Part shown: positions 1 through 64,000 of the stretch, piece by piece
How the letters are laid out: every line of letters starts with the position of its first letter
Numbering within the stretch: the stretch's first letter is position 1
DNA from: Pseudomonadales bacterium
Lineage (GTDB): Bacteria; Pseudomonadota; Gammaproteobacteria; Pseudomonadales; Azotimanducaceae
Length of the DNA stretch: 64,000 bases
Assembly (NCBI GenBank): GCA_028280225.1
Contig: JANQMF010000077.1
Coordinates: 1 to 64,000 of the forward strand
Reading direction: 5' to 3'
Notes under the pieces: model-generated
Told to the model about the DNA's origin: nothing
The model's input: the letters and a program-made list of their open reading frames with translations, nothing else
The model's database searches: none
Program-made: the position numbers and the translations under genes

Positions 1-16
1 CCTGTAGAGGGAAGGG

Positions 17-544
17 ATGATGCTGAAATCCGGCACCCGGCAATCCGGAACTTGGAAATGGTGTGTGGCTATAGTGGTGTTCCTGATGCTGCCGGCTGCG
101 AAGGGCAGCGCAGGGTTGCCGGCAGATGATGCCATCCGCGCGGCCTGTACCGAGCTGGTTTTGAATTATGCATTCCATCGGGACCGGTTGCAGGCCCGTC
201 CCTTTGCTCAGTTGTTTACCACGGACGCACAGCTTTTAGTGTTGGGTGCAACCTTTGTCGGGCGGCAGGCTATCTATCAACGCCTGGCAGATACCCGGGC
301 GGACGACCAGGCCTTGTCCACCCGCCATATGATGAGCACCATCCGCATCTTTGCCGAGGACAACAACCATGCTACCGGCATCAGCTATGTAACCCTTTAT
401 GCGGCACCGGCAGCCAAGGGTATTCCCGCTGAGGTGGATGGGTTTCTAATTGTCGGCGAATATCATGACAACTTTGTGCGTACCGCGGATGGCTGGAAAA
501 TCCGGCGCCGGGAATTTGTGCCCATCTTTAACCGGCAAGAGTAA
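17..544 (+). CDS. Exported NTF2-like (SnoaL-fold) protein
   Basis: A 175-residue protein with a probable Sec signal peptide (basic start, hydrophobic stretch around residues 15-30, small residues after it). The rest resembles the SnoaL/DUF4440 branch of the NTF2-like fold: an N-terminal helix with a Tyr-Ala-His-Asp-like stretch, a FTTDA segment, a helix after GRQAIYQRL, and a closing strand set ending GWKIRRREF. Such proteins bind or convert small molecules, and the ligand cannot be deduced. The start has a GAGGGAAGG Shine-Dalgarno immediately upstream; ATG at 20 is equally possible. The symporter gene follows 46 bp downstream on the same strand, so the two may be cotranscribed. Confidence 0.75.
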   Translation: MMLKSGTRQSGTWKWCVAIVVFLMLPAAKGSAGLPADDAIRAACTELVLNYAFHRDRLQARPFAQLFTTDAQLLVLGATFVGRQAIYQRLADTRADDQALSTRHMMSTIRIFAEDNNHATGISYVTLYAAPAAKGIPAEVDGFLIVGEYHDNFVRTADGWKIRRREFVPIFNRQE

Positions 545-590
545 ACATAACCGGTGTATGCAGACTACCCAACAAATTGGATAAGTTAAC

Positions 591-2057
591 TTGGGAACCG
601 GCTTATCCCCCGTAGATATCGGTGTTGTGGTTTTTGTTATGCTGGCCATCACCTGGCTGGGCCACAAACTCAGCGGCACCATCACCAGCAGGCGAGGTTT
701 TTTTCAGGCGGACGGCACCTTGCCCTGGTGGGCGGTGGCCGCCAGTATTCTGGCCACCCTGGTCAGTGCGGTCACCTTTGTCTCCGTGCCTGCCGCGGTT
801 TTTGCGCCAGGTGGGGACCTGACCTACTTCCAGGTGATTTTGGGCCTGGCCCTGGGCAAGGTGGCGGTGGCCCTGGTTCTGGTCAAACCCTTTTATCGCG
901 CCAAAACACCACGCACCAGTTACGAATACATTGCCCAACAGATTGACTATGCCACCGGAGAAGTGTCCATGTATCTGGGCCTGGTGCTCAACGTCATCAA
1001 TTCCGGGGTCAAGGTCCTGGCGGCCAGTCTGGTGCTGGAGGTGATTACCGGCTGGGGTTTACCCGGGTGTGCCCTGTTTATTGTTGTGGTCAGTGTACTT
1101 TGGAGCGCGCTGGCCGGTATCAAAACCGTGATTTGGACGGACTTTCTGCTGTTTATTCTATTTTGCCTGGGGGCGGTCTTTGCCTTGGTATTTATCAGCT
1201 TGAATGTGCAGCAAAGTTGGATGGAGGCACTGATTTATCTCGATGATCAGGCGCGGTTGACGTTGTTTGACTTTTCCACCGACCCGGGCACCCGTTACAG
1301 TTTGTGGGCGGCGGTGCTGGGTGGTGTTGCGTTAAATATAGCCCAGGGAAGTGCCCAGGGCACCTGGCAAAGGGTCAAGGCATGCCGCAGTGAAAAGGAT
1401 GCACACAAGGCGTACTACTTTGCGGCTTCGTTTTATGCCATGCATCTGGTTATTCTGGCGGTGGGTCTGGGCCTGGTCATATTTTATGCGGAAAACGGTC
1501 TGGCTGAAGATATCCGCGGCCGTCTGGACACCCAGCCCGATCTTATTTTTCCCTATTTTATTGTCACCGAAATTCCCCTTGGGCTGTCCGGGCTGTTTAT
1601 TGCCGCCATTTTTGCCGCAGCCATTTCCACCCTGGATTCCGCCTTGGCGGAGAGTTCCGACCTGAGCCTCACCCACATTTACGCCAAGCTTAAACCCGGG
1701 GCATCCGAAGCCCACTATATTCGCGCTTCGCGCGGCTTAATGGTGTTGTGGGGTGGAATCTTTTTTGCCGTCACCTTGTTTTTTGGTCAGTACTCCGCCG
1801 AGGGCCTGCTGAATTTGACCTTTAAGTTACCCAACTACGTCTACGGGGCAATGCTGGGTGGCATTATCCTGGCACGTATGGGGGTAGGGCGTTTTGCCAC
1901 GGTATTGGCTGGTTTTGTTGTGGCCTGCACCGTCACCATTATGTTGTCCAATGCGGGGGTGGCCTTTTTCTATTGGTGTCCCGTTGCCGGTGGATTGATG
2001 GTTCTTGTGGTGTGGGGGCTGGAACGACTGCTGCCCGCGAAACAGCCCTTGTCCTGA
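591..2057 (+). CDS. Sodium:solute symporter (SSS family)
   Basis: A 488-residue integral membrane protein with about 13 hydrophobic segments, typical of Na+-coupled SSS transporters. Family marks include the early GWAVAASILATLVSAVTFVS-like segment, where the first Na+/substrate helix lies, and the later AAIFAAAISTLDSALAESS segment that matches the conserved Na+-binding helix 8. The C-terminus is short. The likely role is uptake of a sugar, sialic-acid-like or carboxylate solute; sequence alone does not decide. The start is TTG at 591, with no strong ribosome-binding site seen. It follows the NTF2-like gene and converges with the DUF3300 gene, with a hairpin over its stop codon. Confidence 0.88.
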   Translation: MGTGLSPVDIGVVVFVMLAITWLGHKLSGTITSRRGFFQADGTLPWWAVAASILATLVSAVTFVSVPAAVFAPGGDLTYFQVILGLALGKVAVALVLVKPFYRAKTPRTSYEYIAQQIDYATGEVSMYLGLVLNVINSGVKVLAASLVLEVITGWGLPGCALFIVVVSVLWSALAGIKTVIWTDFLLFILFCLGAVFALVFISLNVQQSWMEALIYLDDQARLTLFDFSTDPGTRYSLWAAVLGGVALNIAQGSAQGTWQRVKACRSEKDAHKAYYFAASFYAMHLVILAVGLGLVIFYAENGLAEDIRGRLDTQPDLIFPYFIVTEIPLGLSGLFIAAIFAAAISTLDSALAESSDLSLTHIYAKLKPGASEAHYIRASRGLMVLWGGIFFAVTLFFGQYSAEGLLNLTFKLPNYVYGAMLGGIILARMGVGRFATVLAGFVVACTVTIMLSNAGVAFFYWCPVAGGLMVLVVWGLERLLPAKQPLS

Positions 2058-2072
2058 TCGAAGGATAAGGGC
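2045..2072. terminator. Hairpin between convergent genes
   Basis: Inverted repeat with 11-bp arms (2045-2055 and 2062-2072, one G-T pair) and a 6-base loop. It overlaps the symporter stop codon and abuts the DUF3300 stop codon. The T-tracts on either side are weak, so it would be a bidirectional terminator of modest strength. Confidence 0.45.
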
Positions 2073-3752
2073 TTAACGGTTGCGATGGTCCCGGATTTTC
2101 CGGGAGTTTTGTCCCTGGTGGCGTTGATGGCGGGGTGCGTGTTGACGCGCGTTGCTGTCGGATTTGCGTACCTGTCTTTTGCTGTTCGACAACATGCGTT
2201 TTTGTGCCGCGGGTGGTGTCGGGTTGGCGCGTTGTCCCCGGGCCACGGAATTCATGCGTTGGCGGGGCGGATTGATACGTTGAGTTTGCCGGTTTTGACG
2301 CTGGCCCGCGGCGCGGCGGGTAGTGGCTCGAGCGCGTTGTTGTAACCTTGTTTCTGAACGTTGAACTCCTTGTGGTTGGCGGGCGCGTTGGCTTTGGATG
2401 TTCCTCTGCTGGCGTGGTTGAGCGGCGCGCTGATTGTGGCGCAGGCGGGCCTGGCTGCGCTGAACCTGTTTCATATCGCTAATGCTGCGCCGGGTGTTTA
2501 AGTGACGCTGGCCCGGTGCCCGACGTTCCCGGCGAGCCTCGCGGCGCTCACTCTTGCGTTGCCGAAACCGCTGATCGTCTCCTCGATGATAACGATTGGC
2601 CCGGGGGTGATGCTGATCCCGGGTGCCGTTGGCAAAGCCCCGTTGGCCGATCGGCCGGGCCACGGAGTTCTGCTGACGCCGGATGTCCCGGTGTACGGCG
2701 GAGCCGCCTTGAATAGTGTGTTTGCGTAATATTTTGCGGTTGTGCCGGGGGCGTTCGTACAAGCGGCTATGCTGCCGGTAATTCTGCCGTTCCCCTGCAT
2801 AGCGGTGGTTTGGCTGCCAATAACCCTGGGCATACAGATCCCGCTGGTGTCTTAGCTTGGAGCGGTAGGCCACACGCTGCTGGTAAGCCCGGGGATTGTG
2901 GTAGTGCCTGGTGCGGTTAAAGTGCCGTTGATGATAACGGTGGCCGTAATACCGGTGTTTGCGGTGTTTGTGGTGATAGTGGCCAATATAATGGTTTGTC
3001 CAGGACAGGGTAAATACCGAATTTAAGCCCCAGAAGTAATGATCTTTATACGCCCGGTGATAACCATGGTATGGATAGTAGTAAACCGGATAGGGGGTGG
3101 GATAGTAGTAATACACCGGGCGGGACTGATAAACCACAACGTGGGTTGGGTCGTAGTAGGGGACGTATACCACTTCCGGGTCTTTCGAGCGGATGATCAG
3201 GCTGGAGTTGTTGTGTTCAACCACCTGGTGTTCATCACTTTTTAAGTTACCGGCGGCATAAGCTTCATTACGAAAAGCTTCCACCGCGGCCAGCACGTCG
3301 GCTTGCTGGTCAAGTACAGCCTGGCCCAGGGACCAGGTCCAGTCTATGTCTTCGTTCAGGAGTGCCAGAGCTTCCGGGTAGTTAAGCAGCGCCACCACGG
3401 ACTCATCCCAGTCGTCCTTGGGCTGCACGCCGGCGTTGGTGGCATTGTTATCCCGGTAACGGGCGGCGGCAACCACCTGCAGCGGATAGGTGGAGGCAGG
3501 TAGAACAATGGCCAGTAAATCGTCCGGATACAGGGCAATGGGGGCCACCAGATCACGCAGCTCTGCCGGGGACAGCAATGCCATCGGTTCAACCGTAACG
3601 GCATCCGGGTTATTCTCCTGGGCATGGGTGTAGGCGGGACATAGGTTGAGGGTGAGCAACAGTACAAAAAACAAGGAGATAGGGCCTTGTTTGCCATGGG
3701 TTTGGCCGGGGCAGAGCCCTGCCTGATTAGACTGTCTGCTGCGCTTGTGCAT
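2073..3752 (-). CDS. DUF3300 protein with long basic low-complexity tail
   Basis: The protein has a signal peptide (hydrophobic stretch before AHAQE) and then a DUF3300 domain at about residues 45-240, recognisable by LSPAELRDLVAPIALYPDDLLA and the following VVAAARY. A Tyr/Pro-rich stretch precedes a roughly 320-residue tail very rich in Arg, Gln and His (repeated HRKHRYYGHRYH-like and RRxxRQ patterns). DUF3300 proteins are exported and of unknown function. The tail is strongly cationic and probably disordered, so binding to LPS, nucleic acid or anionic polymer is only a guess. ATG at 3752 is preferred because a GGGG ribosome site lies about 7 bases upstream; GTG at 3764 is the alternative. 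Confidence 0.82.
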   Translation of the reverse strand: MHKRSRQSNQAGLCPGQTHGKQGPISLFFVLLLTLNLCPAYTHAQENNPDAVTVEPMALLSPAELRDLVAPIALYPDDLLAIVLPASTYPLQVVAAARYRDNNATNAGVQPKDDWDESVVALLNYPEALALLNEDIDWTWSLGQAVLDQQADVLAAVEAFRNEAYAAGNLKSDEHQVVEHNNSSLIIRSKDPEVVYVPYYDPTHVVVYQSRPVYYYYPTPYPVYYYPYHGYHRAYKDHYFWGLNSVFTLSWTNHYIGHYHHKHRKHRYYGHRYHQRHFNRTRHYHNPRAYQQRVAYRSKLRHQRDLYAQGYWQPNHRYAGERQNYRQHSRLYERPRHNRKILRKHTIQGGSAVHRDIRRQQNSVARPIGQRGFANGTRDQHHPRANRYHRGDDQRFRQRKSERREARRERRAPGQRHLNTRRSISDMKQVQRSQARLRHNQRAAQPRQQRNIQSQRARQPQGVQRSETRLQQRARATTRRAAGQRQNRQTQRINPPRQRMNSVARGQRANPTPPAAQKRMLSNSKRQVRKSDSNARQHAPRHQRHQGQNSRKIRDHRNR

Positions 3753-3888
3753 AGTACACCCCACTGCGTTAATGGGTGATAATTACCCGCAAGCCCGTCC
3801 GCTGCTGGGTTGGACAGGCTCGTTGTCATGCTAAGTCTGTCAACCTGAACCTGACCTTAATCCAAAAGTGGACCATTTGACCAAATCC

Positions 3889-5274
3889 ATGAAGCCCGGG
3901 AACCGGTCTGTGACTGGAAAAACGCTGTTGCACAAACACCGGCCGGCCGCAGCCTTAAAGTGGCGCGGAGTTTTTGGGGTTTGGTGGGTGATGATCTTGA
4001 TCGTGGTTTCAGCCCGGGCTGCGGAGCCCGCGCCCGCCTATCTGGTGGGGGCAGGCTCAACCTCAATTACCCCGCAGCAGGGGATCTACCTTGGCGGCTA
4101 CGGCAAGAACCGCAAATCCACCGGGCACCTTGATGAACTGTGGTTAAAGGGTGTTGCGGTTGGGGATGGGGAGACTTGGCTGGTGCTGCTGACCGTGGAC
4201 AGTATTGGTCTTACCCGTCCGGATATCGTGCGCATACGCCAGGGTGTACAGCAGACCCATCCCGGCGCCCGGGTGGTGGTTTCTTCCACCCACACCCATG
4301 CCAGTCCGGATGTGGTGGGTATCTGGGGCCCCCGGGTCTGGCTCAGCGGCCGCCGCGAAAGTTATGTGGACAGCCTGGTGGAGGCTGGAATTGACCTGGC
4401 GATGACAGCCATAGAGACCGCAGTACCGGCCCGCAGCCGGGTCGCCAGCGATCAGATTCACCTGCCCTGGGTGGAAAACCGCAGTGAAAAAGATCTGTTG
4501 GATAATACCGTTGCGCTGATGGAGTTTAGCGATAACAGCGGCCGGGTGATTGCAACCCTGACAAACTTCGCCTGCCATCCCACCGTATTGGGCCCGGGCA
4601 ATACATTGGCTTCAGCGGACTATGTGGCTGGGTTTTACCGGAGCATGGCAGCGTTTAGCACCGGAGAACACTTGTTTTTGCAAGGTGCGGTGGGCGGCTT
4701 GGTTCAACCGGCACTGGGGCAGAGCCTGTCAGGCAACGAAAGTTATACGTTGGCGGTGGAGCTGGGTACCCAGCTTGCTGATCGGGTGGCGGCACTGAGC
4801 GGCGGGCTGCGCGAAAACCCCTATGCGCCCCTGGTTTATCGCCAGCAGGTGGTGGAGATGCCCCTGGCAAACTGGGGTTTTCGTTTACTGATTGGTCTGG
4901 AAGTATTACCCCGGACCCTGGGGGGTAGCTGGTATCAGCCCACAATCAGCACGGATGTCAGCTACTTCAGGATTGGTCAGGTGGAATTTGCCACCCACCC
5001 CGGAGAAACATCACCGGCGTATTCTCTGGCCACGCGCCGGCTGTTTGCGGGCAAGGATCATTTTGTCCTGGGTTTGGCGCAGGACGCCCTGGGTTATATT
5101 TTAAAACCTGAATACTTTGACGAACCGCAACAATATCCCCATGCCGATTACTTAACCGGTGTTTCCATTGGACCGGACGCGGGGCCGCGCATGATGCAAG
5201 CACTGGAAGAGCTGATTCAATCGGCTGCGGAGGAGTCAAGGGTGGGGGTAGAGGTCCAGGAAGCCATCCAATAA
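3889..5274 (+). CDS. Neutral/alkaline ceramidase-like hydrolase
   Basis: About 460 residues. After an internal hydrophobic signal segment (MILIVVSARA) it matches the N-terminal domain of neutral/alkaline non-lysosomal ceramidases: VGAGSTSITP and LGGYGKN near the start, then STHTHASPDVVG, which carries the metal-binding histidines of the family, and FACHPTVLG further on. Classical ceramidases are about 650-750 residues with a C-terminal domain. This one lacks most of that domain, as do many bacterial proteins annotated only as ceramidase-domain hydrolases. The substrate could be a ceramide or another amide lipid. ATG at 3889 gives the better signal peptide; GTG at 3868 is in frame upstream. 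It is monocistronic in appearance. Confidence 0.8.
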   Translation: MKPGNRSVTGKTLLHKHRPAAALKWRGVFGVWWVMILIVVSARAAEPAPAYLVGAGSTSITPQQGIYLGGYGKNRKSTGHLDELWLKGVAVGDGETWLVLLTVDSIGLTRPDIVRIRQGVQQTHPGARVVVSSTHTHASPDVVGIWGPRVWLSGRRESYVDSLVEAGIDLAMTAIETAVPARSRVASDQIHLPWVENRSEKDLLDNTVALMEFSDNSGRVIATLTNFACHPTVLGPGNTLASADYVAGFYRSMAAFSTGEHLFLQGAVGGLVQPALGQSLSGNESYTLAVELGTQLADRVAALSGGLRENPYAPLVYRQQVVEMPLANWGFRLLIGLEVLPRTLGGSWYQPTISTDVSYFRIGQVEFATHPGETSPAYSLATRRLFAGKDHFVLGLAQDALGYILKPEYFDEPQQYPHADYLTGVSIGPDAGPRMMQALEELIQSAAEESRVGVEVQEAIQ

Positions 5275-5357
5275 CCCATGGGCCGTTGATGGATAACTCC
5301 GGCAGCTTTGCAGCCCGACACAACCACCCGCATCCGTCGAAATTCAGGCAACTAAGG

Positions 5358-6227
5358 TTATAAGGCAAAGAACCAGGCCGTGGCGATAATCAACAGGGCA
5401 AAGCCTCCGGCCCGCTGCTGATCCGCCAGACTGATCCGGCTCAGGTTCAGGTGGGCAAAGTACAGACCCGTTAGAATGCCGGCAACAAACCCCAGGATAT
5501 GTCCCAACGCATCCACTCTTTCGCTGCCGAAGCCGGTAAAGGCCAGCAGTGCAATCGCACCAAAAATGGGGGCAAAGCCACGCTGCCAGCCGCGTCCGCG
5601 GAAAAAACCCCGGCGCCAGCCGAAGGCGGGTACCAGGCCCACACAGGCAAACGTTGCGGTTGAAGCGCCAATGGCCCGAAAGGCATCCGGCTGGATCCAG
5701 GCGTTGATGAGATTGGCCACGCCGCCACAGGCCAGGACCATCAGCCAACCCACACCGGACCCCAGGTAGCGTCCCACGAACAGTCCAAAGGCAATTCCAA
5801 ACAAAGAATTAGAAACGATATGTGCCAGATCCGCGTGCAGGGTGAGGGCGGTGATTACCCGCCACCACTCCCCCTGTACAACCGCCGCGGCATGTAAGGC
5901 GCCTGCACTATGCAGGTCAACTTGGGTATGGCTTTGCCAGCCGGGAATCAGCCAGATGACCAGCAGGTAGCCGGCCACCCCCGGCCAGCCGCTGTCGATG
6001 ATGGGGGCTTGCACCGGTTGAATGGGATTGGGTGCGTTTTCCAGCCAATAGGCGTGAAGCTGTTGTTGGGCATCAACCTGTCTGGATTCCGGCACCCACA
6101 GCAGCCACTCCCGGTGCGCCCGTCCAATGTGGTTTTCGATATTCATGGCGGTGAGCACCAGTGCCGCATCCACTACCTTGCGGCGGGATGGGGCGGAATA
6201 CACGGCAACGTAGTCCTCCTCTGTCAA
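5358..6227 (-). CDS. Rhomboid intramembrane serine protease with N-terminal extra domain
   Basis: A 289-residue protein. The first 70 residues are soluble and resemble the small DUF2007-type 'signal transducing' domain (YSAPSRRKVVDAALVLTAMNIE). They are followed by a rhomboid membrane core: WWRVITALTLHADLAHIVSN supplies the His and Asn of the oxyanion region, GAST carries the predicted nucleophilic Ser, and GHILGFVAG carries the catalytic His. It should cleave membrane-spanning substrates inside the lipid bilayer; the substrate is unknown. The start codon is TTG with an AGAGAGA stretch upstream. It lies 28 bp downstream of the flavoprotein gene and is probably its operon partner. Confidence 0.88.
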   Translation of the reverse strand: MTEEDYVAVYSAPSRRKVVDAALVLTAMNIENHIGRAHREWLLWVPESRQVDAQQQLHAYWLENAPNPIQPVQAPIIDSGWPGVAGYLLVIWLIPGWQSHTQVDLHSAGALHAAAVVQGEWWRVITALTLHADLAHIVSNSLFGIAFGLFVGRYLGSGVGWLMVLACGGVANLINAWIQPDAFRAIGASTATFACVGLVPAFGWRRGFFRGRGWQRGFAPIFGAIALLAFTGFGSERVDALGHILGFVAGILTGLYFAHLNLSRISLADQQRAGGFALLIIATAWFFAL

Positions 6228-6255
6228 TGGTTATCTCTCTTGGCTTAAATGAGTG

Positions 6256-8670
6256 TCAACCGCGGATGCGCAGGTTTTGGGGGTCATAGACTGCTCGCAG
6301 GTGCGCCAGGGCGGGGATTTTTCTTGGCCCCACTTCCAGGGAAAACGACCCGGCCAGCAGGTCCTGGCGGCGCGCGGCCATGGGATGCTCAACGTAACCC
6401 AGGGCCAGACTGCAATTGAGATGATAGCTGTAAGCGCTGGAGCGGATATGCCCCACGGGTTGAGGTTCTCCTTCTGCCCAGATGGGCTCGTCATGGGTCA
6501 GCAGAACGTCCGGGTCTGCCAGTTGAAACAAGGTCAGGCGTTTTTGCAGAGGCTGGGCTTTTGCCGCCTGCAGGGCATCCTTGCCGATAAAGGACTTATC
6601 CCAGTTGATAGTAAAGCCTAAGCCGGCTTGCAACGGGGAGTCTTCGTCGGTGATGTCATGGCCCCAGTGCCGGTAAGCTTTTTCCATGCGCAGACTGTCC
6701 ATGGCATGGTAACCGGCATGTTTGATGGCGGGTTCGCTCAAGGCCCGGTACACGGTAGCTGCTTCTTCCCAGGGCGCATAGATTTCCCAGCCCAGCTCAC
6801 CCACATAGGTGATACGCATGGCGCGGACCTGTACACCCGCAATAACAATTTGCCGGGATGTGGCAAAGGGAAATGTCTCATCCTCCAGGGGGGTATCGGT
6901 AAACCGTTGCAGATGGGTGCGGGCATTAGGACCCATAATGCCAAATACCGCATAACGTTGGCTGATATCATCTACCTGCACCCTGAAACCGCGCTGGTGG
7001 CGGCGCATCCAGTGCAGATCCCGGGTCACCGACGCCGCGGCGGATACCACCCAGTAAATCCCCTCGTGCAAACGGGTGATGGTGACGTCCGCTTCAATTC
7101 CCCCGTTGGCGTTGAGCCACTGGCAGTAAACGACCTGTCCAATGGCGACATCCAGATCCGCTGTGGATAAGTGATTCAGGAAGCGGCATGCATCCACCCC
7201 GCGCACCAGATATTTAGCAAAACTGGTCTGGTCAAACAGGGCAACATCCGTGCGCACGGCCTGATGTTCAAGCCGGCAATTTTCAAACCAGTTTTGTTTA
7301 CCGTAGGAGTATTGATACGTCGGCTTGGCTCCGGGTGTGGCATACCAGTTGGCCCGTTCCCATCCCGCCAGTTCACCAAAACACGCCCCCTGCCCGGCCA
7401 ATTCATCGTGCACCGGCGACAGCCGCTGATTGCGGGCGCTGGTGGACTGGAAAAAAGGCCAGTGCATGGCGTACAGGCGGCCCAGAGTTTCCGCGGTGCG
7501 TTGCCTCAGAAAGTCATCCTGATTATGCAGGGGCATGAAGCGGCGCACGTCCACTTCCCACAAGTCCATGGGCGGGTGTTGGTTTTGCATCCATTGGGCC
7601 ATCACCCGGCCTACACCCCCGGCGGATTGAATACCTATGGAGTTGAAACCGGCGGCTATATACAGGCCGGACACCTCCGGGCTTTCCCCCAGCAGATAAC
7701 GACCGTCCGGGGTAAAACTTTCCGGGCCGTTGAACCAGGTGCGAATACCAATGTCAGTAGCCTCCGGAATGCGCTTCAGGGCAGCCTGCAGGTAGGGGGA
7801 AAAGTGCTCCAGATCAAAAGGCAGTTCAGCAAAGTTGAAATTTTCTCCTAAGGCGGCGGGAGCAATGGGTTTGGCCTGACTTTCAAAACAGCCGATCAGC
7901 AAACGTCCCGCATCCGGCTTAATATAGATGCCATCGTCGGGCACCCGCAGGATCGGCTGATCACCGGGGATCATCAGGGGTTCGGTGACGGCGTAGAAGT
8001 GTTCCGCCGGATACAGCGGAAAATTGGCACCTGCGCCGGCGCCCAGATCCCGGCTCCATAATCCGGCGCACAGGACAACCTGATTGGCGTGGATTTCTCC
8101 TGTCTGGGTAGCCACCCCGTAAATCACCCCATTGTGGGCCAAAAGGTGTTGTACCGGTGTGTCTTCGTACAATTCGACACCTTGAGCCTTGGCCCGGCGG
8201 GCCAGGGCCAGGGTGGTATCAACAGGGTTGGTCTGACCATCCGCGGGCAGATACACTCCGCCCAGCAGGTCATCACCGGCGATATGGGGCCAGCGTTCGG
8301 TTATTTCTTCGCTGGCTAACCAGGCGCAGTCCACCCCATTGCGGCGTGCCATGGCGGCCAGTTTTTCCAGCTCAAACCGCCGCTCGGCGTGCTTGGCCAG
8401 GGTGAGGGCGCCGGTGCGGCGAAACCCGGTACTTTCGCCGCTGTTTTGCAGGGCTTCGTACAGCTCGCCGCTGTATCTGGCCAGGCGGGTGAGCTGGGTC
8501 GAAGCCCGCAGTTGGGCCACCAGTCCGGCGGCATGCCAGGTGGTGCCGCTGGTGAGTTTGTGCCGTTCCAGCAGGCAAACTGACTGCTCACCGGATAAAC
8601 TCAGGTGATACGCGATGCTGCAGCCCACAATACCGCCGCCCACTACGATAATATCGAATTGATTGCGCAA
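6256..8670 (-). CDS. Dimethylglycine/sarcosine dehydrogenase-like flavoprotein with GcvT domains
   Basis: A roughly 800-residue flavoprotein in the order FAD-binding DAO domain (Rossmann start DIIVVGGGIVG), a short central oxidoreductase domain, a GcvT folate-binding domain and a GcvT C-terminal barrel. The TSGTTWHAAGL segment matches the region where dimethylglycine dehydrogenase attaches FAD covalently through His. The family oxidatively demethylates N-methyl glycines (glycine betaine breakdown products) and passes the one-carbon unit to tetrahydrofolate; the exact substrate is not decided here. TTG at 8670 is preferred because it starts just before the Rossmann strand and avoids overlap with the divergent gene. 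An upstream ATG at 8757 would add 29 residues overlapping that gene's probable promoter. Confidence 0.88.
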   Translation of the reverse strand: MRNQFDIIVVGGGIVGCSIAYHLSLSGEQSVCLLERHKLTSGTTWHAAGLVAQLRASTQLTRLARYSGELYEALQNSGESTGFRRTGALTLAKHAERRFELEKLAAMARRNGVDCAWLASEEITERWPHIAGDDLLGGVYLPADGQTNPVDTTLALARRAKAQGVELYEDTPVQHLLAHNGVIYGVATQTGEIHANQVVLCAGLWSRDLGAGAGANFPLYPAEHFYAVTEPLMIPGDQPILRVPDDGIYIKPDAGRLLIGCFESQAKPIAPAALGENFNFAELPFDLEHFSPYLQAALKRIPEATDIGIRTWFNGPESFTPDGRYLLGESPEVSGLYIAAGFNSIGIQSAGGVGRVMAQWMQNQHPPMDLWEVDVRRFMPLHNQDDFLRQRTAETLGRLYAMHWPFFQSTSARNQRLSPVHDELAGQGACFGELAGWERANWYATPGAKPTYQYSYGKQNWFENCRLEHQAVRTDVALFDQTSFAKYLVRGVDACRFLNHLSTADLDVAIGQVVYCQWLNANGGIEADVTITRLHEGIYWVVSAAASVTRDLHWMRRHQRGFRVQVDDISQRYAVFGIMGPNARTHLQRFTDTPLEDETFPFATSRQIVIAGVQVRAMRITYVGELGWEIYAPWEEAATVYRALSEPAIKHAGYHAMDSLRMEKAYRHWGHDITDEDSPLQAGLGFTINWDKSFIGKDALQAAKAQPLQKRLTLFQLADPDVLLTHDEPIWAEGEPQPVGHIRSSAYSYHLNCSLALGYVEHPMAARRQDLLAGSFSLEVGPRKIPALAHLRAVYDPQNLRIRG

Positions 8671-8712
8671 ATTATTCCGTAAACGAATGGTCCGAAAATG
8701 GGCCAACAGTAC

Positions 8713-8741
8713 TTGCAAATTGGCGATTTTGGCCCAATATA
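8713..8741 (+). promoter_or_regulatory. Candidate sigma-70 promoter of the Bax-inhibitor gene
   Basis: TTGCAA at 8713-8718, a 17-base spacer and AATATA at 8736-8741. This sits 35 bases before the preferred ATG at 8776 and supports that start over the longer reading frame from 8698. The match is moderate and it is a prediction only. Confidence 0.35.
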
Positions 8742-8775
8742 CGAGCTGACACCACAATTTGAGAAGATATTAGCA

Positions 8776-9447
8776 ATGGTAGAAAGAGCTATTTCCAAAG
8801 CGTCGGTTGCTGGCCTGTCCTCCCTGGAAACCAGCAAAGTTCTGCGAAACACCTATATGTTGCTGGGCATCACCTTAGCCTTCAGCGCGGTCTGCGCGGG
8901 TATTGCCGCAGCCCTGGGTATTCAGCCCATGAATCCAATTTTGTTCCTTATCGGTGTACTTGGCCTGAGTTTTTTGGTGCACAAAACCGCCAACAGCGCC
9001 ATGGGACTGCTGTCGGTTTTTGTCTTCACCGGCTTTATCGGCTTTTATATCGGACCCGTGCTGAGCCTCGTGCTGCAGATTCCCAACGGCGCCCAGGCGG
9101 TTATGATGGCCCTGGGCTCAACGGCGTTGGCCTTTGTCGGGTTAAGCGGCTATGCGCTGGTAAGTAAAAAAGACTTCAGCTTCATGACCGGCTTTATCCA
9201 GATTGGTCTGTGGGCCATGATCGGGGCCATTATCCTGAGTTTGTTTTTTGACCTGGGTGCTTTTCACCTGGCCATCAGCGCGGGTGTTGTCATTTTGATG
9301 GGTTCCCTGATCCTGTGGCAAACCAGCGCCATTGTCCACGGGGGTGAGACTAACTATATCGTTGCCACCGTGACGCTGTTTATGAGCATCTACAACTTGT
9401 TCATGTCACTGTTGCATCTGTTTATGGCCTTTGGCGGCGACGACTAA
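8776..9447 (+). CDS. Bax inhibitor-1/YccA family membrane protein
   Basis: A 223-residue protein with a short polar N-terminus and seven hydrophobic segments, matching the BI-1/YccA family. YccA in Escherichia coli modulates FtsH proteolysis and the wider family has ion-leak activity; which applies here is unknown. The start is set at ATG 8776 because GAGAAG lies 9-10 bases upstream and the family begins just before the VLRNTY segment. The reading frame could extend upstream to 8698, but that extension has no family resemblance and overlaps the likely promoter. A GC-rich hairpin follows the stop codon. Confidence 0.88.
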   Translation: MVERAISKASVAGLSSLETSKVLRNTYMLLGITLAFSAVCAGIAAALGIQPMNPILFLIGVLGLSFLVHKTANSAMGLLSVFVFTGFIGFYIGPVLSLVLQIPNGAQAVMMALGSTALAFVGLSGYALVSKKDFSFMTGFIQIGLWAMIGAIILSLFFDLGAFHLAISAGVVILMGSLILWQTSAIVHGGETNYIVATVTLFMSIYNLFMSLLHLFMAFGGDD

Positions 9448-9459
9448 ACCCTTGTACCG

Positions 9460-9479
9460 ACCCGGGCTGAGGCCCGGGT
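9460..9479 (+). terminator. GC-rich hairpin after the Bax-inhibitor gene
   Basis: A perfect 8-bp stem (9460-9467 with 9472-9479) and a TGAG loop, 12 bases past the stop codon. The following T-tract is poor, so termination may be partial. Confidence 0.5.
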
Positions 9480-9782
9480 TGTCTCAATAAAGACACTATA
9501 ATTCCAGTAGCCTTTAACTACATGGAAAACTCCTCTTTGGCCCTTTAATCCCACAGTTGTTGGTCGTAACCGCGGCAAGCGAAACATGGCTGTGCAGCAC
9601 AGTGCCCTATGGCTCGCAGGGTCTATTGCGCGAAACTGAAGAAAGCCATTGGTATCTGTGGTAGCGGGAATTGGCGGGGATGCCAACTTCCGGGCAGGAA
9701 CTCTATTGGTACAGCATCGGTACAGCAACAGTTCCGGAATTTGGTCTGGTTGAAGTAAAAATTCCAAATACCCCTCACGGGT

Positions 9783-9837
9783 GGTTGATGAACGGTTGGA
9801 AGATCGTTGATACCTGCGGGGATGCACCTGTAATCAT
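9783..9837 (+). promoter_or_regulatory. Site A: 11-bp phased GTT repeats plus -35/-10
   Basis: Three direct repeats at exactly 11-bp steps: GGTTGA (9783), GGTTGG (9794) and CGTTGA (9805). The last overlaps TTGATA (9807-9812), which is followed after 19 bases by AATCAT (9832-9837). The same architecture recurs at 17673, 22718 and 30844. Its expected transcription start, near 9844, lies just ahead of the terminator-like hairpin. It is the weakest of the four because the first two cores start with G and it lies farthest from the preferred start codon. Confidence 0.5.
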
Positions 9838-9861
9838 AACGCTCCAATCAAGAACAAACCG

Positions 9862-9896
9862 GCGCGGCCGCTGGCGCTATGGGTCGCGCTTTTTTT
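9862..9896 (+). terminator. Intrinsic terminator/attenuator in the operon leader
   Basis: An 8-bp stem (9862-9869 with 9882-9889, one G-U pair), a 12-base loop and a run of seven T (9890-9896). It is a strong Rho-independent terminator by sequence. It lies downstream of site A and upstream of the preferred sulfotransferase start, so it either ends an unrecognised upstream transcript or attenuates the operon. Confidence 0.6.
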
Positions 9897-9977
9897 CGCC
9901 TGTTTTTTGACGCCTGGCAATTCAGGATTTTTGGGCGTCTTGAAATCTTGAAATGTAAGAGCGTGGGTACTTTGGAT

Positions 9978-12644
9978 ATGGATATGTTAAGCGAAGAGTC
10001 GGCAAATCTGGCCATTCTCAGAAGTATGGACCGGTCGGAAAACTACGATCTTCTCAAAAGCATGGCAAATAGCTGGTGGCAGGATAAGGGGGATCCCCAG
10101 GTACTGCCGCTGCTGATGATTGGCCAGCTCCTGACCGGGGGCCATAAGGCGGCCCGGGAAACGTTGGATACCCTGGCGGCCCACCACCGGGATCTGTCTG
10201 TGGATTCCCTCTGCGATTTAGCACGAGGGTATCTGATTATGGGCCGGCACAAAGACGCTGAGGGAGAGTTGCACAAGGTCCTGAACAACTCCCCCCGCCA
10301 TCTTGTTGCCCTCTTGCAGATGGGTGTCTGTCTGGTGCAGCAACGGGATTTGCAACGTGCGCGGCCTTACCTGTCTTCAGCCTGGGACAGGTTCCGGGAC
10401 AGTGGCGATTTTTTTCCCGCGGTGCATCACTACGTTGACTGTTTGATCGACAACAACGAGGCCGCCCGGGCCGGTGATGTATTGGATACCGCCTTTGAGG
10501 GGTTGTCGAAGGATGCCAGCGACGAAGAGGTCCTGGGCAGGCGCTGGGATCTGCTGTGCAGTGCCCAGTTCAGAGTGTGGCTGGCCCAGGAAGCTTATGC
10601 AGACGCCGAAGGGTGGTTAGAAAGTCAGCGACAACGCTACGATGATGGAAAAATCGACAAGGATACCTACATCCGGTGGTTGATCTACTATGCCCAGCAA
10701 CTGGCGGCCGGTGATCGTCATGACCACGCGGGTGAGGTGCTTGGGTCGTTAGGTAAAGATTTTGCACAGGACCAGAATCTTGCCGCCTGCCGGGCGGAGA
10801 TTGCCCAGGTTCAAGGCCAGTTGGTGGCGGCGGTGCGGCACATTCGAGCGGCGCTGGATGCGGATCAGCAAAACCTGGCGTTGTGGGTCCGGCTTGCGCA
10901 ATTGTCATTGCGTCAGTTCCCGGTACAAGCCAGAGAGGCGGCCAACAAGATTGGCACCCTGCTGGAAGCGGATGACAAACCCGCCGCCCGGGTGCTGACA
11001 TTGGCGCGCACGGTGATGGCTCAGGTTGAGCTTGAGTATGGTGATGAACAAACCGGGAGTGCGGCGCTGGAAGCCATTTTGGACGAGTTCCCCAAGTTTA
11101 TTCCGGCTTTGATGGCGCTGGGCCACTTTCGTCTGCAACAGGGCCGTATCGAGGAGGCCATTGGACTGTTTGATACCATTAAGGCGCTGGACCCGGCCCA
11201 GGGTTATTCAGCCTTGATGTCCGCCCGTCAATTTCCCGACGACCCCGCTGTTCTTGAGGAACTGGAAGGTGTGGCCCAACGCCCGAGTATCGCCGGGCCG
11301 GAACGGGCAGCCTTGCAGTTCCATCTGGCGGGAGCCTGGGAAAAGCAGGGGGAATACACCCGCGCCTTTGAATTGGTAGACAAGGCCAATCGGGCTAACC
11401 GGGGTAAATTGCGTTACGACGCCCGGCAACACCGCCAGCGTTGCGCGCGCATCCGTTATGCCTTTGGCCGTTCGTTGTACGAACATCGTAAAGACTGTGG
11501 CCACCCGTCCAAACTGCCGGTTTTTGTTGTTGGCATGCCCAGGTCCGGCACTACCCTGGTGGAACAGATTCTATCCGGTCATTCGCAGATTTTTGGCGCC
11601 GGTGAACTGGGTCAGATCCCCCAGGTGGTCCAGGGGATTAACCGTTGGGAACGGCAGATAGGGTCTGCACGTCACTATCCGGATTGTATCGACGATCTTA
11701 CCCCCAAGGTGGTGGAAGGCGTGGCGGAAAACCTGCTGAAGGCTTTGCGCGAATTTGACCAACAGGCCCAACATGTGGTGGACAAATTACCGCACAACTT
11801 CGAAAACATTGGCCTCATTAAGTTCCTGTTTCCTAATGCCAAGGTGATATCCGTACGTCGGGATTCCCGGGACATTGCCATCTCCAACTACTTTACCGAC
11901 TACCAGGCAAAAAACGGCGGTATGGGTTTTGCGTATGACCTGGAGGAGATCGGCGAACAGCTTGCGGATCACAATCTGTTGATGCACCACTGGCACCAGG
12001 TTTTTCCCGGGGAGATTCTGGAAATGCACTATGAGGATCTTGTTGCGGATATCGAGGTGGGGGCTAAGACCATGCTGGACTACATTGGCGTGGCCTGGGA
12101 ACCCCAGGTTCTGGATTTCAGTGAGGTAGAGCGGTCGGTTAAAACCGCCAGCGTGTGGCAGGTCAGACAGCCCCTTTATACCTCGTCGATGGACCGGTGG
12201 CAGCGTTACCAGAACTTTCTTGGGCCGCTGATCCGGGGTACCAATAAATCTATTGAAGTGCATGAACCCATCAAGATGATCACGTTACCGGAGCCCGGTT
12301 TTCTCACCAACGGTATCGAGGCCTATCAGGAAGGAGATCTGGATGCTGCAGAGCTGAGTTTTAAAAAGATGTTACATCACAACCCGGCGCATGCCGCCTG
12401 TGAGTTTATGGTGGGTTTGATCTATGTGCGCAAGAACCATCTGAAGGATGGCATCAGCTACATGGAGGCGGCGATAAAACGGGCGCCTTGGCAGCGGCGT
12501 TGGAAAGAAGACTTGTGCCGGGCGTATCGTCTGGCGGGAGAAGACGCTAAGGCTAATGCCTTGAGCGACACTCTTAAGGGTCCTCCGGTGGGTGAGCCCG
12601 ACGGTGAGGATGCTGTCCAGGCAACCGGTGACTTCACAGGCTGA
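9978..12644 (+). CDS. TPR-repeat sulfotransferase
   Basis: About 888 residues from ATG 9978. Roughly residues 20-500 are tetratricopeptide-like helical repeats. A PAPS-dependent sulfotransferase domain follows: the 5'-phosphosulfate loop GMPRSGTTLVEQIL at about 518-531, and RRDSRDIAISNYF at about 626, matching the 3'-phosphate motif. Two more TPR units close the protein. It should transfer sulfate from PAPS to a peptide or carbohydrate held by the TPR scaffold; the acceptor is unknown. It is the first gene of an operon with a complete type I secretion machine (7-bp gap to the TolC-like gene), suggesting modification before export. The start is uncertain: ATG 9879, GTG 9963 and TTG 9972 are in frame, and ATG 9879 would put site A at the spacing seen for site B. 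Confidence 0.85.
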   Translation: MDMLSEESANLAILRSMDRSENYDLLKSMANSWWQDKGDPQVLPLLMIGQLLTGGHKAARETLDTLAAHHRDLSVDSLCDLARGYLIMGRHKDAEGELHKVLNNSPRHLVALLQMGVCLVQQRDLQRARPYLSSAWDRFRDSGDFFPAVHHYVDCLIDNNEAARAGDVLDTAFEGLSKDASDEEVLGRRWDLLCSAQFRVWLAQEAYADAEGWLESQRQRYDDGKIDKDTYIRWLIYYAQQLAAGDRHDHAGEVLGSLGKDFAQDQNLAACRAEIAQVQGQLVAAVRHIRAALDADQQNLALWVRLAQLSLRQFPVQAREAANKIGTLLEADDKPAARVLTLARTVMAQVELEYGDEQTGSAALEAILDEFPKFIPALMALGHFRLQQGRIEEAIGLFDTIKALDPAQGYSALMSARQFPDDPAVLEELEGVAQRPSIAGPERAALQFHLAGAWEKQGEYTRAFELVDKANRANRGKLRYDARQHRQRCARIRYAFGRSLYEHRKDCGHPSKLPVFVVGMPRSGTTLVEQILSGHSQIFGAGELGQIPQVVQGINRWERQIGSARHYPDCIDDLTPKVVEGVAENLLKALREFDQQAQHVVDKLPHNFENIGLIKFLFPNAKVISVRRDSRDIAISNYFTDYQAKNGGMGFAYDLEEIGEQLADHNLLMHHWHQVFPGEILEMHYEDLVADIEVGAKTMLDYIGVAWEPQVLDFSEVERSVKTASVWQVRQPLYTSSMDRWQRYQNFLGPLIRGTNKSIEVHEPIKMITLPEPGFLTNGIEAYQEGDLDAAELSFKKMLHHNPAHAACEFMVGLIYVRKNHLKDGISYMEAAIKRAPWQRRWKEDLCRAYRLAGEDAKANALSDTLKGPPVGEPDGEDAVQATGDFTG

Positions 12645-12650
12645 AATACG

Positions 12651-13928
12651 TTGCGTATCTGGTTGTTGCTTGTGGTGTTGAGTTGCCCGGGCCTGGTCTG
12701 GTCCCAGCCGGGGAGCGGGTTGCCGGTTGCAGACGATGGCCTGGGTTATGCCCTGGCCAGCGCATTGCTCAATCATCCCAGTATCCAAGGCAAAAACGCA
12801 GAGGTTCTGGCCCAGTCTTATCTGGTGCGCAGTGCCCGTCAGCAGCGTCTGCCTTCTCTCACCACCCATGCCAATAACCTGAACGAAACCCGTGACCAGG
12901 GTAATGTGGCGCTGGACATTCCGTTACTGACCTTTGGCCGCATTGGCGCGGACATCAGGTTGCAAAAAGAACGGCTGAGCGCCGAACGAGTGGATCTGAC
13001 CAAGGTTGAGCGGGATCTTCTGGAACAGACTGCCCTGCAGTATGCCGCGGTGTTGACCGCCCGTGACCAATTGGCGAACGCCCGGGCAAGCTCAGCCGCC
13101 CACGAAGAGTTGCATGATTTCTTAAGCCGACGGGCGGCGGGCCGGCTGGCTGCGGAAGCGGATCTGGTGGTGTCCAGATCGCGCCTGTACCGTGCCCGGG
13201 CGGATGAGCAGCGCTACACGGTAGGCCTGCAAACCGCATTAACGGACCTGCACAGCAGTACCGGGGTGACGGTGCCCGCCCTGCGGCCGGTGGAGTTTTC
13301 CCTGTTCCATACCTTACCGTCCAACCCCGGGGCCTTTGTTGAGCTGGTCATGGAAAACAGCATTGAGGTACAAGCTAAACGCCAGGCTGTGGTGGTGGCT
13401 AGAGCAGACGTCACCAAGGCACGTAAGGTACTGATGCCCACACTTTCCTTCCGCGTTGAAGACGAATTTCTGGATGACAGTCTGGTCAATATTGATCAAT
13501 CCCGGGTGGGATTTGTTTTGCACAGTACCTTGCCGGGTCTGGGATTTGCCGCCCGCAGCCGTGCTCAAGGTGCAGCCGCGGGATTGTCAGCCGCCCGGCA
13601 CGACCTTGCATACACCCGGCAGGAAGCACAACGCCGCGCCCGGCTGCTGACCCAGGAATATGCGCTGTACGTGCAGTTGGAAGATACCTACCGGCAAGCG
13701 GTGCAGGCGCTGGAAGACGCGGTGGCATCGGTGCGCCGCCAATATAATGCGGGCCGGGCATCCTGGCTGGAAATTCTCAATATGCAACGGGAACTGGATC
13801 AGCAGCGCCAGGAAGTTACCCGGATGAGCCACGAGCGGATCTCTGCGCGTTTGCGTATGTATGGTCAGGTAGGGTACCTGCACGGGTTGCATGGGGGGTA
13901 CGCACAAATGGATGATGGCCATGGATGA
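12651..13928 (+). CDS. TolC-family outer-membrane factor
   Basis: A 425-residue protein with a signal peptide (IWLLLVVLSCPGLVWSQ) and two repeats of long amphipathic helices typical of TolC/LapE outer-membrane channels, including the NPGAFVELVMENSIEVQAKR type of second-half opening and the NAGRASWLEILNMQRELDQ segment near the C-terminus. It should form the trimeric exit duct for the adjacent ABC transporter and adaptor. The start is TTG, 7 bp after the sulfotransferase stop, and its end overlaps the ABC gene start. This tight packing supports one operon and one machine. Confidence 0.88.
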   Translation: MRIWLLLVVLSCPGLVWSQPGSGLPVADDGLGYALASALLNHPSIQGKNAEVLAQSYLVRSARQQRLPSLTTHANNLNETRDQGNVALDIPLLTFGRIGADIRLQKERLSAERVDLTKVERDLLEQTALQYAAVLTARDQLANARASSAAHEELHDFLSRRAAGRLAAEADLVVSRSRLYRARADEQRYTVGLQTALTDLHSSTGVTVPALRPVEFSLFHTLPSNPGAFVELVMENSIEVQAKRQAVVVARADVTKARKVLMPTLSFRVEDEFLDDSLVNIDQSRVGFVLHSTLPGLGFAARSRAQGAAAGLSAARHDLAYTRQEAQRRARLLTQEYALYVQLEDTYRQAVQALEDAVASVRRQYNAGRASWLEILNMQRELDQQRQEVTRMSHERISARLRMYGQVGYLHGLHGGYAQMDDGHG

Positions 13929-16050
13929 TTTACCCAGCCTTCCCCACAAACTGGTCAGCCGGTTATTGAAACGCCTGGACATCGCACATCATGCCAGGCG
14001 GCTGGCTCAAGTGTTTGAGGAATCTGAAGAGGGTGTCCATGTCGCCGGCCTGGGTGAAGCCTTGCGTACGGCAAATGTAAAACAGGCCCGCACGGCGCTG
14101 ATGCCGTGGGAAAGATTTGATCTGTCTTCACTGCCTGCCCTGGTTTGCTGGGACGGTGAGTGGTGGCTGGCTGACGGTCAGGGCAAACAGGTGGCATTGC
14201 TGTCCGGGGACGGCCGGACCATGGTTGTGATGCCCAAGGTATTAACGGGTGCCAGGGTGATCTGGCTCACCAACCGCGCCGCGGCAACGGAGAAGTTGGG
14301 CAACAGCCCGGCAACCCGCCTGGTGATGAGTGAACTGTTTGCCCGCCGCCGATGGTTGCTGGATGTCTCACTGGCCACGCTGGTGATTAATCTGCTGGCC
14401 GTGTCGGTGTCGCTGTATGCCATGCAGGTCTATGACCGTGTTGTACCCACCCTGGCTTATGCCACCCTTAAAACTCTGGTTGTGGGTATGTGCATAGTAG
14501 TGGCCCTGGACTGGATCTTAAAAACCTTGCGGGCCCGGGTGCTGGACCGGGTAGCGGTGGACGTGGACCGGCGTATTTCCCAGCGGATTTTCGATCACGT
14601 TGCCGGGCTGTATCTGGACACCCGGCCCAACAGCCTGGGTACTTTGGCATCACAGGTGTCCGGTCTGGACACCCTGCGGAATTTTTTTTCCTCCACGGTG
14701 ATATTTGGTCTTGTGGACCTGCCTTTTGCGCTGATGTTCATCACCTTTATTTGGGTCATAGGCGGACCGGTGGCCTGGGTTTATGTCACCCTGTTACCGC
14801 TAGCCCTGGTGCTGGGTATCGTCTCCCAGGCCCGGTTACGCAGACTGATGCGGGAGCAGGTCATGCGGGCGCACGAACGCCAGGGTATGTTGGTGGACAC
14901 CATCAATGGGGCGGAGTCCATTCACAGTTCCGGATCCGGGGGGCGCTTTGCTGATCTATGGGCCCAACTGACCAGTTCAGTTGCGATATACGGTTATCGG
15001 GCCAAACGCATATCCAACCGTACCACGGTGACTACCGGTTCATTGTCCACCCTGGCCTATGTTTCGGCGGTGGTGGTGGGTGTTGTCGAGGTTGAAGCGG
15101 GCCATTTGACCATGGGCGGTATTATTGCCTGTAGCATTCTGGGTGGACGGGTGATTGCACCCATCGCCCAGGGCGTCCAGCATCTGGTCCAATGGCAGAA
15201 CGTGGCCCAGTCCCTGCGCATGTTGAACTATGTGTTGGGGCTGGAATCCCGCAGCGGCAAAGAACCCGGGCTGCAACCCACCACCGCACCCCGGGAAATT
15301 ACCCTTGAGGGTGTTCAGTTTGCCTACCCGGATACACCGGTGCGGCGTCTGGATGTGGCCAACCTGGCATTTAAGGCGGGCGATCGTGTTGTGGTGTGGG
15401 GTGAGATCGGCTCGGGTAAGTCCACCTTGTTGAAAGTGATTGCCGGGGTATACCGGCCCCAGCTTGGCCGGGTGAAAATAGATGGTGTGGATGTGGGTCA
15501 GTTGGACGGGCGGTGGCTGAACCGGCAGGTGGGTTATCTCCCCCAGGGTATCAGTCTGTTCAAAGGCACCTTAGGTTCCAATATGAATCTGGCGGACACT
15601 GCCGGGGACGATGATCTGGTTACGGTGACCCAATCCCTGGGTATAGATCGAATAGCATCCGGTGGGATGTTTGGCATGGATCTGCCCATCAGCGAAGGGG
15701 GCAGCGGATTGTCCATGGGCCAAAAACAGTTGGTGGCCCTGGCCCGGATTGTTCTGGCCCGGCCCCGTATCTGGCTTTTGGACGAACCCACCGCCGCGCT
15801 GGATGCTTCTTCGGAAGTTGATGTCATTCGCACCTTGAGCGACCGGGTGCGGGCCGAGGATATTGTCATTATCACCACCCATGCCCAGAGTGGTATTGTC
15901 AGTTTGGCCAACCGAGCGCTGCGGGTGCAGGCCGGTAGTGTAGTGGCGGACGGCTCCCCGGCGGAGGTGGCCAAGACCCTGGGACCTCGCCGGCAGCGGA
16001 TACGCGACATTCCCAGCCGCCTGGGCAGGGGGGTGCCGGATGTGGGTTGA
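13912..16050 (+). CDS. Type I secretion ABC transporter (permease/ATPase)
   Basis: About 712 residues. The first 130 are a C39-like domain without a visible catalytic Cys, as in HlyB/LapB-type exporters, which keep it for cargo docking. A six-helix transmembrane domain spans about 140-440 (MQVYDRVVPTLAYATL is typical). The nucleotide-binding domain follows: Walker A GEIGSGKSTLL, signature LSMGQKQ (a variant of LSGGQ) and Walker B IWLLDEPTAALD. It should export unfolded cargo carrying a C-terminal signal. The start overlaps the TolC-like gene; ATG 13912, 13915 and 13921 are all possible, and 13891 adds seven residues. The likely cargo is the repeat protein at 17768. Confidence 0.9.
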   Translation: MMAMDDLPSLPHKLVSRLLKRLDIAHHARRLAQVFEESEEGVHVAGLGEALRTANVKQARTALMPWERFDLSSLPALVCWDGEWWLADGQGKQVALLSGDGRTMVVMPKVLTGARVIWLTNRAAATEKLGNSPATRLVMSELFARRRWLLDVSLATLVINLLAVSVSLYAMQVYDRVVPTLAYATLKTLVVGMCIVVALDWILKTLRARVLDRVAVDVDRRISQRIFDHVAGLYLDTRPNSLGTLASQVSGLDTLRNFFSSTVIFGLVDLPFALMFITFIWVIGGPVAWVYVTLLPLALVLGIVSQARLRRLMREQVMRAHERQGMLVDTINGAESIHSSGSGGRFADLWAQLTSSVAIYGYRAKRISNRTTVTTGSLSTLAYVSAVVVGVVEVEAGHLTMGGIIACSILGGRVIAPIAQGVQHLVQWQNVAQSLRMLNYVLGLESRSGKEPGLQPTTAPREITLEGVQFAYPDTPVRRLDVANLAFKAGDRVVVWGEIGSGKSTLLKVIAGVYRPQLGRVKIDGVDVGQLDGRWLNRQVGYLPQGISLFKGTLGSNMNLADTAGDDDLVTVTQSLGIDRIASGGMFGMDLPISEGGSGLSMGQKQLVALARIVLARPRIWLLDEPTAALDASSEVDVIRTLSDRVRAEDIVIITTHAQSGIVSLANRALRVQAGSVVADGSPAEVAKTLGPRRQRIRDIPSRLGRGVPDVG

Positions 16051-17233
16051 GGCTTTGTTTCGGCGTGACCTGTCTAAAGAACTTCCCGGTACCGGTAAGG
16101 GCCAGTCTTTTATCATCTATGCGCTGGTGGCGGGGATTGCCGGTTTTGTCGCCTGGGCTGCAAGCTTTAATCTGGATCAGGTGGCCCGGGCCTATGGCGA
16201 AGTGATTGCGGTCACCCGGGTCCAGGTTATCCAGTCCGTGGATGGCGGCGTATTGGATGAGTTGGCGGTGCGTGAGGGTGATCGGGTTGAACCGGGTCAG
16301 GTATTGGCGCGCCTGGATCAGGCCAGATTTGGCGCTGCGGTCACCGAGATCGAAGCGCGTTTGGCCGCTTTGCGGGCCAAGGCACGCCGCTTGCGTGCTG
16401 AAGTTGTGCGTGCGCCGCGAGTGGACTTTCCCGAAGCTATCCAAACGTTTCCGGAGTTGGTGCGTCTGGAACAGGCATTGTTCGAACAACGGCGGGCAAA
16501 TCTTCGCGCGCGCTCCGCAAACCTTACTCAGGCGCTGCAACTGGCGGAGGAGGAACTTGCGCTGGTGCTGTCTCTGGCAGCCAACAATGATGTTAATCGT
16601 GCAGAAGTCATTACCGCAGAACGGGCAGTGAATCAGGCCCAGGCCAAAATCATTCACCTGGAAAGTGAGTTCTTCGAAAGCGCCCGCCTGGAACTGTCCC
16701 AAGCCGAGGACCACATTGCCCAGAACGAACAGATCTTAAAGCAGCGCCTGGAACAGCTCGAAGCCAGCGTATTTGTGGCCAAGGTGTCCGGGGTGGTCAA
16801 GAACATCCGGGTCACCACCGTGGGCGGTGTGCTGCGTCCCGGCGAAGAGCTTATGCAGATTATCCCCCTGGGCGATGCCTTGCTGGTTGAGGCCAAGGCC
16901 AGTCCTGCGGATATTGCACAGATCCGCCCGGGTTTACCCGCCACCCTGCGCTTTGACCCCTACGACTACACCATCTATGGCGGAGTAGAGGGACAGGTGG
17001 TCTATGTGAGCGCGGACACCCTGAAGGAAGACACCGCCCAGGGCCAGGAAATCTATTATCGTGTCCATGTGGCCCCCAGCAGCCAGCCGGTAGCCACAAC
17101 CACTGGCAGCCCCATCGACATGATGCCCGGCATGACCGCCCAGGTGGATATTAAGACCAGCGAGCGCACCTTGCTGAACTACTTGCTTAAGCCGGTACGC
17201 AAAACTCTGTCGGAGGCTTTTGGGGAGAGGTAG
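16040..17233 (+). CDS. HlyD-family periplasmic adaptor of the type I system
   Basis: A 397-residue protein with one N-terminal membrane helix (about 24-45), a lipoyl/barrel half-motif (VIAVTRVQVIQSVDGGVLDELAVREGD), a long coiled-coil hairpin (about 90-240) and the returning half (VFVAKVSGVVKNI, then GGVLRPGEELMQIIP). It bridges the ABC transporter in the inner membrane to the TolC-like duct. It overlaps the ABC gene by 11 bp, indicating translational coupling. The region after its stop has no strong terminator. Confidence 0.9.
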   Translation: MWVEALFRRDLSKELPGTGKGQSFIIYALVAGIAGFVAWAASFNLDQVARAYGEVIAVTRVQVIQSVDGGVLDELAVREGDRVEPGQVLARLDQARFGAAVTEIEARLAALRAKARRLRAEVVRAPRVDFPEAIQTFPELVRLEQALFEQRRANLRARSANLTQALQLAEEELALVLSLAANNDVNRAEVITAERAVNQAQAKIIHLESEFFESARLELSQAEDHIAQNEQILKQRLEQLEASVFVAKVSGVVKNIRVTTVGGVLRPGEELMQIIPLGDALLVEAKASPADIAQIRPGLPATLRFDPYDYTIYGGVEGQVVYVSADTLKEDTAQGQEIYYRVHVAPSSQPVATTTGSPIDMMPGMTAQVDIKTSERTLLNYLLKPVRKTLSEAFGER

Positions 17234-17767
17234 TCCGGCCGCTGCGGCGTTAAGCGAGGTGGGGTTTCTGCAAGTTCCGGCTGTCCGGAGTAGACTTTTT
17301 CAAGGTGTATCTTCTTAGCCCTTGTGTTGTGAAAAAACTCTCAATGTCGGCGGTCAACCAAAATGTAAAGCCGGTTAAGATTGTTCTGCGGTTGTAACAG
17401 TCAATTCCGCCGGGAGGCCATCTGGCGGCGCTTGCGTGTTTGTACAACCCCGGGGGTTTATTAACATGCACCTGCATATACAACACATTATATAAGTGAT
17501 ATAGCTGGGATGATTGATCTATAGTTTCCGCTGAATGTTTTCTCAACAAATAGCTTCGTAACTAGCAGTGCAATATTAATCTATTGTCAGATAACAATAG
17601 ACGAGTCACAAGGGTGCTGCCGCGCTTGATGTCCTTATGATCTCAATAAGATAAGCGCCTTTGCGATTTCTCCGTAACACTTTCGTTAGAGTATCGTTGA
17701 GACGCTTGTGGGTTCATCTAGGTATCTTGTTGTCTCTCTATAACAACCATATCTAGGTGAGAATAGC
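17234..17767. other. AT-richer intergenic region before the repeat-protein gene
   Basis: No credible gene is seen. A short GCCGC/GCGGC hairpin near 17237-17247 could be a weak operon end. The rest is visibly richer in A and T than the flanks and ends in site B and a good AGGTGA ribosome site. The separate promoter here means the repeat protein need not be cotranscribed with the secretion genes. Confidence 0.5.
17673..17728 (+). promoter_or_regulatory. Site B: 11-bp phased CGTT repeats plus -35/-10
   Basis: CGTAAC (17673), CGTTAG (17684) and CGTTGA (17695) lie at exact 11-bp steps. TTGAGA (17697-17702) overlaps the last repeat and TATCTT (17723-17728) follows after 20 bases. The predicted transcript would start about 33 bases before ATG 17768. 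The arrangement matches sites C and D closely. Confidence 0.6.
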
Positions 17768-20700
17768 ATGGGCGAAATCGTCTTAGTGGAGCGCGTCGAT
17801 GGCGCTGATAAAACATGGCAGGTATCCGGGCGGTCTACGCCGCTGACGGTGAGTGCCTCGGCAACGTCGGCGGCGAGGTACGTCTTGAGGCTGGAAGGGG
17901 ATGACTTTGCCAACAGTGAAGTGCGGCAAACCGGTGATGATCTGTTGTTGTTCGTTGATGGCCAACTGGTGCTGACCCTCTCCGGCTTTTTTGCTGACGA
18001 TGCGGCCCACGAACTGGCGTTGATGGCGGGTGACAATCTGGCTGCGACAATTGCTTCCGGGGATGGGGAAAACCCGGATACCGCTGACAATGTGCTTATC
18101 TGGTCCCCGGCGAATGAAACCGCGGCCTGGGCCAGCGAAGATTGGGCAAACTGGGCCGGGCTGCTGGCGGTGGTGGGCGGCGGGATAGCCATTTATGACC
18201 AGATTGACGATGATTCGAGTTCAAGCTTCGTCCCCCCCACCAGCCCGGATCCTGATCCGCCTGTGGATCCCGGCGTGGATTTAGCGCAACTGTCATTGCA
18301 GCTGGTTACCGATAGTGGTGATGCCACCGACGGCATCACCAATGTGGGTGAAGTGGAACTGGTGGACATATCTTTGCTGGTGGAAGGGGCTACGCTGGAA
18401 TACAGCATCGACGGCGGCCAAACCTGGGCCAGCACCTTTACCGCTAAGGAAGGTGACAACAGTGTTCAGGTGCGCCAGGTTGACGAGGATGGTAATACCA
18501 GCCCGGCATCCCAGGTGTTGGAGTTTACCCTGGATAGTACGCCACCCACGGTCAGCATTCAGGTTGACGAAACTGCGTTGGCATTTCTTGGCACGGACAC
18601 CAACGACAACCCGGTCTTAGCTGTTGCCGAAGCTGATCTGTTTACCCTGTCCGGCAGCGAGGATACCGGGTTGGAATTCCGTCTGAATAACGGTAGCTGG
18701 CACCCACTGGATGACTTTGAGAGTGTATTCAACAATGCGCTGGACGATGCCCCCGAGGGCACCTATGTACTGGAGCTACGGCAAACGGATGTGGCGGGTA
18801 ATACCGCGTCAACCACGTTGACCTTTGTCCTGGATTCGGTGGCTAACCTTAACTCTATAATTCCCATCCTGTTCGACGATACCTCTCGCGAGTTTGTTGA
18901 CGGTGGGGATGACGACGGTGTGACTTATGACCCGCGCCTGATGCTGTCACAACCGGATCAGCAACTGGTAAGCGACAATGCGGTGTTGCAATGGCGAATT
19001 CCCGGGGGCAAATGGCAGACCATAGACTGGGATACGGAAAATCCACCTGAACATTTTGATGTTGACGCTGTGGAAGGTCCCAATGTCTTTGAGTTCCGCC
19101 AGGTGATCCTGGATGACAACGGTGTGATCATTGCCCGCAGTACACCCGCTGAGGTGAATTTTATCCTCGATACTACGGTGAGCGATCTAAGCCTGGGTGA
19201 TTATGATCCGGACAGTGGACTGGTGGCTATTGAAGGTCAGGACAGCGATGCAATTTTAGAATACCGGATTAACGCCACCGCCCAGGACAGGGCGGACGAC
19301 ACCGGATGGAGCCGGGAGTATCAGCCTGTGCTGGGCCAGATGGTTCTGGAAGTCCGCCAGATCGACGAAGCGGGTAACGTCAGCCAGGTCAGTGAAAGAA
19401 CTTACAACGTTGCCAGTATACCGGTGCCTGACGAGCAGGTGGTCATATTTGACCTGATGGATGGCACTTCCTCCCACCATCTGGGGCAGCGTGAATTCAA
19501 AGACGGTGTTGAATACTGGATTTACCTGGTGGTGGAGGACCATCATCGGTTAGCCGACGTTATGGAGGAGGGCCACAAGTGGAGGGGTGCTGCAAATCTT
19601 GATGAGGATGACCATATTATCCTGATCTCCGCTGACGGCCGCGTGATCCGGGGTAACCAAAAGGGGGATTTCCAGGGACCACCGGCCTACGAGACCGCCG
19701 ACGCCGTCAATTATGCGGCCTGGCGCACCGAGGACGAAGGGCTGGCGGGTCGGCTTAACGGCCGGGGTGAGTTTGAGCGTCACTTCAACGGACTGATCCG
19801 CGAGCTGGACATCTGGGACGGCACTGAAGAGTGGGGTGATCTCTCAACACGTCCGGAATTGGAGTTGCCCAATTACTGGGTGGAACTCCAATATGCCAAC
19901 GGCACCCGGGTGGACGGTAATCAGATTGATGATCTGAACTTTGTGCTGGCGGAACTTAGCCCCAATCCCCTGGATTTACCTGCGGACAGTGACTGGAATG
20001 TCTGGTTCAGCCTGACCCCTGACGACCCGGATTCATGGGTGGATACCTTTGCGGAATTACCCCTGACTACAGATCCGGACGAAACCACCTACGATATTTA
20101 TGTACGCCAGCAGCGTACCATGAATGGTGAAATTGACTTTATCTCGGAGCCGCTGCTGTACCAGGTGCAGATTGTGCCGGAAGTGGATCCGGAACCCCGA
20201 GTGGTTATCTTCGATCTGGTCAACGGCACCTCAACCAAGGATACCGACAGTACCGAAACTGTTGAGGATCGCACCTTTGACGAACACATCTCCTACACCA
20301 TATATGTGGTTGTTGACGCTATTGGCAACGGCAAAAATGCTGATGGTACCGGTGACCTTTTTCTGGACAGTCAGTATCAATGGCTAGGGGCGTCAAATCT
20401 GGGTAACGACGACAAGATTATCCTGATGTCCAGGGACGGCACCCCCATTCTGGGTAACGATGGCCTGACCCTGCGTCACGATGGTATCGACAACTGGGTT
20501 TACGACGCCCATGACCTGCGCCGCCGCTTTGATGGGACAACCCGGGCGGTGGTGTGGGGAGGATTCAGCGAGAATACTGCTGCCAGCCTGACCAATGGGG
20601 GTGATCTTGTACGTTATACCACCGGTGGCGGTAAGGTCACCGTTGACCTGCTGAATGGGCGTGGCTTTACACAGTTCTTTACCCGAATTGATCAGAATCT

Positions 20701-21511
20701 TGATAGCCCGCAGATTGGCGCTGAGGAATACTGGTTGAATGACGTATATGCCCGTGCGGAAGATCTGAACCCCGGCCCAATTGAGGCTGATGACCTGATC
20801 GTCAGCACCCGTTTGCCGGATGGTTTTGACGGTTGGGAGGTTCAATTTTCCGTGGACGGCACCGACGGAAGCTGGGGGGATGAGGGTGAGCTTGTCGACA
20901 GTCTGAATGGCAGTAATCCCTTTGGCGCCGACTATACGATCCATGTGCGCTTGCACAACCCGGACACCGGCACCGTTACCGAGGATTGGCAGTTCACCAA
21001 ACAGCTCCACGAAGTTGTCAGGTTTGATTTGACCGACGGCGCTATCACCGGTACCGGTAGTACCTCCAGTCCAGGGAGTGATGACCGCACCTTCCAGGCA
21101 GATCACACCTACACCATATTTATTGTGGTTGACCCGGAAAGCGAAACCGTTAGCCTGGCTTCTGATCAGCAGTGGAAGGGTGCCAACAATTTGGGTGCGG
21201 ACGATACCATTGTGCTTATCTCCGATGACGGCAAGCCGATTAAGGGATTTAAGAATGACCCCATTCTCCTTCTTCCGGGTAATCCAGAGTACGGAAGTTT
21301 TTTGGACGACTGGGTCTGGTTTACCGGAGGGCTCGATTCGAAAATTGCCGCAGCAGTAACCGCAGAGGGTTTCTTCACCCGCGCATACAGCAGTAGCACC
21401 ATTACTGTAGACCTGTGGACCAATACAGCACCTGAGTTCTCGAAGATGCTGGTGACCTTTGGTACCCGGAATACTCTGTTGGCGGGTATCTACAATGAAG
21501 CCTTTGTTTAA
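17768..21511 (+). CDS. Large acidic Ig-like repeat protein, probable type I secretion substrate
   Basis: 1247 residues, no Sec signal peptide, very acidic and without a single cysteine, all usual for type I cargo. Residues 1-150 resemble the N-terminal module of BapA-type adhesins, ending in a hydrophobic WASEDWANWAGLLAVVGGG stretch followed by an Asp/Ser/Pro linker. Ig-like repeats follow (about 175-550; LEYSIDGGQTW and VRQVDEDGNTS-like patterns). Three copies of another module start near 558, 811 and 1083, each with a VxxFDLxxGT opening, a YxIYxVV strand, a WxGAxNL motif and DDxIxLIS. No RTX nonapeptides were seen. It probably acts as a secreted or surface adhesin exported by the upstream system. 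It has its own promoter (site B) and an AGGTGA ribosome site. Confidence 0.8.
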   Translation: MGEIVLVERVDGADKTWQVSGRSTPLTVSASATSAARYVLRLEGDDFANSEVRQTGDDLLLFVDGQLVLTLSGFFADDAAHELALMAGDNLAATIASGDGENPDTADNVLIWSPANETAAWASEDWANWAGLLAVVGGGIAIYDQIDDDSSSSFVPPTSPDPDPPVDPGVDLAQLSLQLVTDSGDATDGITNVGEVELVDISLLVEGATLEYSIDGGQTWASTFTAKEGDNSVQVRQVDEDGNTSPASQVLEFTLDSTPPTVSIQVDETALAFLGTDTNDNPVLAVAEADLFTLSGSEDTGLEFRLNNGSWHPLDDFESVFNNALDDAPEGTYVLELRQTDVAGNTASTTLTFVLDSVANLNSIIPILFDDTSREFVDGGDDDGVTYDPRLMLSQPDQQLVSDNAVLQWRIPGGKWQTIDWDTENPPEHFDVDAVEGPNVFEFRQVILDDNGVIIARSTPAEVNFILDTTVSDLSLGDYDPDSGLVAIEGQDSDAILEYRINATAQDRADDTGWSREYQPVLGQMVLEVRQIDEAGNVSQVSERTYNVASIPVPDEQVVIFDLMDGTSSHHLGQREFKDGVEYWIYLVVEDHHRLADVMEEGHKWRGAANLDEDDHIILISADGRVIRGNQKGDFQGPPAYETADAVNYAAWRTEDEGLAGRLNGRGEFERHFNGLIRELDIWDGTEEWGDLSTRPELELPNYWVELQYANGTRVDGNQIDDLNFVLAELSPNPLDLPADSDWNVWFSLTPDDPDSWVDTFAELPLTTDPDETTYDIYVRQQRTMNGEIDFISEPLLYQVQIVPEVDPEPRVVIFDLVNGTSTKDTDSTETVEDRTFDEHISYTIYVVVDAIGNGKNADGTGDLFLDSQYQWLGASNLGNDDKIILMSRDGTPILGNDGLTLRHDGIDNWVYDAHDLRRRFDGTTRAVVWGGFSENTAASLTNGGDLVRYTTGGGKVTVDLLNGRGFTQFFTRIDQNLDSPQIGAEEYWLNDVYARAEDLNPGPIEADDLIVSTRLPDGFDGWEVQFSVDGTDGSWGDEGELVDSLNGSNPFGADYTIHVRLHNPDTGTVTEDWQFTKQLHEVVRFDLTDGAITGTGSTSSPGSDDRTFQADHTYTIFIVVDPESETVSLASDQQWKGANNLGADDTIVLISDDGKPIKGFKNDPILLLPGNPEYGSFLDDWVWFTGGLDSKIAAAVTAEGFFTRAYSSSTITVDLWTNTAPEFSKMLVTFGTRNTLLAGIYNEAFV

Positions 21512-21785
21512 TGCCGGCGTAAGCTCCTTCGTCGTGGAGGTGGAACCCGCGAGGACCTGCTCTAAGTCGGGGTGGTCCTTTCGGGGGCGGTGGAAAGAAT
21601 GCTGGATCTTTCCCCAATAACCCGAATAGAACGAATATAAACGGTTACTATATGCGGCACATAGTGGAATAACTGGCGGAACAACTAGTAAAGCGAAACA
21701 AGCGATCTGAACACGCGGCTACCAACGGAAATTTGCTCATCTTTAACATCTAACTACCAATGTCTATCTAAAGGAAAACTAGGAT

Positions 21786-22412
21786 ATGCTAAATAAATCT
21801 GATCAACCCAGCGGCTGGCTGACTTATCTATCGATGGTGCTGGCAACCGGGCTGGTGTTCAACGTTGGCCCAACTGCGGCAGGCATTCAACTGGACGATG
21901 GTCACGAATGGGCGCCGGGCATCACCTCCAGTCACCGTCCTTCCGGCGGGGCCTATATGGTTATTGTGCCTGACAGTGATTGTGCCGTTGATAGTGGGTT
22001 GTACGCGTCGTTCTATTTGCTCTACTGCGGTTCGTACCGTTACAAAGACACCGTAGAGGTGGGTGATATGAGGGCCACTTTTCGAGATCAGCAAGGTAAT
22101 ATACTGTTTGAAGTGACCCATCAACCCGATGTTGCGGGATCCGCCGGCTTTGGACTTTACCACGAGCAGCTTGAGAACCTCAGCCGGGATAACCCCAGCG
22201 TCATGGTCCTTGAGTTAAGCCGTTGGGAAAAAGATGTTGAACGTACTGAGCTCCCGGTTGAAGCCTGCGCCTTTGAAATTGATCCGCACTATACTCATCT
22301 GAAGTTTATGGTCCGCGCAGATGGTTTTTTTGGCCAATATAACATTGGGGATGGCGGCATCACCTACGGGGGCTGTGATCCCATAGATACCTCAGACCAT
22401 TATCTGCCGTGA
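21786..22412 (+). CDS. Small exported four-cysteine protein, copy 1
   Basis: A 208-residue protein not matching any family I recognise. It has a signal peptide (LSMVLATGLVFNVGPTAA), then EWAPGITSSHRPSGGAYM, four cysteines that fit two disulfides, a central FRDQ-GN/EV-HQP segment, GFGLYHEQLE, and a C-terminal DHYLP. The paralogue at 30941 keeps all these marks, so they are under constraint. In both loci the gene lies just upstream of an M60-like protein gene, pointing to a functional pair such as a chaperone, inhibitor or adhesin subunit. AAGGA precedes the ATG. No phased repeat promoter is seen in front of it, unlike copy 2. Confidence 0.75.
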   Translation: MLNKSDQPSGWLTYLSMVLATGLVFNVGPTAAGIQLDDGHEWAPGITSSHRPSGGAYMVIVPDSDCAVDSGLYASFYLLYCGSYRYKDTVEVGDMRATFRDQQGNILFEVTHQPDVAGSAGFGLYHEQLENLSRDNPSVMVLELSRWEKDVERTELPVEACAFEIDPHYTHLKFMVRADGFFGQYNIGDGGITYGGCDPIDTSDHYLP

Positions 22413-22512
22413 GCATTACACTGCCAATTGCGGTACCCAGATAGAGCTGCCGCTGACATAGGTTGTCTACGCCGTTTTTGGTAACCAGCGTGTGAACGCT
22501 GCAACTTTTGAT

Positions 22513-22571
22513 AGCCGCGCTTTGTTAAAACAAAGCCTATTCTAAAAAGCCTATTTTAAAGAGGCGCGGCT
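22513..22571 (+). terminator. Long hairpin after small protein 1
   Basis: 8-bp arms AGCCGCGC (22513-22520) and GCGCGGCT (22564-22571) enclose a small TTTGTT/AACAAA hairpin and a direct repeat of AAGCCTATT. The outer arms resemble the terminator after M60-like copy 2 (34445-34473), so it may be a terminator enlarged by a local duplication. Confidence 0.45.
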
Positions 22572-22717
22572 TAATGGCTTCTGCGTGTGTGATCTCTTGT
22601 TTGGGCTAACGATGTTGTCTAAAGGTTATATGATTATGCACACCTTATCCCAAAGCCTTTGATGCTATTTGATTTTTTGGTGAAGTGTTCCGTTGAGTAA
22701 TAGAAAAATATAAATAT

Positions 22718-22772
22718 CGTTAGATATCCGTTAATACTGCGTTGATTCTAAATATATAGCACTCGGTACTAT
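22718..22772 (+). promoter_or_regulatory. Site C: 11-bp phased CGTT repeats plus -35/-10
   Basis: CGTTAG (22718), CGTTAA (22729) and CGTTGA (22740) at exact 11-bp steps. TTGATT (22742-22747) overlaps the last, then 19 bases, then TACTAT (22767-22772). The last repeat begins 64 bases before ATG 22804, exactly as site D does before its own ATG. It is the cleanest of the four sites. Confidence 0.65.
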
Positions 22773-22803
22773 TACGGCTTTCCCATAGCTTTAAGGAAAC
22801 TAA

Positions 22804-25659
22804 ATGAGCTCTAGAGTCGCCACGGCCCACACTTGGCTGATCTGTTTGTCAGTAGTCCTGGCTGGTGTGATAACACCTCTTGCCCACGCAGCTACCGAAT
22901 TGGTCAATATGACCTTTGACAATGGTACTCCACCCGGAAGCCCCACTGGCACAGTGGCTGTCGCCAATGATGGTACCGCTCTGGATCCGAACTACTATCT
23001 GGCCATTCCGGAGATCTGGAACGTGGCTTTGCCTGCTAATCCCTTTGTGGATATAGATGGCCGTAAAGCGGTTAAACTGTCCAACAGCCAGATGGTGGAG
23101 TTCGACCGGCAGACCACCCTTAATGTGGTTTCTAACGATGTGCTGCGTTTATCCATGGATTTTAAGGTTGACCGGCTGGGTAAACAGCCTAACGGCAGGC
23201 CGGAAGGAGTAGTGCTGTTTTCCATGCAGAACTACTTTACAGCCGCTTCTACGTCAAATCCGGATTTAGCGTGGGCGGGCTTCAGACTTATGATGGCCGG
23301 GGATGGTACTGGCCGGGTTACCCTGCTTGCTTCAGATGGCCTGGGTAAACGGCGCCACTATTCCCTGTTTAGCGATGTACCCTACGACACCTGGTATCGC
23401 TTGAATATGATGTTGGATATCAATCAAGGGGTTCTTACCGCAAACCTGGGTGACCGGTATTTTCAGCTTAGCTTGTTTGGACCTTTTGCGGGTGGGATAG
23501 ACTGGAGCAATGTGCTTAAGAGTATTACTGATAACGATGATATTCAAATGCGGTTGGGTTGGGGTTTTTATCCCAACGATGCATACATGGGGGGTTACCG
23601 GGATGCCGTCATTGGCCGAGTGCGCAACCAAGGGCAGTCCCACGAAGGGGTCATGTACTTCGACAATGTCATTGTGCATAACGCCGCACCCAACTTTGAT
23701 CATGCTGATTTCAAAACCGCGGTGGACAGCATCAGCAAAGGTATTACGGATACCTCACTGGATCTTACGTCAGACTATCTCGACTTTCTTGAGTACATGG
23801 TCTTTGCCCTGACGAGCCACTACCTCAGCGAAAATACCACAGAGGTCAACACTTATTTACAGGCCTATGAGACGGCGAAACCACCCCTGTTCAGTGACCG
23901 GGACTATAATAAACAACTGCATACCTATCCCATTGTGGATCGGGTGATGGTCATCCTGCAGCATGACATTGTCGTCAGTCACTTCAACAATAACGATCTC
24001 AGCGATGTGTACAATATTGAGTTCGAATCCCGGGAGGTGTTCCCGGGTCTGGTGGCCGGGGTTGAACATGTGGTGGCTTCCACCGATGCTGATGTGGGGA
24101 TCAACGGCAGTTACAAGGAGTTCCCGGGGATCACCCGCGGCAGTCCCGCCCACCGCCCCACGGGCTACTGGGCGGTGGCCGGGCACAAGGTTAGAGTTTG
24201 CGTTGAAGGAAGTGTGGACACCAGCGGCATGGATGTGATTGTCGGGGCCCATCCGCCGATTAATCTGTCCCGCAAGATCAACCGGAATTATTCCATTGTC
24301 ACCGGCTTTCCTTTTGCGGATAACACCACCGACTGTGTGGATGTGGCCAACCCCTATGGCGGGGGTATCTATGTGCGTGTCCACGAAGGGGTTGATGAGG
24401 GTTTTGTCAACGTTGCCCTGTCCGGCAAAATTGTTGAGTCCCCCTTTTTCGACAATCGCATAGCCAGCAATCGCCCCAGCGGCAAGGCCAAAACCAGCAA
24501 CCGGGACTGGATGCGCATGTTCAGGAAATCTGCGCTGCCGCCCTGGAGCGATCTGGAGTCCGATAATTTTATGATGACAGTACCCAGCAATGCAGCGATC
24601 CTGGTACCACGTCCCAGGGCCGCCCTGGATGGTTGGGACGATATGTATGATGCGGTCAGTGTCTTCCAGGGTCGTGTTGACCGGCCCCGGGCGGAGTATC
24701 TGGTCGTCGACAGTACCTCTTTTTGTGGAGGCTGTTCGGGTTACTGGATGACCCTGCCGCAGAACTCCGCGTTGGAGCCGGTGTCCTCCCGGCAGAATAA
24801 TGGCAGTTGGGTTTACAGCCATGGCTTGGCGCCCTTTAATTTGCTGGATGACCCGAACTTCTCCAGCGCCCGGCGTTTCGACCACTTCCTGCACGAGAAG
24901 GGCCACAACCTGAAACACCCCACTCTGGGTCATGGTAACGAAGAAGAGGCCAAGGCCAATATCATCAAGCTGGTGGGACGTACCGAGGTCCTGGGTGACA
25001 CCATGGATGATGCCCTTAGGTACCATAACCCCCAGGGACTCACCATCGAGCAGGCGGTGATGGACTGGATTATTTCTGATGACTTTATCGACCCGGCGCT
25101 GGGTAGTATGTCAAGCCGCGCATACCAAAGCCGGCCCATGGTCAAGTACATCGATTTGGCGGAGTTGTTTAACGGTTGGGCAACGGTGGGCAACATCATG
25201 AAGGAGTTTTATGCCACCAATGTGGACAGTGTGCCCTGGCCGGGGTTTGAAAAGCACCTTGTTAAGGACCAAGACTTTGCCGAAATGGCTGTGGAAGCCT
25301 TCAACAATGCCGGGCTGGACAATCCCCTGCCGTTGCTGGAGTTCCACGGGGTGGTGCCCACCCAGGCAACCCGTGACAAAGCGGCCATTACTTACGGTTT
25401 GGGTGCAAGCAGCGCCATTCTGACCCGGCTGAATGAGTACAAGGCCCTGGTGCCGGAAACTAAGGCAGAGTTCGCAAGTAAATACTATGAACTGATCACG
25501 CATAGAAGCCAGATTGTGTTGAAGAACCGCTTTTTGGACGCCAAGGACAATTGGGAAACCAAGACCGTTGCCGGGCGGGTTGGCGTCACCGGATATCACG
25601 ACCTGATTGAGGCGCGGATTGACGAAATCATTGCGACCTATGGTCTAAACAGCCCCTAG
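22804..25659 (+). CDS. Exported M60-like metallopeptidase (HEKGH intact), copy 1
   Basis: 951 residues with a Sec signal peptide ending AHA before ATELVNMTF. Residues about 30-300 look like a lectin/LamG-type beta-sandwich. The C-terminal half matches the M60 (enhancin/mucinase) family: APxHRPTGYW and a Val-rich strand, then INLSRKINRNYSIVTGFPF, NPYGGGIYV, and the zinc motif HEKGHN at 697-702 with a glutamate cluster at 713-715 that should hold the third ligand. M60 enzymes cut glycoproteins, often mucin-type O-glycoproteins. The protein should act outside the inner membrane. AAGGAAAC precedes the ATG; site C drives it. The family assignment rests on motifs, not on a search. Confidence 0.8.
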   Translation: MSSRVATAHTWLICLSVVLAGVITPLAHAATELVNMTFDNGTPPGSPTGTVAVANDGTALDPNYYLAIPEIWNVALPANPFVDIDGRKAVKLSNSQMVEFDRQTTLNVVSNDVLRLSMDFKVDRLGKQPNGRPEGVVLFSMQNYFTAASTSNPDLAWAGFRLMMAGDGTGRVTLLASDGLGKRRHYSLFSDVPYDTWYRLNMMLDINQGVLTANLGDRYFQLSLFGPFAGGIDWSNVLKSITDNDDIQMRLGWGFYPNDAYMGGYRDAVIGRVRNQGQSHEGVMYFDNVIVHNAAPNFDHADFKTAVDSISKGITDTSLDLTSDYLDFLEYMVFALTSHYLSENTTEVNTYLQAYETAKPPLFSDRDYNKQLHTYPIVDRVMVILQHDIVVSHFNNNDLSDVYNIEFESREVFPGLVAGVEHVVASTDADVGINGSYKEFPGITRGSPAHRPTGYWAVAGHKVRVCVEGSVDTSGMDVIVGAHPPINLSRKINRNYSIVTGFPFADNTTDCVDVANPYGGGIYVRVHEGVDEGFVNVALSGKIVESPFFDNRIASNRPSGKAKTSNRDWMRMFRKSALPPWSDLESDNFMMTVPSNAAILVPRPRAALDGWDDMYDAVSVFQGRVDRPRAEYLVVDSTSFCGGCSGYWMTLPQNSALEPVSSRQNNGSWVYSHGLAPFNLLDDPNFSSARRFDHFLHEKGHNLKHPTLGHGNEEEAKANIIKLVGRTEVLGDTMDDALRYHNPQGLTIEQAVMDWIISDDFIDPALGSMSSRAYQSRPMVKYIDLAELFNGWATVGNIMKEFYATNVDSVPWPGFEKHLVKDQDFAEMAVEAFNNAGLDNPLPLLEFHGVVPTQATRDKAAITYGLGASSAILTRLNEYKALVPETKAEFASKYYELITHRSQIVLKNRFLDAKDNWETKTVAGRVGVTGYHDLIEARIDEIIATYGLNSP

Positions 25660-25679
25660 GCCTAATGGGCCTTTTGGGG

Positions 25680-25702
25680 CCGCGCCTTGTCCCAAGGCGC
25701 GG
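25680..25702 (+). terminator. Terminator after M60-like copy 1
   Basis: A 10-bp perfect stem (25680-25689 with 25693-25702) with a 3-base loop, preceded by a smaller AGGCC/GGCCT hairpin and TTTT. Together they form a plausible tandem terminator. Confidence 0.6.
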
Positions 25703-25783
25703 TCTTAAGGGGGGTTATTTGTCTCTATCTGTTGCACAATGGCGCCTGTCCGTCCGCCAACAATGACTATTCGTCTTGAGAAT

Positions 25784-27766
25784 CTAGCGTCCGGTCAGTA
25801 ACGCATAAACCTTGGAAAGCTGATCCGGCAGGTCTTCCATCTCTTCAATCACCAGATAACGGGCGTCTGGACACATTTGTTTTAGATAGTCCTGGCCCGA
25901 GCGGTCCACGGTCACACAAAATGTTTCCACCCCCTTGGCCTGGGCTTCCAACAGGGCTTTAGCGGTGTCTTCCACCCCGTAGTTGTGGTTGCCCCGTTCC
26001 GGGCCATAGTCAGCGTCCTGGGGAAAGCCGTCGCTGATGACCATCAATACCTTCAAGGCGTGGCCGCTTTCCATCAGTTTGTGCACACCGTGCCGGATGG
26101 CCGGCCCCATACGGGTTGAACGTTTGGGGTTCATGGCGGCTATGGCGTGCATGGTGTGTTGGGAAAACGCCTGGTCCGGCTCCTTGGCAACAAAAATTTC
26201 CACGTTGTCTTTGCCGTAACCGGAAAATCCGTAAATGCCGTAGCTGTCCCCCAGGGCCTCCAGGGCAGATGCCATCACCACCATGGCTTCGCGCTGGATA
26301 TCGATGATCTTACGCTTGGGCCTATCGTCAAATTCTTCCTCGTCTTCGGGTTCTGCCCAGGGATCGCGCAGGTTAACATCGGCGTCTTCGTCGTGGTTTG
26401 ACCAATCCTTGGCTGGCGGTGGATCAATGGGGTCGTCGGTGGACGCTGATAGGTCCACTAGAAACACGGCACACACATCCCGGTGCATACGCTCCTTGCG
26501 GGAGTAAAAACGTTCATCCGGGCTGTGACCAGCCCGGATATCCTGGCGGGCTTCGATGATGGCGTTAAGGTCTAACTCGTCCCCATCTGCCACTCGGGTG
26601 ATCCGTTGTAAGCCGGTGGGACGGATCTGTTCCAGTTGTTTCTGCACCATGGGCTGAAATTTGCGAATTGCCGTCCGCAGTTGGTTCAAAATCTCCTGAT
26701 CCTCGTCACTTCCCGCCGTCAGGTGTTCTTCGTACACCCGGCAATAGTGGGTGAGGTAGCGGTACTCCAGATAATTCCACTCATCGTACCGATAACTCCG
26801 CGCGGCGGATCGGTCCGTGCCCAGGGCATGCTGGACTGAAGACGTTTCCATGTCGATACGCCGCTTTAGAGTATCCCGTTCGTCGATCAGCGACTGAATG
26901 TTCACGTTGGCTTCACGCACGGCAGCGTCGGAAGTCTCGCCGCGTTCCGCTTGCAGGTCTTCTGACTCCAGCATTTCCACGGCAATGGCCATCTCCAGGC
27001 CCTGCAGGTCTTCTTTCCACTCTTCCACCCGTTGTTCCCGGTTAAGCCAGTCGGGCATGGACTCATCTTGCGGCGCATAGGCTGAAGTTTCCGGGAAGAC
27101 ATAACTTTCGGCAACTTTGTCGTAGAGTTGACACAAGGCTAGAACACTGTCGTAAACGCTGCCGGGCTGGTTGCGCAGGTGTGCCAAGGATCGGGTAAGT
27201 TCCGTCCATTGGCTAAGAGGGCTGACTTCCCCCCATAAAAAGCGTTGGCCGGTAACCAGCGCATCGGCGGATGTGGGCCCAATGTGCAGCAGATGCCGGA
27301 AATACCGGGGCATGTGGGGGGTTAATCCGGGGTAGGTGCGTTCCAGGTGGCCGAGGATACGCCCCCTCTCCAGCAGGTTGAACAGTTCAGCCGCAAAACC
27401 CGGCTGGGCAAAGGCACCAAACAGCAGGTGATAGTCTCCCGTGCGGGGTGATACCCCCTTTGGGGGTACAAACCGCTGAGCCAGATTCTGGATACGGCTT
27501 AGTGCTTTGTCCATGCGAAAGCTAAAGGTGCCGCATTCGCGCAGGCCAATCTGCTCCATCACCAGTACCCGATAGCTGCCTCGGTCCGGCGCATCCAGTT
27601 GCTCCGGCAAGTAAATGGTATCGTTAGACTGACCAGTGCCGTTAATGCCCAGGGCCAGGCGGCGGTGAGTGGCAAACTCGTCAGAGGCGGCGATGTGGAA
27701 GTATCGGCCAGCGATGCCTTCGGTAAAAAGAGCCAGGGTGTCTTCGTGATCCGATAGGGTTAACAC
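25784..27766 (-). CDS. VWA-domain protein of the NorD/CbbO type
   Basis: 660 residues. A long helical N-terminal region precedes a von Willebrand A domain (about residue 430 on) with the MIDAS start VFLVDLSASTDD; an acidic insert lies between the MIDAS strand and the next helix. It pairs with the MoxR-type AAA+ gene 6 bp upstream. Such pairs act as metal-dependent chaperones or activators of partner enzymes (NorQD for nitric oxide reductase, CbbQO for Rubisco). No nor or cbb genes lie in the window, so the client is unknown. The next gene on its 3' side converges. Confidence 0.85.
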   Translation of the reverse strand: MLTLSDHEDTLALFTEGIAGRYFHIAASDEFATHRRLALGINGTGQSNDTIYLPEQLDAPDRGSYRVLVMEQIGLRECGTFSFRMDKALSRIQNLAQRFVPPKGVSPRTGDYHLLFGAFAQPGFAAELFNLLERGRILGHLERTYPGLTPHMPRYFRHLLHIGPTSADALVTGQRFLWGEVSPLSQWTELTRSLAHLRNQPGSVYDSVLALCQLYDKVAESYVFPETSAYAPQDESMPDWLNREQRVEEWKEDLQGLEMAIAVEMLESEDLQAERGETSDAAVREANVNIQSLIDERDTLKRRIDMETSSVQHALGTDRSAARSYRYDEWNYLEYRYLTHYCRVYEEHLTAGSDEDQEILNQLRTAIRKFQPMVQKQLEQIRPTGLQRITRVADGDELDLNAIIEARQDIRAGHSPDERFYSRKERMHRDVCAVFLVDLSASTDDPIDPPPAKDWSNHDEDADVNLRDPWAEPEDEEEFDDRPKRKIIDIQREAMVVMASALEALGDSYGIYGFSGYGKDNVEIFVAKEPDQAFSQHTMHAIAAMNPKRSTRMGPAIRHGVHKLMESGHALKVLMVISDGFPQDADYGPERGNHNYGVEDTAKALLEAQAKGVETFCVTVDRSGQDYLKQMCPDARYLVIEEMEDLPDQLSKVYALLTGR

Positions 27767-27772
27767 AGTTGT

Positions 27773-28603
27773 TCAGGGCAGAATAACGTCAACGATATCA
27801 GCCACCGCCTGCTGCACGGTTTTGTCGTCGGATATGGCGGTGATAATGGCCACATCCGCTGCCCGCCGCGGTTCGATACCGGCACTGATCAGCTCTCCGG
27901 CATAAATCAGCAGGCGGGTTGAAACACCCTCTTCAAAACCGTGTTGCTTAAGGTTGCGTACCCGCTGGCCTATCACCGCCAGATGCTCCGCCGGCTGGGT
28001 ATCAATATCAGCCTCATGGGCAATAATGGCAGCTTCCGTCTCAACATCGGGATAGTCAAATTCCAGGCTGACAAAACGTTGCCGGGTGCTGGGTTTTAGG
28101 TCCTTTAAAACGCTTTGGTAACCCGGGTTGTAGGAGATGACCAGTAAAAACTCGGCGTGGGCGGGTACCAACTCGCCGGTCTTGTCTATGGGCAGGATGC
28201 GCCGGTGGTCGGTCAGCGAATGGATCAGTACCGTGGTATCCTTGCGCGCCTCAACAATTTCGTCAAGGTAACAGATGGCCCCGGTACGTACCGCCCGGGT
28301 CAGGGGCCCGTCGGTCCATACGGTTTCGTCTCCCTTTAACAGATAGCGGCCGACCATGTCGGTAGCGGTGAGGTCCTCGTGACAGGATACGGTGACCAAG
28401 GGCACTTCCAGGGGATTGGCGGTTTCCCGGTACAGCCGCCAGGTCATGTGTTCCACAAAGCGAGTTTTGCCGCAACCGGTTGGGCCCTTCAGCAGTACCG
28501 GCAAACGGGCGCTATAAGCGGCGCGGAAAATTTCTACTTCGTCCGCCAGGGGCAGATAGTAGGGTTCAGTTTCGGCGGCAAAAAAGTTGACTGCTTGGCT
28601 CAT
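27773..28603 (-). CDS. MoxR-family AAA+ ATPase of the NorQ/CbbQ type
   Basis: About 276 residues. The family's opening ([18 protein letters not shown]) is followed by Walker [17 protein letters not shown], Walker [12 protein letters not shown] and a C-terminal lid. It should form a ring ATPase that works with the VWA protein encoded directly downstream. ATG 28603 is preferred because NorQ/CbbQ proteins begin shortly before the YYLP motif. A TTG at 28648 overlaps the stop codon of the VOC gene by 4 bp and would add 15 residues. Either way VOC, ATPase and VWA genes form one operon. Confidence 0.87.
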
Positions 28604-28644
28604 GATTGTTCTTTTAGGTTCCTGTTCTTTTGATTTGGCTGGGG

Positions 28645-29508
28645 TCAACGAGGATTGGGGGAAAATTGTTCGTTGCCCCGCCGATAGGTGAAAAAGTTGG
28701 TGCTTGGGTTGCGATTCACCAGCGGCCGCCGGTACATGGCATGGGAAAGAGCGCGGACCTCGTGTTCCAGCTGATAAAGCACCACGCCGCTGTCCGGATC
28801 CACAATGTCCACAAAACGGTATTGAAACTGATCCGACTCCTCGGTGATCAGGCCGCGTTGATGCAACCAGCCGTGTGGGCCGGAAAAATTGGCCACGTAG
28901 ATAGCGATGTGATGCCCATCATAGTCCGGGATGGGTTGATCCGTTTCGGTAAATATCAGCTGTTGATTGTGGCCCATGTCCACTTCAGCGGTGTGGTCAG
29001 TCAGGCGCACGGGGCAACCCAGAACCTGCTGATAAAATTGAGCGATTCCCCGTGTAGTGTTGGGTGCCACGTCGAGTTGGACATAGGGCATGCCTAAATC
29101 CATATCTGGATAGGCGCTGGCGGGATAGGCTCGAATCGAGTTGCCGAAGGGGCAGGTGAGGGCAACGTGATCATCCGCATCAGCCCAGGCGAACCGGGTA
29201 TCTTGCAGACCCTTACCGGCAAATTTAAGCCGTCTTTGCAGGTCATCCAGATCAGGTACCACCACCCCGATGTGGCCGCGCAGTACCTGGGCGGTATTGG
29301 TGGGCAGGTGAAATTGCTGATCACCTAGATTTACCCACATGTTAAAGGTGCCGAAGTCGATATAGGGGTCCCGGGTAAAACCCAGTCCGGTGACATAAAA
29401 CATGGCCGCCAGGGTCTGGTCCGGCACGGTTAGATTAACGTGTTCCAGTAGCTGCACATTACCCACGTCTTCCCGGCTGCGGTCATATTCTGTGGAGGTA
29501 GAGGCCAT
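28645..29508 (-). CDS. Two-module VOC-family protein (extradiol-dioxygenase-like)
   Basis: 287 residues with two consecutive vicinal-oxygen-chelate modules: [12 protein letters not shown] opens the first and [15 protein letters not shown] the second, each with a GLGF or GCPV stretch after the helix. The His/Glu positions (EHVNL, HIGVVV, HHIAIYV, QLEHE) could form a metal site. The product could be a dioxygenase, lyase or binding protein. An AGGGAAC ribosome site lies upstream. It is the first gene of the VOC-ATPase-VWA operon, making it a candidate client of that chaperone pair. Confidence 0.8.
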
Positions 29509-29594
29509 GGTGTTCCCTAAATAAGGATTAACGCCTTAAAGTAACCCAGATGGCACTGGGTAGAAAGGCTTGTAAGGTCGGGTATAGTAAGGGT

Positions 29595-30677
29595 ATGGAC
29601 AACAACGACGTTTTGCTGGAGGCCACCACGGCGCTGATTCCCCCCTTGTTGACGGGTATTGACGTATTGGCCCATGCCGGCCGGCATATGCATCCGCCGA
29701 ATATTCCACAACTGATTGAAGAATTGACCCCCTACCGGGCACCCTTAAAGGAAGGGATACAGGTGTTTGAGGCCACGGACTGGCCGGAGCATTTGCAGGG
29801 ATTTGCCGACCAGGTCAGTAAGTCCGCAGCCCTGGCCATGCAGAGCTTTAACGACTTTTTAAGCGCCAGTAACCAGAGTAATCCCACCATGGCAGCGTAT
29901 CGCGCCATGGGTTATAACACCAAGGCCACGGAAGCCATTTACCCGGTGGCGAATATGTTGCCCCCGGTGAGCCGGTATTTTCTAAACCCGCAACAGCGGC
30001 AAGACCAAGCCTTGCTGGACCGTCTGACCTCTGCAGATCACCAGCGCGAGCACGTTGGGGTCATGCATGCCGACAACGCCAGCCACCAGCGGGGCGGCTT
30101 TTCCATGTATGTGCCGGAATACTACAACCACGAAAAAGTACCCCTGGTGGTAGCCCTGCATGGAGGCAGCGGCCATGGCCGCAGTTTTTTGTGGACCTGG
30201 TTGCGCACCGCGCGTTCGAAAAACGTCATAGTGATCAGTCCTTCCTCCAAGGAGGCTACCTGGTCGCTGATGGGACCGGATATTGATTCGCAGAATTTAC
30301 ACGCCATGGTGGCCTACGCCCGGGAACATTGGAATATTGATGAACAGCGTATCTTAATGACGGGTATGTCTGATGGGGGTACCTTTACCTACGTCAGTGG
30401 TTTGCAGGAAAATTCCCCCTTTACCCATCTGGCCCCCAGTTCAGCTTCGTTTCACCCCATGCTGACTGAAGTAGCTGATAAAAATCGTTTGCAGGGGCTG
30501 CCCATGTACATCATGCACGGCGCCTTGGATTGGATGTTTCCGGTGGATATGGCGCGCAGTGCCAGAGACAGTTTCAGCACAACCGGGGCCCGGGTGGAAT
30601 ACCGGGAAATAGCTGATCTTTCCCACACCTATCCCATTGAGGAAAATCCGCGCATTATCGATTGGCTGATGGCTTAG
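29595..30677 (+). CDS. Alpha/beta-hydrolase (esterase/phospholipase type)
   Basis: About 360 residues. An N-terminal helical part (1-150) precedes an alpha/beta-hydrolase core: VVALHGGSGHGRSF supplies the oxyanion strand, MTGMSDGGTF the nucleophile Ser elbow, MHGALDWMFPVDMA the acid and LSHTYP the His. No signal peptide is seen, so it is probably cytoplasmic. The core resembles PHB-depolymerase-like and carboxylesterase proteins. ATG 29595 begins the recognisable protein; 29550 would add 15 unconvincing residues. It is divergent from the VOC gene. Confidence 0.82.
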   Translation: MDNNDVLLEATTALIPPLLTGIDVLAHAGRHMHPPNIPQLIEELTPYRAPLKEGIQVFEATDWPEHLQGFADQVSKSAALAMQSFNDFLSASNQSNPTMAAYRAMGYNTKATEAIYPVANMLPPVSRYFLNPQQRQDQALLDRLTSADHQREHVGVMHADNASHQRGGFSMYVPEYYNHEKVPLVVALHGGSGHGRSFLWTWLRTARSKNVIVISPSSKEATWSLMGPDIDSQNLHAMVAYAREHWNIDEQRILMTGMSDGGTFTYVSGLQENSPFTHLAPSSASFHPMLTEVADKNRLQGLPMYIMHGALDWMFPVDMARSARDSFSTTGARVEYREIADLSHTYPIEENPRIIDWLMA

Positions 30678-30689
30678 CACGAAGCATAC

Positions 30690-30711
30690 CGGATTGCCGG
30701 CACGCAATCCG
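30690..30711 (+). terminator. Hairpin after the hydrolase gene
   Basis: 8-bp perfect stem (30690-30697 with 30704-30711) and a 6-base loop, 12 bases after the stop codon. There is no T-tract, so terminator function is uncertain. Confidence 0.35.
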
Positions 30712-30843
30712 TGGCCGAACGGAATATTTCCTGTCATCAACGGCTTTCTTCGCCAATCTGCCAATAGCCAACAATGTTCTTCTGAGGCGGCCTTCTATAA
30801 ATCCGAGGTTTTCCCTCAAATAATCTGCGCAACATCAAATTAC

Positions 30844-30909
30844 CGTTAGATTTTCGTTGGGCATAGGTTCGGTATATGTTGATTGGCGGAAATAAATAAT
30901 CGTTATCAT
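30844..30909 (+). promoter_or_regulatory. Site D: four 11-bp phased GTT repeats plus -35/-10
   Basis: CGTTAG (30844), CGTTGG (30855), GGTTCG (30866) and TGTTGA (30877) at exact 11-bp steps. TTGATT (30879-30884) overlaps the last, then 19 bases, then TATCAT (30904-30909). The last repeat starts 64 bases before ATG 30941, the same distance as site C before its gene. Confidence 0.6.
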
Positions 30910-30940
30910 GTGTGGATGCCAACAATTTGAGGATAACGGT

Positions 30941-31531
30941 ATGAGGATAAGAATTGGTGGGGCCGCAACCCGGTTGAGCTGGGCTCTGATGGCCCTGTTA
31001 TATGGTGTGGGGTATATCCCCGCGAGCGCTGATACAGGCAACGGATACGAATGGGCCCCGGGCATCTGGTCGAGCCACCGCTCCTCCAGTGGGGCCTATA
31101 TGTCAATCGAAGCAACCAATTCCTGCCAGACAAATAGGGACCTTGCCGCCGCTTTTCAGTTTATTTATTGCGGGGGCCACCAACAGGAGACGGGTGATTT
31201 TCGGGCCGTCTTTCGCGACCAGTATGGCAATGAGCTGCTGGAAGTGCTGCATCAGCCCGGTAAGGCCGGTAGCAAGGGGTTTGGTCTTTATCACGAACAT
31301 CTGGAGAAACTTGGTTTTGAAGATGCCGGCACAATGATGCTGGAACTGGAGCATTGGGAGAAAGATGCTGATCACACAGAAGCGCCAAGCAAGGCCTGCG
31401 CGATTGTTATCGACCCCGGGTCCAGCCAACTGGAGGTGCTGATTTACCTTGACGATATTTTCAGCCGATTCCAGAACAACCAACCCGCACCCTGTGTCCC
31501 CCTAGATAAGACGGAGCATTACCTGCCATGA
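30941..31531 (+). CDS. Small exported four-cysteine protein, copy 2
   Basis: 196 residues, paralogue of the protein at 21786. It keeps the signal peptide, the EWAPGIWSSHRSSSGAYM segment, four cysteines, FRDQYGNELLEVLHQP, GFGLYHEHLEKL and a C-terminal EHYLP. No known family was recognised. The start at 30941 has GAGG 9-12 bases upstream. An in-frame ATG at 30908 would put 11 odd residues in front of the signal peptide and lies inside the predicted -10. Its stop overlaps the M60-like gene start (ATGA), so the two are translationally coupled. Confidence 0.78.
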   Translation: MRIRIGGAATRLSWALMALLYGVGYIPASADTGNGYEWAPGIWSSHRSSSGAYMSIEATNSCQTNRDLAAAFQFIYCGGHQQETGDFRAVFRDQYGNELLEVLHQPGKAGSKGFGLYHEHLEKLGFEDAGTMMLELEHWEKDADHTEAPSKACAIVIDPGSSQLEVLIYLDDIFSRFQNNQPAPCVPLDKTEHYLP

Positions 31532-34413
31532 AACTCCACAACCTAAACAAGATATCCAAGGACAGACCGGTGAGATGTCGAATCCTAACCAATTCCATTC
31601 GAGATTTCCGTTGGCGAATATGGGCGGGTGCCCTTGGCCTGGCGGTTTCCATGCTGGCAGCACCCTGGGCCCAGGCGGCGGTCGAGTTGGTCAATTTGAC
31701 CTTTGACAACGGTAGCCCACCCAGTAGCCCACTGGCGTCTGTTGCGGTCCCTAACGACGGCACCGCTTTGGACCCAACTTATCGTCTGGGCATTGAGGAC
31801 ATCTGGGAGATTCCCTTACCCACAAACCCCTATGTTGACGTGGACGGCGGCAAGGCTATCAAGCTGTCCAACAGCCAGATGGTGGAATTTGATCGCGCCA
31901 CAACGGTGGATGTTGTCAAGAATAATGTGCTGCGGCTGTCCATGGACTTTAAGGTCGAACAACTTGGCTTGATGCCCAACGGCTATGAGGATGTGGTGAC
32001 GCTGTGGTCCATGCAGTCGAAGTTCGGCTCCAGCCAAAGCCAGCCTTGGGAAGGCTTGCGTATTCGCGTGAAAAACGATAATGGCAGTGGCCGAATTGCT
32101 CTGACTGCCGGGGACGGCAATGGCAGGCGCAAAACGGTACCCATGTTCGTAAATGTGCCCTTCGACACCTGGTACCGGCTTAATCTGATGCTGGATATAA
32201 ATAAAGGGGTTCTCACCGCCAACCTGGATGACCGGTACTTTCAGCTGAGCCTGTTTGGCCCATTTGCCGGACCCTTTGATTGGCGCAATGTTTTGAGTGC
32301 CGCGATTCACAACGACCAGATCAAAATGCGCCTGGGGTGGGAGTACATTCGAGACGGCCGCAACGACGACTTTGTCAAATTTGTGGAAAACCAGGGTCAT
32401 GCCTTTGACGGGGTCATGCACTTCGACAATGTAATTGTGCACAACGCCGCTCCCACGGTTGATCATGCCCGTTTCAAGGTGGTGCTGAGTAATATCGGCA
32501 AGGGTATCACTGATACGTCCCTGGAGCTCAAAACCGACTATATTGATTTCCTGGAATATATGGTATTTGCGCTGACCAGCCATTATCTGGACGAAAATAC
32601 CAGTGAGGTAGATGCTTATCGTCAGACATACGAGAATGTTAAACCGCCCCTGTTCAGCGACCGCAGTACAAATCAACAATTACATGATTACTCCATTGTG
32701 GACCGGGTCATGACCATTCTGCAGCATGACATAGTTGTCAGTCATTTCAATAACAACGATATCGGCGACGTGGCGGCGTTGAGCTTTGCCTCCCGGGAAA
32801 CGTTTCCGGGCCTGGTGGCGGGTATTGAGCATGTTCCCGTCAGCACCCAGGTGAATGTGACGGTCAACGGCAGCTATACCGAATATCCCGGCCTCAGCCG
32901 CCACAGTCCCGCTCACCGGCCTACGGGTTATTGGGCCAATGCCGGTCATAAAATTGCGGTCTGCATTCTGGGTGGTGTGGACAGCAGCGGCATGGACGTG
33001 ATTGTGGGTGCTCATCCGCCCATTAACCTGTCACGCAGGATTAACCGCAACTACACCATCGTCACGGGCTTTCCTTTCCTGGACAATACAACCGACTGTG
33101 TGGATATTGCCAATCCCTTTGGCGGTGGTATCTACGTACGTACCAGCGAAGGCGTGGATGAGGGTTTTGTGGACGTATCGATATCCGGCAACATTGTGGC
33201 GGCTCCATTATTCGATAATCGCATCAGTGCCAATCGACCGATCGGCGTTTCCAAGACCACCAATCGCGCCTGGCAGGGAATGTTCACAAAACCAGCCTTG
33301 CCGCCCTGGTCGGATCTGGAATCCGACAACTTCATGTTTACGGTGCCATCCAATGCCGCGCGTTTGGTCACCCGGCCGAAAACCGCCCTGGATGCCTGGG
33401 ATGATATGTACGACGCAGTCAGCGCCTTTCAAGGCCGGCTGACTAGACGGCGGGCGGAATATCTGGTTACCGATAGCACCAGCAAGTGCAAGAGCTGCTC
33501 GGGCTACTGGATGACAGAGCCGGACTTGCGGGCATTACAACCGGTATCATCAAGACGAAGTTCCGGCGATTGGCGCTACACCCACGGCCTGGGGCCCTTT
33601 AACATCCTGGATGATCCCAATTTTTCCGTTGACCGGCGCTATGAAAACATCCTGCATGCGAAAGGCCACAATCTCAGACACCCCACTCTTGGGGTGGGTA
33701 ATGAAGAAGAGTCCAAAGCTAACATCATCAAACTGCTGGCCAGAACAGAGGTGTTGGGTGACAGTTGGAATGATGCGCTGCGGTTCCACAACCCCCAGGG
33801 TCTGAATATTGCACAATCAGTGATGCACTGGATGGTCTCCGAGGAGTTCATCGATCCGGCCAAGGGCACCATGCAGCCCAGGGCCTATCAGAGCCGGGCC
33901 CTGGTTAAGTACATGGATCTGGCGGATATCTTTGGCGGTTGGTCAGGCGTGGGGATTATTATGCAAGCCTTCTATAACAGCCAAGTAAACGGTGAACCGT
34001 GGCCGGGTTTTGACACACACCGGGTTTCTGATGAAGCCTTTGCGGACATGGCCGTGGAAGCCTACAACGCCGCCGGGTTTGATAACCCGTTGCCGTTACT
34101 GGAGTTCCATGGTGTGGTCCCCTCAGCGGACACCCGTGCCAAGGCCACCGGTTATGGGCTGGCACCCAGCAGTGCAATTCTTGCCCGGCTCAATGAATAT
34201 AAAGCCCTGGTACCGCAAACCAAGCGTGAATTTGAGAATTTGTACGGCAATCTTGTCACCGCCCGGGGTCTGCCTGATGTGCGGCAGCGGTTTGGCCACG
34301 CGGCTGACAACTGGGAAACCAAGACCGTCAACGGCCGTTCCGAAACCGGTTATTACGATCTGATCAGGGTGAAGATCGACGAGATCATCAGTACCTACGG
34401 TCTGAATCCCTAG
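31528..34413 (+). CDS. Exported M60-like protein with HAKGH (predicted inactive), copy 2
   Basis: 961 residues, collinear with the protein at 22804 over nearly its whole length: the same beta-sandwich opening (VELVNLTFDNG), INLSRRINRNYTIVTGFPF, NPFGGGIYV and conserved cysteines. At the zinc motif it reads H710-A-K-G-H714, so the general-base Glu of HExxH is Ala (codon GCG, against GAG in copy 1). The downstream Glu cluster and both His are kept, so zinc could still bind but peptide hydrolysis should be lost. It may bind glycoprotein without cutting. The signal sequence is unusually long (about 50 residues). It is coupled to the small protein gene by a 4-bp overlap. Confidence 0.8.
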   Translation: MKLHNLNKISKDRPVRCRILTNSIRDFRWRIWAGALGLAVSMLAAPWAQAAVELVNLTFDNGSPPSSPLASVAVPNDGTALDPTYRLGIEDIWEIPLPTNPYVDVDGGKAIKLSNSQMVEFDRATTVDVVKNNVLRLSMDFKVEQLGLMPNGYEDVVTLWSMQSKFGSSQSQPWEGLRIRVKNDNGSGRIALTAGDGNGRRKTVPMFVNVPFDTWYRLNLMLDINKGVLTANLDDRYFQLSLFGPFAGPFDWRNVLSAAIHNDQIKMRLGWEYIRDGRNDDFVKFVENQGHAFDGVMHFDNVIVHNAAPTVDHARFKVVLSNIGKGITDTSLELKTDYIDFLEYMVFALTSHYLDENTSEVDAYRQTYENVKPPLFSDRSTNQQLHDYSIVDRVMTILQHDIVVSHFNNNDIGDVAALSFASRETFPGLVAGIEHVPVSTQVNVTVNGSYTEYPGLSRHSPAHRPTGYWANAGHKIAVCILGGVDSSGMDVIVGAHPPINLSRRINRNYTIVTGFPFLDNTTDCVDIANPFGGGIYVRTSEGVDEGFVDVSISGNIVAAPLFDNRISANRPIGVSKTTNRAWQGMFTKPALPPWSDLESDNFMFTVPSNAARLVTRPKTALDAWDDMYDAVSAFQGRLTRRRAEYLVTDSTSKCKSCSGYWMTEPDLRALQPVSSRRSSGDWRYTHGLGPFNILDDPNFSVDRRYENILHAKGHNLRHPTLGVGNEEESKANIIKLLARTEVLGDSWNDALRFHNPQGLNIAQSVMHWMVSEEFIDPAKGTMQPRAYQSRALVKYMDLADIFGGWSGVGIIMQAFYNSQVNGEPWPGFDTHRVSDEAFADMAVEAYNAAGFDNPLPLLEFHGVVPSADTRAKATGYGLAPSSAILARLNEYKALVPQTKREFENLYGNLVTARGLPDVRQRFGHAADNWETKTVNGRSETGYYDLIRVKIDEIISTYGLNP

Positions 34414-34444
34414 TTCCTACCGCCTTTACCAAGGCGATTTAGAC

Positions 34445-34473
34445 GCCGCGCTTTCATCTGAGGCGCGGCTTTT
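34445..34473 (+). terminator. Terminator after M60-like copy 2
   Basis: GCCGCGC (34445-34451) pairs with GCGCGGC (34463-34469), followed by TTTT. A smaller hairpin (34421-34436, loop TACC) precedes it. This is a standard Rho-independent terminator. Confidence 0.7.
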
Positions 34474-34512
34474 CCCCAACATCTGTAACGTTGTCATTCC
34501 TTGGGCTTCGGT

Positions 34513-34818
34513 TCAAGCGCCCGGAGGTGCTACTTCCGTGGCATCAAAAAATTTAGCGTTTACACTCTTAGGTGGGTGTGCAGCCATGGCCGCCTGAAAT
34601 TCCGCCATATGCGGGGTGGCAAAATGGGCACTTAAGGCATCCATACTCTCCCAGGCCTCGGTGATACGCAGCACGTTGGGGTTGTTCAACTCCACGCTGA
34701 AGGTATAGTCGTGACAGCCTTCCTCCGCCCGGCTGGCTTGTTCCATGACGGCAATGGCGCTTTTCATGGCGGCAATGGTTTCCTCGGTGGCTTCGATGGT
34801 GGCATTAACAACAATCAT
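34513..34818 (-). CDS. ABM-domain protein (putative quinol monooxygenase)
   Basis: 101 residues with the antibiotic-biosynthesis-monooxygenase fold pattern: VVNATIEATEET, EGCHDYTFSVELNNPNVLRITEAWESMDAL and HFATPHMAEF. The fold is a small ferredoxin-like dimer; known members oxidise quinols or quinones, or degrade haem. Its ATG overlaps the stop codon of the ATP-grasp gene by 4 bp, so it is the last gene of the amidoligase operon, an uncommon partner for that set. Confidence 0.82.
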   Translation of the reverse strand: MIVVNATIEATEETIAAMKSAIAVMEQASRAEEGCHDYTFSVELNNPNVLRITEAWESMDALSAHFATPHMAEFQAAMAAHPPKSVNAKFFDATEVAPPGA

Positions 34819-35813
34819 CCAACTTGCTCCTTAATATGGTCCAGCGGCAGTTGAGTATCGCGCATTTGTGGGGAAAAGTGTTCTCGGGCGTAGTCTACGC
34901 GCTCTTCAATGCTCATTCTGCGGGTTTTTTTTCCCTCTATGTGGGTCAGGCGCGGCAACAACCCGGTATTGTTGGCAATTTGAATACTTAACCCGGGCCG
35001 GGCGTTTAATTCCAGGATAAGAGGCCCGCGCTGGCGGTCGATGACAATGTCACAGCCCAAATAGCCCAGTTCAGTCACCTCAAAACATTGAGCGGCCAAC
35101 AGCAATAATTGGTGCCAATTGGGAACCGCTATGTCTTCCAGCGAAGCCCCGGTATCCGGATGGTGGCTTACCAGGTGATTGTTCTGCACCGCGCGAATGG
35201 CCTGGCCGGTGGCGATGTCCAGGCCAACGCCGATGGCCCCCTGGTGCAGGTTGGCCTTGCCGTCGGAAGACTTGGTGGCCAGGCGCAGCATGCCCATAAC
35301 CGGAAAACCCTTAAAGGTGATCAGGCGGATATCCGGCACCCCTTCGTGGCTGAACTGATTAAAATAAGGGTTTACCTTTACCAGCTCTTCAAAAAAGGCG
35401 ACGTCGTTGCGGCCGCCCAGGGAGTGTAATCCACTTAAAGTATTGGTTAAATGGCGCTTGACATCCGCCAGGGTGATCATTTCCCCACTGGCTTTTTGAT
35501 AGTTGTCACCCACCTGGCCGGTCACCACCAGGATGCCCTTGCCGCCGCTGCCCTGGGCGGGTTTGGCAACAAATTCGTCCAATTCCGCCAGTTCTTCCTG
35601 GACCCATTCGATATCGTGCTGGGTCTCAATGACCTTAATCAGCTTCGGTACCGCCAGGCCGGCCTCTTCCGCAACCTGTTTGGTGGTGAGCTTGTTGTCG
35701 ACCAGGGGAAATTGGCGCCGGTCGTTGTAACGGCTGATATAGCCGACGTTGCGCCGGTTCATGCCCAGAATACCCTTGTCCCGAAGCTGGAAGGGGGTAA
35801 TCCACCGGCTCAT
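34815..35813 (-). CDS. Alpha-L-glutamate ligase-like ATP-grasp protein
   Basis: 332 residues with a RimK-like ATP-grasp core: TKQVAEEAGLAVPKLI, then FVAKPAQGSGGKGILVV for nucleotide binding, GYLGCDIVIDRQRGPLILELNARPG for the metal-binding end. The family adds amino acids to a peptide or metabolite with ATP. It belongs to a set recognised by comparative genomics: this ligase, a membrane protein with an inactive transglutaminase domain and a retropepsin-like protease. It overlaps the membrane-protein gene (35810-35813) by 4 bp. The acceptor is not known from sequence. Confidence 0.87.
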   Translation of the reverse strand: MSRWITPFQLRDKGILGMNRRNVGYISRYNDRRQFPLVDNKLTTKQVAEEAGLAVPKLIKVIETQHDIEWVQEELAELDEFVAKPAQGSGGKGILVVTGQVGDNYQKASGEMITLADVKRHLTNTLSGLHSLGGRNDVAFFEELVKVNPYFNQFSHEGVPDIRLITFKGFPVMGMLRLATKSSDGKANLHQGAIGVGLDIATGQAIRAVQNNHLVSHHPDTGASLEDIAVPNWHQLLLLAAQCFEVTELGYLGCDIVIDRQRGPLILELNARPGLSIQIANNTGLLPRLTHIEGKKTRRMSIEERVDYAREHFSPQMRDTQLPLDHIKEQVG

Positions 35814-37303
35814 TGGCTGTTCCGGAAAGCGGCAAAGCGGTTTAACTCCAGCAAACGGTAGCCGGTATAACGGCCTAACAGCATGATAAAGGCGAGCAAG
35901 ACCAGATGCAGTTCCGGGAAGTGGAAGACCAGGTGTTCAACCTCGGGGACGCTCATTAACAGGTAGGCCAACACAGCAACAAAGAGGCTGCCGCCACCCT
36001 GAATAAACACCTCCTTGGGGCCTTCTTCCTCCCAGGTGATGGACATCCGCTCAATGGTCCAGGCCAGGATGATCATGGGGAAGAAAGTGATGGTCAACCC
36101 CTGAATCAAACCCAGGCGGAAGCTGACAATGCTGAATATGCTGATGATGCCGATCACCAGCACAACCAGGGTGGCTATCCTGGCCACCAGCAGCAAATTC
36201 AACGAAGACAGGTAGGAACGAATAAACAAGCCAATGGCCACCACAATAACAAAACTGGTTAAGCCGGGAATCAGTTCGGTCTGCAAAAACGCCAGGGCAA
36301 TCAACACCGGCATAAAGGTTCCGGATGTACGCAGCCCCACCAGAATCCGCAACAGGGCAACCACAAAGGCACCCACCGGCAGCAGCATGATAAGTTTGAA
36401 CATCCCCTGTTCAGCAATGGGCAGGTTGTACAGGGACAGTGCCAGATCATCCGCCTGTTCCTGGGCCAGGATAGTGCCGGAGCGGGTTTCGCTGATCATG
36501 GAGAACGTCACCCGGCTATTGGTGCCACCCAGGACTTCCAACACCGCCGGGTTACCGGTTTGCCACAACAACAGATTTGCCGTTTCTGTCAGCTCACCCT
36601 CACTGGGGTTGTATAAACGCCACTTTTCGCCGTCCCAGACTTGCAGATAAGACGCCAGACTTTGCCGTCGCCGGCCGTCTTCCAGCACCAGCACCTGAAC
36701 CTTGCGCGCCGGTACCTGGGCGCTGCGCAGCACCCGCACCAGTAAATCCTGCTGTTCAAAGTTGGCGGTGAGCAAACTCAGGTTTTGATCCGCGGGGATG
36801 CGCCCCAGGGCCTGGATAATCCGCAGAGTCAGGGTGTGGGCGTCAGCGCTGGTGGGATAGACGGTGCTCAGCAGATGATCCACCGCGGTCTGATAAGGTT
36901 CATCCCAAACCACCGGGGAAATCTCTCCCGGGCCGGAAGCGGCTTGCACATCTTTGTTGGTGACAATATCCAGCTTATAAAAAAGGATTTGCCGGTCCAG
37001 GGGGTTGCGTTGGGACCAATGTGCCCGGCGTTGCTCGCCGGGTTCAATGGAAAATCCCCAGCCGGAAGACGCTGCGGATTCCTGCACAATATCAAAACCG
37101 GACTGTTCCGGCGGCAGGGTGAGAAAGACCTGGCTGGGGCCGCCCTGGGCGGTAAACTCGATCCGTGCCTCAACCTGCCAGACCATGGCCTGACTACTTG
37201 GCGTCCAGGGAATGTCGTACATCTGATGGCGAAAGGTTGCCGCACCAATGCCAACCGCAAACAGGATCAGAACAATAAATAGGACGGGTCCGCGGTTATT
37301 CAC
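35810..37303 (-). CDS. UUP-type seven-TM protein with inactive transglutaminase domain
   Basis: 497 residues. One N-terminal membrane anchor, a periplasmic region with a transglutaminase-like core (about 150-260) and about seven C-terminal membrane helices. In the core, the usual Cys, His and Asp are absent: the LLRAxGIPAR-equivalent (VLRSAQVPARKV) is present, but HAWVEV is replaced by LASYLQV and the final D by N. It should bind, not cleave, a peptide-like ligand. It sits between the protease and ligase genes in one operon. Confidence 0.87.
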   Translation of the reverse strand: MNNRGPVLFIVLILFAVGIGAATFRHQMYDIPWTPSSQAMVWQVEARIEFTAQGGPSQVFLTLPPEQSGFDIVQESAASSGWGFSIEPGEQRRAHWSQRNPLDRQILFYKLDIVTNKDVQAASGPGEISPVVWDEPYQTAVDHLLSTVYPTSADAHTLTLRIIQALGRIPADQNLSLLTANFEQQDLLVRVLRSAQVPARKVQVLVLEDGRRRQSLASYLQVWDGEKWRLYNPSEGELTETANLLLWQTGNPAVLEVLGGTNSRVTFSMISETRSGTILAQEQADDLALSLYNLPIAEQGMFKLIMLLPVGAFVVALLRILVGLRTSGTFMPVLIALAFLQTELIPGLTSFVIVVAIGLFIRSYLSSLNLLLVARIATLVVLVIGIISIFSIVSFRLGLIQGLTITFFPMIILAWTIERMSITWEEEGPKEVFIQGGGSLFVAVLAYLLMSVPEVEHLVFHFPELHLVLLAFIMLLGRYTGYRLLELNRFAAFRNSQ

Positions 37304-37328
37304 AATGGCTTACCGTGCGCTGGGCCCA

Positions 37329-38096
37329 TCAGTTACGGCTGGCTGAGGGCTGCTGGGCAGGCTGAATGAACTTCTGACTTACGTCAACCATGGCCATATC
37401 GGTGAGGAAATTTCTGCCCAGAATCATATTGTGTTCCAGGTGGCTGCGGTCAGCGAGGGTAAATTCGAAGGTATCCTGCACATCACCCAGCCGAATACGC
37501 AACTCAACTACCGGACGCCTTGAACCGGACTTGTCGGCTTGCTGGTAAACCCGGACATATTTTCCCACCGGGCGCTCGATGGTCACGGTGTCTTTTTCCG
37601 CAACCAGGTCAAAACGTACCCAGTCGTCACCGTCCCGCTCAAATTCAGTGATATTTTCCGCGTGCAGGGAACTGGAACTGGCGCCGGTATCCACCCGGGC
37701 CACAATAACAAAGCCGGGTTCCGCCACCCACACGTGTTCAATTTCACCCAGCACCATCTTGCCGCTGTTGCTGACCAGTACCCGCTGGGCCGAGTTATTG
37801 CAGTCGGCGGGTTCGGGTGCATTGGCGATGCGTGACTGGCGGCAGGCGCGCAGCAGGCGTTCGCCAAGTTCATCCACACTATTGGACAGCACGGTGAACT
37901 GTCCGGCTACTTCCGCCTCGCTGGCGTAACGAAGATTACGCAGGTGGGCAATTTCATTTTCTGCCCGGGCCAGACCCGCTTTCATATCTTTCAGGTCTTT
38001 TTCCAGACCACGTATCGAAGACTGTTGCGGCGGTACCTGGGTGCAGCCAGCCAGCAGGCTGATGCAAACGATGAGGCTAAAAATCGTAAAACGCAT
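37329..38096 (-). CDS. Retropepsin-like lipoprotein protease
   Basis: 255 residues from ATG 38096, where a lipoprotein signal with LLAGC begins. A coiled-coil stretch (about 30-80) precedes a single-lobe retropepsin-like domain with DTGASSSSLHA, the active-site Asp motif, and ILGRNFL near the end. Family names include 'RimK-associated ATP-dependent zinc protease', but the DTGA motif argues for an aspartic protease. A longer frame starts at 38219; its first 41 residues would bury the lipobox. First gene of the four-gene operon; a 25-bp gap separates it from the membrane protein gene. Confidence 0.85.
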   Translation of the reverse strand: MRFTIFSLIVCISLLAGCTQVPPQQSSIRGLEKDLKDMKAGLARAENEIAHLRNLRYASEAEVAGQFTVLSNSVDELGERLLRACRQSRIANAPEPADCNNSAQRVLVSNSGKMVLGEIEHVWVAEPGFVIVARVDTGASSSSLHAENITEFERDGDDWVRFDLVAEKDTVTIERPVGKYVRVYQQADKSGSRRPVVELRIRLGDVQDTFEFTLADRSHLEHNMILGRNFLTDMAMVDVSQKFIQPAQQPSASRN

Positions 38097-38157
38097 TCTT
38101 TTTATTGCTTGATATGTTCTTCCCTGGGGGGCGTAGTCTAATGTCGTCATATAGAGC

Positions 38158-38186
38158 TTGATACTGTATATACATACAGTTATAAA
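38158..38186 (+). promoter_or_regulatory. Sigma-70 promoter of the radical SAM gene
   Basis: TTGATA (38158-38163), exactly 17 bases, TATAAA (38181-38186). It lies about 90 bases before ATG 38276 and is almost wholly covered by the LexA box. Confidence 0.65.
38162..38181. promoter_or_regulatory. LexA box (SOS operator)
   Basis: TACTGTATATACATACAGTT, with the CTGT-N8-ACAG core of gammaproteobacterial LexA sites. It occupies the spacer between the -35 and -10, so LexA binding would block transcription. PA0069, the Pseudomonas aeruginosa relative of the downstream gene, is known as a LexA-regulated gene, which supports the call. Confidence 0.8.
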
Positions 38187-38275
38187 GGCCAGTACCACCA
38201 TTTTTCGTAGTTTTTGCAAAAAACCGGAAAAATTATTCCTTGATACCGGACTTTAGCAGCTAAAGACAGGCCATT

Positions 38276-39445
38276 ATGAAAAAGATCATCTCAAGACTCG
38301 GCAGATCAGCCCCTGGCAGGGAAGGTGTGGTCAAGGGGCGGGGCAGCGGCAGCAATCAGCAAAGCCGCTATCTTGATGTAAGCTCATTTGCCGAAGCTGA
38401 TGGCTGGGAACCCGGCGACACCAACCCGGAGGATTCGCCTCAACACGGCACAGCCCAACTTGGTGCGGCACAGTACGCGGACGTGCCTGCCCCGGACACC
38501 CGGTTTTTCCCGGACCACACCAAAAAGCTGATTACCACCAACCGGTCCCCGGACCTGCCCTTCAGCCAGTCCATTAACCCGTACAAGGGGTGTGAACACG
38601 GCTGTATCTACTGTTTTGCCAGGCCCACCCACGCCTACTTGGATTTGTCACCGGGATTAGATTTTGAGACAAAAATTTTTTACAAAACGGATGTTAAGGC
38701 ACGCTTGACCGCGGAACTGGCAAAACCGGCTTACCGGTGCCGGACCATTGCCATGGGGACCAATACGGATCCTTATCAACCCGGCGAAAAACAGCACCTG
38801 GTGATACGCCAGATCCTGGAATGCCTGGCCGGGTGCCGTCACCCGGTCAGCATCGTCACCAAGAGCGCCCTGGTGCTGCGGGATATCGATATTCTCGCTA
38901 CCCTGGCCAAACAGAATCTGGTGAACGTCTATGTGAGTGTAACCACCCTGGATAACCGTCTGAAAACAAAGCTGGAACCCCGCACGGCAGGGCCGGCGGC
39001 GCGTTTAAAAACCATTACAACCCTGAGCGGGGCGGGCATACCCACCGGGGCGATGATTGCGCCGGTTATTCCCTTTATCAACGATGCTGAAATTGAAGCC
39101 CTGGTGAAGGCCTGCGCCAAGGCTGGGGCACAAACCCTGGGTTATATCCTGCTGCGCCTGCCTCTGGAAGTAAAACCGCTGTTTGAGGAGTGGTTGAGCA
39201 ATCACTACCCCCAAAGGGCGCAGCGGGTGATGTCAGCTATTCGCAGTACCCGCGGTGGGGCAGCTTATCAGTCCAAATGGCACAAACGAATGGTTGGCGA
39301 AGGTCCGGTTGCTGACCTGATTCGCACACGATTTGTATCTGCGGTGAAAAAGGCGGGTTTGGCCGAGGGCAAGTTACCGATGTTGTCCACGGACTTGTTT
39401 ATTCCACCCCGTGCCCCGGGAGATTCCCAGTTGGACCTGTTCTGA
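38276..39445 (+). CDS. PA0069-type radical SAM protein, SOS-regulated
   Basis: 389 residues. The [4Fe-4S] motif CEHGCIYC (CxxxCxxC, near residues 106-113) marks a radical SAM enzyme of the PA0069/SplB-like group, preceded by NPYKGCEHGC and followed by ARPTHAYLDLSPGLDF as in that family. Spore photoproduct lyase relatives repair DNA; the reaction of this branch is not established. The LexA-controlled promoter upstream fits a DNA-damage role. The ATG has AGG about 8 bases upstream. It is monocistronic. Confidence 0.9.
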   Translation: MKKIISRLGRSAPGREGVVKGRGSGSNQQSRYLDVSSFAEADGWEPGDTNPEDSPQHGTAQLGAAQYADVPAPDTRFFPDHTKKLITTNRSPDLPFSQSINPYKGCEHGCIYCFARPTHAYLDLSPGLDFETKIFYKTDVKARLTAELAKPAYRCRTIAMGTNTDPYQPGEKQHLVIRQILECLAGCRHPVSIVTKSALVLRDIDILATLAKQNLVNVYVSVTTLDNRLKTKLEPRTAGPAARLKTITTLSGAGIPTGAMIAPVIPFINDAEIEALVKACAKAGAQTLGYILLRLPLEVKPLFEEWLSNHYPQRAQRVMSAIRSTRGGAAYQSKWHKRMVGEGPVADLIRTRFVSAVKKAGLAEGKLPMLSTDLFIPPRAPGDSQLDLF

Positions 39446-39493
39446 TACCATTAGCCGCTGCTGGATGCGGGTAATAAGTAAACGGGTAGAAAG

Positions 39494-39599
39494 TTAAAAC
39501 GGGTAAAACGGGTAAAACGGGTAAAACGGGTTAAAAGGTAAAAGGTAAAAGGTAAAAGGGTAAAACGGGTAAAAAGGTAAAAAGGTAAAAAGGTAAAAG
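39494..39599 (+). repeat. GGTAAAA-type tandem repeat in a 5' leader
   Basis: About a dozen tandem units of 7, 8 or 9 bases, variants of GGTAAAA, GGTAAAAA and GGGTAAAAC, running straight into the ATG at 39600. The last unit provides the AAGGT Shine-Dalgarno. Mixed unit lengths show slippage; copy number probably varies between isolates. Confidence 0.85.
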
Positions 39600-41165
39600 A
39601 TGGGAGGTTGGGATTTAACCACGTGGTCGTGGATCTTTTTGTTTGCCTACATCATGATGATGCTGGCGTTCGGCTGGTTGGGTCAACGCAAGGTGGCCAA
39701 TGCAGATGACTTTGCCACGGCGCGAAATGCGTACGGCCCTTTGTTTCTTGCTTTTGCCTTCGCCGCCACAACAGCCAGCGGTGCCACCTTTGTCGGTTTT
39801 CCGGGTATTGGCTATGACGCGGGCATGGCTGCCCTTTGGTCCGTATTCCTGTATCCCATTGGTGTTTATCTGGGTGTGCTTTTGTGTTTGCACCTGGTCA
39901 GCAACAGTGGACACGAATTTGGTACCCGGTCCATCCCCGAATATCTGGGTGCCCGATACCAGTCGGATCTGATCCGCATTCTGGTATCCCTGTTTTCTCT
40001 GTCCCTGTTTTTCTACCTGGCCGGGCAGTTGGTATCCGGCCTGGTCATGTTTGAAATTATGTTAGGTGTACCTCCCGGGGTAGCCCTGGGGGTGACGGCG
40101 GGGGTGTTGTTAATTTACGTGGTCATGGGCGGGGCGCATGCCGACATCCTCACCGATGGGGTTCAGGGGTTTATCATGGTTGCCGTTGCCTTGTTGGTTA
40201 CCCTGATGTTCCTGCTGGGTTACGGCATTGAAGGGGGGCTGGGGGGCATGTTGGATCAACTTGAAGCAAAAGATCCCAACCTGGTGGGGTGGCTGAACAA
40301 GGAGAACGTGCTGTATCACTCCTGGTGGTCCGTGGTGGCCATTCTGCTAGCCCATATTCCCCTGGGCATGCTGCCCCATATCGGCAATAAATTATGGGCG
40401 CTTAAGGAACCGCGCCAGCGCAAGTCGTTTATACGCCTGGCCTTTACTTTCGGCATGATCCTTGGGATGTTGGGTTTGGGCGGCATCATGGCCAGGGTAA
40501 TTCTGGGTGAAGGGGTAAACGGCAACCAGGCGTTGGCGCTTTTGTTTATCGAGTTATTTCCCACATGGTTTGCCGCCTTGCTGGGGGTGGGGATTTTAGC
40601 GGCGGTCATGTCAACCGCGGATGGTCTGGTTGTATCCTCTTCACAAATTGTTGCCAACGATTTATACCGTCTGAGTTTTGTGCCGCGCTTCCGGCAGGAC
40701 CTGAGCGAAAGGGAAATAGAACAGCGGACATTGCGTATCAGCCGGGTGGCGACCGTTGTGATCATGGTGCTGTGTACCGCCCTGGCCTGGTCCATGCTGG
40801 ACATGAACGTAACCATCATCGTCTGGATCGGCACCGGCTGTATGATGGCGGCCTTTGCCGGTCCGTTGATCCTTGGCGCGATCTGGCGCGGCGTAACCCG
40901 GGCGGGTGCGTTTGCAGGTTTGTTAAGCGGAGGCCTGGTATTTATCATCACCTTTAACGCTCTGATTGACCCAAGCTGGTTTGCTCCGGGTATCCTGCAA
41001 CAAGCCGCTCAGTGGTTGGCGGTGGAATCCCCCAATCCCTGGTCCTGTGCGGCCATGGGTGAGCTGGTATCGGTCAGCGTTACCGTGCTGGTGTCGAAGC
41101 TGACCCGGGCACTGCCGCAAGACCATGTGGCAAGACTATTTCCGCAGACGCAGCCGCAACCATAG
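39600..41165 (+). CDS. Sodium:solute symporter (SSS family), repeat-led
   Basis: 521 residues with about 13 membrane helices. Family marks: AFAATTASGATFVGFPG at the first core helix and ILAAVMSTADGLVVSSSQIVANDLY, the conserved helix with Na+-binding Ser/Thr. It is not close in sequence feel to the symporter at 591, so substrates probably differ (amino-acid/pantothenate type and others possible). The start codon directly follows a tandem repeat whose last unit is the ribosome site. The 3' end overlaps the convergent permease gene by 30 bp. Confidence 0.88.
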   Translation: MGGWDLTTWSWIFLFAYIMMMLAFGWLGQRKVANADDFATARNAYGPLFLAFAFAATTASGATFVGFPGIGYDAGMAALWSVFLYPIGVYLGVLLCLHLVSNSGHEFGTRSIPEYLGARYQSDLIRILVSLFSLSLFFYLAGQLVSGLVMFEIMLGVPPGVALGVTAGVLLIYVVMGGAHADILTDGVQGFIMVAVALLVTLMFLLGYGIEGGLGGMLDQLEAKDPNLVGWLNKENVLYHSWWSVVAILLAHIPLGMLPHIGNKLWALKEPRQRKSFIRLAFTFGMILGMLGLGGIMARVILGEGVNGNQALALLFIELFPTWFAALLGVGILAAVMSTADGLVVSSSQIVANDLYRLSFVPRFRQDLSEREIEQRTLRISRVATVVIMVLCTALAWSMLDMNVTIIVWIGTGCMMAAFAGPLILGAIWRGVTRAGAFAGLLSGGLVFIITFNALIDPSWFAPGILQQAAQWLAVESPNPWSCAAMGELVSVSVTVLVSKLTRALPQDHVARLFPQTQPQP

Positions 41166-42500
41166 GCACAGCCCCAGGAACGCCCAGGCCATAATGGTCA
41201 GCCATTCTTCCGGCCAGGCCAATGCGCTGTTAGACCATGGAAAAAAGGCGGCTAACAAACCCACGGAAAGTAATACAGCACCGTAACCTACCAGATTGGG
41301 GTGGCTGACCTTAAAGGGGCGCGGCATCTCCGGCTCCGACCGGCGCAAAACAAGAAAGGAGGTGGCGACAAATAGAAAGGCAATGGTAATGGCAAAACTG
41401 CTTGAGTTGATCAGCCAGACAAGTATGGTGCGGCCAAAGAAAGGGGCCAGCATGGATAAAATACCGATGGTCGCAATGGCGACGTAGGGTGTTTTGTAGC
41501 GGGGGTGGATACGGGTGAAAACCGGAGGCAGGTAGCCGGACTCCGCCAGGACAAAGGTCACCCGGGAGGCACCCAATATAAAGGCGTTCCAACTGGTGAG
41601 AATGCCACCGATGCCACCCACCACCAGCAAAATTCCGGCCCAGTTAAGGTTGGCTGCCGAGGCGCCCCACAAGGTGCTGGCAGCTTCGGCGGTTGCCATC
41701 TCTGACTGGGCCAGGGCAGCGTCGGGCATACCCAGACTGGTGGACAGGGCAATTAAGATGTACCACAGCACAGCGCAGAATACTGAAATGATCATAAGAC
41801 GGCCTAACTTCCGGGGTGGCAGGTCAATCTCTTCAGCGGACTGGGGAATGACATCAAAGCCGACAAGCATTGCCGGGACCATGATCAGCACCAGGAGCAC
41901 GCCGGAAGCCGGGGTAGCCAGCCAGGGTTGTGCATGCTCAACAGAACCGCCCAGGGCAGCGCCGGTAAAGAGGGTGAGACCGGCCAGGAAGATCACTGCG
42001 GTGACGCAGGTTTGTACAAAGGCGGCGGTGCGCACGCCGATATAGTTGACCCAGGTGATGATGGCCGCACCCAGTATGCCCACCAGGACAAAGCCGAGAT
42101 CAACTTCAGCTCCCAACACATGCCATAAGGTACCCAGGCGAATTTCCGGGAACAGATAAACCAGGGCGGTAGGCAGGGCAACGGATTCGAACAGACAAAC
42201 ATTCAGATAGGAAAACAGCAGAGCCCAGGTGCAGGCAAAACTCCAGTCGGCACCCAGGGCGCGGCGTGTGTAAACATGTTCGCCGCCGGTCTTTGGCATG
42301 GCGGAAGCCAGTTCGCTGTAGGTAAGGCCAACCAGGGTAATGGCCAACCCCCCCAGGGCAAAGGCGATGACCGTGCCCAGGGTGCCCGCGGCGGTTAGCC
42401 AAACACCGGTCATCAACACCCAGCTCCAGCCGATCATGGCACCAAAGGCCAGAGCAACCACTTCGCGCCCGCGGAGGACTTTGGCGAATCTGTCAGCCAT
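41136..42500 (-). CDS. APC-superfamily amino acid permease
   Basis: 454 residues with about 12 membrane helices. The opening helix contains ALAFGAMIGWSWVLMTG, the broken helix 1 of the APC fold, and AMPKTGGEHVYTRRALG follows helix 2, both typical of amino-acid permeases. The substrate cannot be given. Convergent with the symporter gene; the small gene at 42603 is divergent. ATG 42500 is the only good start. Confidence 0.87.
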   Translation of the reverse strand: MADRFAKVLRGREVVALAFGAMIGWSWVLMTGVWLTAAGTLGTVIAFALGGLAITLVGLTYSELASAMPKTGGEHVYTRRALGADWSFACTWALLFSYLNVCLFESVALPTALVYLFPEIRLGTLWHVLGAEVDLGFVLVGILGAAIITWVNYIGVRTAAFVQTCVTAVIFLAGLTLFTGAALGGSVEHAQPWLATPASGVLLVLIMVPAMLVGFDVIPQSAEEIDLPPRKLGRLMIISVFCAVLWYILIALSTSLGMPDAALAQSEMATAEAASTLWGASAANLNWAGILLVVGGIGGILTSWNAFILGASRVTFVLAESGYLPPVFTRIHPRYKTPYVAIATIGILSMLAPFFGRTILVWLINSSSFAITIAFLFVATSFLVLRRSEPEMPRPFKVSHPNLVGYGAVLLSVGLLAAFFPWSNSALAWPEEWLTIMAWAFLGLCLWLRLRLRK

Positions 42501-42602
42501 ACGATATTATCCTGTTAGTTGTGGCAGATTGTCCGGTAACAAGCTTCCCGGTAAAATTCCTTTAGACAAGACGCCTGGTAGAAAGACTTAGCATACTGGA
42601 TA

Positions 42603-42917
42603 ATGCCGGGTTTAAGCACACAGGCTGATCCACTCTTCAACATGAGCCGGTCTCTTCCTTTTTCCCACCGTCACAAGACATTTGAATTGAAGTTAACCGA
42701 TGATGGTGCGGTGGAACTTTATCTGGACAATTGCCTGCGCAAGCGGCGTGAAGCCGGTAGGGAACCTCAGTATCTGTGGACCAACGTGGAGCTCGAATGG
42801 GAGGAGCACCACTACATAGAAGTGCGGTATTGGGCCAGCTCCGGGCAGGTGCGCATCACGGTCAACGGCGCCCCTCTGGTAGAGGACACTTGGTTGCCCG
42901 GGCAGACCGCTGAGTAA
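42603..42917 (+). CDS. Small hypothetical protein, 104 residues
   Basis: No family recognised. The protein is cytoplasmic by composition, with beta-rich alternation (FELKLTDDGAVELYLD, VRITVNGAPLVEDTW) suggesting a small sandwich domain, and a conserved-looking hydrophobic/aromatic core (LWTNVELEWEEHHYIEVRYW). GGATA precedes ATG 42603; ATG 42642 is a second option. It lies just upstream of the hybrid histidine kinase. The coherent strand pattern makes it a probable gene. Confidence 0.6.
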   Translation: MPGLSTQADPLFNMSRSLPFSHRHKTFELKLTDDGAVELYLDNCLRKRREAGREPQYLWTNVELEWEEHHYIEVRYWASSGQVRITVNGAPLVEDTWLPGQTAE

Positions 42918-43031
42918 CTAGAACGCTGGCCCGGGCCGGGGAATGCAAACCGCAAAGTACGGAAATTGCCTGAACTTGCTGTCCTCAAGATTGGGTCTAG
43001 GCTTAAGATAACTTGGTCCGCCGGGCTTCTG

Positions 43032-46000
43032 GTGAAAATTAAACACAAACTGTTCCCGCGAATCGCAGCCCCCATCCTGTTGATGGGTATTGTTTTGGCG
43101 TTGATTGTGCTGTTAACCGCCGCCGCGCTGCAAAAGCGGCTGCATCAAAATGAACTGGCTGACAAGGCGCAAATTGTCGCCACAACGCTGGAGAGCAGTG
43201 CGGAAATTTTTGCCAGCGCAGCAGAGCTGATGGACTATATCGGCAGTATCGGCAATCGAACCACCGGTCTGAAAAGTGTTGCGGTGGTAGACCCGGGCCA
43301 GGGTCTGGTTGTGGCAGCAACGGAACCCGCGTGGCAAAACCAGCGGATCAGCCGAATTCCCTTCCTGGCTAATCTGGCGGACACCCGGCAGACCACCCGG
43401 ATAGAAACCCAGTCTGCCAATCAAAGTTACGGTTTTGTTGTACCGGTTGTCTTAAAAAACAGATCTCTGCTGGAAACCTTCGATTTGGGGGATTCGTCCA
43501 GCCGTTATCTGGCGGTGATTGAACTGGACGACATGGATTTTGGCGGCTACTACGAAGACGCCGCCGGAGTGTTGCTGACGGTGGTTGGCCTGGGTGCGCT
43601 GTTGGTGTTTTTTGGCACATTTTTAGTGGTCAAAAGGCAAGTTCTGGATCCGGTCAATCACATCCACGATGCCATCCGCATGCGGGAAAACCAACCGGGT
43701 CCTTTGAACCTGCCAGACCTGGCTCCGGACGAGATTGGCCAGTTGGCCAGGCTGCTGGATGAGTCTCTGCAGCAAATATCGGAGACCGGTGAACTGATGA
43801 GCGTGATGAGCCGCGCCATCGAAGGCAGCAGCAACGAAGTTTATGTGTTGGAACAGGACGGCCTGCGGTTTGTCAACGTAAACAAGGCGGGTTTGGACAA
43901 CTTAGGCTATACGTTGGATGAAATGCTGTCCATGACGGGATTCGAAATTGCCCCGGATCTCAGTGACGAGTTGGTAGCAGCGGATCTGGAACATCAGTTG
44001 GCGACCCAACAGGAAATACGCCACACCTACGAACACGTGAGGAAAGACGGTAGCTGCTATCTTTTTGAGTTTAAAGGCATGCTGGTTGAAGGCGGCCGGC
44101 GTAACCTCATGATCACCCTGGGCAGTGACATATCCGACCGGCGCGCCCAGGAAGAAGCCCTGCGTCTGAGCGAAGAACGCATGGCCCTGGCTCTGGAGGG
44201 TTCTCACGAAGGTTTGTTCGACTACCACATTATTACCTCCCAGATTTATATCAGCGAATTTGTGCAGCGCTGGCTGGGGGTGACCAAGGAACAACTGGAT
44301 ATTAATGAGTTTGTTGACCGGGTTGCGGTTGAAGACCGGGGCCGTGTGCAGGCTGCCATGCAGCGTGCTGTGGACCACAGCCGGGAAGTAAACGTGGAGT
44401 TTCGTGTTGGAGCCGAGAATTTTGGCCAGCAGCGCTGGCTGCAGGTGCGCGGACAAGTTCAATCAGAGGCGGGTCTTGCCCATCGTCTGTCCGGCTTTGT
44501 TTCGGATATCAGCCGGCGTAAAATAGCCGAAAACCTGTTGAATACCTCGGTCACCCGCCTGGGTGCGGTGCTGGATCATATTGCGGACGGGATCATCACC
44601 CTCACCGACGACGGTGTGGTCTGTACGGTAAATCCCCGTGCCATGGCCATGTTTGATATGACCAAGTCAGAACTGGCCGGTTCGCTGTTACATCAGCGGC
44701 TGCAGTCCGTGGAGGAGGATGTCATCCAACAACTGCCGTCCTGGGAAGACCTGGCGGACGGCCCGCTCCAGGAGATCCGGGCTACCCGGGGCAACGGTTC
44801 TGAATTTGTTGGAGAAATTGAGGTCACCCGCATGGAGCTGGTGTCCGATGAACGTTATACGGTGGTGCTCCGGGATATATCCGAGCGTAAAGAAAATGAA
44901 CTGGCGTTACGTCAGGCCATGCTGGAGGCCCAGGAAGCCACTCAGGCCAAGGGTGAATTTCTAGCCACCATGAGTCACGAAATCCGTACACCCATGAACG
45001 GCGTATTGGGGATGACCCAGCTCCTGCTCGATACCGACTTGAACCCGGAGCAGCGGGAAACCGCGGAACTTATTTTCTCTTCCGGCGATGTGCTGCTGAC
45101 CTTAATCAACGACATTCTGGACTATTCCAAAATAGAGGCGGGTCGTTTGGAGCTGGAGCACCTGCCCTTCGATATGCGGCGGGCGATCAAGGAGGTGATG
45201 GACCTGTTGGCCGCCACTGCACGCAGTAAGAATCTGGACCTGTATGTAGACTATGCCGAGGATGTGCCCTTCAGCCTCAAGGGTGATGTTGGCCGCTTGC
45301 GCCAGGTGTTGCTGAACCTGATCGGCAACGCCATTAAGTTCACCAACCTGGGACATGTCCTGGTCAAGGTTGAAGCATTGGACGTGTGGGATAACAACGC
45401 CCGCCTGAAGGTTAGTGTGATCGACACCGGCCCCGGGGTGGCCCTGGACAAACAGGCTAAGTTATTCGATTCCTTTACCCAGGCAGATACCTCGATCACC
45501 CGCAAGTTTGGCGGCACCGGGCTGGGCCTGGCCATATGCAAACAATTGGTTGAACTGATGCAGGGTGAAATAGGGGTAATCTCCCGGGAAGGTGAGGGTG
45601 CCGAGTTCTGGTTCAACGTTGTCCTGCCGATGTGTGATGAGGTGCCGGACCAGCATCAAGATGAGCAACGGATGAATTTTACCGGTCGGCGCATGCTGGC
45701 GGTGGACGACAATACCATTGGTCTGGAGATTGTACGCCGCATGGGTGAAAGTTTTGGGGTTGATGTGGTGACTACCGGGGATCCCACCGCAGTGATGCCG
45801 CTGATGGACAAGGAGTACCGGGAGGGGCGCACCTTGGATGTGATTGCGCTTGATTACCATATGCCCGAGTTGGACGGCCTGAGCCTGGCTGAAGCTATCC
45901 GTGGGGATCAGCGATATGCGCAGTGTAAAATTATTCTGTTGACTTCATCCGATATTAATCCACCGGACATTGTGGACGGTTACGGTTTAAAACCCATTAT

Positions 46001-46529
46001 GCGGGTGGGTCTGGCCAGATTGCTGCACAGTGTTTTATATGGTGATGATGGGCAACGGGAAGCGCCTGCGTCCAATCCCGGCCCGGTTGCCCAGAATACA
46101 AGAGTGCTGTTAGCAGAAGATAACCCGGTGAATCAGAGAGTGGCGGTGCGCATGTTGGAGAAGATTGGCTGCACGGTGGATGTGGCTGCTGACGGCCGGG
46201 AAGCAGTGGATATGTGGCAGCAATTTCCCTATGCCATTGTCTTTATGGATTGCCAGATGCCCGAACTGGACGGGCTGAGTGCAACCAAACGCATTCGGGA
46301 ATTGGAGCGTGAAGAAAAATCGGACCGCACCCCCATTGTGGCCATGACCGCAAATGCCATGGCCAAGGACAAAGAAGAATGTCTGAGGGCGGGGATGGAT
46401 GACTATGCCAGTAAGCCGATAAAAATAGCCTTGCTTGCTGAACTGGTACAGCGCTGGGCCCGGCCGGTGGTGTCTGGTGGTCTGATAAACTCAAACGAAG
46501 TTACAAATCACCCTCCACCCAGGGATTAA
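43032..46529 (+). CDS. Hybrid sensor histidine kinase with three PAS and two receiver domains
   Basis: About 1165 residues. Two membrane helices flank a periplasmic sensor region (about 30-180); then HAMP, three PAS domains, a HisKA domain with TMSHEIRTPMNGVLG (His about 649), a HATPase domain (NLIGNAIKFTN, GPGVALDKQ, GGTGLGLAI) and two receivers. REC1 has LDYHMPELDG, REC2 has FMDCQMPELDG with the usual AxN and SKPI motifs, so both look phosphorylatable. No HPt is present; a separate phosphotransferase is expected. Signal and output are unknown. GTG 43032 gives a clean basic start; TTG 42966 would add 22 residues. It overlaps the convergent dehydrogenase gene by 29 bp. Confidence 0.9.
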   Translation: MKIKHKLFPRIAAPILLMGIVLALIVLLTAAALQKRLHQNELADKAQIVATTLESSAEIFASAAELMDYIGSIGNRTTGLKSVAVVDPGQGLVVAATEPAWQNQRISRIPFLANLADTRQTTRIETQSANQSYGFVVPVVLKNRSLLETFDLGDSSSRYLAVIELDDMDFGGYYEDAAGVLLTVVGLGALLVFFGTFLVVKRQVLDPVNHIHDAIRMRENQPGPLNLPDLAPDEIGQLARLLDESLQQISETGELMSVMSRAIEGSSNEVYVLEQDGLRFVNVNKAGLDNLGYTLDEMLSMTGFEIAPDLSDELVAADLEHQLATQQEIRHTYEHVRKDGSCYLFEFKGMLVEGGRRNLMITLGSDISDRRAQEEALRLSEERMALALEGSHEGLFDYHIITSQIYISEFVQRWLGVTKEQLDINEFVDRVAVEDRGRVQAAMQRAVDHSREVNVEFRVGAENFGQQRWLQVRGQVQSEAGLAHRLSGFVSDISRRKIAENLLNTSVTRLGAVLDHIADGIITLTDDGVVCTVNPRAMAMFDMTKSELAGSLLHQRLQSVEEDVIQQLPSWEDLADGPLQEIRATRGNGSEFVGEIEVTRMELVSDERYTVVLRDISERKENELALRQAMLEAQEATQAKGEFLATMSHEIRTPMNGVLGMTQLLLDTDLNPEQRETAELIFSSGDVLLTLINDILDYSKIEAGRLELEHLPFDMRRAIKEVMDLLAATARSKNLDLYVDYAEDVPFSLKGDVGRLRQVLLNLIGNAIKFTNLGHVLVKVEALDVWDNNARLKVSVIDTGPGVALDKQAKLFDSFTQADTSITRKFGGTGLGLAICKQLVELMQGEIGVISREGEGAEFWFNVVLPMCDEVPDQHQDEQRMNFTGRRMLAVDDNTIGLEIVRRMGESFGVDVVTTGDPTAVMPLMDKEYREGRTLDVIALDYHMPELDGLSLAEAIRGDQRYAQCKIILLTSSDINPPDIVDGYGLKPIMRVGLARLLHSVLYGDDGQREAPASNPGPVAQNTRVLLAEDNPVNQRVAVRMLEKIGCTVDVAADGREAVDMWQQFPYAIVFMDCQMPELDGLSATKRIRELEREEKSDRTPIVAMTANAMAKDKEECLRAGMDDYASKPIKIALLAELVQRWARPVVSGGLINSNEVTNHPPPRD

Positions 46530-47532
46530 CCAGCACCTTGGCATAGCGGTCCGGATTTTTTAGCTCGGCGAAGGTCTGCGCAACATCCTCTAAACCCACC
46601 TGGTGAGAAACAAGTCCGGCAACGTCAAAGTCCCCGTTGCTGATGTAGTGCAGGCTCTGGGTGAATTCCTCCAGACTGTAGCCCAGGACAAATTGCAGGG
46701 CCAGTTCTTTGTTGACGGCGATAAGCGGCCGGATGGTATCCGCTTGCAGACAAACACCAACCACGACAATCCGGGTATGTTGGGGGACCTGTACAAACAG
46801 ATTGTCCAACACGCCCGGCACCCCCACACATTCGAAGACCACAACCGGTCTTTTTCTTAGTTCGGGTTGCCCAAGGGGGTTGGTGTCTTTGGGATCACAC
46901 ACCACATGGGCGCCTTGTTGCAGGGCAAATTGACGCCGGCCCGCAGAGAAGTCCGCGGCAACAATGGGACCGTGGCCGGCAGCTTTCAGGGCGGTAATGA
47001 CGGCAAGGCCAACGGGACCGGCACCAATCACCACCACACCTTCATCCCCTTTGAGCCCGGCTTTGTTCACCGCGTGTAAACCCACCGCCATGGGTTCGGT
47101 CAGGGCAGCTGAGGTTGCCGGTACACCCTGGGGAACGGCAATGGTCAGGGCATCGGACAACAACATATATTGCGCAAATCCGCCGGGCACGTCACTGCTG
47201 TAGCCCACCGCGGTGGGTGTGTCCCGGGTCAGCATGGGAATTGCGCAGACCAGGTCGCCGGGTTTGAAACGGCGCTGTGTCTGTGGTCCAAAATCAACCA
47301 CCTCAGCACAAAATTCGTGGCCCAGTACCACGGGATCAAAGGTGGTGAGTTTAAATGCGCCGCCGGTTTCGCGGCTGGTACGGACAAAGGTGTTGGTGTG
47401 TTGGGCTGCGTGCAGATCCGATCCGCAAATACCACAGGCCCGTGTTTTGACCAGAATTTCTCCTGACTGGGGCCTGGGTGCCGGGATTTCTTCGACACGT
47501 AATTCACCGCGCTCCATTAATACTGCACGCAT
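46501..47532 (-). CDS. Zinc-type medium-chain alcohol dehydrogenase
   Basis: About 343 residues. CGICGSDLHA and GHEFCAEVVDFG carry the catalytic-zinc ligands; VVVIGAGPVGLAVITAL is the NAD(P) Rossmann motif. The four-cysteine structural-zinc loop of classical enzymes is missing (the region reads CAIPMLTRDTPTAVGYSS). The enzyme oxidises an alcohol or polyol; the substrate is unknown. ATG 47532 is chosen for the GGAGG just upstream; 47583 would add 17 residues. It diverges from the aldehyde dehydrogenase gene, which may oxidise its product. Confidence 0.85.
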   Translation of the reverse strand: MRAVLMERGELRVEEIPAPRPQSGEILVKTRACGICGSDLHAAQHTNTFVRTSRETGGAFKLTTFDPVVLGHEFCAEVVDFGPQTQRRFKPGDLVCAIPMLTRDTPTAVGYSSDVPGGFAQYMLLSDALTIAVPQGVPATSAALTEPMAVGLHAVNKAGLKGDEGVVVIGAGPVGLAVITALKAAGHGPIVAADFSAGRRQFALQQGAHVVCDPKDTNPLGQPELRKRPVVVFECVGVPGVLDNLFVQVPQHTRIVVVGVCLQADTIRPLIAVNKELALQFVLGYSLEEFTQSLHYISNGDFDVAGLVSHQVGLEDVAQTFAELKNPDRYAKVLVNPWVEGDL

Positions 47533-47608
47533 GGGCCTCCACAAGACATTGGACTTTGTGCCCAGATTACCCAAAATGGTCATTAATTCCGATTAAAGGA
47601 GTCTGAAA

Positions 47609-49066
47609 ATGAGTGAAAACAGCGCACCACAACCGGCGGAAGTCAGCCGGGAAGCTATTCAGTCCATCCTGGATACACAACGCAAAGCCTACCTGTCGGA
47701 AGGGGTTGTCAGTAACGCCACCCGGCATGACCGGCTTGAGCGGGCCATCAATGCAGTAAAAAAGAATGAAAATCGCCTGGTGGAAGCCTTAAGTGCTGAC
47801 TTTGGTCATCGCAGCGAGCATCAATCCCTGTTTACGGATATTGCGGCGTCAGTGGGCCCCCTGCGCCATGCCCAGGCTAACCTTGCCCAATGGCGTAAAC
47901 CTGAAAAACGTAAGGTGGGGCCCTTTCCCCTGAATTTATTGGGGGCCAAGGCGAGGGTTGAGTACCAACCCCTGGGGGTGGTGGGGGTCATCAGTCCCTG
48001 GAATTTTCCGGTCAATCTCACCTTTACCCCATTGGCGGGCATTCTGGCGGCCGGCAATCGCTGTATGATTAAACCCAGCGAATATACACCGGCTACCTCC
48101 CAGGCCATGGCACAAGCCCTTGGCGCTGAGTTTTCCGAGGAAGAGATCGCCGTGATCACCGGTGGGCCACAAACCGGGGCGGACTTTTCCGGCATGGCCT
48201 TTGATCATCTGTTGTTTACCGGTGCCACGTCCATCGCCAAACATGTGATGCGTGCAGCGTCGGAGAATCTGGTTCCGGTCACCCTGGAACTTGGCGGCAA
48301 GTCACCGGTTGTGGTGGGCCGCAGTGCGGATATGGACAAAACCGCTGATGCCATCATGGCTGGTAAAATGATGAATGCGGGGCAAATCTGTCTCGCCCCG
48401 GACTATGTTTTTGTCCCCACCGAGCGCATGCGTGAATTTGTCGCCTCCAGCGAAAAGGCAGTGGCCAAAATGTTCCCAAGCCTGCTGGACAATGCGGACT
48501 ACACCTCGGTGGTTAATGAGCGGCACTATGACCGGATCAATGGCTACGTGGCGGATGCCCGGGAAAAGGGTGCTGAAGTGGTGGAGATTAACCCGGCAAA
48601 TGAAGATTTCCGGCAACAACCCCATCACAAGATTCCGCCGACATTGGTGCTCAATCCCACTGATGATATGGCGGTGATGCAGGATGAAATTTTTGGTCCG
48701 GTCATGCCGGTAAAGGCTTACGATCGATTGGATGAAGGCATTGACTATATCAACCACCATCCCCGCCCACTGGGCTTGTACTACTTTGGTGAGGATCAGG
48801 CAGAGGAGGAGAAAGTACTGCAACATACCACCAGCGGTGGGGTTACGGTAAACGACGTGGTGATGCATGTTGCCCAGGAAGACCTGCCTTTTGGTGGTGT
48901 GGGCCCCTCCGGTATGGGGGCTTACCATGGCTTTGACGGCTTTAAGACCTTCAGCCATGCCAAGGCGGTGTTTAAGCAAAGCAAAATTAATGTGGCGGAG
49001 CTGGCCGGATTGCGGCCCCCATATGGCGAAAAAATGCTTAAGGCTGTCCGTCAGCAGATAAAATAG
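47609..49066 (+). CDS. Coniferyl-aldehyde-dehydrogenase-family enzyme
   Basis: 485 residues of the NAD(P)-dependent aldehyde dehydrogenase superfamily. ISPWNFPVNLTFTPLAGILAAGN, LELGGKSPVVV (general base Glu) and NAGQICLAPDY (catalytic Cys) are all present. The length and the LAPDY context place it with coniferyl aldehyde dehydrogenases, which oxidise aromatic or long-chain aldehydes. AAAGGAGTC sits upstream of the ATG. The oxygenase gene follows 18 bp downstream, suggesting a small catabolic operon. Confidence 0.88.
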   Translation: MSENSAPQPAEVSREAIQSILDTQRKAYLSEGVVSNATRHDRLERAINAVKKNENRLVEALSADFGHRSEHQSLFTDIAASVGPLRHAQANLAQWRKPEKRKVGPFPLNLLGAKARVEYQPLGVVGVISPWNFPVNLTFTPLAGILAAGNRCMIKPSEYTPATSQAMAQALGAEFSEEEIAVITGGPQTGADFSGMAFDHLLFTGATSIAKHVMRAASENLVPVTLELGGKSPVVVGRSADMDKTADAIMAGKMMNAGQICLAPDYVFVPTERMREFVASSEKAVAKMFPSLLDNADYTSVVNERHYDRINGYVADAREKGAEVVEINPANEDFRQQPHHKIPPTLVLNPTDDMAVMQDEIFGPVMPVKAYDRLDEGIDYINHHPRPLGLYYFGEDQAEEEKVLQHTTSGGVTVNDVVMHVAQEDLPFGGVGPSGMGAYHGFDGFKTFSHAKAVFKQSKINVAELAGLRPPYGEKMLKAVRQQIK

Positions 49067-49084
49067 GGGTAGTCATGGCCATTT

Positions 49085-49906
49085 GTGATGGTTATGGGTG
49101 ATGATGTTTTGCCCGCGAGCGCGGACGGCGACATTGCGGGTGAGGACTTAACGGCCCTGCAGGAAGACTTTCAGCGGGACGGCTATATACGCCTGGGTGG
49201 TGTTGTGGATGCGCGCGCCTGCCGGGAACTGCAGGAATTCTTGTCTGGATCCCTGTCGCCCCTGGTGGGACCGGCTGAGTATGAAGCGGATGTGGGTTAT
49301 CCGGGCTCCCCGGCTGATCGCAACGCCGTGGGTGGACAAACACCACGGCGGCTGCTGCATGCGTATGCGCGGTCGGAGCAACTGCGCCACCTGGCCATGC
49401 ATCCGGTGGTGGCCCGGGTCTTAAGGTGCTTGTTGGGTGACCAGGATGTGATGTTGTCCCAGTGTCACCACAATTGTGTAATGACCAAACACCCGGGTTT
49501 CAGCAGCGCCACGCTTTGGCATCAGGATATTCGCTACTGGTCTTTTGATGAACCCGAGCTGATTTCGGTGTGGTTTGCGCTGGGTGATGAGAACCGGAAA
49601 AACGGTGCGTTACGGGTGATTGGCGGCAGTCAGAATTTAAACCTGGACCGGGGGCGGTTGGACCGGGATTTGTTTCTGCGGCCGGAACTGGAGGTTAACC
49701 GGGATCTGATTCATCGAGCGCAAATTGTTGAGTTGCAAGCGACAGACGTATTGTTTTTTCACTGCCGGTTATTTCATGCGGCGGGCAAGAACCTGTCCAG
49801 CAAGGTGAAGCTGTCACCGGTGTTTACCTATCATCGTGGGTCTAATCAGCCTATACCGGGTACCCGCTCCGCACAATTTCCCTCGATTGCCGTGCCGCTG
49901 GTTTAA
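49085..49906 (+). CDS. Phytanoyl-CoA dioxygenase family protein
   Basis: 273 residues with the Fe(II)/2-oxoglutarate oxygenase core: FQRDGYIRLGGVVD opening, LWHQDIRYWSF with the HxD ligands, and HCRLFHAAGKN with the distal His. The substrate is not known. GTG 49085, ATG 49088 and ATG 49094 are alternative starts; no ideal ribosome site. It lies downstream of the aldehyde dehydrogenase in the same direction. Confidence 0.85.
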   Translation: MMVMGDDVLPASADGDIAGEDLTALQEDFQRDGYIRLGGVVDARACRELQEFLSGSLSPLVGPAEYEADVGYPGSPADRNAVGGQTPRRLLHAYARSEQLRHLAMHPVVARVLRCLLGDQDVMLSQCHHNCVMTKHPGFSSATLWHQDIRYWSFDEPELISVWFALGDENRKNGALRVIGGSQNLNLDRGRLDRDLFLRPELEVNRDLIHRAQIVELQATDVLFFHCRLFHAAGKNLSSKVKLSPVFTYHRGSNQPIPGTRSAQFPSIAVPLV

Positions 49907-49924
49907 TCAGGCTGGTGAATTGAT

Positions 49925-50566
49925 ATGAACCCAAACGCAGATGAGCCGGTGCTCCCGGATGATCACTCCGACGTGTCTGATGACGAGCTGTTTTCCTCCG
50001 CCATGGAAGACGTAGCCCCCATCGCCAAAGGCCGCCAGCAAAATCTGGACGTTCCCCGGAAAAGCACCGGGACGTATCAACACCGGCGTGATGCGGCGCT
50101 GGGGTTGGAAAACGATAAGGCGGAAGAGAATTTTCTGACCCTGGCGGAAGTGCCGATGGTGCAACCCCTGGAGTATTTGGAATGGAAGAAGGATGGGGTG
50201 CAACGGGCAGTTTTTGATAAATTGCGCCGGGGGGGTTATGCCATTGAAGACCGGCTGGACCTGCACCGCAAGACCGTTAAACAAGCCCGGGACCTGGTAT
50301 ACCTTTTTGTTAAGCGGGCGCTGGCCCGGGGCCAGCGTTGCCTGTTGTTGTCACCGGGTAAGGGGGCGTTCAGCGATACCCCCGCCCGCCTGAAGAGTTA
50401 TGTGGCAGCCTGGCTGCGGGCGCACCCGGAGATTATTGCCTACTGTTCTGCCCAGCGGCAGCACGGTGGGGTGGGTGCGGTCTATGTGCTGGTGCGAAAG
50501 TCCGACAGCAGCCGCGAACTCAACCGGGAACAGCACGGCGGTAAAAGTGATTGGACCGGGGTTTAG
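49925..50566 (+). CDS. Smr-domain DNA nuclease-like protein
   Basis: 213 residues. An acidic N-terminal half with an unstructured look precedes a C-terminal Smr domain with the LDLHRKTV motif and SPGKG, then SAQRQHGGVGAVYVLVR. The Smr domain is the C-terminal domain of MutS2; free-standing members (SmrA/SmrB) nick DNA or cleave mRNA on stalled ribosomes. SmrA or SmrB identity cannot be fixed. It starts 18 bp after the oxygenase gene. Confidence 0.88.
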   Translation: MNPNADEPVLPDDHSDVSDDELFSSAMEDVAPIAKGRQQNLDVPRKSTGTYQHRRDAALGLENDKAEENFLTLAEVPMVQPLEYLEWKKDGVQRAVFDKLRRGGYAIEDRLDLHRKTVKQARDLVYLFVKRALARGQRCLLLSPGKGAFSDTPARLKSYVAAWLRAHPEIIAYCSAQRQHGGVGAVYVLVRKSDSSRELNREQHGGKSDWTGV

Positions 50567-50575
50567 GCTCAGGCT

Positions 50576-50956
50576 TTATTCACATTTGTAGGCGCGAAAG
50601 CTCTGGTTGCCGTTGTTTGCTTCGCCAATGGGCACAATGGCATTTGCCCCCAGGGTTGCCGCCTGATTGCGGGCCAGGACAATCAGTTCCTCGCGTATCT
50701 GACCATCACCCCGGCTGAGCAAGGCCCTGGACCGGGTTGTGGCTGAAACAACGCCAACTGTTTGACAATTTACCACGTCTGCGGAACTGGCCTGGGCTAC
50801 GCCGTTGCCGGCATCGGTTAGCTGGACAAAGCTGCAGGCGGTCAGGCCACCTGACAGCAAAACCCAGACAAAGAATGGTCTGCGTCGCCACCCCGCGTGC
50901 CGATGGAGACAATTGGTTTGGCTGCCGGTTTGCAGACAGGAATCAGATTGTTTCAT
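50576..50956 (-). CDS. DUF4156 lipoprotein
   Basis: 126 residues with a long basic leader and lipobox LTAC near residue 41, then the DUF4156 pattern: GVAQASSADVVNCQTVGVVSATT, ELIVLARNQAATLGANAIVPIG and a C-terminal AYKCE. It is an exported outer-membrane or periplasmic lipoprotein of unknown function, related to RcsF-like small lipoproteins in size. It converges with the Smr gene (9-bp gap). Confidence 0.82.
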   Translation of the reverse strand: MKQSDSCLQTGSQTNCLHRHAGWRRRPFFVWVLLSGGLTACSFVQLTDAGNGVAQASSADVVNCQTVGVVSATTRSRALLSRGDGQIREELIVLARNQAATLGANAIVPIGEANNGNQSFRAYKCE

Positions 50957-50971
50957 ATGCGGATCCTCTGG

Positions 50972-52084
50972 CTATATTCTCCCCTTACCTAGCTCCAGTA
51001 TACCCCTTCCCAGGTTCAGGCGGAGTACATCGCTGGCACCTTCCGCCAGGCGCCAGGCCCTGACTTTTTTATATAGTGTGGACAGCGGATGGTCTTCAAC
51101 CAGGGCGGTGCCACCGACAAGCTGGATGGCGGTATCAACCATATGACCGATGCCCTCGGTGGCAAAAACCTTACAGGCGATGGCTTCGTTGACAATATTT
51201 TCCCCCTGATCAGCCAGCCGGGCCGTGCGATACAACATACTGCGGGCCGCATAAGCCTGGATGCGCAGATCTGCATAACGCCAACGCACCACCTCTTTAT
51301 CACCCCGGGGGGTGCCGGACTTATCCGGTGCCAAGAGGTGCCGGTTAAGGAAATTGAGGACCCACAACATATAACCAACCGCCTGGGCGGCAAAGAGCAG
51401 ACGGGTGTCGCCAATTTGACGCATGGCCCGGGGTAATCCCCCGCCGGGCTCTCCAATGATATGCGCCCGGGGTACAGCCACGTCTTCAAACAGGAAGGCG
51501 GCGTGGTGGGAGCCGTCAAGGGAGGTGAACTTGTTGTGCAGAATCACACCGGGCAGGTGGGTATCGATGACCACCATGGAAGGCCCCAGATCCTCAATGT
51601 GCACCAGGGTATTGATAAAGTCCGCGTCAGCTCCGCCGGTGACATAGTTCTTTTTGCCGTTGACGATGAGTTGATCTGCGCTCAGTTTGCCCGAGGTGGG
51701 GGCCGGTGTGTCGTCGGGTTCGGTAAAGCCAAAACTGCCGCGTTTTTCGCCGGCCATCAGGGGTGCCAGGTAGGAACTCTTCAAGGGCTCGTCAACACCG
51801 GCTAATACCCCGGGGCTGGGGCCAAAAACGGCATCCAGATAGGGTGGATTAAAACTTGCCAGGGTTTCACGGGCAACGGTCAGGGCCAGTTGGCCAGCCT
51901 GGGTGCCACCGAAGGCGGTGGGCTGGGTCATGGTGAACAGGCCTGCCTCCTTGGACGCGTGGCGGATACGGGCGTGGGAGGCTTGCGGGGACTCATGTGC
52001 GGTGTCGGGCAGCAGGGTGTTTTGCGCAAACTCCTGGCACAACGTGCGCAAAGATACTAATTCCGGGGTGAGATGATCAGGCAA
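50972..52084 (-). CDS. Acyl-CoA dehydrogenase family protein
   Basis: About 370 residues. The helical N-domain, the FAD-binding stretch FGFTEPDDTPAPTSG (normally MTEPxAGSD), GTALVEDHPLSTLYKKVRAWRLAEGASDVLR at the C-domain. Members oxidise acyl-CoA thioesters with FAD. The altered TEPDD motif is a small departure. TTG 52084 is chosen because TAGGAAAG lies 5-8 bases upstream; the longer frame from 52171 would overlap the 123-residue gene that lies immediately upstream. Confidence 0.85.
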   Translation of the reverse strand: MPDHLTPELVSLRTLCQEFAQNTLLPDTAHESPQASHARIRHASKEAGLFTMTQPTAFGGTQAGQLALTVARETLASFNPPYLDAVFGPSPGVLAGVDEPLKSSYLAPLMAGEKRGSFGFTEPDDTPAPTSGKLSADQLIVNGKKNYVTGGADADFINTLVHIEDLGPSMVVIDTHLPGVILHNKFTSLDGSHHAAFLFEDVAVPRAHIIGEPGGGLPRAMRQIGDTRLLFAAQAVGYMLWVLNFLNRHLLAPDKSGTPRGDKEVVRWRYADLRIQAYAARSMLYRTARLADQGENIVNEAIACKVFATEGIGHMVDTAIQLVGGTALVEDHPLSTLYKKVRAWRLAEGASDVLRLNLGRGILELGKGRI

Positions 52085-52092
52085 TATCTTTC

Positions 52093-52464
52093 CTACATAC
52101 TGGGCGCGATCGTGAGCACCACAATCAGCAGCATAATCAGCACCATGGTGGAAAAAGCGTAAAGTAACCAACTTTCGCGCTGGGCATACTTCTTTAACAG
52201 CGCCTCGGTTTCCTCCGGGGTGCGGGTCGACGCGGTGCTGGTAATCCGGTACCGGGTGATACCGTCCCGGCGGGGTAATTTCACAAATAACTCCGGCGTG
52301 GCGTCAAGCCGCCGGGCAACCTCGGCAAACCCCATGCCCGTGCGGCGCGCAATCTGCGTGGGATGTAGTGCCACATTCCCGGCTTCCAAAAAGCAAAAGT
52401 AAATATCGAGAATTCGTCGAACCTTGCCGCGAAAGCGAAATTTGAACGGAATAATACCGAACAT
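52093..52464 (-). CDS. Small winged-helix-like protein with C-terminal membrane anchor
   Basis: 123 residues. A short N-terminal helix region is followed by an HTH-like segment (HPTQIARRTGMGFAEVARRLDATPE) and FVKLPRRDGITRYRIT, which looks like a recognition helix and wing. A single hydrophobic helix closes the protein (YAFSTMVLIMLLIVVLTIA). This suggests a membrane-tethered DNA-binding or HTH-adaptor protein. The frame also extends to 52569, but that part is translated palindrome sequence, so ATG 52464 is preferred. It ends 8 bp before the acyl-CoA dehydrogenase start. Confidence 0.6.
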   Translation of the reverse strand: MFGIIPFKFRFRGKVRRILDIYFCFLEAGNVALHPTQIARRTGMGFAEVARRLDATPELFVKLPRRDGITRYRITSTASTRTPEETEALLKKYAQRESWLLYAFSTMVLIMLLIVVLTIAPSM

Positions 52465-52526
52465 GTGATATATCTTATCCGAAAACTGAATCCGTAAATT
52501 AACCCGTTGTCCCCCCGATAGCAAAA

Positions 52527-52604
52527 CCGCTAACGTTGGGGTCAGACCCCAGCGTAACCGGATTCGCAACTGCTAACGCTGGGGTCTGACCCCAACGTTA
52601 GCGG
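52527..52604. repeat. REP-like palindromic repeat, copy 1
   Basis: 78-bp inverted repeat. Each arm starts CCGCTAACGTTGGGGTCA and contains the smaller palindrome TGGGGTC-A-GACCCCA; arms match for 29 bases. A near-identical copy lies at 62540-62617 in the opposite orientation (judged by the asymmetric centre). REP elements of this GGGTCAGACCC type are known to be mobilised by RAYT transposases, none of which is in the window. Confidence 0.85.
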
Positions 52605-53546
52605 TTATGGGTGGTGGGCGATGGCCACGGCCCGGGTGGGTGCGGGGTAACCTTCTACAGTCAAGTGGGGGTTTTGTGGGTCCAGGCTTTCTTTAAGAGA
52701 CTCGAAGTGCATCCAAGCTGTGCTGCGTTGTTCCTGGGTAGTGGTAATACGCTCATTAACAATCTGCGGGTCGGCAAACCCCGCTGTCGCTAACCAGTGC
52801 AGAAGCTGCTGGGCGTTGGGAATACACCACACGTTGCGCATGCGCGCGTATCTGGCGGTGGGAAATATTGATTGTGGGGCAACAATGGACTCCAACACCA
52901 CCAGGCCGCCCGGTTGTGTGAGCCGAAACAACTGGTCGACATGGGCCTGGGGGTCCCGGCGATGGTAAATCACACCCATGCTGAATACCGCGCCAAATTG
53001 CTCTTGGTTGGGTAACTCCTCCACTTGCAAAGGCAGCACCCAGTTTCGCTGATCTTGGGCGTAATGTTGAATGGCCTGGTGTTGCATGCAAAAGACCAGG
53101 GTTGGGTCAATGCCAACCACCTCCGTCGCGCCGGCTTCCAACATGCGCCAACCAAAGTAGCCGTTACCGCAACCAATATCCAAAACCCGTGTGCCCCGCA
53201 GATCCAGGTGGGGCACTATGTGTTGCCACTTCAAATCCGAACGCCACTCGGTATCGATGGTCACCTGCCCAATTTGAAACGGGCCCTTGCGCCAGGGATG
53301 TAGCCGCATCAGCGTTGTGCGCAACGCTTGTTGATCCACCTCACCGGGAAAACGGACCACCCGCCCGTAGCCGGCGGGCGCATTGGGTTTAAGAACAGGC
53401 AAATTCTCCAGGGCATCCAGCCAGGTATCAAAATCGCCATGCCGGGCCTGGCTGTAGCGGTGTTCCAGCAGATCCAACGGCCACTGGGACAGTTGCCGGG
53501 GGTGGGCCAATAGCTGCCTGGCTTTCGAACCGGATAAGGCTGCCAC
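52605..53546 (-). CDS. cmoB: tRNA U34 carboxymethyltransferase CmoB
   Basis: 313 residues. The family's features are seen throughout: RKGPFQIGQVTIDTEWRSDLKWQ, LRGTRVLDIGCGNGYFGWRML (AdoMet-site), FSMGVIYHRRDPQAHVDQL, and NVWCIPNAQQLLHWL. CmoB transfers a carboxymethyl group from carboxy-S-adenosylmethionine to 5-hydroxyuridine-34 in tRNA, forming cmo5U. It follows cmoA with only 3 bp between. Confidence 0.96.
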   Translation of the reverse strand: MAALSGSKARQLLAHPRQLSQWPLDLLEHRYSQARHGDFDTWLDALENLPVLKPNAPAGYGRVVRFPGEVDQQALRTTLMRLHPWRKGPFQIGQVTIDTEWRSDLKWQHIVPHLDLRGTRVLDIGCGNGYFGWRMLEAGATEVVGIDPTLVFCMQHQAIQHYAQDQRNWVLPLQVEELPNQEQFGAVFSMGVIYHRRDPQAHVDQLFRLTQPGGLVVLESIVAPQSIFPTARYARMRNVWCIPNAQQLLHWLATAGFADPQIVNERITTTQEQRSTAWMHFESLKESLDPQNPHLTVEGYPAPTRAVAIAHHP

Positions 53547-53549
53547 GGG

Positions 53550-54269
53550 TTAAGGGGAATTCAGGTGAACAATAAACGATGCCCAGTTCATACAACGATA
53601 CCATTGAATGACCCGCTTGAATCCCGCGTCTTTAAAGCGCTGGATGTGGGTGGCTTCAGTATCGATGCGCATGACATTTTCCAACGCGGTGCGCTTTTGG
53701 CTCACTTCCAGGGCGCTGTAACCGTTCGCCTGTTTCCAGGCTTCGTGGGTGCTTACGTAGTAGTCAGCCAGGTGAGGGTCGGAATGGGTGACTTTTTCCG
53801 AAACCAGCAGCAAGCCATCCGGAGCCATCTCGCTGCCCAGGCGGGTGAGCAGGGGCAGGCGGTCGGTTGGGGGCAAGAACTGCAACACCAGATTTAATAC
53901 CACCACCCGGGCGCCGTGAACCCGGGTATTTCGTATGTCTTCATACCTGAAGGTCAGGCGGGGGTCATCCAGCATGGTTTTGGCCTGGTCGACCATGGCT
54001 TGAGCGTTGTCCACCCCCACAACCCGGATGTCCGGACTGGGGTTGGCGCGTAAAATGGCAGCACTGGTGGCACCCAGGGAGCAACCCAGATCATAGGCCG
54101 TGCCGTTGTCCCCAAGATGCCGTGCCGCAATTAAGCCGGTCATCGGCACCATGGTTTCGTAACCCGGCACCGAGCGGCGGATCATATCCGGAAAAACCCC
54201 AGCCACGGTACTATCGAAGGCAAAATCGACAATGTGCCCTTGGGGTTCGCTGTACACCTGGTCGCGCAT
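53550..54269 (-). CDS. cmoA: Carboxy-S-adenosylmethionine synthase CmoA
   Basis: 239 residues from ATG 54269, with GAGAGGG about 6 bases upstream. VAGVFPDMIRRSVPGYETMV and YDLGCSLGATSAAIL are diagnostic for CmoA. It makes carboxy-SAM from SAM and prephenate, which CmoB, next in the operon, uses. The upstream ORF extension to 54347 is not supported. It is divergent from ppk1. Confidence 0.96.
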   Translation of the reverse strand: MRDQVYSEPQGHIVDFAFDSTVAGVFPDMIRRSVPGYETMVPMTGLIAARHLGDNGTAYDLGCSLGATSAAILRANPSPDIRVVGVDNAQAMVDQAKTMLDDPRLTFRYEDIRNTRVHGARVVVLNLVLQFLPPTDRLPLLTRLGSEMAPDGLLLVSEKVTHSDPHLADYYVSTHEAWKQANGYSALEVSQKRTALENVMRIDTEATHIQRFKDAGFKRVIQWYRCMNWASFIVHLNSP

Positions 54270-54337
54270 GGCGGCCCTCTCCCTTAACGTCTTTGTAACA
54301 TTTGTTTGCAAGCCTGAACGGCTCCCAAAAACAGTGC

Positions 54338-56446
54338 ATGCTAACATTGAAATCTACTGACGCGGAAAACCCGGTTGTTATGGAACCAAACGAATTTGCA
54401 CTGCCGAAGCTGTATATCAATCGTGAGCTTTCGCAACTTGAGTTCATGCGGCGGGTAGTGGCCCAGGCGTTGGATGAAAGTGTACCCCTGCTTGAACGTC
54501 TGCGGTTTTTATGTATTGCCAGTTCGGTCCTGGACGAATTTTTTGAAATACGTGTTGCCGGGCTGCGGGAACAGGAAGCTTATGGCAGCGTCCAGCGGGG
54601 ACCGGACAATTTGTCGCCGTCAGACCAGCTACATCAAATTGGTCCCCTGGCCCATAATCTGGTTGACGAACAGTATCGTATTTTAAACGACGTACTTTTG
54701 CCCAAGCTGGACAAACAGGGTATTCGGCTGCTGGCTCCGGAGCAGTGGAACAGCAAACAACAGGCTTGGCTGAAAAACTTTTTTAAAATAGAACTTGCCC
54801 CCATTATCAGCCCGGTTGGCCTGGATCCGGCTCACCCCTTTCCGGAACCCCTTAACAAAAGCCTGGCCTTTATCGTCACTCTGGAAGGCAAGGATGCTTT
54901 TGGCCGCAATAGCGGCAAAGCCATTGTACAGGCACCCCGGGCGCTGCCGCGCTTAGTACGCCTGCCGGAAAGCGCCGCTACGGCAGAAAATGAATTTGTC
55001 CTGCTTTCCAGCATCATGTTTGCGCATATCTCAGAGCTGTTTCCCGGTATGAACGCCACGGGTTGTTACCAGTTCAGGGTCACCCGCAACAGTGACCTTT
55101 TTGTGGATGAGGAGGAAGTGGACGATCTGCTGCTGGCCCTGGAGGGGGAGTTGTCTTCCCGGCGGTTTGGTGATGCGGTGCGTCTGGAGGTGGCGGCTGA
55201 ATGCCCGGACGACCTGGCCGGCTTTCTGGCGGCACAATTCCGTCTGGGTAAGGATCAAATTTATCGGTGTGACGGTCCCGTGAACCTGATGCGGCTCACC
55301 GCCATTGTAGATCTGGTGGAACGTCCAGACCTCAAATACCCGGGTTTTACCCCGTCGGTGGCACCCCAGTTCCGGGAAAAGGAACAGATTTTTGAAGCCA
55401 TCAAAAACGGCGACGTATTGCTACACCATCCTTTTGAATCGTTTGCCCCCTTTGTGGACTTTCTGCGGCTGTCGGCAAAAGATCCGAATGTCCTGGCCAT
55501 TCGCCAGACACTGTACCGCACGGGCACTGAGTCTGCGGTTGTGGAAGCTCTGGTGGACGCTGCCCAGGCGGGGAAAGAAGTTCTGGTGGTCATTGAATTG
55601 CGTGCGCGGTTTGACGAAGCCGCAAATATTGAACTGGCCACTAAGTTACAGTCTGTGGGTGCACAGGTGGTTTATGGCGTGGTGGGTCTGAAAACTCACG
55701 CCAAGATGTGTATGGTCATTCGCCGGGAAGGGCGTGCGCTCAAGCGGTATATTCACCTGGGCACGGGTAACTATCATATTAGAACCACCCGCCTATACAC
55801 CGACTATGGGCTCTTCTCCTGTGACAAAGATCTGGGTGAAGACGTGCAAAAAGTATTTCAACAGCTCACCGTCATGGGTAAGGCGGGCAAGCTTAAGAAA
55901 ATATTACAGGCACCCTTTGCCCTGCATTCCACCATGCTGGAGTTGATTCAGACTGAAGCTGCCCTGTCGCGGCGGGGCAAGCCTGCCGCCATTTACGCAA
56001 AAATGAACTCCCTGGTTGAACCCCAGATCATTCAGGCCCTGTACGGCGCCTCGTGTGACGGGGTAAAGATTAACCTTATCGTGCGTGGGATTTGTGCCCT
56101 GCGGCCCCGGGTAAAGGGGGTCTCGGAAAATATTCGTGTGCGTTCAATTGTTGGCCGCTTTCTGGAGCATACCCGGGTCTTTGTGTTTGAAAATGGGGGG
56201 GACCGGAAAGTATTTTTATCCAGTGCCGATTGGATGGGCCGTAACTTCTTTTCCCGTGTGGAAACCTGTTTTCCGATAGAAGATGCAAAGCTCAAGCAAC
56301 GGGTTTTTCACGAGACCATAGAGGTGTATTTGGACGATAACGCACAAAGTTGGGAACTGAATGCGGATGGCAGTTATACGCTTAGAACCTACAAACAAAA
56401 ACGCAAAGCGGCTCAGGAGTTGTTATTGCAGCAGCTTTGTCCCTAG
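54338..56446 (+). CDS. ppk1: Polyphosphate kinase 1
   Basis: About 702 residues, the usual Ppk1 length, with all four domains: YINRELSQLEFMRRV and SSVLDEFFEIRVAGL (N-domain), HHPFESFAPFVDFL and IRQTLYRTG (C1), VYGVVGLKTHAKMCMVIRRE with the phospho-acceptor His, and HLGTGNYH. It makes polyphosphate from ATP reversibly. The N-terminus is uncertain: TTG 54302, ATG 54338 or ATG 54380. It faces ppx, the usual antagonist, with the genes ending 25 bp apart. Confidence 0.95.
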   Translation: MLTLKSTDAENPVVMEPNEFALPKLYINRELSQLEFMRRVVAQALDESVPLLERLRFLCIASSVLDEFFEIRVAGLREQEAYGSVQRGPDNLSPSDQLHQIGPLAHNLVDEQYRILNDVLLPKLDKQGIRLLAPEQWNSKQQAWLKNFFKIELAPIISPVGLDPAHPFPEPLNKSLAFIVTLEGKDAFGRNSGKAIVQAPRALPRLVRLPESAATAENEFVLLSSIMFAHISELFPGMNATGCYQFRVTRNSDLFVDEEEVDDLLLALEGELSSRRFGDAVRLEVAAECPDDLAGFLAAQFRLGKDQIYRCDGPVNLMRLTAIVDLVERPDLKYPGFTPSVAPQFREKEQIFEAIKNGDVLLHHPFESFAPFVDFLRLSAKDPNVLAIRQTLYRTGTESAVVEALVDAAQAGKEVLVVIELRARFDEAANIELATKLQSVGAQVVYGVVGLKTHAKMCMVIRREGRALKRYIHLGTGNYHIRTTRLYTDYGLFSCDKDLGEDVQKVFQQLTVMGKAGKLKKILQAPFALHSTMLELIQTEAALSRRGKPAAIYAKMNSLVEPQIIQALYGASCDGVKINLIVRGICALRPRVKGVSENIRVRSIVGRFLEHTRVFVFENGGDRKVFLSSADWMGRNFFSRVETCFPIEDAKLKQRVFHETIEVYLDDNAQSWELNADGSYTLRTYKQKRKAAQELLLQQLCP

Positions 56447-56468
56447 CCCGTTTGTCCTGGAGCGGGCT
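56445..56468. terminator. Hairpin between ppk1 and ppx
   Basis: AGCCCG (56445-56450) pairs with CGGGCT (56463-56468) around a 12-base loop, overlapping the ppk1 stop. It could act on both convergent genes, although T-tracts are weak. Confidence 0.45.
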
Positions 56469-56471
56469 GTC

Positions 56472-57989
56472 TTAATGTCTTTTTACACACAGTTGCATAT
56501 CCACGGCTGACAGGTAGCGGGCTTCGTTTTCTAAATCAACCGCCGTTAACGGATGTTCTTCCAGCCACTGTCCGGGAATAGACAGGGTGAGTTTGTTCTT
56601 GCCGGCCTGGGCGTTGATATGAGGCAGGGAGTCGTGGCTGCGGTTGCGGTGCAGCAACACCGCCACGCGCAACAACACCACCAGACGAATTACACGGACA
56701 TCGGTATCCGCGAACATCACCTTGTTCAGCTTCCGCCGGTGAGCCCTGACCAGGGTGGCCAGTTGTTGTTGTTCAGACCTGGAAAAGCCGGGCATGTCCA
56801 TATTTTCCAGCAGGTAGCTGCTGTGTTTGTGAAAGCCGGAGTGGGAAATATCCATCCCGATCTCGTGCAGATCCGCTGCCCAGGCGATCAAGTGCTGGTG
56901 GGCCGGCTCGGTCAATTCCCAAGCCATAGCGACCTGGGAAAGCAGGGCTATGGCACTTTCCCGGACCTGTCTGGCATGCCGGGTGTCGATGCGGTAACGC
57001 TTGATTAAGCTGTGTACGGTATTGTTGCGCGCATCATCTTCTTGTTGCCGGCCCAGCAGGTCGTAAATCAACCCCTCCCGCAGTGCGCTTTGCGCCGCGG
57101 TCATGGACTTGATTTGCAGTGCGGAGAAAATTCCGGAAAGAATGGCCACCCCCCCGGCAAAAACAACCTTGCGTTCCTCCGCCAGGCCGGGCAGTTCCAG
57201 GTTGTCGACATGTCCGCTTTGGATCATCTGATCGCGGAGCTGGCTTAAGCCCTTGCTGGTGATCTCATTGTGATCGGTATGCCCGCACAAAACATCAAAC
57301 ACGGCGTTGATGGTCCCGGATGCGCCAACGGCAATATCCCAGCCCCGGTCGACAAAGGCGCGGCTGACCGGTGCCAGCTCTACCAGGGCGTCTTCGATGG
57401 CGTGGGCAAAATTCCCGGCGGTGATTTTGCCGTCCTTAAAGTGGCGCTTGGTCATGGAGACACAGCCCATGTACAAACTTTCCAACTGATCCGGTATGGC
57501 TTTGCGGCCAAGAATCAGTTCGGTGCTGCCACCGCCGATGTCGACAATCAACCGCTGTATATCTTCACCACCCAGATCGTGGCAGACCCCCAGGAAAATG
57601 AGCCGGGCTTCTTCCCTGCCGGAAATTATCTCGATGCGGTGCCCAAGGGTTTCCTCGGCGCGCCGGATAAAACTTTTGGCATTGCTCGCCTTGCGCAAGG
57701 TGTTAGTGCCGACCACGCGGACATTGTCCGAGTCCAGGCTGCGCAGGCGTTGGGCGGAGCGCTCCAGGCATTCCAGGGCGCGTTTAATGGCCGTTTCCGA
57801 AAGTTCGTTGTCCTCATTTAAACCTTCGGCCAGGCGCACCATTTCTTTGTGCTTGTCCAGAATCTGGATGCGTCCGTGGCTTTGTTGGGCAACAAGGAGA
57901 TGGAAACTGTTTGAGCCCAGGTCCAAGGCACCAAGTTGTTTGCCGCGATGGTCGGCAGGGCCTAGATCGATAAGTTCTGGATCGGACAA
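56472..57989 (-). CDS. ppx: Exopolyphosphatase (Ppx/GppA family)
   Basis: 505 residues. The ASKHA-type opening (GALDLGSNSFHLLV), the phosphate-loop VDIGGGSTELILG and a C-terminal HD-like domain (DLHEIGMDISHSGFHKHSSYLLEN) define it. It hydrolyses terminal phosphates of polyphosphate, and may also act on pppGpp. Convergent with ppk1, so the two can balance polyphosphate levels. Confidence 0.92.
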   Translation of the reverse strand: MSDPELIDLGPADHRGKQLGALDLGSNSFHLLVAQQSHGRIQILDKHKEMVRLAEGLNEDNELSETAIKRALECLERSAQRLRSLDSDNVRVVGTNTLRKASNAKSFIRRAEETLGHRIEIISGREEARLIFLGVCHDLGGEDIQRLIVDIGGGSTELILGRKAIPDQLESLYMGCVSMTKRHFKDGKITAGNFAHAIEDALVELAPVSRAFVDRGWDIAVGASGTINAVFDVLCGHTDHNEITSKGLSQLRDQMIQSGHVDNLELPGLAEERKVVFAGGVAILSGIFSALQIKSMTAAQSALREGLIYDLLGRQQEDDARNNTVHSLIKRYRIDTRHARQVRESAIALLSQVAMAWELTEPAHQHLIAWAADLHEIGMDISHSGFHKHSSYLLENMDMPGFSRSEQQQLATLVRAHRRKLNKVMFADTDVRVIRLVVLLRVAVLLHRNRSHDSLPHINAQAGKNKLTLSIPGQWLEEHPLTAVDLENEARYLSAVDMQLCVKRH

Positions 57990-58019
57990 GTGCGCGGCGC
58001 CTTGCTGGAAAGTGCCATT

Positions 58020-59975
58020 TTATATGGAGTCGGCGGAAGATGCAGCAAGTACATTAACATGGGCGGGCAGGGGACAGTCCAGGGTAGCCGCAATGCCGTG
58101 TAATAGGGCAGCTTCGGAAGGATTCATAGCCCGGTCCGCCAACACGGTTGTAACGCAAGCTTTAATCAGGCCAGGCTTAACCAATGGGTGGAGTTTGCGC
58201 AACTTAGCCAGTGCGTCGTTGAGGCGCTGGTAGTCGAAAGTGTCCTGCTTGGCAAAGGGCCGCTTCAATCCCAGTTCCCGCATCCCCGCATTGTAGGCGG
58301 CCAATTGCTCGTTTACCCCGGGGTGGCTTTGACTGGCCAGAATGGCAAGCAATTTGGCTGCCTCGTCAGCAACCTTGTTGATCTTGCGGATATTGCCATG
58401 GCTGCGCCGGCCACCTTCAAAGTGTGGGTACAGTTCTTTCATAAGCACCCGGTGCAGTACCCATTCGAACAGGCTGACCCGCTCGTCGGCGGTGATCAGA
58501 CGGGCGGTATTTTCGGCAAAACGCTTATATTGGGGATAGCTGAGTTCTTTTAACGCCGGCATGGCCATTTCCAACAGAGTAAGGCGATGCAGGGCATCGG
58601 TGCTGCTTACAGGGCCGGCGAGGCGGACAACGTGTTGCGGTACACCCGCTTCAGCGTGTTGCTGAATATAAGACATTTGTTGGCGGGCAAACCCCGGCTC
58701 GGCATCCAACAGCATGGCATAAATCAGGGCCCGGGCTTCGTAGGGGTCGTGGGCCGCGGCCTGCAGATTTGTTGCGGTGTCTTCAATAAGCGCAGATGCC
58801 GCGGCCAGACTGGTTGAGTTGGGGGTGCCCACCTGATCCACAACCCAGGTGGCAACGTCCTCGCCGGACCCGGTACCGGCAAATCCGGCCACACCCGCCA
58901 TGGGCGTGGCGTGTGGGACCTCCCTGTCCTGCGGGTTGACCTGCTGATTGATGGCCTGATTGGTCTGTTGATGGAATAAAACGGGATATTGTCCATCCCA
59001 GTTGGGCTCTATGGCACGGATGCGTTTGTCCAGGGGCGGATGTGTGGCCATCAGGTTACCGGCAAATTTTTTTGCCGCGGCGCCAAAAAACATATGGCTG
59101 GCTTGTTCAGCAGCTTCGTTGTGGAGATAAGAGTGACTGCTGAAGCCACCAATTTTTTTGAGTGCATCTGCAATGCCGGATGGGTTACGGGTAAATTGCA
59201 CCGCTGATGCATCTGCTAAAAACTCTCTTTGCCTGCTGACGGCGGCTTTGATGAGATTGCCAAAAAAAGTGCCGCCGTAACCGATGATGAGCAGGCCAAT
59301 GCCAATCACTACCACCGGCACACCGTTTTTTCGGCTGAAGCCCGCTGAGCGCATCAGACCGTAGCCGATCATGCCGAGGAACAATATACCGTGAAGGATG
59401 GCGATGAGCCGCAGATTGATGTTGGTGTCGCCGTTCAGAATGTGGCTGAACTCGTGGGCCACCACACCCTGCAATTCGTCTCTATTGAGCAGGGCCAGGG
59501 TGCCTTGATTGATGCCAACCACCGCATCGTCCACGCCAAAACCGGCGGCAAAGGCGTTTATGCTGGATTCCGGTATCAAATAAACCGGGGGTACCGGGGT
59601 CCCGGCGGCAATGGCCATTTCCTCCACAATATTCAGCAGGCGGCGTTGTTTGGCATCCCGGGTATTTTGATGGATCAGTTTACCCCCCAGGGCTTCAGCA
59701 ATATTCCGGCCACCACCCTGCAGGCTCAGATATTTGTACAGACTGGCGGTGGCGACCACCCCTACAACACCGGCGCTGACCCACAACCAACTGTCCGCGG
59801 GGATGTTGGCCACCGATTCAGCAAAGGTAAACCCTCCCTGCTGACCGGTCCAGCCGACGGCAAACAGTAGCAGCAAATTGGTCAGGATAATCAGGGTGAC
59901 CACCGCGGCGGTAAACATGAGCCCCAGTTGCCAGGTTTTACGCCGGGCGGAATCCTGTGCCTGGAAGAAGTTCAA
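58020..59975 (-). CDS. M48-family (HtpX-like) membrane metallopeptidase
   Basis: 651 residues. Two N-terminal membrane helices, then an M48 zinc site VVAHEFSHILNGD (HExxH), two more helices, a further EFLADASAVQFTR supplying the third ligand, and a long C-terminal extension (about 330-651) of unknown function that is not in HtpX. M48 proteases do membrane-protein quality control. Its start lies 6 bp after the lemA gene, a frequent pairing. The C-terminal extension is helical and may be a scaffold. Confidence 0.9.
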   Translation of the reverse strand: MNFFQAQDSARRKTWQLGLMFTAAVVTLIILTNLLLLFAVGWTGQQGGFTFAESVANIPADSWLWVSAGVVGVVATASLYKYLSLQGGGRNIAEALGGKLIHQNTRDAKQRRLLNIVEEMAIAAGTPVPPVYLIPESSINAFAAGFGVDDAVVGINQGTLALLNRDELQGVVAHEFSHILNGDTNINLRLIAILHGILFLGMIGYGLMRSAGFSRKNGVPVVVIGIGLLIIGYGGTFFGNLIKAAVSRQREFLADASAVQFTRNPSGIADALKKIGGFSSHSYLHNEAAEQASHMFFGAAAKKFAGNLMATHPPLDKRIRAIEPNWDGQYPVLFHQQTNQAINQQVNPQDREVPHATPMAGVAGFAGTGSGEDVATWVVDQVGTPNSTSLAAASALIEDTATNLQAAAHDPYEARALIYAMLLDAEPGFARQQMSYIQQHAEAGVPQHVVRLAGPVSSTDALHRLTLLEMAMPALKELSYPQYKRFAENTARLITADERVSLFEWVLHRVLMKELYPHFEGGRRSHGNIRKINKVADEAAKLLAILASQSHPGVNEQLAAYNAGMRELGLKRPFAKQDTFDYQRLNDALAKLRKLHPLVKPGLIKACVTTVLADRAMNPSEAALLHGIAATLDCPLPAHVNVLAASSADSI

Positions 59976-59981
59976 GGCGAA

Positions 59982-60572
59982 TTAAAAGGAGACCTTGGGG
60001 GCTGCCTGAATTTCTGCGGAGTCTTCGAACTCTAACAGCTCCGCATCCGTGGGATGCCCAAACATTCCGGCAAAGACAACCGGCGGGAAAGATTGGCGAT
60101 AGGAATTGTAAGCGGTCACCTGGTCGTTATAACCCTGGCGGGCAAAAGCTACCTTGTTCTCGGTGGAGGTTAATTCTTCGCTGAGCTGCATCATATTTTC
60201 GTTGGCTTTCAGGTCCGGATAGGCTTCCATCACTACGTTCAAGCGCCCCATGGCGCTACCCAGCACCCCTTCAGCGCTGGCCAGTTCCTTAATGGCATCC
60301 GCATTGCCCGGATCAGCGGCTGCGGCGGCAAGGCCTGCCATGGCTTGGTTGCGGGCGCTGATCACCGCTTCCAGAGTTTCTCTTTCGTGACTGAGATAAC
60401 CCTTGGCGGTTTCAACCAGATTGGGGATCAGGTCGTAACGCCGTTTGAGTTGAACTTCTATTTGCGCAAAGCCGTTTTCGTAACGGTTCTTCAGGGCAAC
60501 AAGCTTGTTGTAAATTGACGCCACCCAAAAGGCTAAACCCGCCAAAACAACTAGAACAATGATGATTTCCAT
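59982..60572 (-). CDS. lemA: LemA family protein
   Basis: 196 residues. One N-terminal membrane helix (IIIVLVVLAGLAFWVASIYNKLV), then the LemA helix bundle with RRYDLIPNLVETAKGYLSHE and a C-terminal NSYRQSFPPVVFAGMFG, the family signature. Function is not established; LemA proteins are repeatedly next to M48 peptidases, as here (6-bp gap). Confidence 0.93.
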   Translation of the reverse strand: MEIIIVLVVLAGLAFWVASIYNKLVALKNRYENGFAQIEVQLKRRYDLIPNLVETAKGYLSHERETLEAVISARNQAMAGLAAAAADPGNADAIKELASAEGVLGSAMGRLNVVMEAYPDLKANENMMQLSEELTSTENKVAFARQGYNDQVTAYNSYRQSFPPVVFAGMFGHPTDAELLEFEDSAEIQAAPKVSF

Positions 60573-60673
60573 TTACCCAAATCCTTAATCAGTTCCTGTG
60601 CAGAAAAGCGCTTATCCTCAAATACTGCGTATTTGGCACTCGTAAAGTCACCACAATGGCTCAGGGTGGCAGT

Positions 60674-61870
60674 TTACTCATCCGGCAGGCCAAGCACACG
60701 TTTTGCAATCACATTCAGTTGCACCTCGCTGGTGCCGCCCTCGATGGAGTTTGCCTTGGAACGCAGCCATTGACGGGTGGTGCCCAGTTCTTTGTCGTTA
60801 AAGGTGGCGCCGTCCCAGCCGACCGCCTGTACGCCCATCAGGTTCAACATCTGCTCATATTTGCGCTTGTTTTGCTCGGTGCCGTAGTATTTGAATATGG
60901 ATGCCAGATTAGGGTCTGCGCGGTCGGCCTTGATTTCTTCGCCGCTTCTGGCCAGGGTAAGCTGAAAAGCCCGGTCGTTCATACGGTGGCCGCAGACATC
61001 ATCGCGGATGGCGGGATCGGAAATACGTCCTTGCTCTTCCCCGACATAGTTTTTGGCCACATCTTCCAGCCGCGACCCTGTACCCCCCAGGGCAGAGTTG
61101 CCGCCGATTCCCGCAACCATCTGACGTTCGTGTTGCAGCAATCGTTTGGCGATGGTCCAGCCCTTGTTCAAACCCCCAACAATTTGGCTTTTGGGCACCT
61201 TGACGTTGTCGAAAAAGGTCTGGCAGAAAGGAGATGCGCCGCTGATCAACTGGATGGGCGATGTTGTTACTCCCTCACTGTCCATATCGAACAACAAAAA
61301 ACTGATGCCTTCATGTTTTGGCGCTGCCGGGTCGGTGCGTACCAGGCAAAATATCCAGTCGGACATGTCCGCATAAGACGTCCAGATTTTGGCGCCGTTA
61401 ACCAGATAGTAATCCCCTTTGTCTTCGGCCCGGGTTTGCAGCCCGGCCAGGTCAGAGCCGTAATTGGGTTCTGAATATCCCTGACACCAGCGAATTTCGC
61501 CGCGGGTAATCTGCGGCAGGTAGTGCCGCTTTTGTTCTTCACTGGCAAATTCCAGCAGGGCGGGCCCCAGCATCCAAATGCCGAAGCTCTGCAACGGGAT
61601 GCGGGCATTGATGCGCCGCATTTCTTCCTGGAGGATTTTGTCCTGGTCCGCGCTTAGGCCGCCGCCGCCGTATTCGGTTGGCCAGCGGGGTACCGTCCAG
61701 CCGCGCTCCACCATACGTTCCATCCACACCTTGGAATCAGGGTTTACCCACTGCTGCTTGCGTCCGCCCCAAATCACTTCCGCCTCGGGAGTTGGGGTGC
61801 GCATGGATGCCGGGCAGTTGGCGTCTAACCATGCCCGTGTTTCGCTGCGAAATGCCTGTAGGTCGCTCAT
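60674..61870 (-). CDS. Acyl-CoA dehydrogenase family protein
   Basis: About 398 residues from ATG 61870. RWCQGYSEPNYGSDLAGLQTRA is the FAD-binding motif and ANSIEGGTSEVQLNVIAKRVLGLP is the C-terminal signature. It should oxidise an acyl-CoA; the closest look is to acyl-CoA dehydrogenases of lipid/steroid catabolism in actinobacteria and proteobacteria. An upstream start at 61912 adds 14 residues. It is separate from the lemA gene, with 100 bp between. Confidence 0.88.
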   Translation of the reverse strand: MSDLQAFRSETRAWLDANCPASMRTPTPEAEVIWGGRKQQWVNPDSKVWMERMVERGWTVPRWPTEYGGGGLSADQDKILQEEMRRINARIPLQSFGIWMLGPALLEFASEEQKRHYLPQITRGEIRWCQGYSEPNYGSDLAGLQTRAEDKGDYYLVNGAKIWTSYADMSDWIFCLVRTDPAAPKHEGISFLLFDMDSEGVTTSPIQLISGASPFCQTFFDNVKVPKSQIVGGLNKGWTIAKRLLQHERQMVAGIGGNSALGGTGSRLEDVAKNYVGEEQGRISDPAIRDDVCGHRMNDRAFQLTLARSGEEIKADRADPNLASIFKYYGTEQNKRKYEQMLNLMGVQAVGWDGATFNDKELGTTRQWLRSKANSIEGGTSEVQLNVIAKRVLGLPDE

Positions 61871-62048
61871 GAAGGGTGCCTTTGTCAAACTTGTAGATTT
61901 AGTGGGGCACATTTAAGCAGACCTGCGGGCGCAAACCAACTCGCAAAGTGTGACCAGTGTGCCGGTTTGGCTGCCCGGGCTGGGGTGGGTTATAGTCAGG
62001 CAGAACGCACTAATTTATTTGCAGCAGATCTGCATAAGGGACATTGGG

Positions 62049-62534
62049 ATGGGGGATTTCGACGAACGGGCGTTTCGCAACGCCATGGGTAACTTCTGTA
62101 CCGGTGTGGTCATCGCCACGGGCCGGTTGGACAATACCCCGGTTGGATTTGCGGCCCAGTCCTTTGTTTCTCTATCTCTGGAGCCGCCTCTGGTTGCTCT
62201 GTGTCCGGGCAAGAGTTCCACCAGTTGGCCCAAAGTGAGGGACTCCGGCAGTTTTTGTATCAATATTCTTACCGCGGACCAACAAAGTGTCTGTGATGCC
62301 ATGGCAAAATCCGGTGGTGATAAATTTGCCGCTTTTGAATGGACACCCGGCGTGAGCGGCTCACCGGTGCTGGCTGGCGTGCTGGGTTATGTGGATTGTG
62401 ACCTGGAAGCTGAACACGATGCCGGGGATCACACCATTGCCGTGGGCCGGGTGCGTGACTTCAGCATTCTCCGGGACGATGCCCCGCCACTGCTATTCTT
62501 CCGCGGCAGCTACGGCGCCTTCAACCCCCTTTAA
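62049..62534 (+). CDS. Flavin reductase family protein
   Basis: 161 residues from ATG 62049, which has AAGGGAC 8 bases upstream. It opens FDERAFRNAMGNFCTGVVIAT and contains AAQSFVSLSLEPPLVALCPGKSSTSWPKVRDSGSFCINIL, the FMN-binding pattern, and ends LLFFRGSYG. Members reduce FMN/FAD with NAD(P)H and supply a two-component monooxygenase, none of which is in the window. An upstream frame start at 61950 is less likely. Confidence 0.9.
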   Translation: MGDFDERAFRNAMGNFCTGVVIATGRLDNTPVGFAAQSFVSLSLEPPLVALCPGKSSTSWPKVRDSGSFCINILTADQQSVCDAMAKSGGDKFAAFEWTPGVSGSPVLAGVLGYVDCDLEAEHDAGDHTIAVGRVRDFSILRDDAPPLLFFRGSYGAFNPL

Positions 62535-62539
62535 CCAAT

Positions 62540-62617
62540 CCGCTAACGTTGGGGTCAGACCCCAGCGTTAGCAGTTGCGAATTCGCTTACGCTGGGGTCT
62601 GACCCCAACGTTAGCGG
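62540..62617. repeat. REP-like palindromic repeat, copy 2
   Basis: 78 bp, same arms as the copy at 52527-52604 and with its asymmetric centre reversed. It lies 5 bp after the flavin reductase stop and 21 bp before the enoyl-CoA hydratase gene end, between convergent genes, a typical REP location. Such structures can stabilise mRNA ends or terminate. Confidence 0.85.
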
Positions 62618-62638
62618 TTTTGGGTTGGTGGGGATGTG

Positions 62639-63478
62639 CTAACGACCTTGATAATTCCCCGGGCGGCGCTCGGCCACGGCGCGTATGCCTTCATAAGCAT
62701 CCTCGGTCGCCCGCAGCCTCTGTTGTTCGCGCAGCTCGTGTTCGGTGGCCCGGGCCACGGCTTGTGCCAGACCCCGGCGCAGGGTGGCGCGCACAGACAT
62801 TACTGCCAGCGGGGCGTTGGCGGCAATTTCTTCAGCTAAACGATAGGCCGCCGGGCGCAAATGGTCCTCATCAACCAGTTCATCCACCAAACCCAGGGTG
62901 AGCGCTTCGTGCCCGCTGACCCGGCGGCCGGTGTACAACAATCGGGCCGCCACCTGATTCCCCACCAAGCGGGGTAAGGTGACGCTGATGCCAAATCCCT
63001 GGTGCAATCCCAACTTGACAAAATTCCCGCTAAAACGCGCTGCGGGGGTGGCGATGCGGAAGTCCGGGATCAGGGCAAGCCCTAACCCACCACCCACTGC
63101 CGCGCCTTGAATGGCCCCAATTAACGGCTTTTTGTTGCTGAACAGGCGTACCCCCTCCTGGTACAATAGCCCGGTGGTGTTGCGGAAACCTTCTTCGGTA
63201 AAGTCTTCGCTGCCGCTACCGTCTGCCTGTCCCGTGCCAAAATTTGCCCCGGCGCAAAAGGCTTTGCCCTTTGACGCAAGAATAATTGCTCGACATGGCC
63301 CATGATTATCCAAGGCGTCAAAAGCATCTGCAATTTGACGGATCAAATGGTGATCAAAAAAGTTCAGTGGTGGACGTTGAATTTCGACAGTGGCGACGTG
63401 CCCGTCCAAACTGACTTCAATATCGGCAAAGGATGTTTCATCCAGGGTAAAAGAGGGTGGCTTTGTCACGCGCGGCAC
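62639..63478 (-). CDS. Enoyl-CoA hydratase/isomerase family protein
   Basis: 279 residues of the crotonase fold: VATVEIQRPPLNFFD, RAIILASKGKAFCAGANFG (oxyanion hole), IGAIQGAAVGGGLGLALIPDFRIATPAARFSGNFVKLGLHQGFG (second oxyanion Gly and active-site helix). The residue after VKLGL is His-Gln, where many hydratases carry Gly/Pro-Glu, so the exact chemistry is open. It could act in beta-oxidation with the acyl-CoA dehydrogenases nearby. Divergent from the MATE gene. Confidence 0.88.
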   Translation of the reverse strand: MPRVTKPPSFTLDETSFADIEVSLDGHVATVEIQRPPLNFFDHHLIRQIADAFDALDNHGPCRAIILASKGKAFCAGANFGTGQADGSGSEDFTEEGFRNTTGLLYQEGVRLFSNKKPLIGAIQGAAVGGGLGLALIPDFRIATPAARFSGNFVKLGLHQGFGISVTLPRLVGNQVAARLLYTGRRVSGHEALTLGLVDELVDEDHLRPAAYRLAEEIAANAPLAVMSVRATLRRGLAQAVARATEHELREQQRLRATEDAYEGIRAVAERRPGNYQGR

Positions 63479-63489
63479 CTGATAAGAGG

Positions 63490-64000
63490 ATGGAAAATCT
63501 TAACAAGGCAGAAGGTAAATCACGACCTGTGAATACTTCCCAGACAGAACCGGAATCCCAAGCCCGGCACGACAAACGCCCGGGTATCTGGCAGCTTGCC
63601 CTGCCTTCCATTCTCGGCAACCTGTCTTACAGCATTGTCGGCATGGTCCAAACCAAGTTTGTGGCCGAACTCGGCGCTCAGGGGTTGGCTGCAGTGGGTG
63701 CGGGACAACGCATTTTCTTTACCATGCAGGCCATTTTGATGGCGGTCAGTGCCGGCACAACAGCCTTGGTGGCCAGAGCCTGGGGAGCAGGGGATTACGA
63801 CGAAGCCAGCCGCGTGACCATGGCTTCTCTGGTGCTGGGTGGGGTTTTGGCGCTGGCTATTGCGGTGATGGGTATTGTCTTTGCAACACCGGTGGCGGGG
63901 GTATTTGGCTTGGATGAGCAAACCCTTGCCATGGCCAGTGCAAACATACGCTGGCTGTCCGCCTTTAACGTGGTTTTTGCCGCCAATTTTGTCTTGAGCG
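63490..64000 (+). CDS. MATE-family efflux transporter (3' end beyond window)
   Basis: An open frame that runs off the window, so only the first 170 codons are seen. RPGIWQLALPSILGNLSYSIVGMVQTKFVAELGAQGLAAVG is the first MATE helix pair and VSAGTTALVARAWGAGDYDEA is the conserved loop. MATE proteins export drugs or metabolites using Na+ or H+. ATG 63490 has AAGAGG directly in front, too close to be ideal; GTG 63529 is a second option that fits the first family residues better. Confidence 0.85.
   Translation, partial: MENLNKAEGKSRPVNTSQTEPESQARHDKRPGIWQLALPSILGNLSYSIVGMVQTKFVAELGAQGLAAVGAGQRIFFTMQAILMAVSAGTTALVARAWGAGDYDEASRVTMASLVLGGVLALAIAVMGIVFATPVAGVFGLDEQTLAMASANIRWLSAFNVVFAANFVLS

Follow-up and report, generated by a model that had tools for sequence, protein, structure and literature searches.

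To our knowledge, protein sulfation by a bacterial enzyme has been characterised only for one peptide, RaxX, and RaxST, the sulfotransferase of that system, is as far as we know small and free of TPRs. Large surface proteins are exported by type I giant adhesin systems of the LapA, BapA and SiiE kind, in which we know of no sulfotransferase and no APS kinase, the enzyme that makes PAPS. In the rax system, a PAPS-type sulfotransferase modelled on TPST is encoded with type I export genes, and modification occurs before export (PMC6637879). Here we describe a locus of a Pseudomonadales bacterium in which features of both kinds of system are combined. The gene set, found in many Gamma-, Beta- and Zetaproteobacteria, looks built for sulfating large surface adhesins.

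Organization of the Locus

The window (the whole 64,000-nucleotide stretch analysed) contains four intact genes on the same strand, in the order TPR-sulfotransferase, TolC, ABC and HlyD (Table 1). By family matches the type I secretion parts (ABC, HlyD and TolC-type) are all present together. A sequence-only reading of the locus had described a 7-bp gap and two overlaps. We count 6 nt between the sulfotransferase stop and the TTG start of the TolC gene, while the two overlaps stand, with the ABC gene overlapping the TolC gene by 38 nt and the HlyD gene overlapping the ABC gene by 11 nt. The ATG chosen in that reading is also the likely sulfotransferase start, because the alignment of orthologues to the longer open frame begins at about residue 36-47 and residues 1-36 of that frame have pLDDT <50 in the structure model. 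The predicted cargo gene lies 534 nt past the HlyD gene and is probably transcribed separately; sites resembling promoters or terminators were no more frequent than in shuffled sequence and do not decide the question. The arrangement of the operon is not due to chance, being found repeatedly in Gamma-, Beta- and Zetaproteobacteria.

Table 1. Features of the sulfotransferase-exporter locus and its predicted cargo gene, in window coordinates.
Feature	Position	Strand	Basis or remark
Long TPR-sulfotransferase-TPR protein	9978..12644	+	ORF open from 9879 (9879-12644); start 9978 preferred
Sulfotransferase domain, aa 547-790 of 9879 ORF	11517..12248	+	PDB sequence matches TPST1/2; Foldseek TPST1 TMt 0.66
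C-terminal TPR pair	12285..12548	+	Alignment; model helices 808-899, pLDDT mostly >90
TolC-family outer-membrane channel	12651..13928	+	OEP 5.3e-30; type_I_sec_TolC 3.7e-31
Type I ABC exporter, distinct subtype, without C39 cysteine	13891..16050	+	TIGR03375 1e-165, below cut-off
HlyD-family periplasmic adaptor	16040..17233	+	TIGR01843 (type_I_hlyD) 319.6 bits, above cut-off
Predicted cargo P0005, 1247 aa	17768..21511	+	Prefix-like N-terminal domain, Ig-like domains, three sulfotransferase-associated domain copies
N-terminal cargo domain (aa 32-148 match)	17768..18211	+	Common to other cargos; ends in hydrophobic, glycine-rich stretch
Sulfotransferase-associated domain, copy 1	19439..19834	+	HMM 1e-24
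Sulfotransferase-associated domain, copy 2	20201..20662	+	HMM 5e-21
Sulfotransferase-associated domain, copy 3	21017..21457	+	HMM 4e-25

The TPR-Sulfotransferase and Its PAPS Supply

The enzyme combines TPRs with a Sulfotransfer_3 match (5.5e-43; 148.2 bits against a cut-off of 27). Outside the TPRs its best PDB sequence matches are TPST1/2, and among solved folds the catalytic part is closest to TPST. Catalytic residues R79, E100 and K159 of human TPST1 align with R555, E576 and K636, and TPST1 S286 corresponds to S758 by motif only (TPST1 residues as listed in PMC5562738). These TPST-type residues are invariant in 29/29 orthologues, a set that does not include two degenerate enzymes described below, and the 5′- and 3′-phosphate (PAPS) motifs PRSGTTL and RRDxRDIAIS are conserved as well; the intact PAPS motifs noted in the sequence-only reading are thus not lost in orthologues. 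From the family match and these motifs, the window enzyme is predicted to be a PAPS-dependent sulfotransferase. None of the residues with which TPST reads acidic neighbours is conserved in it: R102 and R106 of TPST1 align with G578 and Q582, and R285 corresponds, by motif only, to A757 beside the catalytic Ser.

A search of genome contigs returned 61 relatives, among them a full-length orthologue that is 53% identical (genome G030). Long and short TPR-sulfotransferases form separate clades (support 100/100), and the C-terminal TPR pair is found in the long clade and missing from the short one. Two genomes of one genus (G692 and G709, genus g306) encode enzymes without the catalytic Arg, reading GLPFSG for GMPRSG, and one of the two also lacks the Glu. 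Both lie on very long branches and have kept the TPRs, the operon and the gene order; a non-catalytic role of the protein is therefore possible.

APS kinase is the most recurrent non-core neighbour of the loci. In Comamonas, Neptunomonas, Marinobacterium, two Marinomonas and a MAG labelled Bordetella, its gene comes after that of HlyD or of the enzyme, in the same orientation; in Paucibacter it is found close to the exporter. The window genome encodes an APS kinase on another contig (C223).

Exporter and Cargo Proteins

The ABC protein matches ABC_tran and ABC_membrane, and its best NCBIfam model is TIGR03375/LssB, at 552.9 bits against a cut-off of 693.1. Judged by these scores, it is related to the LssB subfamily but of a distinct subtype. 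Scores above 1050 bits for this subtype were confined to the 7 domain-positive genomes of 343, the next best being 717. The reported lack of a C39 catalytic Cys is borne out, with no Cys at all in the N-terminal C39-like region of the window protein (P0003) and no invariant N-terminal Cys across 25 exporters.

Large cargo proteins of these loci share a C-terminal domain of ~150 residues, here called the sulfotransferase-associated domain. It is absent from Pfam and NCBIfam, gave no sequence match and had no fold match in the PDB (best E 1.1, TM-score ≤0.28). Cargo sizes range from about 550 to 4300 aa across loci; the giant enterobacterial cargos have 2650-3332 aa, and their gene overlaps the enzyme gene by 4 bp. 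The middle of the cargo was considered as the common feature and rejected, as its repeats vary (cadherin, Big_12, DUF4214) while the combination of enzyme, domain and exporter subtype remains constant. Clustering of ORFs of at least 100 aa returned no alternative shared substrate. In the window, a profile built from 7 cargo N-termini matches P0005 at 2.7e-9. The TSQG tail with which members of the domain family usually end is missing from copy 3 of P0005. This protein has an orthologue in G030 (46%) and a paralogue in the window genome (G000:C75), and the cargos of this genome would be P0005 and that paralogue.

Co-occurrence Across Genomes

The genome survey used the enzyme alone as query and yielded 45 full-length orthologues. 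A domain protein is encoded directly upstream of the enzyme in 32/43 orthologue loci and the exporter downstream in 24/38; one or the other stands beside the enzyme in 35/38. Short TPR-sulfotransferases had an exporter or domain cargo nearby in 0/10 cases (long vs short, Fisher p 4e-8). In an order-wide set of 392 genomes, the domain is encoded in all five that have the long enzyme (p 3e-10; 3e-7 at genus level), and in the other two domain-positive genomes the operon is the same but its enzyme is catalytically degenerate. Class-wide, in 369 genomes, domain and full-length enzyme occur in the same 3. Exporter subtype and domain are found in the same 7 genomes. Two genomes (G536 and G735) have no domain gene near the enzyme locus, yet carry 6 and 3 domain places elsewhere; adjacency therefore does not create the co-occurrence result. 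The gene set occurs in culturable genera including Marinomonas, Colwellia, Psychromonas, Kosakonia and Phytobacter; a search for the Phytobacter gene in E. coli gave no match.

The three parts proposed from the window to belong together, a TPR-sulfotransferase, a type I exporter and a large cargo with repeats, thus co-occur across genomes, and no description of the combination was found in the literature searched, in agreement with its being called uncharacterised. The strongest parts go beyond the sequence-only reading: a C-terminal domain common to the cargos, an exporter subtype exclusive to this gene set and the genes for APS kinase.

A Candidate Sulfation and Export Module for Surface Adhesins

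We favour the interpretation, with a probability of roughly 0.65, that the window locus represents a single copy of a sulfate-modification-and-export module for surface adhesins that has spread horizontally. A cytoplasmic TPST-like sulfotransferase would transfer sulfate from PAPS to large type I secretion adhesins, and the TPRs flanking it would bind protein. The cargos may be recognised through, or at, the shared C-terminal domain, which the TPRs of the enzyme would read. Modification would precede export, in which the dedicated ABC-HlyD-TolC exporter would pass the chain, not yet folded, to the outside with its C-terminus in the lead, and the cargo would end up exposed on the cell surface.

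The cargo is the presumed acceptor of sulfate, at a site that is probably not TPST-like. Acidic-context Tyr is not enriched in 45 domain proteins (strong sites at 7/1662 Tyr vs 14/1683 Phe), which gives no support to a RaxX-type acidic tyrosine as the acceptor. The invariant domain tyrosine (position 25) was also rejected; it is kept in the degenerate-enzyme genomes and looks structural. In genomes with a degenerate enzyme, an SSxHSxR element and the TSQG tail are changed or missing. That P0005 is without this tail counts against the favoured reading. Of the earlier proposal of a sulfated cargo exported after modification, the gene unit, the co-occurrence and the catalytic residues hold up, whereas the acidic tyrosine expected from RaxX is not supported. 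More tentatively, the loci may represent a general protein-sulfation-and-display pathway, in which the C-terminal domain serves as a portable tag that both the TPR-sulfotransferase and the exporter belonging to it read, one enzyme serves several scattered cargos, and the acceptor is a non-acidic-tyrosine site, possibly near SSxHSxR or TSQG.

The lack of acidic-site enrichment at cargo tyrosines would also fit an enzyme that sulfates a surface glycan or lipid, with the adhesin binding or organising the sulfated polymer and the genes inherited together through joint extracellular work. Sulfotransfer_3 is a broad family, and on an Enterobacter plasmid a short TPR-sulfotransferase gene adjoins a glycosyltransferase gene. 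We nevertheless regard this as unlikely, given that polysaccharide genes are not a recurrent feature of the loci, where APS kinase is the commonest non-core neighbour, that the nearest fold is TPST, and that the enzyme stays linked to domain and exporter subtype whatever the cargo middle.

The degenerate g306 enzymes, with TPRs and gene order kept, suggest that the TPR protein could act mainly as a cargo-docking factor or chaperone for the exporter, sulfation being secondary or lost in places. Against this rather improbable alternative stand the catalytic and PAPS residues kept in all other orthologues, the APS kinase genes that join the operon and the long branches of the degenerate pair; docking and catalysis are, moreover, compatible. 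Both TPR-sulfotransferases and type I adhesins occur commonly, and an ordinary adhesin locus could lie beside an unrelated sulfotransferase by chance, but gene order kept in many families and exclusive co-occurrence contradict this and leave it hardly any probability. If the module does what we propose, bacterial surface chemistry would gain a new layer in the form of sulfated adhesins, which would bear on biofilms and on contact with hosts. It offers handles in a definable domain, a single deletable gene and a simple mass shift.

Comparison With Known Systems

Short TPR-sulfotransferases (about 650-790 aa) share TPRs and Sulfotransfer_3 with the window enzyme but differ in clade, in C-terminal TPRs and in gene neighbourhood. 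Human TPST1/2 share the catalytic-domain fold and the catalytic Arg, Glu and Lys (Ser by motif); unlike them, the window enzyme has no signal peptide, is flanked by TPRs and lacks the arginines with which TPST reads acidic residues flanking the tyrosine. With type I giant adhesin systems the locus has in common a TolC/ABC/HlyD exporter of LssB type and a cargo that has a prefix-like N-terminus, a stretch rich in glycine and hydrophobic residues, and repeats of Ig or cadherin type, whereas its exporter is a separate subtype and its C-terminal domain has no entry in the family libraries. The Xanthomonas raxX-raxST-raxA-raxB genes likewise encode a PAPS-type sulfotransferase with type I export functions. 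However, RaxX has only 60 residues and its leader is removed by RaxB, a C39 peptidase exporter, and the rax TolC is encoded elsewhere. Here, in place of a small double-glycine peptide of the rax kind, the cargos are large and have a C-terminal domain in common, the operon includes TolC, and the exporter is without a C39 Cys. The system of the window resembles RaxX in its logic and is not a rax system.

Recurrence of the Gene Set

The long TPR-sulfotransferase (the enzyme), used as sole query against 84,980 species genomes, found 61 loci in Marinomonas, Colwellia, Psychromonas, Vibrio, Zobellella, Pseudomonas, Kosakonia, Phytobacter, Silvania, Paucibacter, Mariprofundus, Aeromonas fluvialis and others, with a recurrent order of large protein, enzyme, TolC, ABC and HlyD. 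In Phytobacter, Kosakonia and Silvania, the gene for the large protein (2650-3332 aa) and that for the enzyme share 4 bp. Among loci with full-length enzymes (>900 bits), a protein carrying a shared C-terminal domain lies immediately upstream in 32/43, the exporter lies downstream in 24/38, and 35/38 have one or both. Short TPR-sulfotransferases had neither at any of 10 loci inspected for at least 8 kb per side. In Methylovulum (L089, L091, L095, L096), related long sulfotransferases follow one family of RTX-type proteins, perhaps a second cargo class, with neither domain nor exporter nearby.

Across a sample of 369 genomes of the class, domain and full-length enzyme occurred in the same three genomes. 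Among 392 genomes of the order, all five with the enzyme had the domain; a weak domain signal came from two more, G692 and G709, where a divergent enzyme sits in a cargo-enzyme-TolC-ABC-HlyD operon. The exporter subtype, a distinct ABC type, exceeded 1050 bits in exactly these seven domain-positive genomes of 343 scored (next best, 717). Fisher p was 3e-10 for enzyme with domain, 1e-14 for exporter with domain and 3e-7 at genus level, the last being the fairer figure because related species are not independent. The source genome (G000), G543 and G648 contributed rows to the search alignments; the co-occurrence is not circular for G536, G735, G113 and G249, because no domain rows came from them. 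G536 has one enzyme and six domain places, the enzyme being distant from every one.

The Window Operon and Its Relatives

Family scans agreed with the gene names of the sequence-only reading, and its positions for all four operon genes stood. TolC begins at a TTG 6 nt past the sulfotransferase gene, TolC/ABC and ABC/HlyD overlap by 38 and 11 nt, and 534 nt separate HlyD from the cargo gene. The source contig is 68.5 kb long, and the window covers its first 64 kb; the genome totals 4.44 Mb in 242 contigs, with 96.7% completeness.

Coordinates of features in the window and at surveyed loci
Feature	Location	Coordinates	Observation
Sulfotransferase ORF	window	9879-12644	9978 start favoured by orthologues and structure model
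P0005, predicted cargo	window	17768-21511 (+)	1247 aa
Small protein plus M60-like metallopeptidase	window	21786-25659	~208-aa protein of no family, Sec-type N-terminus; peptidase with HEKGH
Second copy of this pair	window	30908-34413	
VWA-domain protein adjoining CbbQ/NorQ-type AAA ATPase	window	25784-28648 (-)	
Natural pseudo-sulfotransferases	L118; L119	10851-12986 (-); 13031-15142 (+)	PFSGVS or PFSGCT replaces PRSGTT; operon and TPRs unchanged
Sulfotransferases, Magnetococcales	L090; L104	6329-9727; 6987-9731	Downstream of large proteins with a different common C-terminal sequence
Short TPR-sulfotransferase region, Enterobacter sp. 638 plasmid pENTE01	L139	8035-14248	Sulfotransferase gene overlaps glycosyltransferase family 8 gene, then autotransporter gene; possibly another modification set

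Among 58 related genomes, G030 alone holds a full-length enzyme orthologue (53% identity), and it alone has a cargo orthologue (46%); many carry shorter TPR-sulfotransferases of a different clade (~30-36%). G030 retains the sulfotransferase-TolC-ABC-HlyD order on a single contig, and its cargo lies on another, adjoining an M60-like peptidase gene, as does a cargo paralogue on contig C75 of the window genome. Relatives of the tabulated pair adjoin domain cargos at both places and were not seen at loci of other genera; the window genus may therefore use the peptidase together with its cargo.

Cargo Architecture

The middles of the upstream proteins vary (cadherin, Big_12, Big_13, DUF4214), and most share one ~150-residue domain at the extreme C-terminus. 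Its final motif is near LTSQGL, with a TSQ-type ending in 33/46 terminal copies; the window cargo has three copies. No Pfam or NCBIfam model recognised the domain; its structure model is confident (pLDDT 95.4, pTM 0.91) and had no PDB match by fold or by sequence. Many cargos begin with a prefix-like domain, matched by P0005 at 2.7e-9, followed by a hydrophobic, glycine-rich stretch. By analogy with BapA/LapA-type adhesins, this end would retain the protein at the cell surface.

Catalysis, Acceptor and PAPS Supply

Outside the TPRs, the closest solved relatives are the human tyrosylprotein sulfotransferases TPST1 and TPST2, and the catalytic part of the enzyme model matches TPST (TMt 0.66). 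R555, E576, K636 and S758, invariant in 29 orthologues, are the counterparts of TPST1 R79, E100, K159 and S286, the last pairing being presumed from the common motif SxxQVxxP, as the printed alignment stops short of the site and the model is poor there. These four TPST1 residues are catalytic (PMC5562738). The acid-reading arginines of TPST are not conserved, and in 45 domain proteins acidic neighbours were no commoner for tyrosines than for phenylalanines. Acidic tyrosines should not be assumed to be the site, if the cargo is sulfated at all. Two genomes of one genus (g306) encode an enzyme that no longer has the catalytic Arg, and cargos that lack the HSxR element and TSQG tail but retain the invariant Tyr25; these losses, from two genomes only, may hint at which parts go with catalysis.

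The top recurrent non-core neighbour in unbiased clustering was cysC (APS kinase). On a Comamonas endophytica plasmid, a 4321-aa cadherin protein with the terminal domain is followed by enzyme, TolC, ABC, HlyD and, 1 nt later, cysC. The gene lies downstream of HlyD or enzyme in Neptunomonas, two Marinomonas, a MAG labelled Bordetella and Marinobacterium, within the same region in Paucibacter, and nearby on the opposite strand in Pseudomonas sp. CC6-YY-74. The window operon has no APS kinase gene; its genome has one on contig C223.

Comparison With Known Systems

Cargo sulfation is the best explanation, with a probability of about 0.65. The sequence-only reading, RaxST-like sulfation plus type I export of a repeat cargo, was right in its core idea for the gene set, and the survey it proposed, in which that set recurs, gives much stronger support than could then be known. 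In the literature searched, which excluded subscription papers and preprints, no paper joined sulfotransferase, TPR and type I secretion, or sulfotransferase and giant adhesin, and the phrases tried for bacterial tyrosine sulfation were absent; those combining sulfotransferase, type I secretion system and adhesin were Xanthomonas papers. Elsewhere, raxST homologues mostly lie away from raxA/raxB and presumably have other substrates (PMC6637879).

Follow-up and report, generated by a model that had tools for sequence, protein, structure and literature searches.

The closest published case that we found is that of Cand. Maribeggiatoa (BOGUAY) and others, where TAACTGA direct repeats precede start codons (MacGregor 2015, PMC4679880). 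In the available part of that account, the repeats mostly end just before the start codon, one unit with little Shine-Dalgarno (SD) character recurs in 169 sets, and the suggested role in translation is unproven. In Haemophilus influenzae, the ATCTTTC heptamer repeats of hmw1A sit between two mapped transcription starts, and their copy number sets the expression of the gene, according to the available portion of PMC8262952. The AGAT repeats of uspA2 in Moraxella catarrhalis, as outlined in PMC4679880, are tetranucleotides present in 6–23 copies depending on the strain, with a tested effect on the surface protein. The long simple sequence repeats found in prokaryotic genomes are thought to have grown by slippage (Mrazek 2007, as described in PMC4679880).

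The repeat analysed here is a purine-rich tandem array of short units lying in the spacer of two genes in a single uncultured bacterium, within a stretch of 64,000 nucleotides (hereafter the window). Like the TAACTGA repeats, in so far as these are described, this array and a second one, before a MaoC-type gene, are short forward direct repeats ending at a start codon. Unlike them, the units of this genome vary by gene and several carry SD-like purines; the exact TAACTGATAACTGA had no occurrence in the draft genome, and reuse of the TAACTGA type was thus not found there. The likeness to hmw1A lies in units of 7 bp repeated in tandem ahead of a gene, those of hmw1A being located in the 5' untranslated region of one transcript (PMC8262952, available portion), and the difference lies in the dose effect, which was demonstrated for hmw1A, whereas the symporter array is known here from sequence alone. 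With the uspA2 repeats, as summarised there, the array shares its place in the 5' untranslated region, although the uspA2 unit is a tetranucleotide. Compared with the long simple sequence repeats, a general class with no stated role in that description, it would count as a member that is more degenerate than a strict repeat. We file the array under a known kind, intergenic repeats that grew by slippage and reach a start codon, and consider it most likely near-neutral.

The upstream partner (38276–39445, + strand) is an open reading frame encoding a radical SAM protein of the PA0069 family (NCBIfam NF033668, 460.2 bits with a cut-off of 360). The downstream gene (39600–41165, + strand) starts with ATG and encodes 521 amino acids, of which residues 44–444 match the sodium:solute symporter family domain (Pfam PF00474, 3.5e-47), which bears out the symporter identity proposed in an earlier note made on this DNA. 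Among the matches listed, the 10 NCBIfam models were all under their curated cut-offs, and therefore the substrate was left without assignment. The next gene, recognised as an open reading frame with a domain match, encodes an amino acid permease (41136–42500, - strand). The spacer between the radical SAM and symporter genes has 154 bp (39446–39599) and is mostly array, its non-repeat portion being confined to 39446–39467 (+ strand).

A radical SAM gene was found upstream of the symporter homolog in 17 of 80 named loci. The gap between this gene and the aligned start was 36–93 nt in 14 of them (139, 359 and 396 nt in the others), as against 163 in the window, and thus about 100 bp were probably added to the spacer. 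As the gaps are mostly so short in relatives with the gene pair, a promoter inside the spacer is unlikely, and the symporter gene is presumably co-transcribed with the radical SAM gene. No promoter-like site was found on the + strand of 39200–39700 and one was found on the - strand, where 0.4 were expected. With these results, little remains of the suggestion that copy number would alter the distance between promoter and ATG. No structured RNA family reached the gathering score in 38000–43000, and a terminator-like hit at 39619–39632 was rejected, as it is inside the gene and at chance level (one found, 0.8 in shuffles).

The tandem array is real. TRF detected a single degenerate array in the spacer, at 39468–39599 (132 bp), whose score of 163 was the highest in the window and exceeded the maximum of 106 obtained for 1000 dinucleotide shuffles of 39446–39599; an alternative TRF listing gave period 8 with 14.9 copies from 39478. 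The array was parsed into 14 units, namely CGGGTAATAAGTAAA, CGGGTAGAAAGTTAAAA, CGGGTAAAA three times, CGGGTTAAAA, GGTAAAA three times, GGGTAAAA, CGGGTAAAAA, GGTAAAAA twice and GGTAAAAG, followed directly by the ATG at 39600. The two units at the far edge (39468–39499, + strand) are long and degenerate, with 15 and 17 bp, while the remaining 12 (39500–39599, + strand) are regular GGTAAAA-type units of 7–10 bp, some of them in runs of two or three identical copies. The earlier description of about a dozen GGTAAAA-like units reaching the ATG was thus correct, but the array begins 26 bp before the start given there, and the unit size of 7–9 bp extends to 10 bp. Identical units were adjacent at 5 of the 13 junctions (permutation p 0.00045). 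An excess of equal neighbours is what slippage predicts, so the blocks of identical units read as slippage-like, in agreement with the signature claimed previously, and slippage is the presumed cause of the array. Short tandem units with such signs are one of the features expected of a contingency locus.

The purine fraction of the array was 0.80; for 40-nt leaders the median was 0.55. The motif scan of the window returned two quadruplex-type motifs on the + strand and none on the - strand; one of the two, with four G3 runs at G3N6 spacing, falls in the 9-bp units of the array on the mRNA strand (39501–39530, + strand). An array of regulator sites phased with the helix was rejected, since units of 7–10 bp are out of step with about 10.5 bp. 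Elsewhere in the window, between a flavin reductase and an enoyl-CoA hydratase gene, two units of 43 bp at 62537–62619 contain the near-palindrome TGGGGTCAGACCCCA. This is a dispersed repeat family: among the 287 loci searched, an exact 15-mer of it occurred in 18 of 100 stretches of the same genome (L166, L222 and others) and in one relative locus (L012), often as pairs about 43–46 bp apart, with other pairs at 56–128 bp.

The last two units create an AAGG core 6 nt before the ATG (39590–39593, + strand), so that the claim that the final repeat unit supplies the SD sequence holds: the array itself makes an AAGG at normal spacing. This is likely the ribosome-binding site of the symporter gene, judging from its position and the pairing calculation. 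The array contains seven AAGG cores with equal predicted anti-SD pairing (-4.0 kcal/mol each against the canonical 16S tail). An exact match to the 14-base pattern of this tail was not found in the draft genome; the anti-SD was taken as canonical, which is backed by the positional enrichment of SD motifs. In the same genome, AAGG ended 4–10 nt before the start at 136 of 1241 predicted starts and 34–40 nt before it at 40, and the counts for GGAG in the same two distance windows were 200 and 21. The enrichment of both motifs at SD distance indicates ordinary SD use in this genome.

The best anti-SD match within 39441–39660 was GGGAGGU (-11.4), which starts with the final G of the ATG and runs through codon 3 (39602–39608, + strand). 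As 32 of 34 named loci listed have a start codon at the position corresponding to codon 4 of the window (the exceptions being L010 and L062), this motif may be a relic of an older ribosome site. The nearest relative, L010, has TGG at the codon-4 position, as the window does, and therefore the shift of the start may predate the array. A possible array seed in L010 (AAAGGGT in the 70-nt stretch before the gene) was rejected, since its alignment was matched by 192 of 500 shuffles.

The array was absent upstream of all homologs examined (0 of 93 regions), which represent other species, not strains, with identities of about 50–88%. These regions come from 102 homolog entries, of which nine with less than 120 nt upstream were dropped and at least eight represent one contig twice. 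Retention of the array at the symporter locus of relatives, as a contingency locus would lead one to expect, was thus not observed. Small repeats unlike the array were present upstream in L017, L020 (again as L096), L050, L052 and L069.

The folding of the leader bears on the idea that slippage alters copy number and hence translation of the symporter, through decoy AAGG cores, the length of the leader or the freeing of the start from a T-rich stretch in codons 11–17 (39632–39648, + strand), for which pairing with the last array units is predicted. We found no special fold of the whole leader in comparison with shuffles (z 0.13). For the -12 to +6 region, the predicted cost of opening in a transcript from 39446 fell from about 10 kcal/mol with 0–1 units to 2.6–3.7 with 9–14 units (2.6–4.0 with at least eight), and in a transcript from 39386 from 10–11 kcal/mol with 0–1 units to 4.0–5.4 with at least eight. 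For the -15 to +15 region, the cost was nearly flat in the transcript from 39446 (3.6–4.8 kcal/mol with 9–14 units) and fell from 8.8 kcal/mol with 9 units to 5.7 with 14 in the transcript from 39386, a drop mainly due to the two degenerate outer units. The decrease from 0–1 units to at least eight and the continuing decrease in the last measure would suit a leader of variable dose, as would the slippage-like structure of the units and the graded effect of copy number in the hmw1A heptamer arrays (PMC8262952, in its available portion). However, three of the four measures are nearly flat over 9–14 units, and only the fourth, with its fall of about 3 kcal/mol, would suit the suggestion that copy number alters leader structure. 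Moreover, when the array except its last 14 nt was shuffled, the cost of opening -12 to +6 in the transcript from 39446 averaged 3.58 kcal/mol (sd 1.86, range 0.8–10.9), equal on this one measure to the 3.28 of the real array. Length and composition, and not the repeat as such, therefore seem to set the predicted opening cost, and at the present length a few regular units more or fewer should have little effect.

Further points weigh against a switch. Imperfect units slip less than perfect ones, similar start-flush duplications occur at dnaJ and hrcA, and the gene encodes a transporter whose substrate subfamily the listed NCBIfam matches do not reach. Phase variation of the symporter is not favoured, and a phase- or dose-variable leader appears to us rather unlikely.

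A leader that acts without switching is another reading: the A/G-rich array would serve as a ribosome standby site or as a landing zone for an RNA-binding protein, selected for higher expression. The array alone is predicted to be barely structured (-4.4 kcal/mol over its 132 nt), its purine fraction is high, as given above, and in standby-site work single-stranded upstream surface governs initiation (PMC3936740, as far as its available text goes). The similar array at the MaoC-type gene and an excess of arrays at the very edge of starts (described below) point the same way. Against it, the prediction has the last units mostly paired, and the ATG as well, duplications flush with stops are as common as those flush with starts, and some arrays of like units in the genus lie off starts. 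We regard this reading as unlikely.

The second array of like units is on contig 64 of the same genome and runs to the ATG of the MaoC-type gene; in this genome, three consecutive GTRAAA units are confined to these two arrays. The MaoC-type gene is present in 20 of 40 genomes of the genus, the present one included, and no array was seen by eye before the aligned start of the ortholog in any of the 19 other genomes. Among the 40 genomes, three consecutive GTRAAA units gave 34 matches in nine genomes, eight of them in the present one (the reversed control gave four), and the matches group into about a dozen arrays. Of those away from starts, one is in a convergent spacer, and others are about 25–90 nt upstream of a gene or adjoin a contig edge. 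In G052, a purine tract with such an array runs up to a gene with a start that reads as signal-peptide-like. Two relatives carry (GTGAAAG)n arrays, L135 (G005, contig C222) and L138 (G017, contig C157, together with C161), which are similar in one flank; in G005, 64 bp of contig precede the array, and the true lengths of the arrays of both genomes are uncertain.

The possibility that the symporter array is an assembly artefact or a collapsed repeat, with a different real length, is suggested by the draft state of the genome (242 contigs) and by the G017 contigs C157 and C161, which end in or beside the GTGAAAG array and indicate that such arrays can trouble assembly. This is very improbable, as the units differ from one another, the 132-bp array is located inside a 68.5-kb contig, and the MaoC array provides a second, independent instance within this genome.

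The genome-wide counts were based on 1.45 Mb of the genome of this bacterium, in which a simple gene finder, using a simple coding model without SD input, predicted 1303 genes and supplied the start positions. Tandem copies flush with the start were found at 11 of 1238 starts (0.0 in shuffles) and flush with the stop at 10 of 1223 stops (0.2 in shuffles), one array (L192) being counted in both lists. The two edges did not differ in this genome (p 1.0). In the relative G019, one of 359 starts and one of 354 stops had such copies (0.4 in shuffles for each), and among the named loci there were none at 350 starts and 338 stops. The genome was thus richer in flush copies than the others tested for both edges together (Fisher p 0.004) and at p 0.066 for starts alone. 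Loss of mismatch repair as the cause of many repeats was rejected, since mutS (1030 bits) and mutL are present and over their cut-offs.

The genes with start-flush copies include dnaJ, hrcA, a 5'-3' exonuclease and a luciferase-like enzyme. Their units vary from gene to gene and several have a clear SD sequence, as in the TACAAGGAGAAAAG preceding a glyoxalase-type gene and the AAGAGACAGGTA preceding dnaJ; the hrcA array has no clear SD. Tandem arrays at or next to starts were located in L227 (3598–3625 and 7605–7638), L194 (7291–7386), L235 (1676–1750), L170 (2505–2562), L181 (4012–4053) and L192 (17895–17948), at genes for dnaJ, hrcA, a protein starting with MNRRQF, glyoxalase, a luciferase-like enzyme, exonuclease and an AMP-binding protein. 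The start beginning with MNRRQF reads as twin-arginine-like; this gene had no Pfam match, and the gene finder set its start at a more internal position.

At a distance of -1 to 3 nt from a start, arrays outnumbered the expectation for uniform placement in each of the five settings, the loosest giving 10 of 117 (4.5 expected, p 0.011) and the strictest 7 of 36 (1.6 expected, p 0.0004); this window was chosen post hoc and includes both discovery arrays. At stops the same distance showed no excess (3 against 4.2 expected and 0 against 1.8). A general excess of arrays near starts, at -8 to 20 nt, was rejected (25 against 24.5 expected), and at this distance from stops the arrays were fewer than expected (16 against 22.5). 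In the narrow window, G019 had none of its 27 arrays (0.8 expected) and the named loci none of 22 (0.5 expected), both being small numbers. The narrow-window excess hints at something specific to starts. One might propose that the species copies its own ribosome-binding sites, with many genes carrying tandem copies of their own SD region flush with the start, the unit differing for each gene, and that slippage would lengthen or tune leaders genome-wide without loss of the site; we consider this proposal doubtful.

The explanation that we hold to be probable, with some reserve, is that of a near-neutral, lineage-specific, minisatellite-like array, grown by slippage in the spacer of two co-oriented genes and tolerated at a gene edge. 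Replication slippage would add units in the spacer, all of them outside the coding sequence, and the unit adjoining the ATG would retain an SD-like AAGG at the proper distance. The symporter would thus stay translated at any copy number, and it is for these two reasons that growth would be tolerated. The expected effect on expression, that of a longer, A/G-rich leader, would be mild, and growth of the array is presumably near-neutral. The similar frequency of tandem copies at starts and stops fits with growth being tolerated at the edges of genes.

If slippage at gene edges is all that is at work, the locus is a tidy example of a repeat that took over a ribosome site while the gene was kept, with the array-free state seen in relatives. 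If the start-flush arrays prove to be start-specific, this genome would allow a test of the idea that leaders evolve through copies of their own ribosome sites. Under either reading, the finding argues against calling every repeat before a gene a switch.
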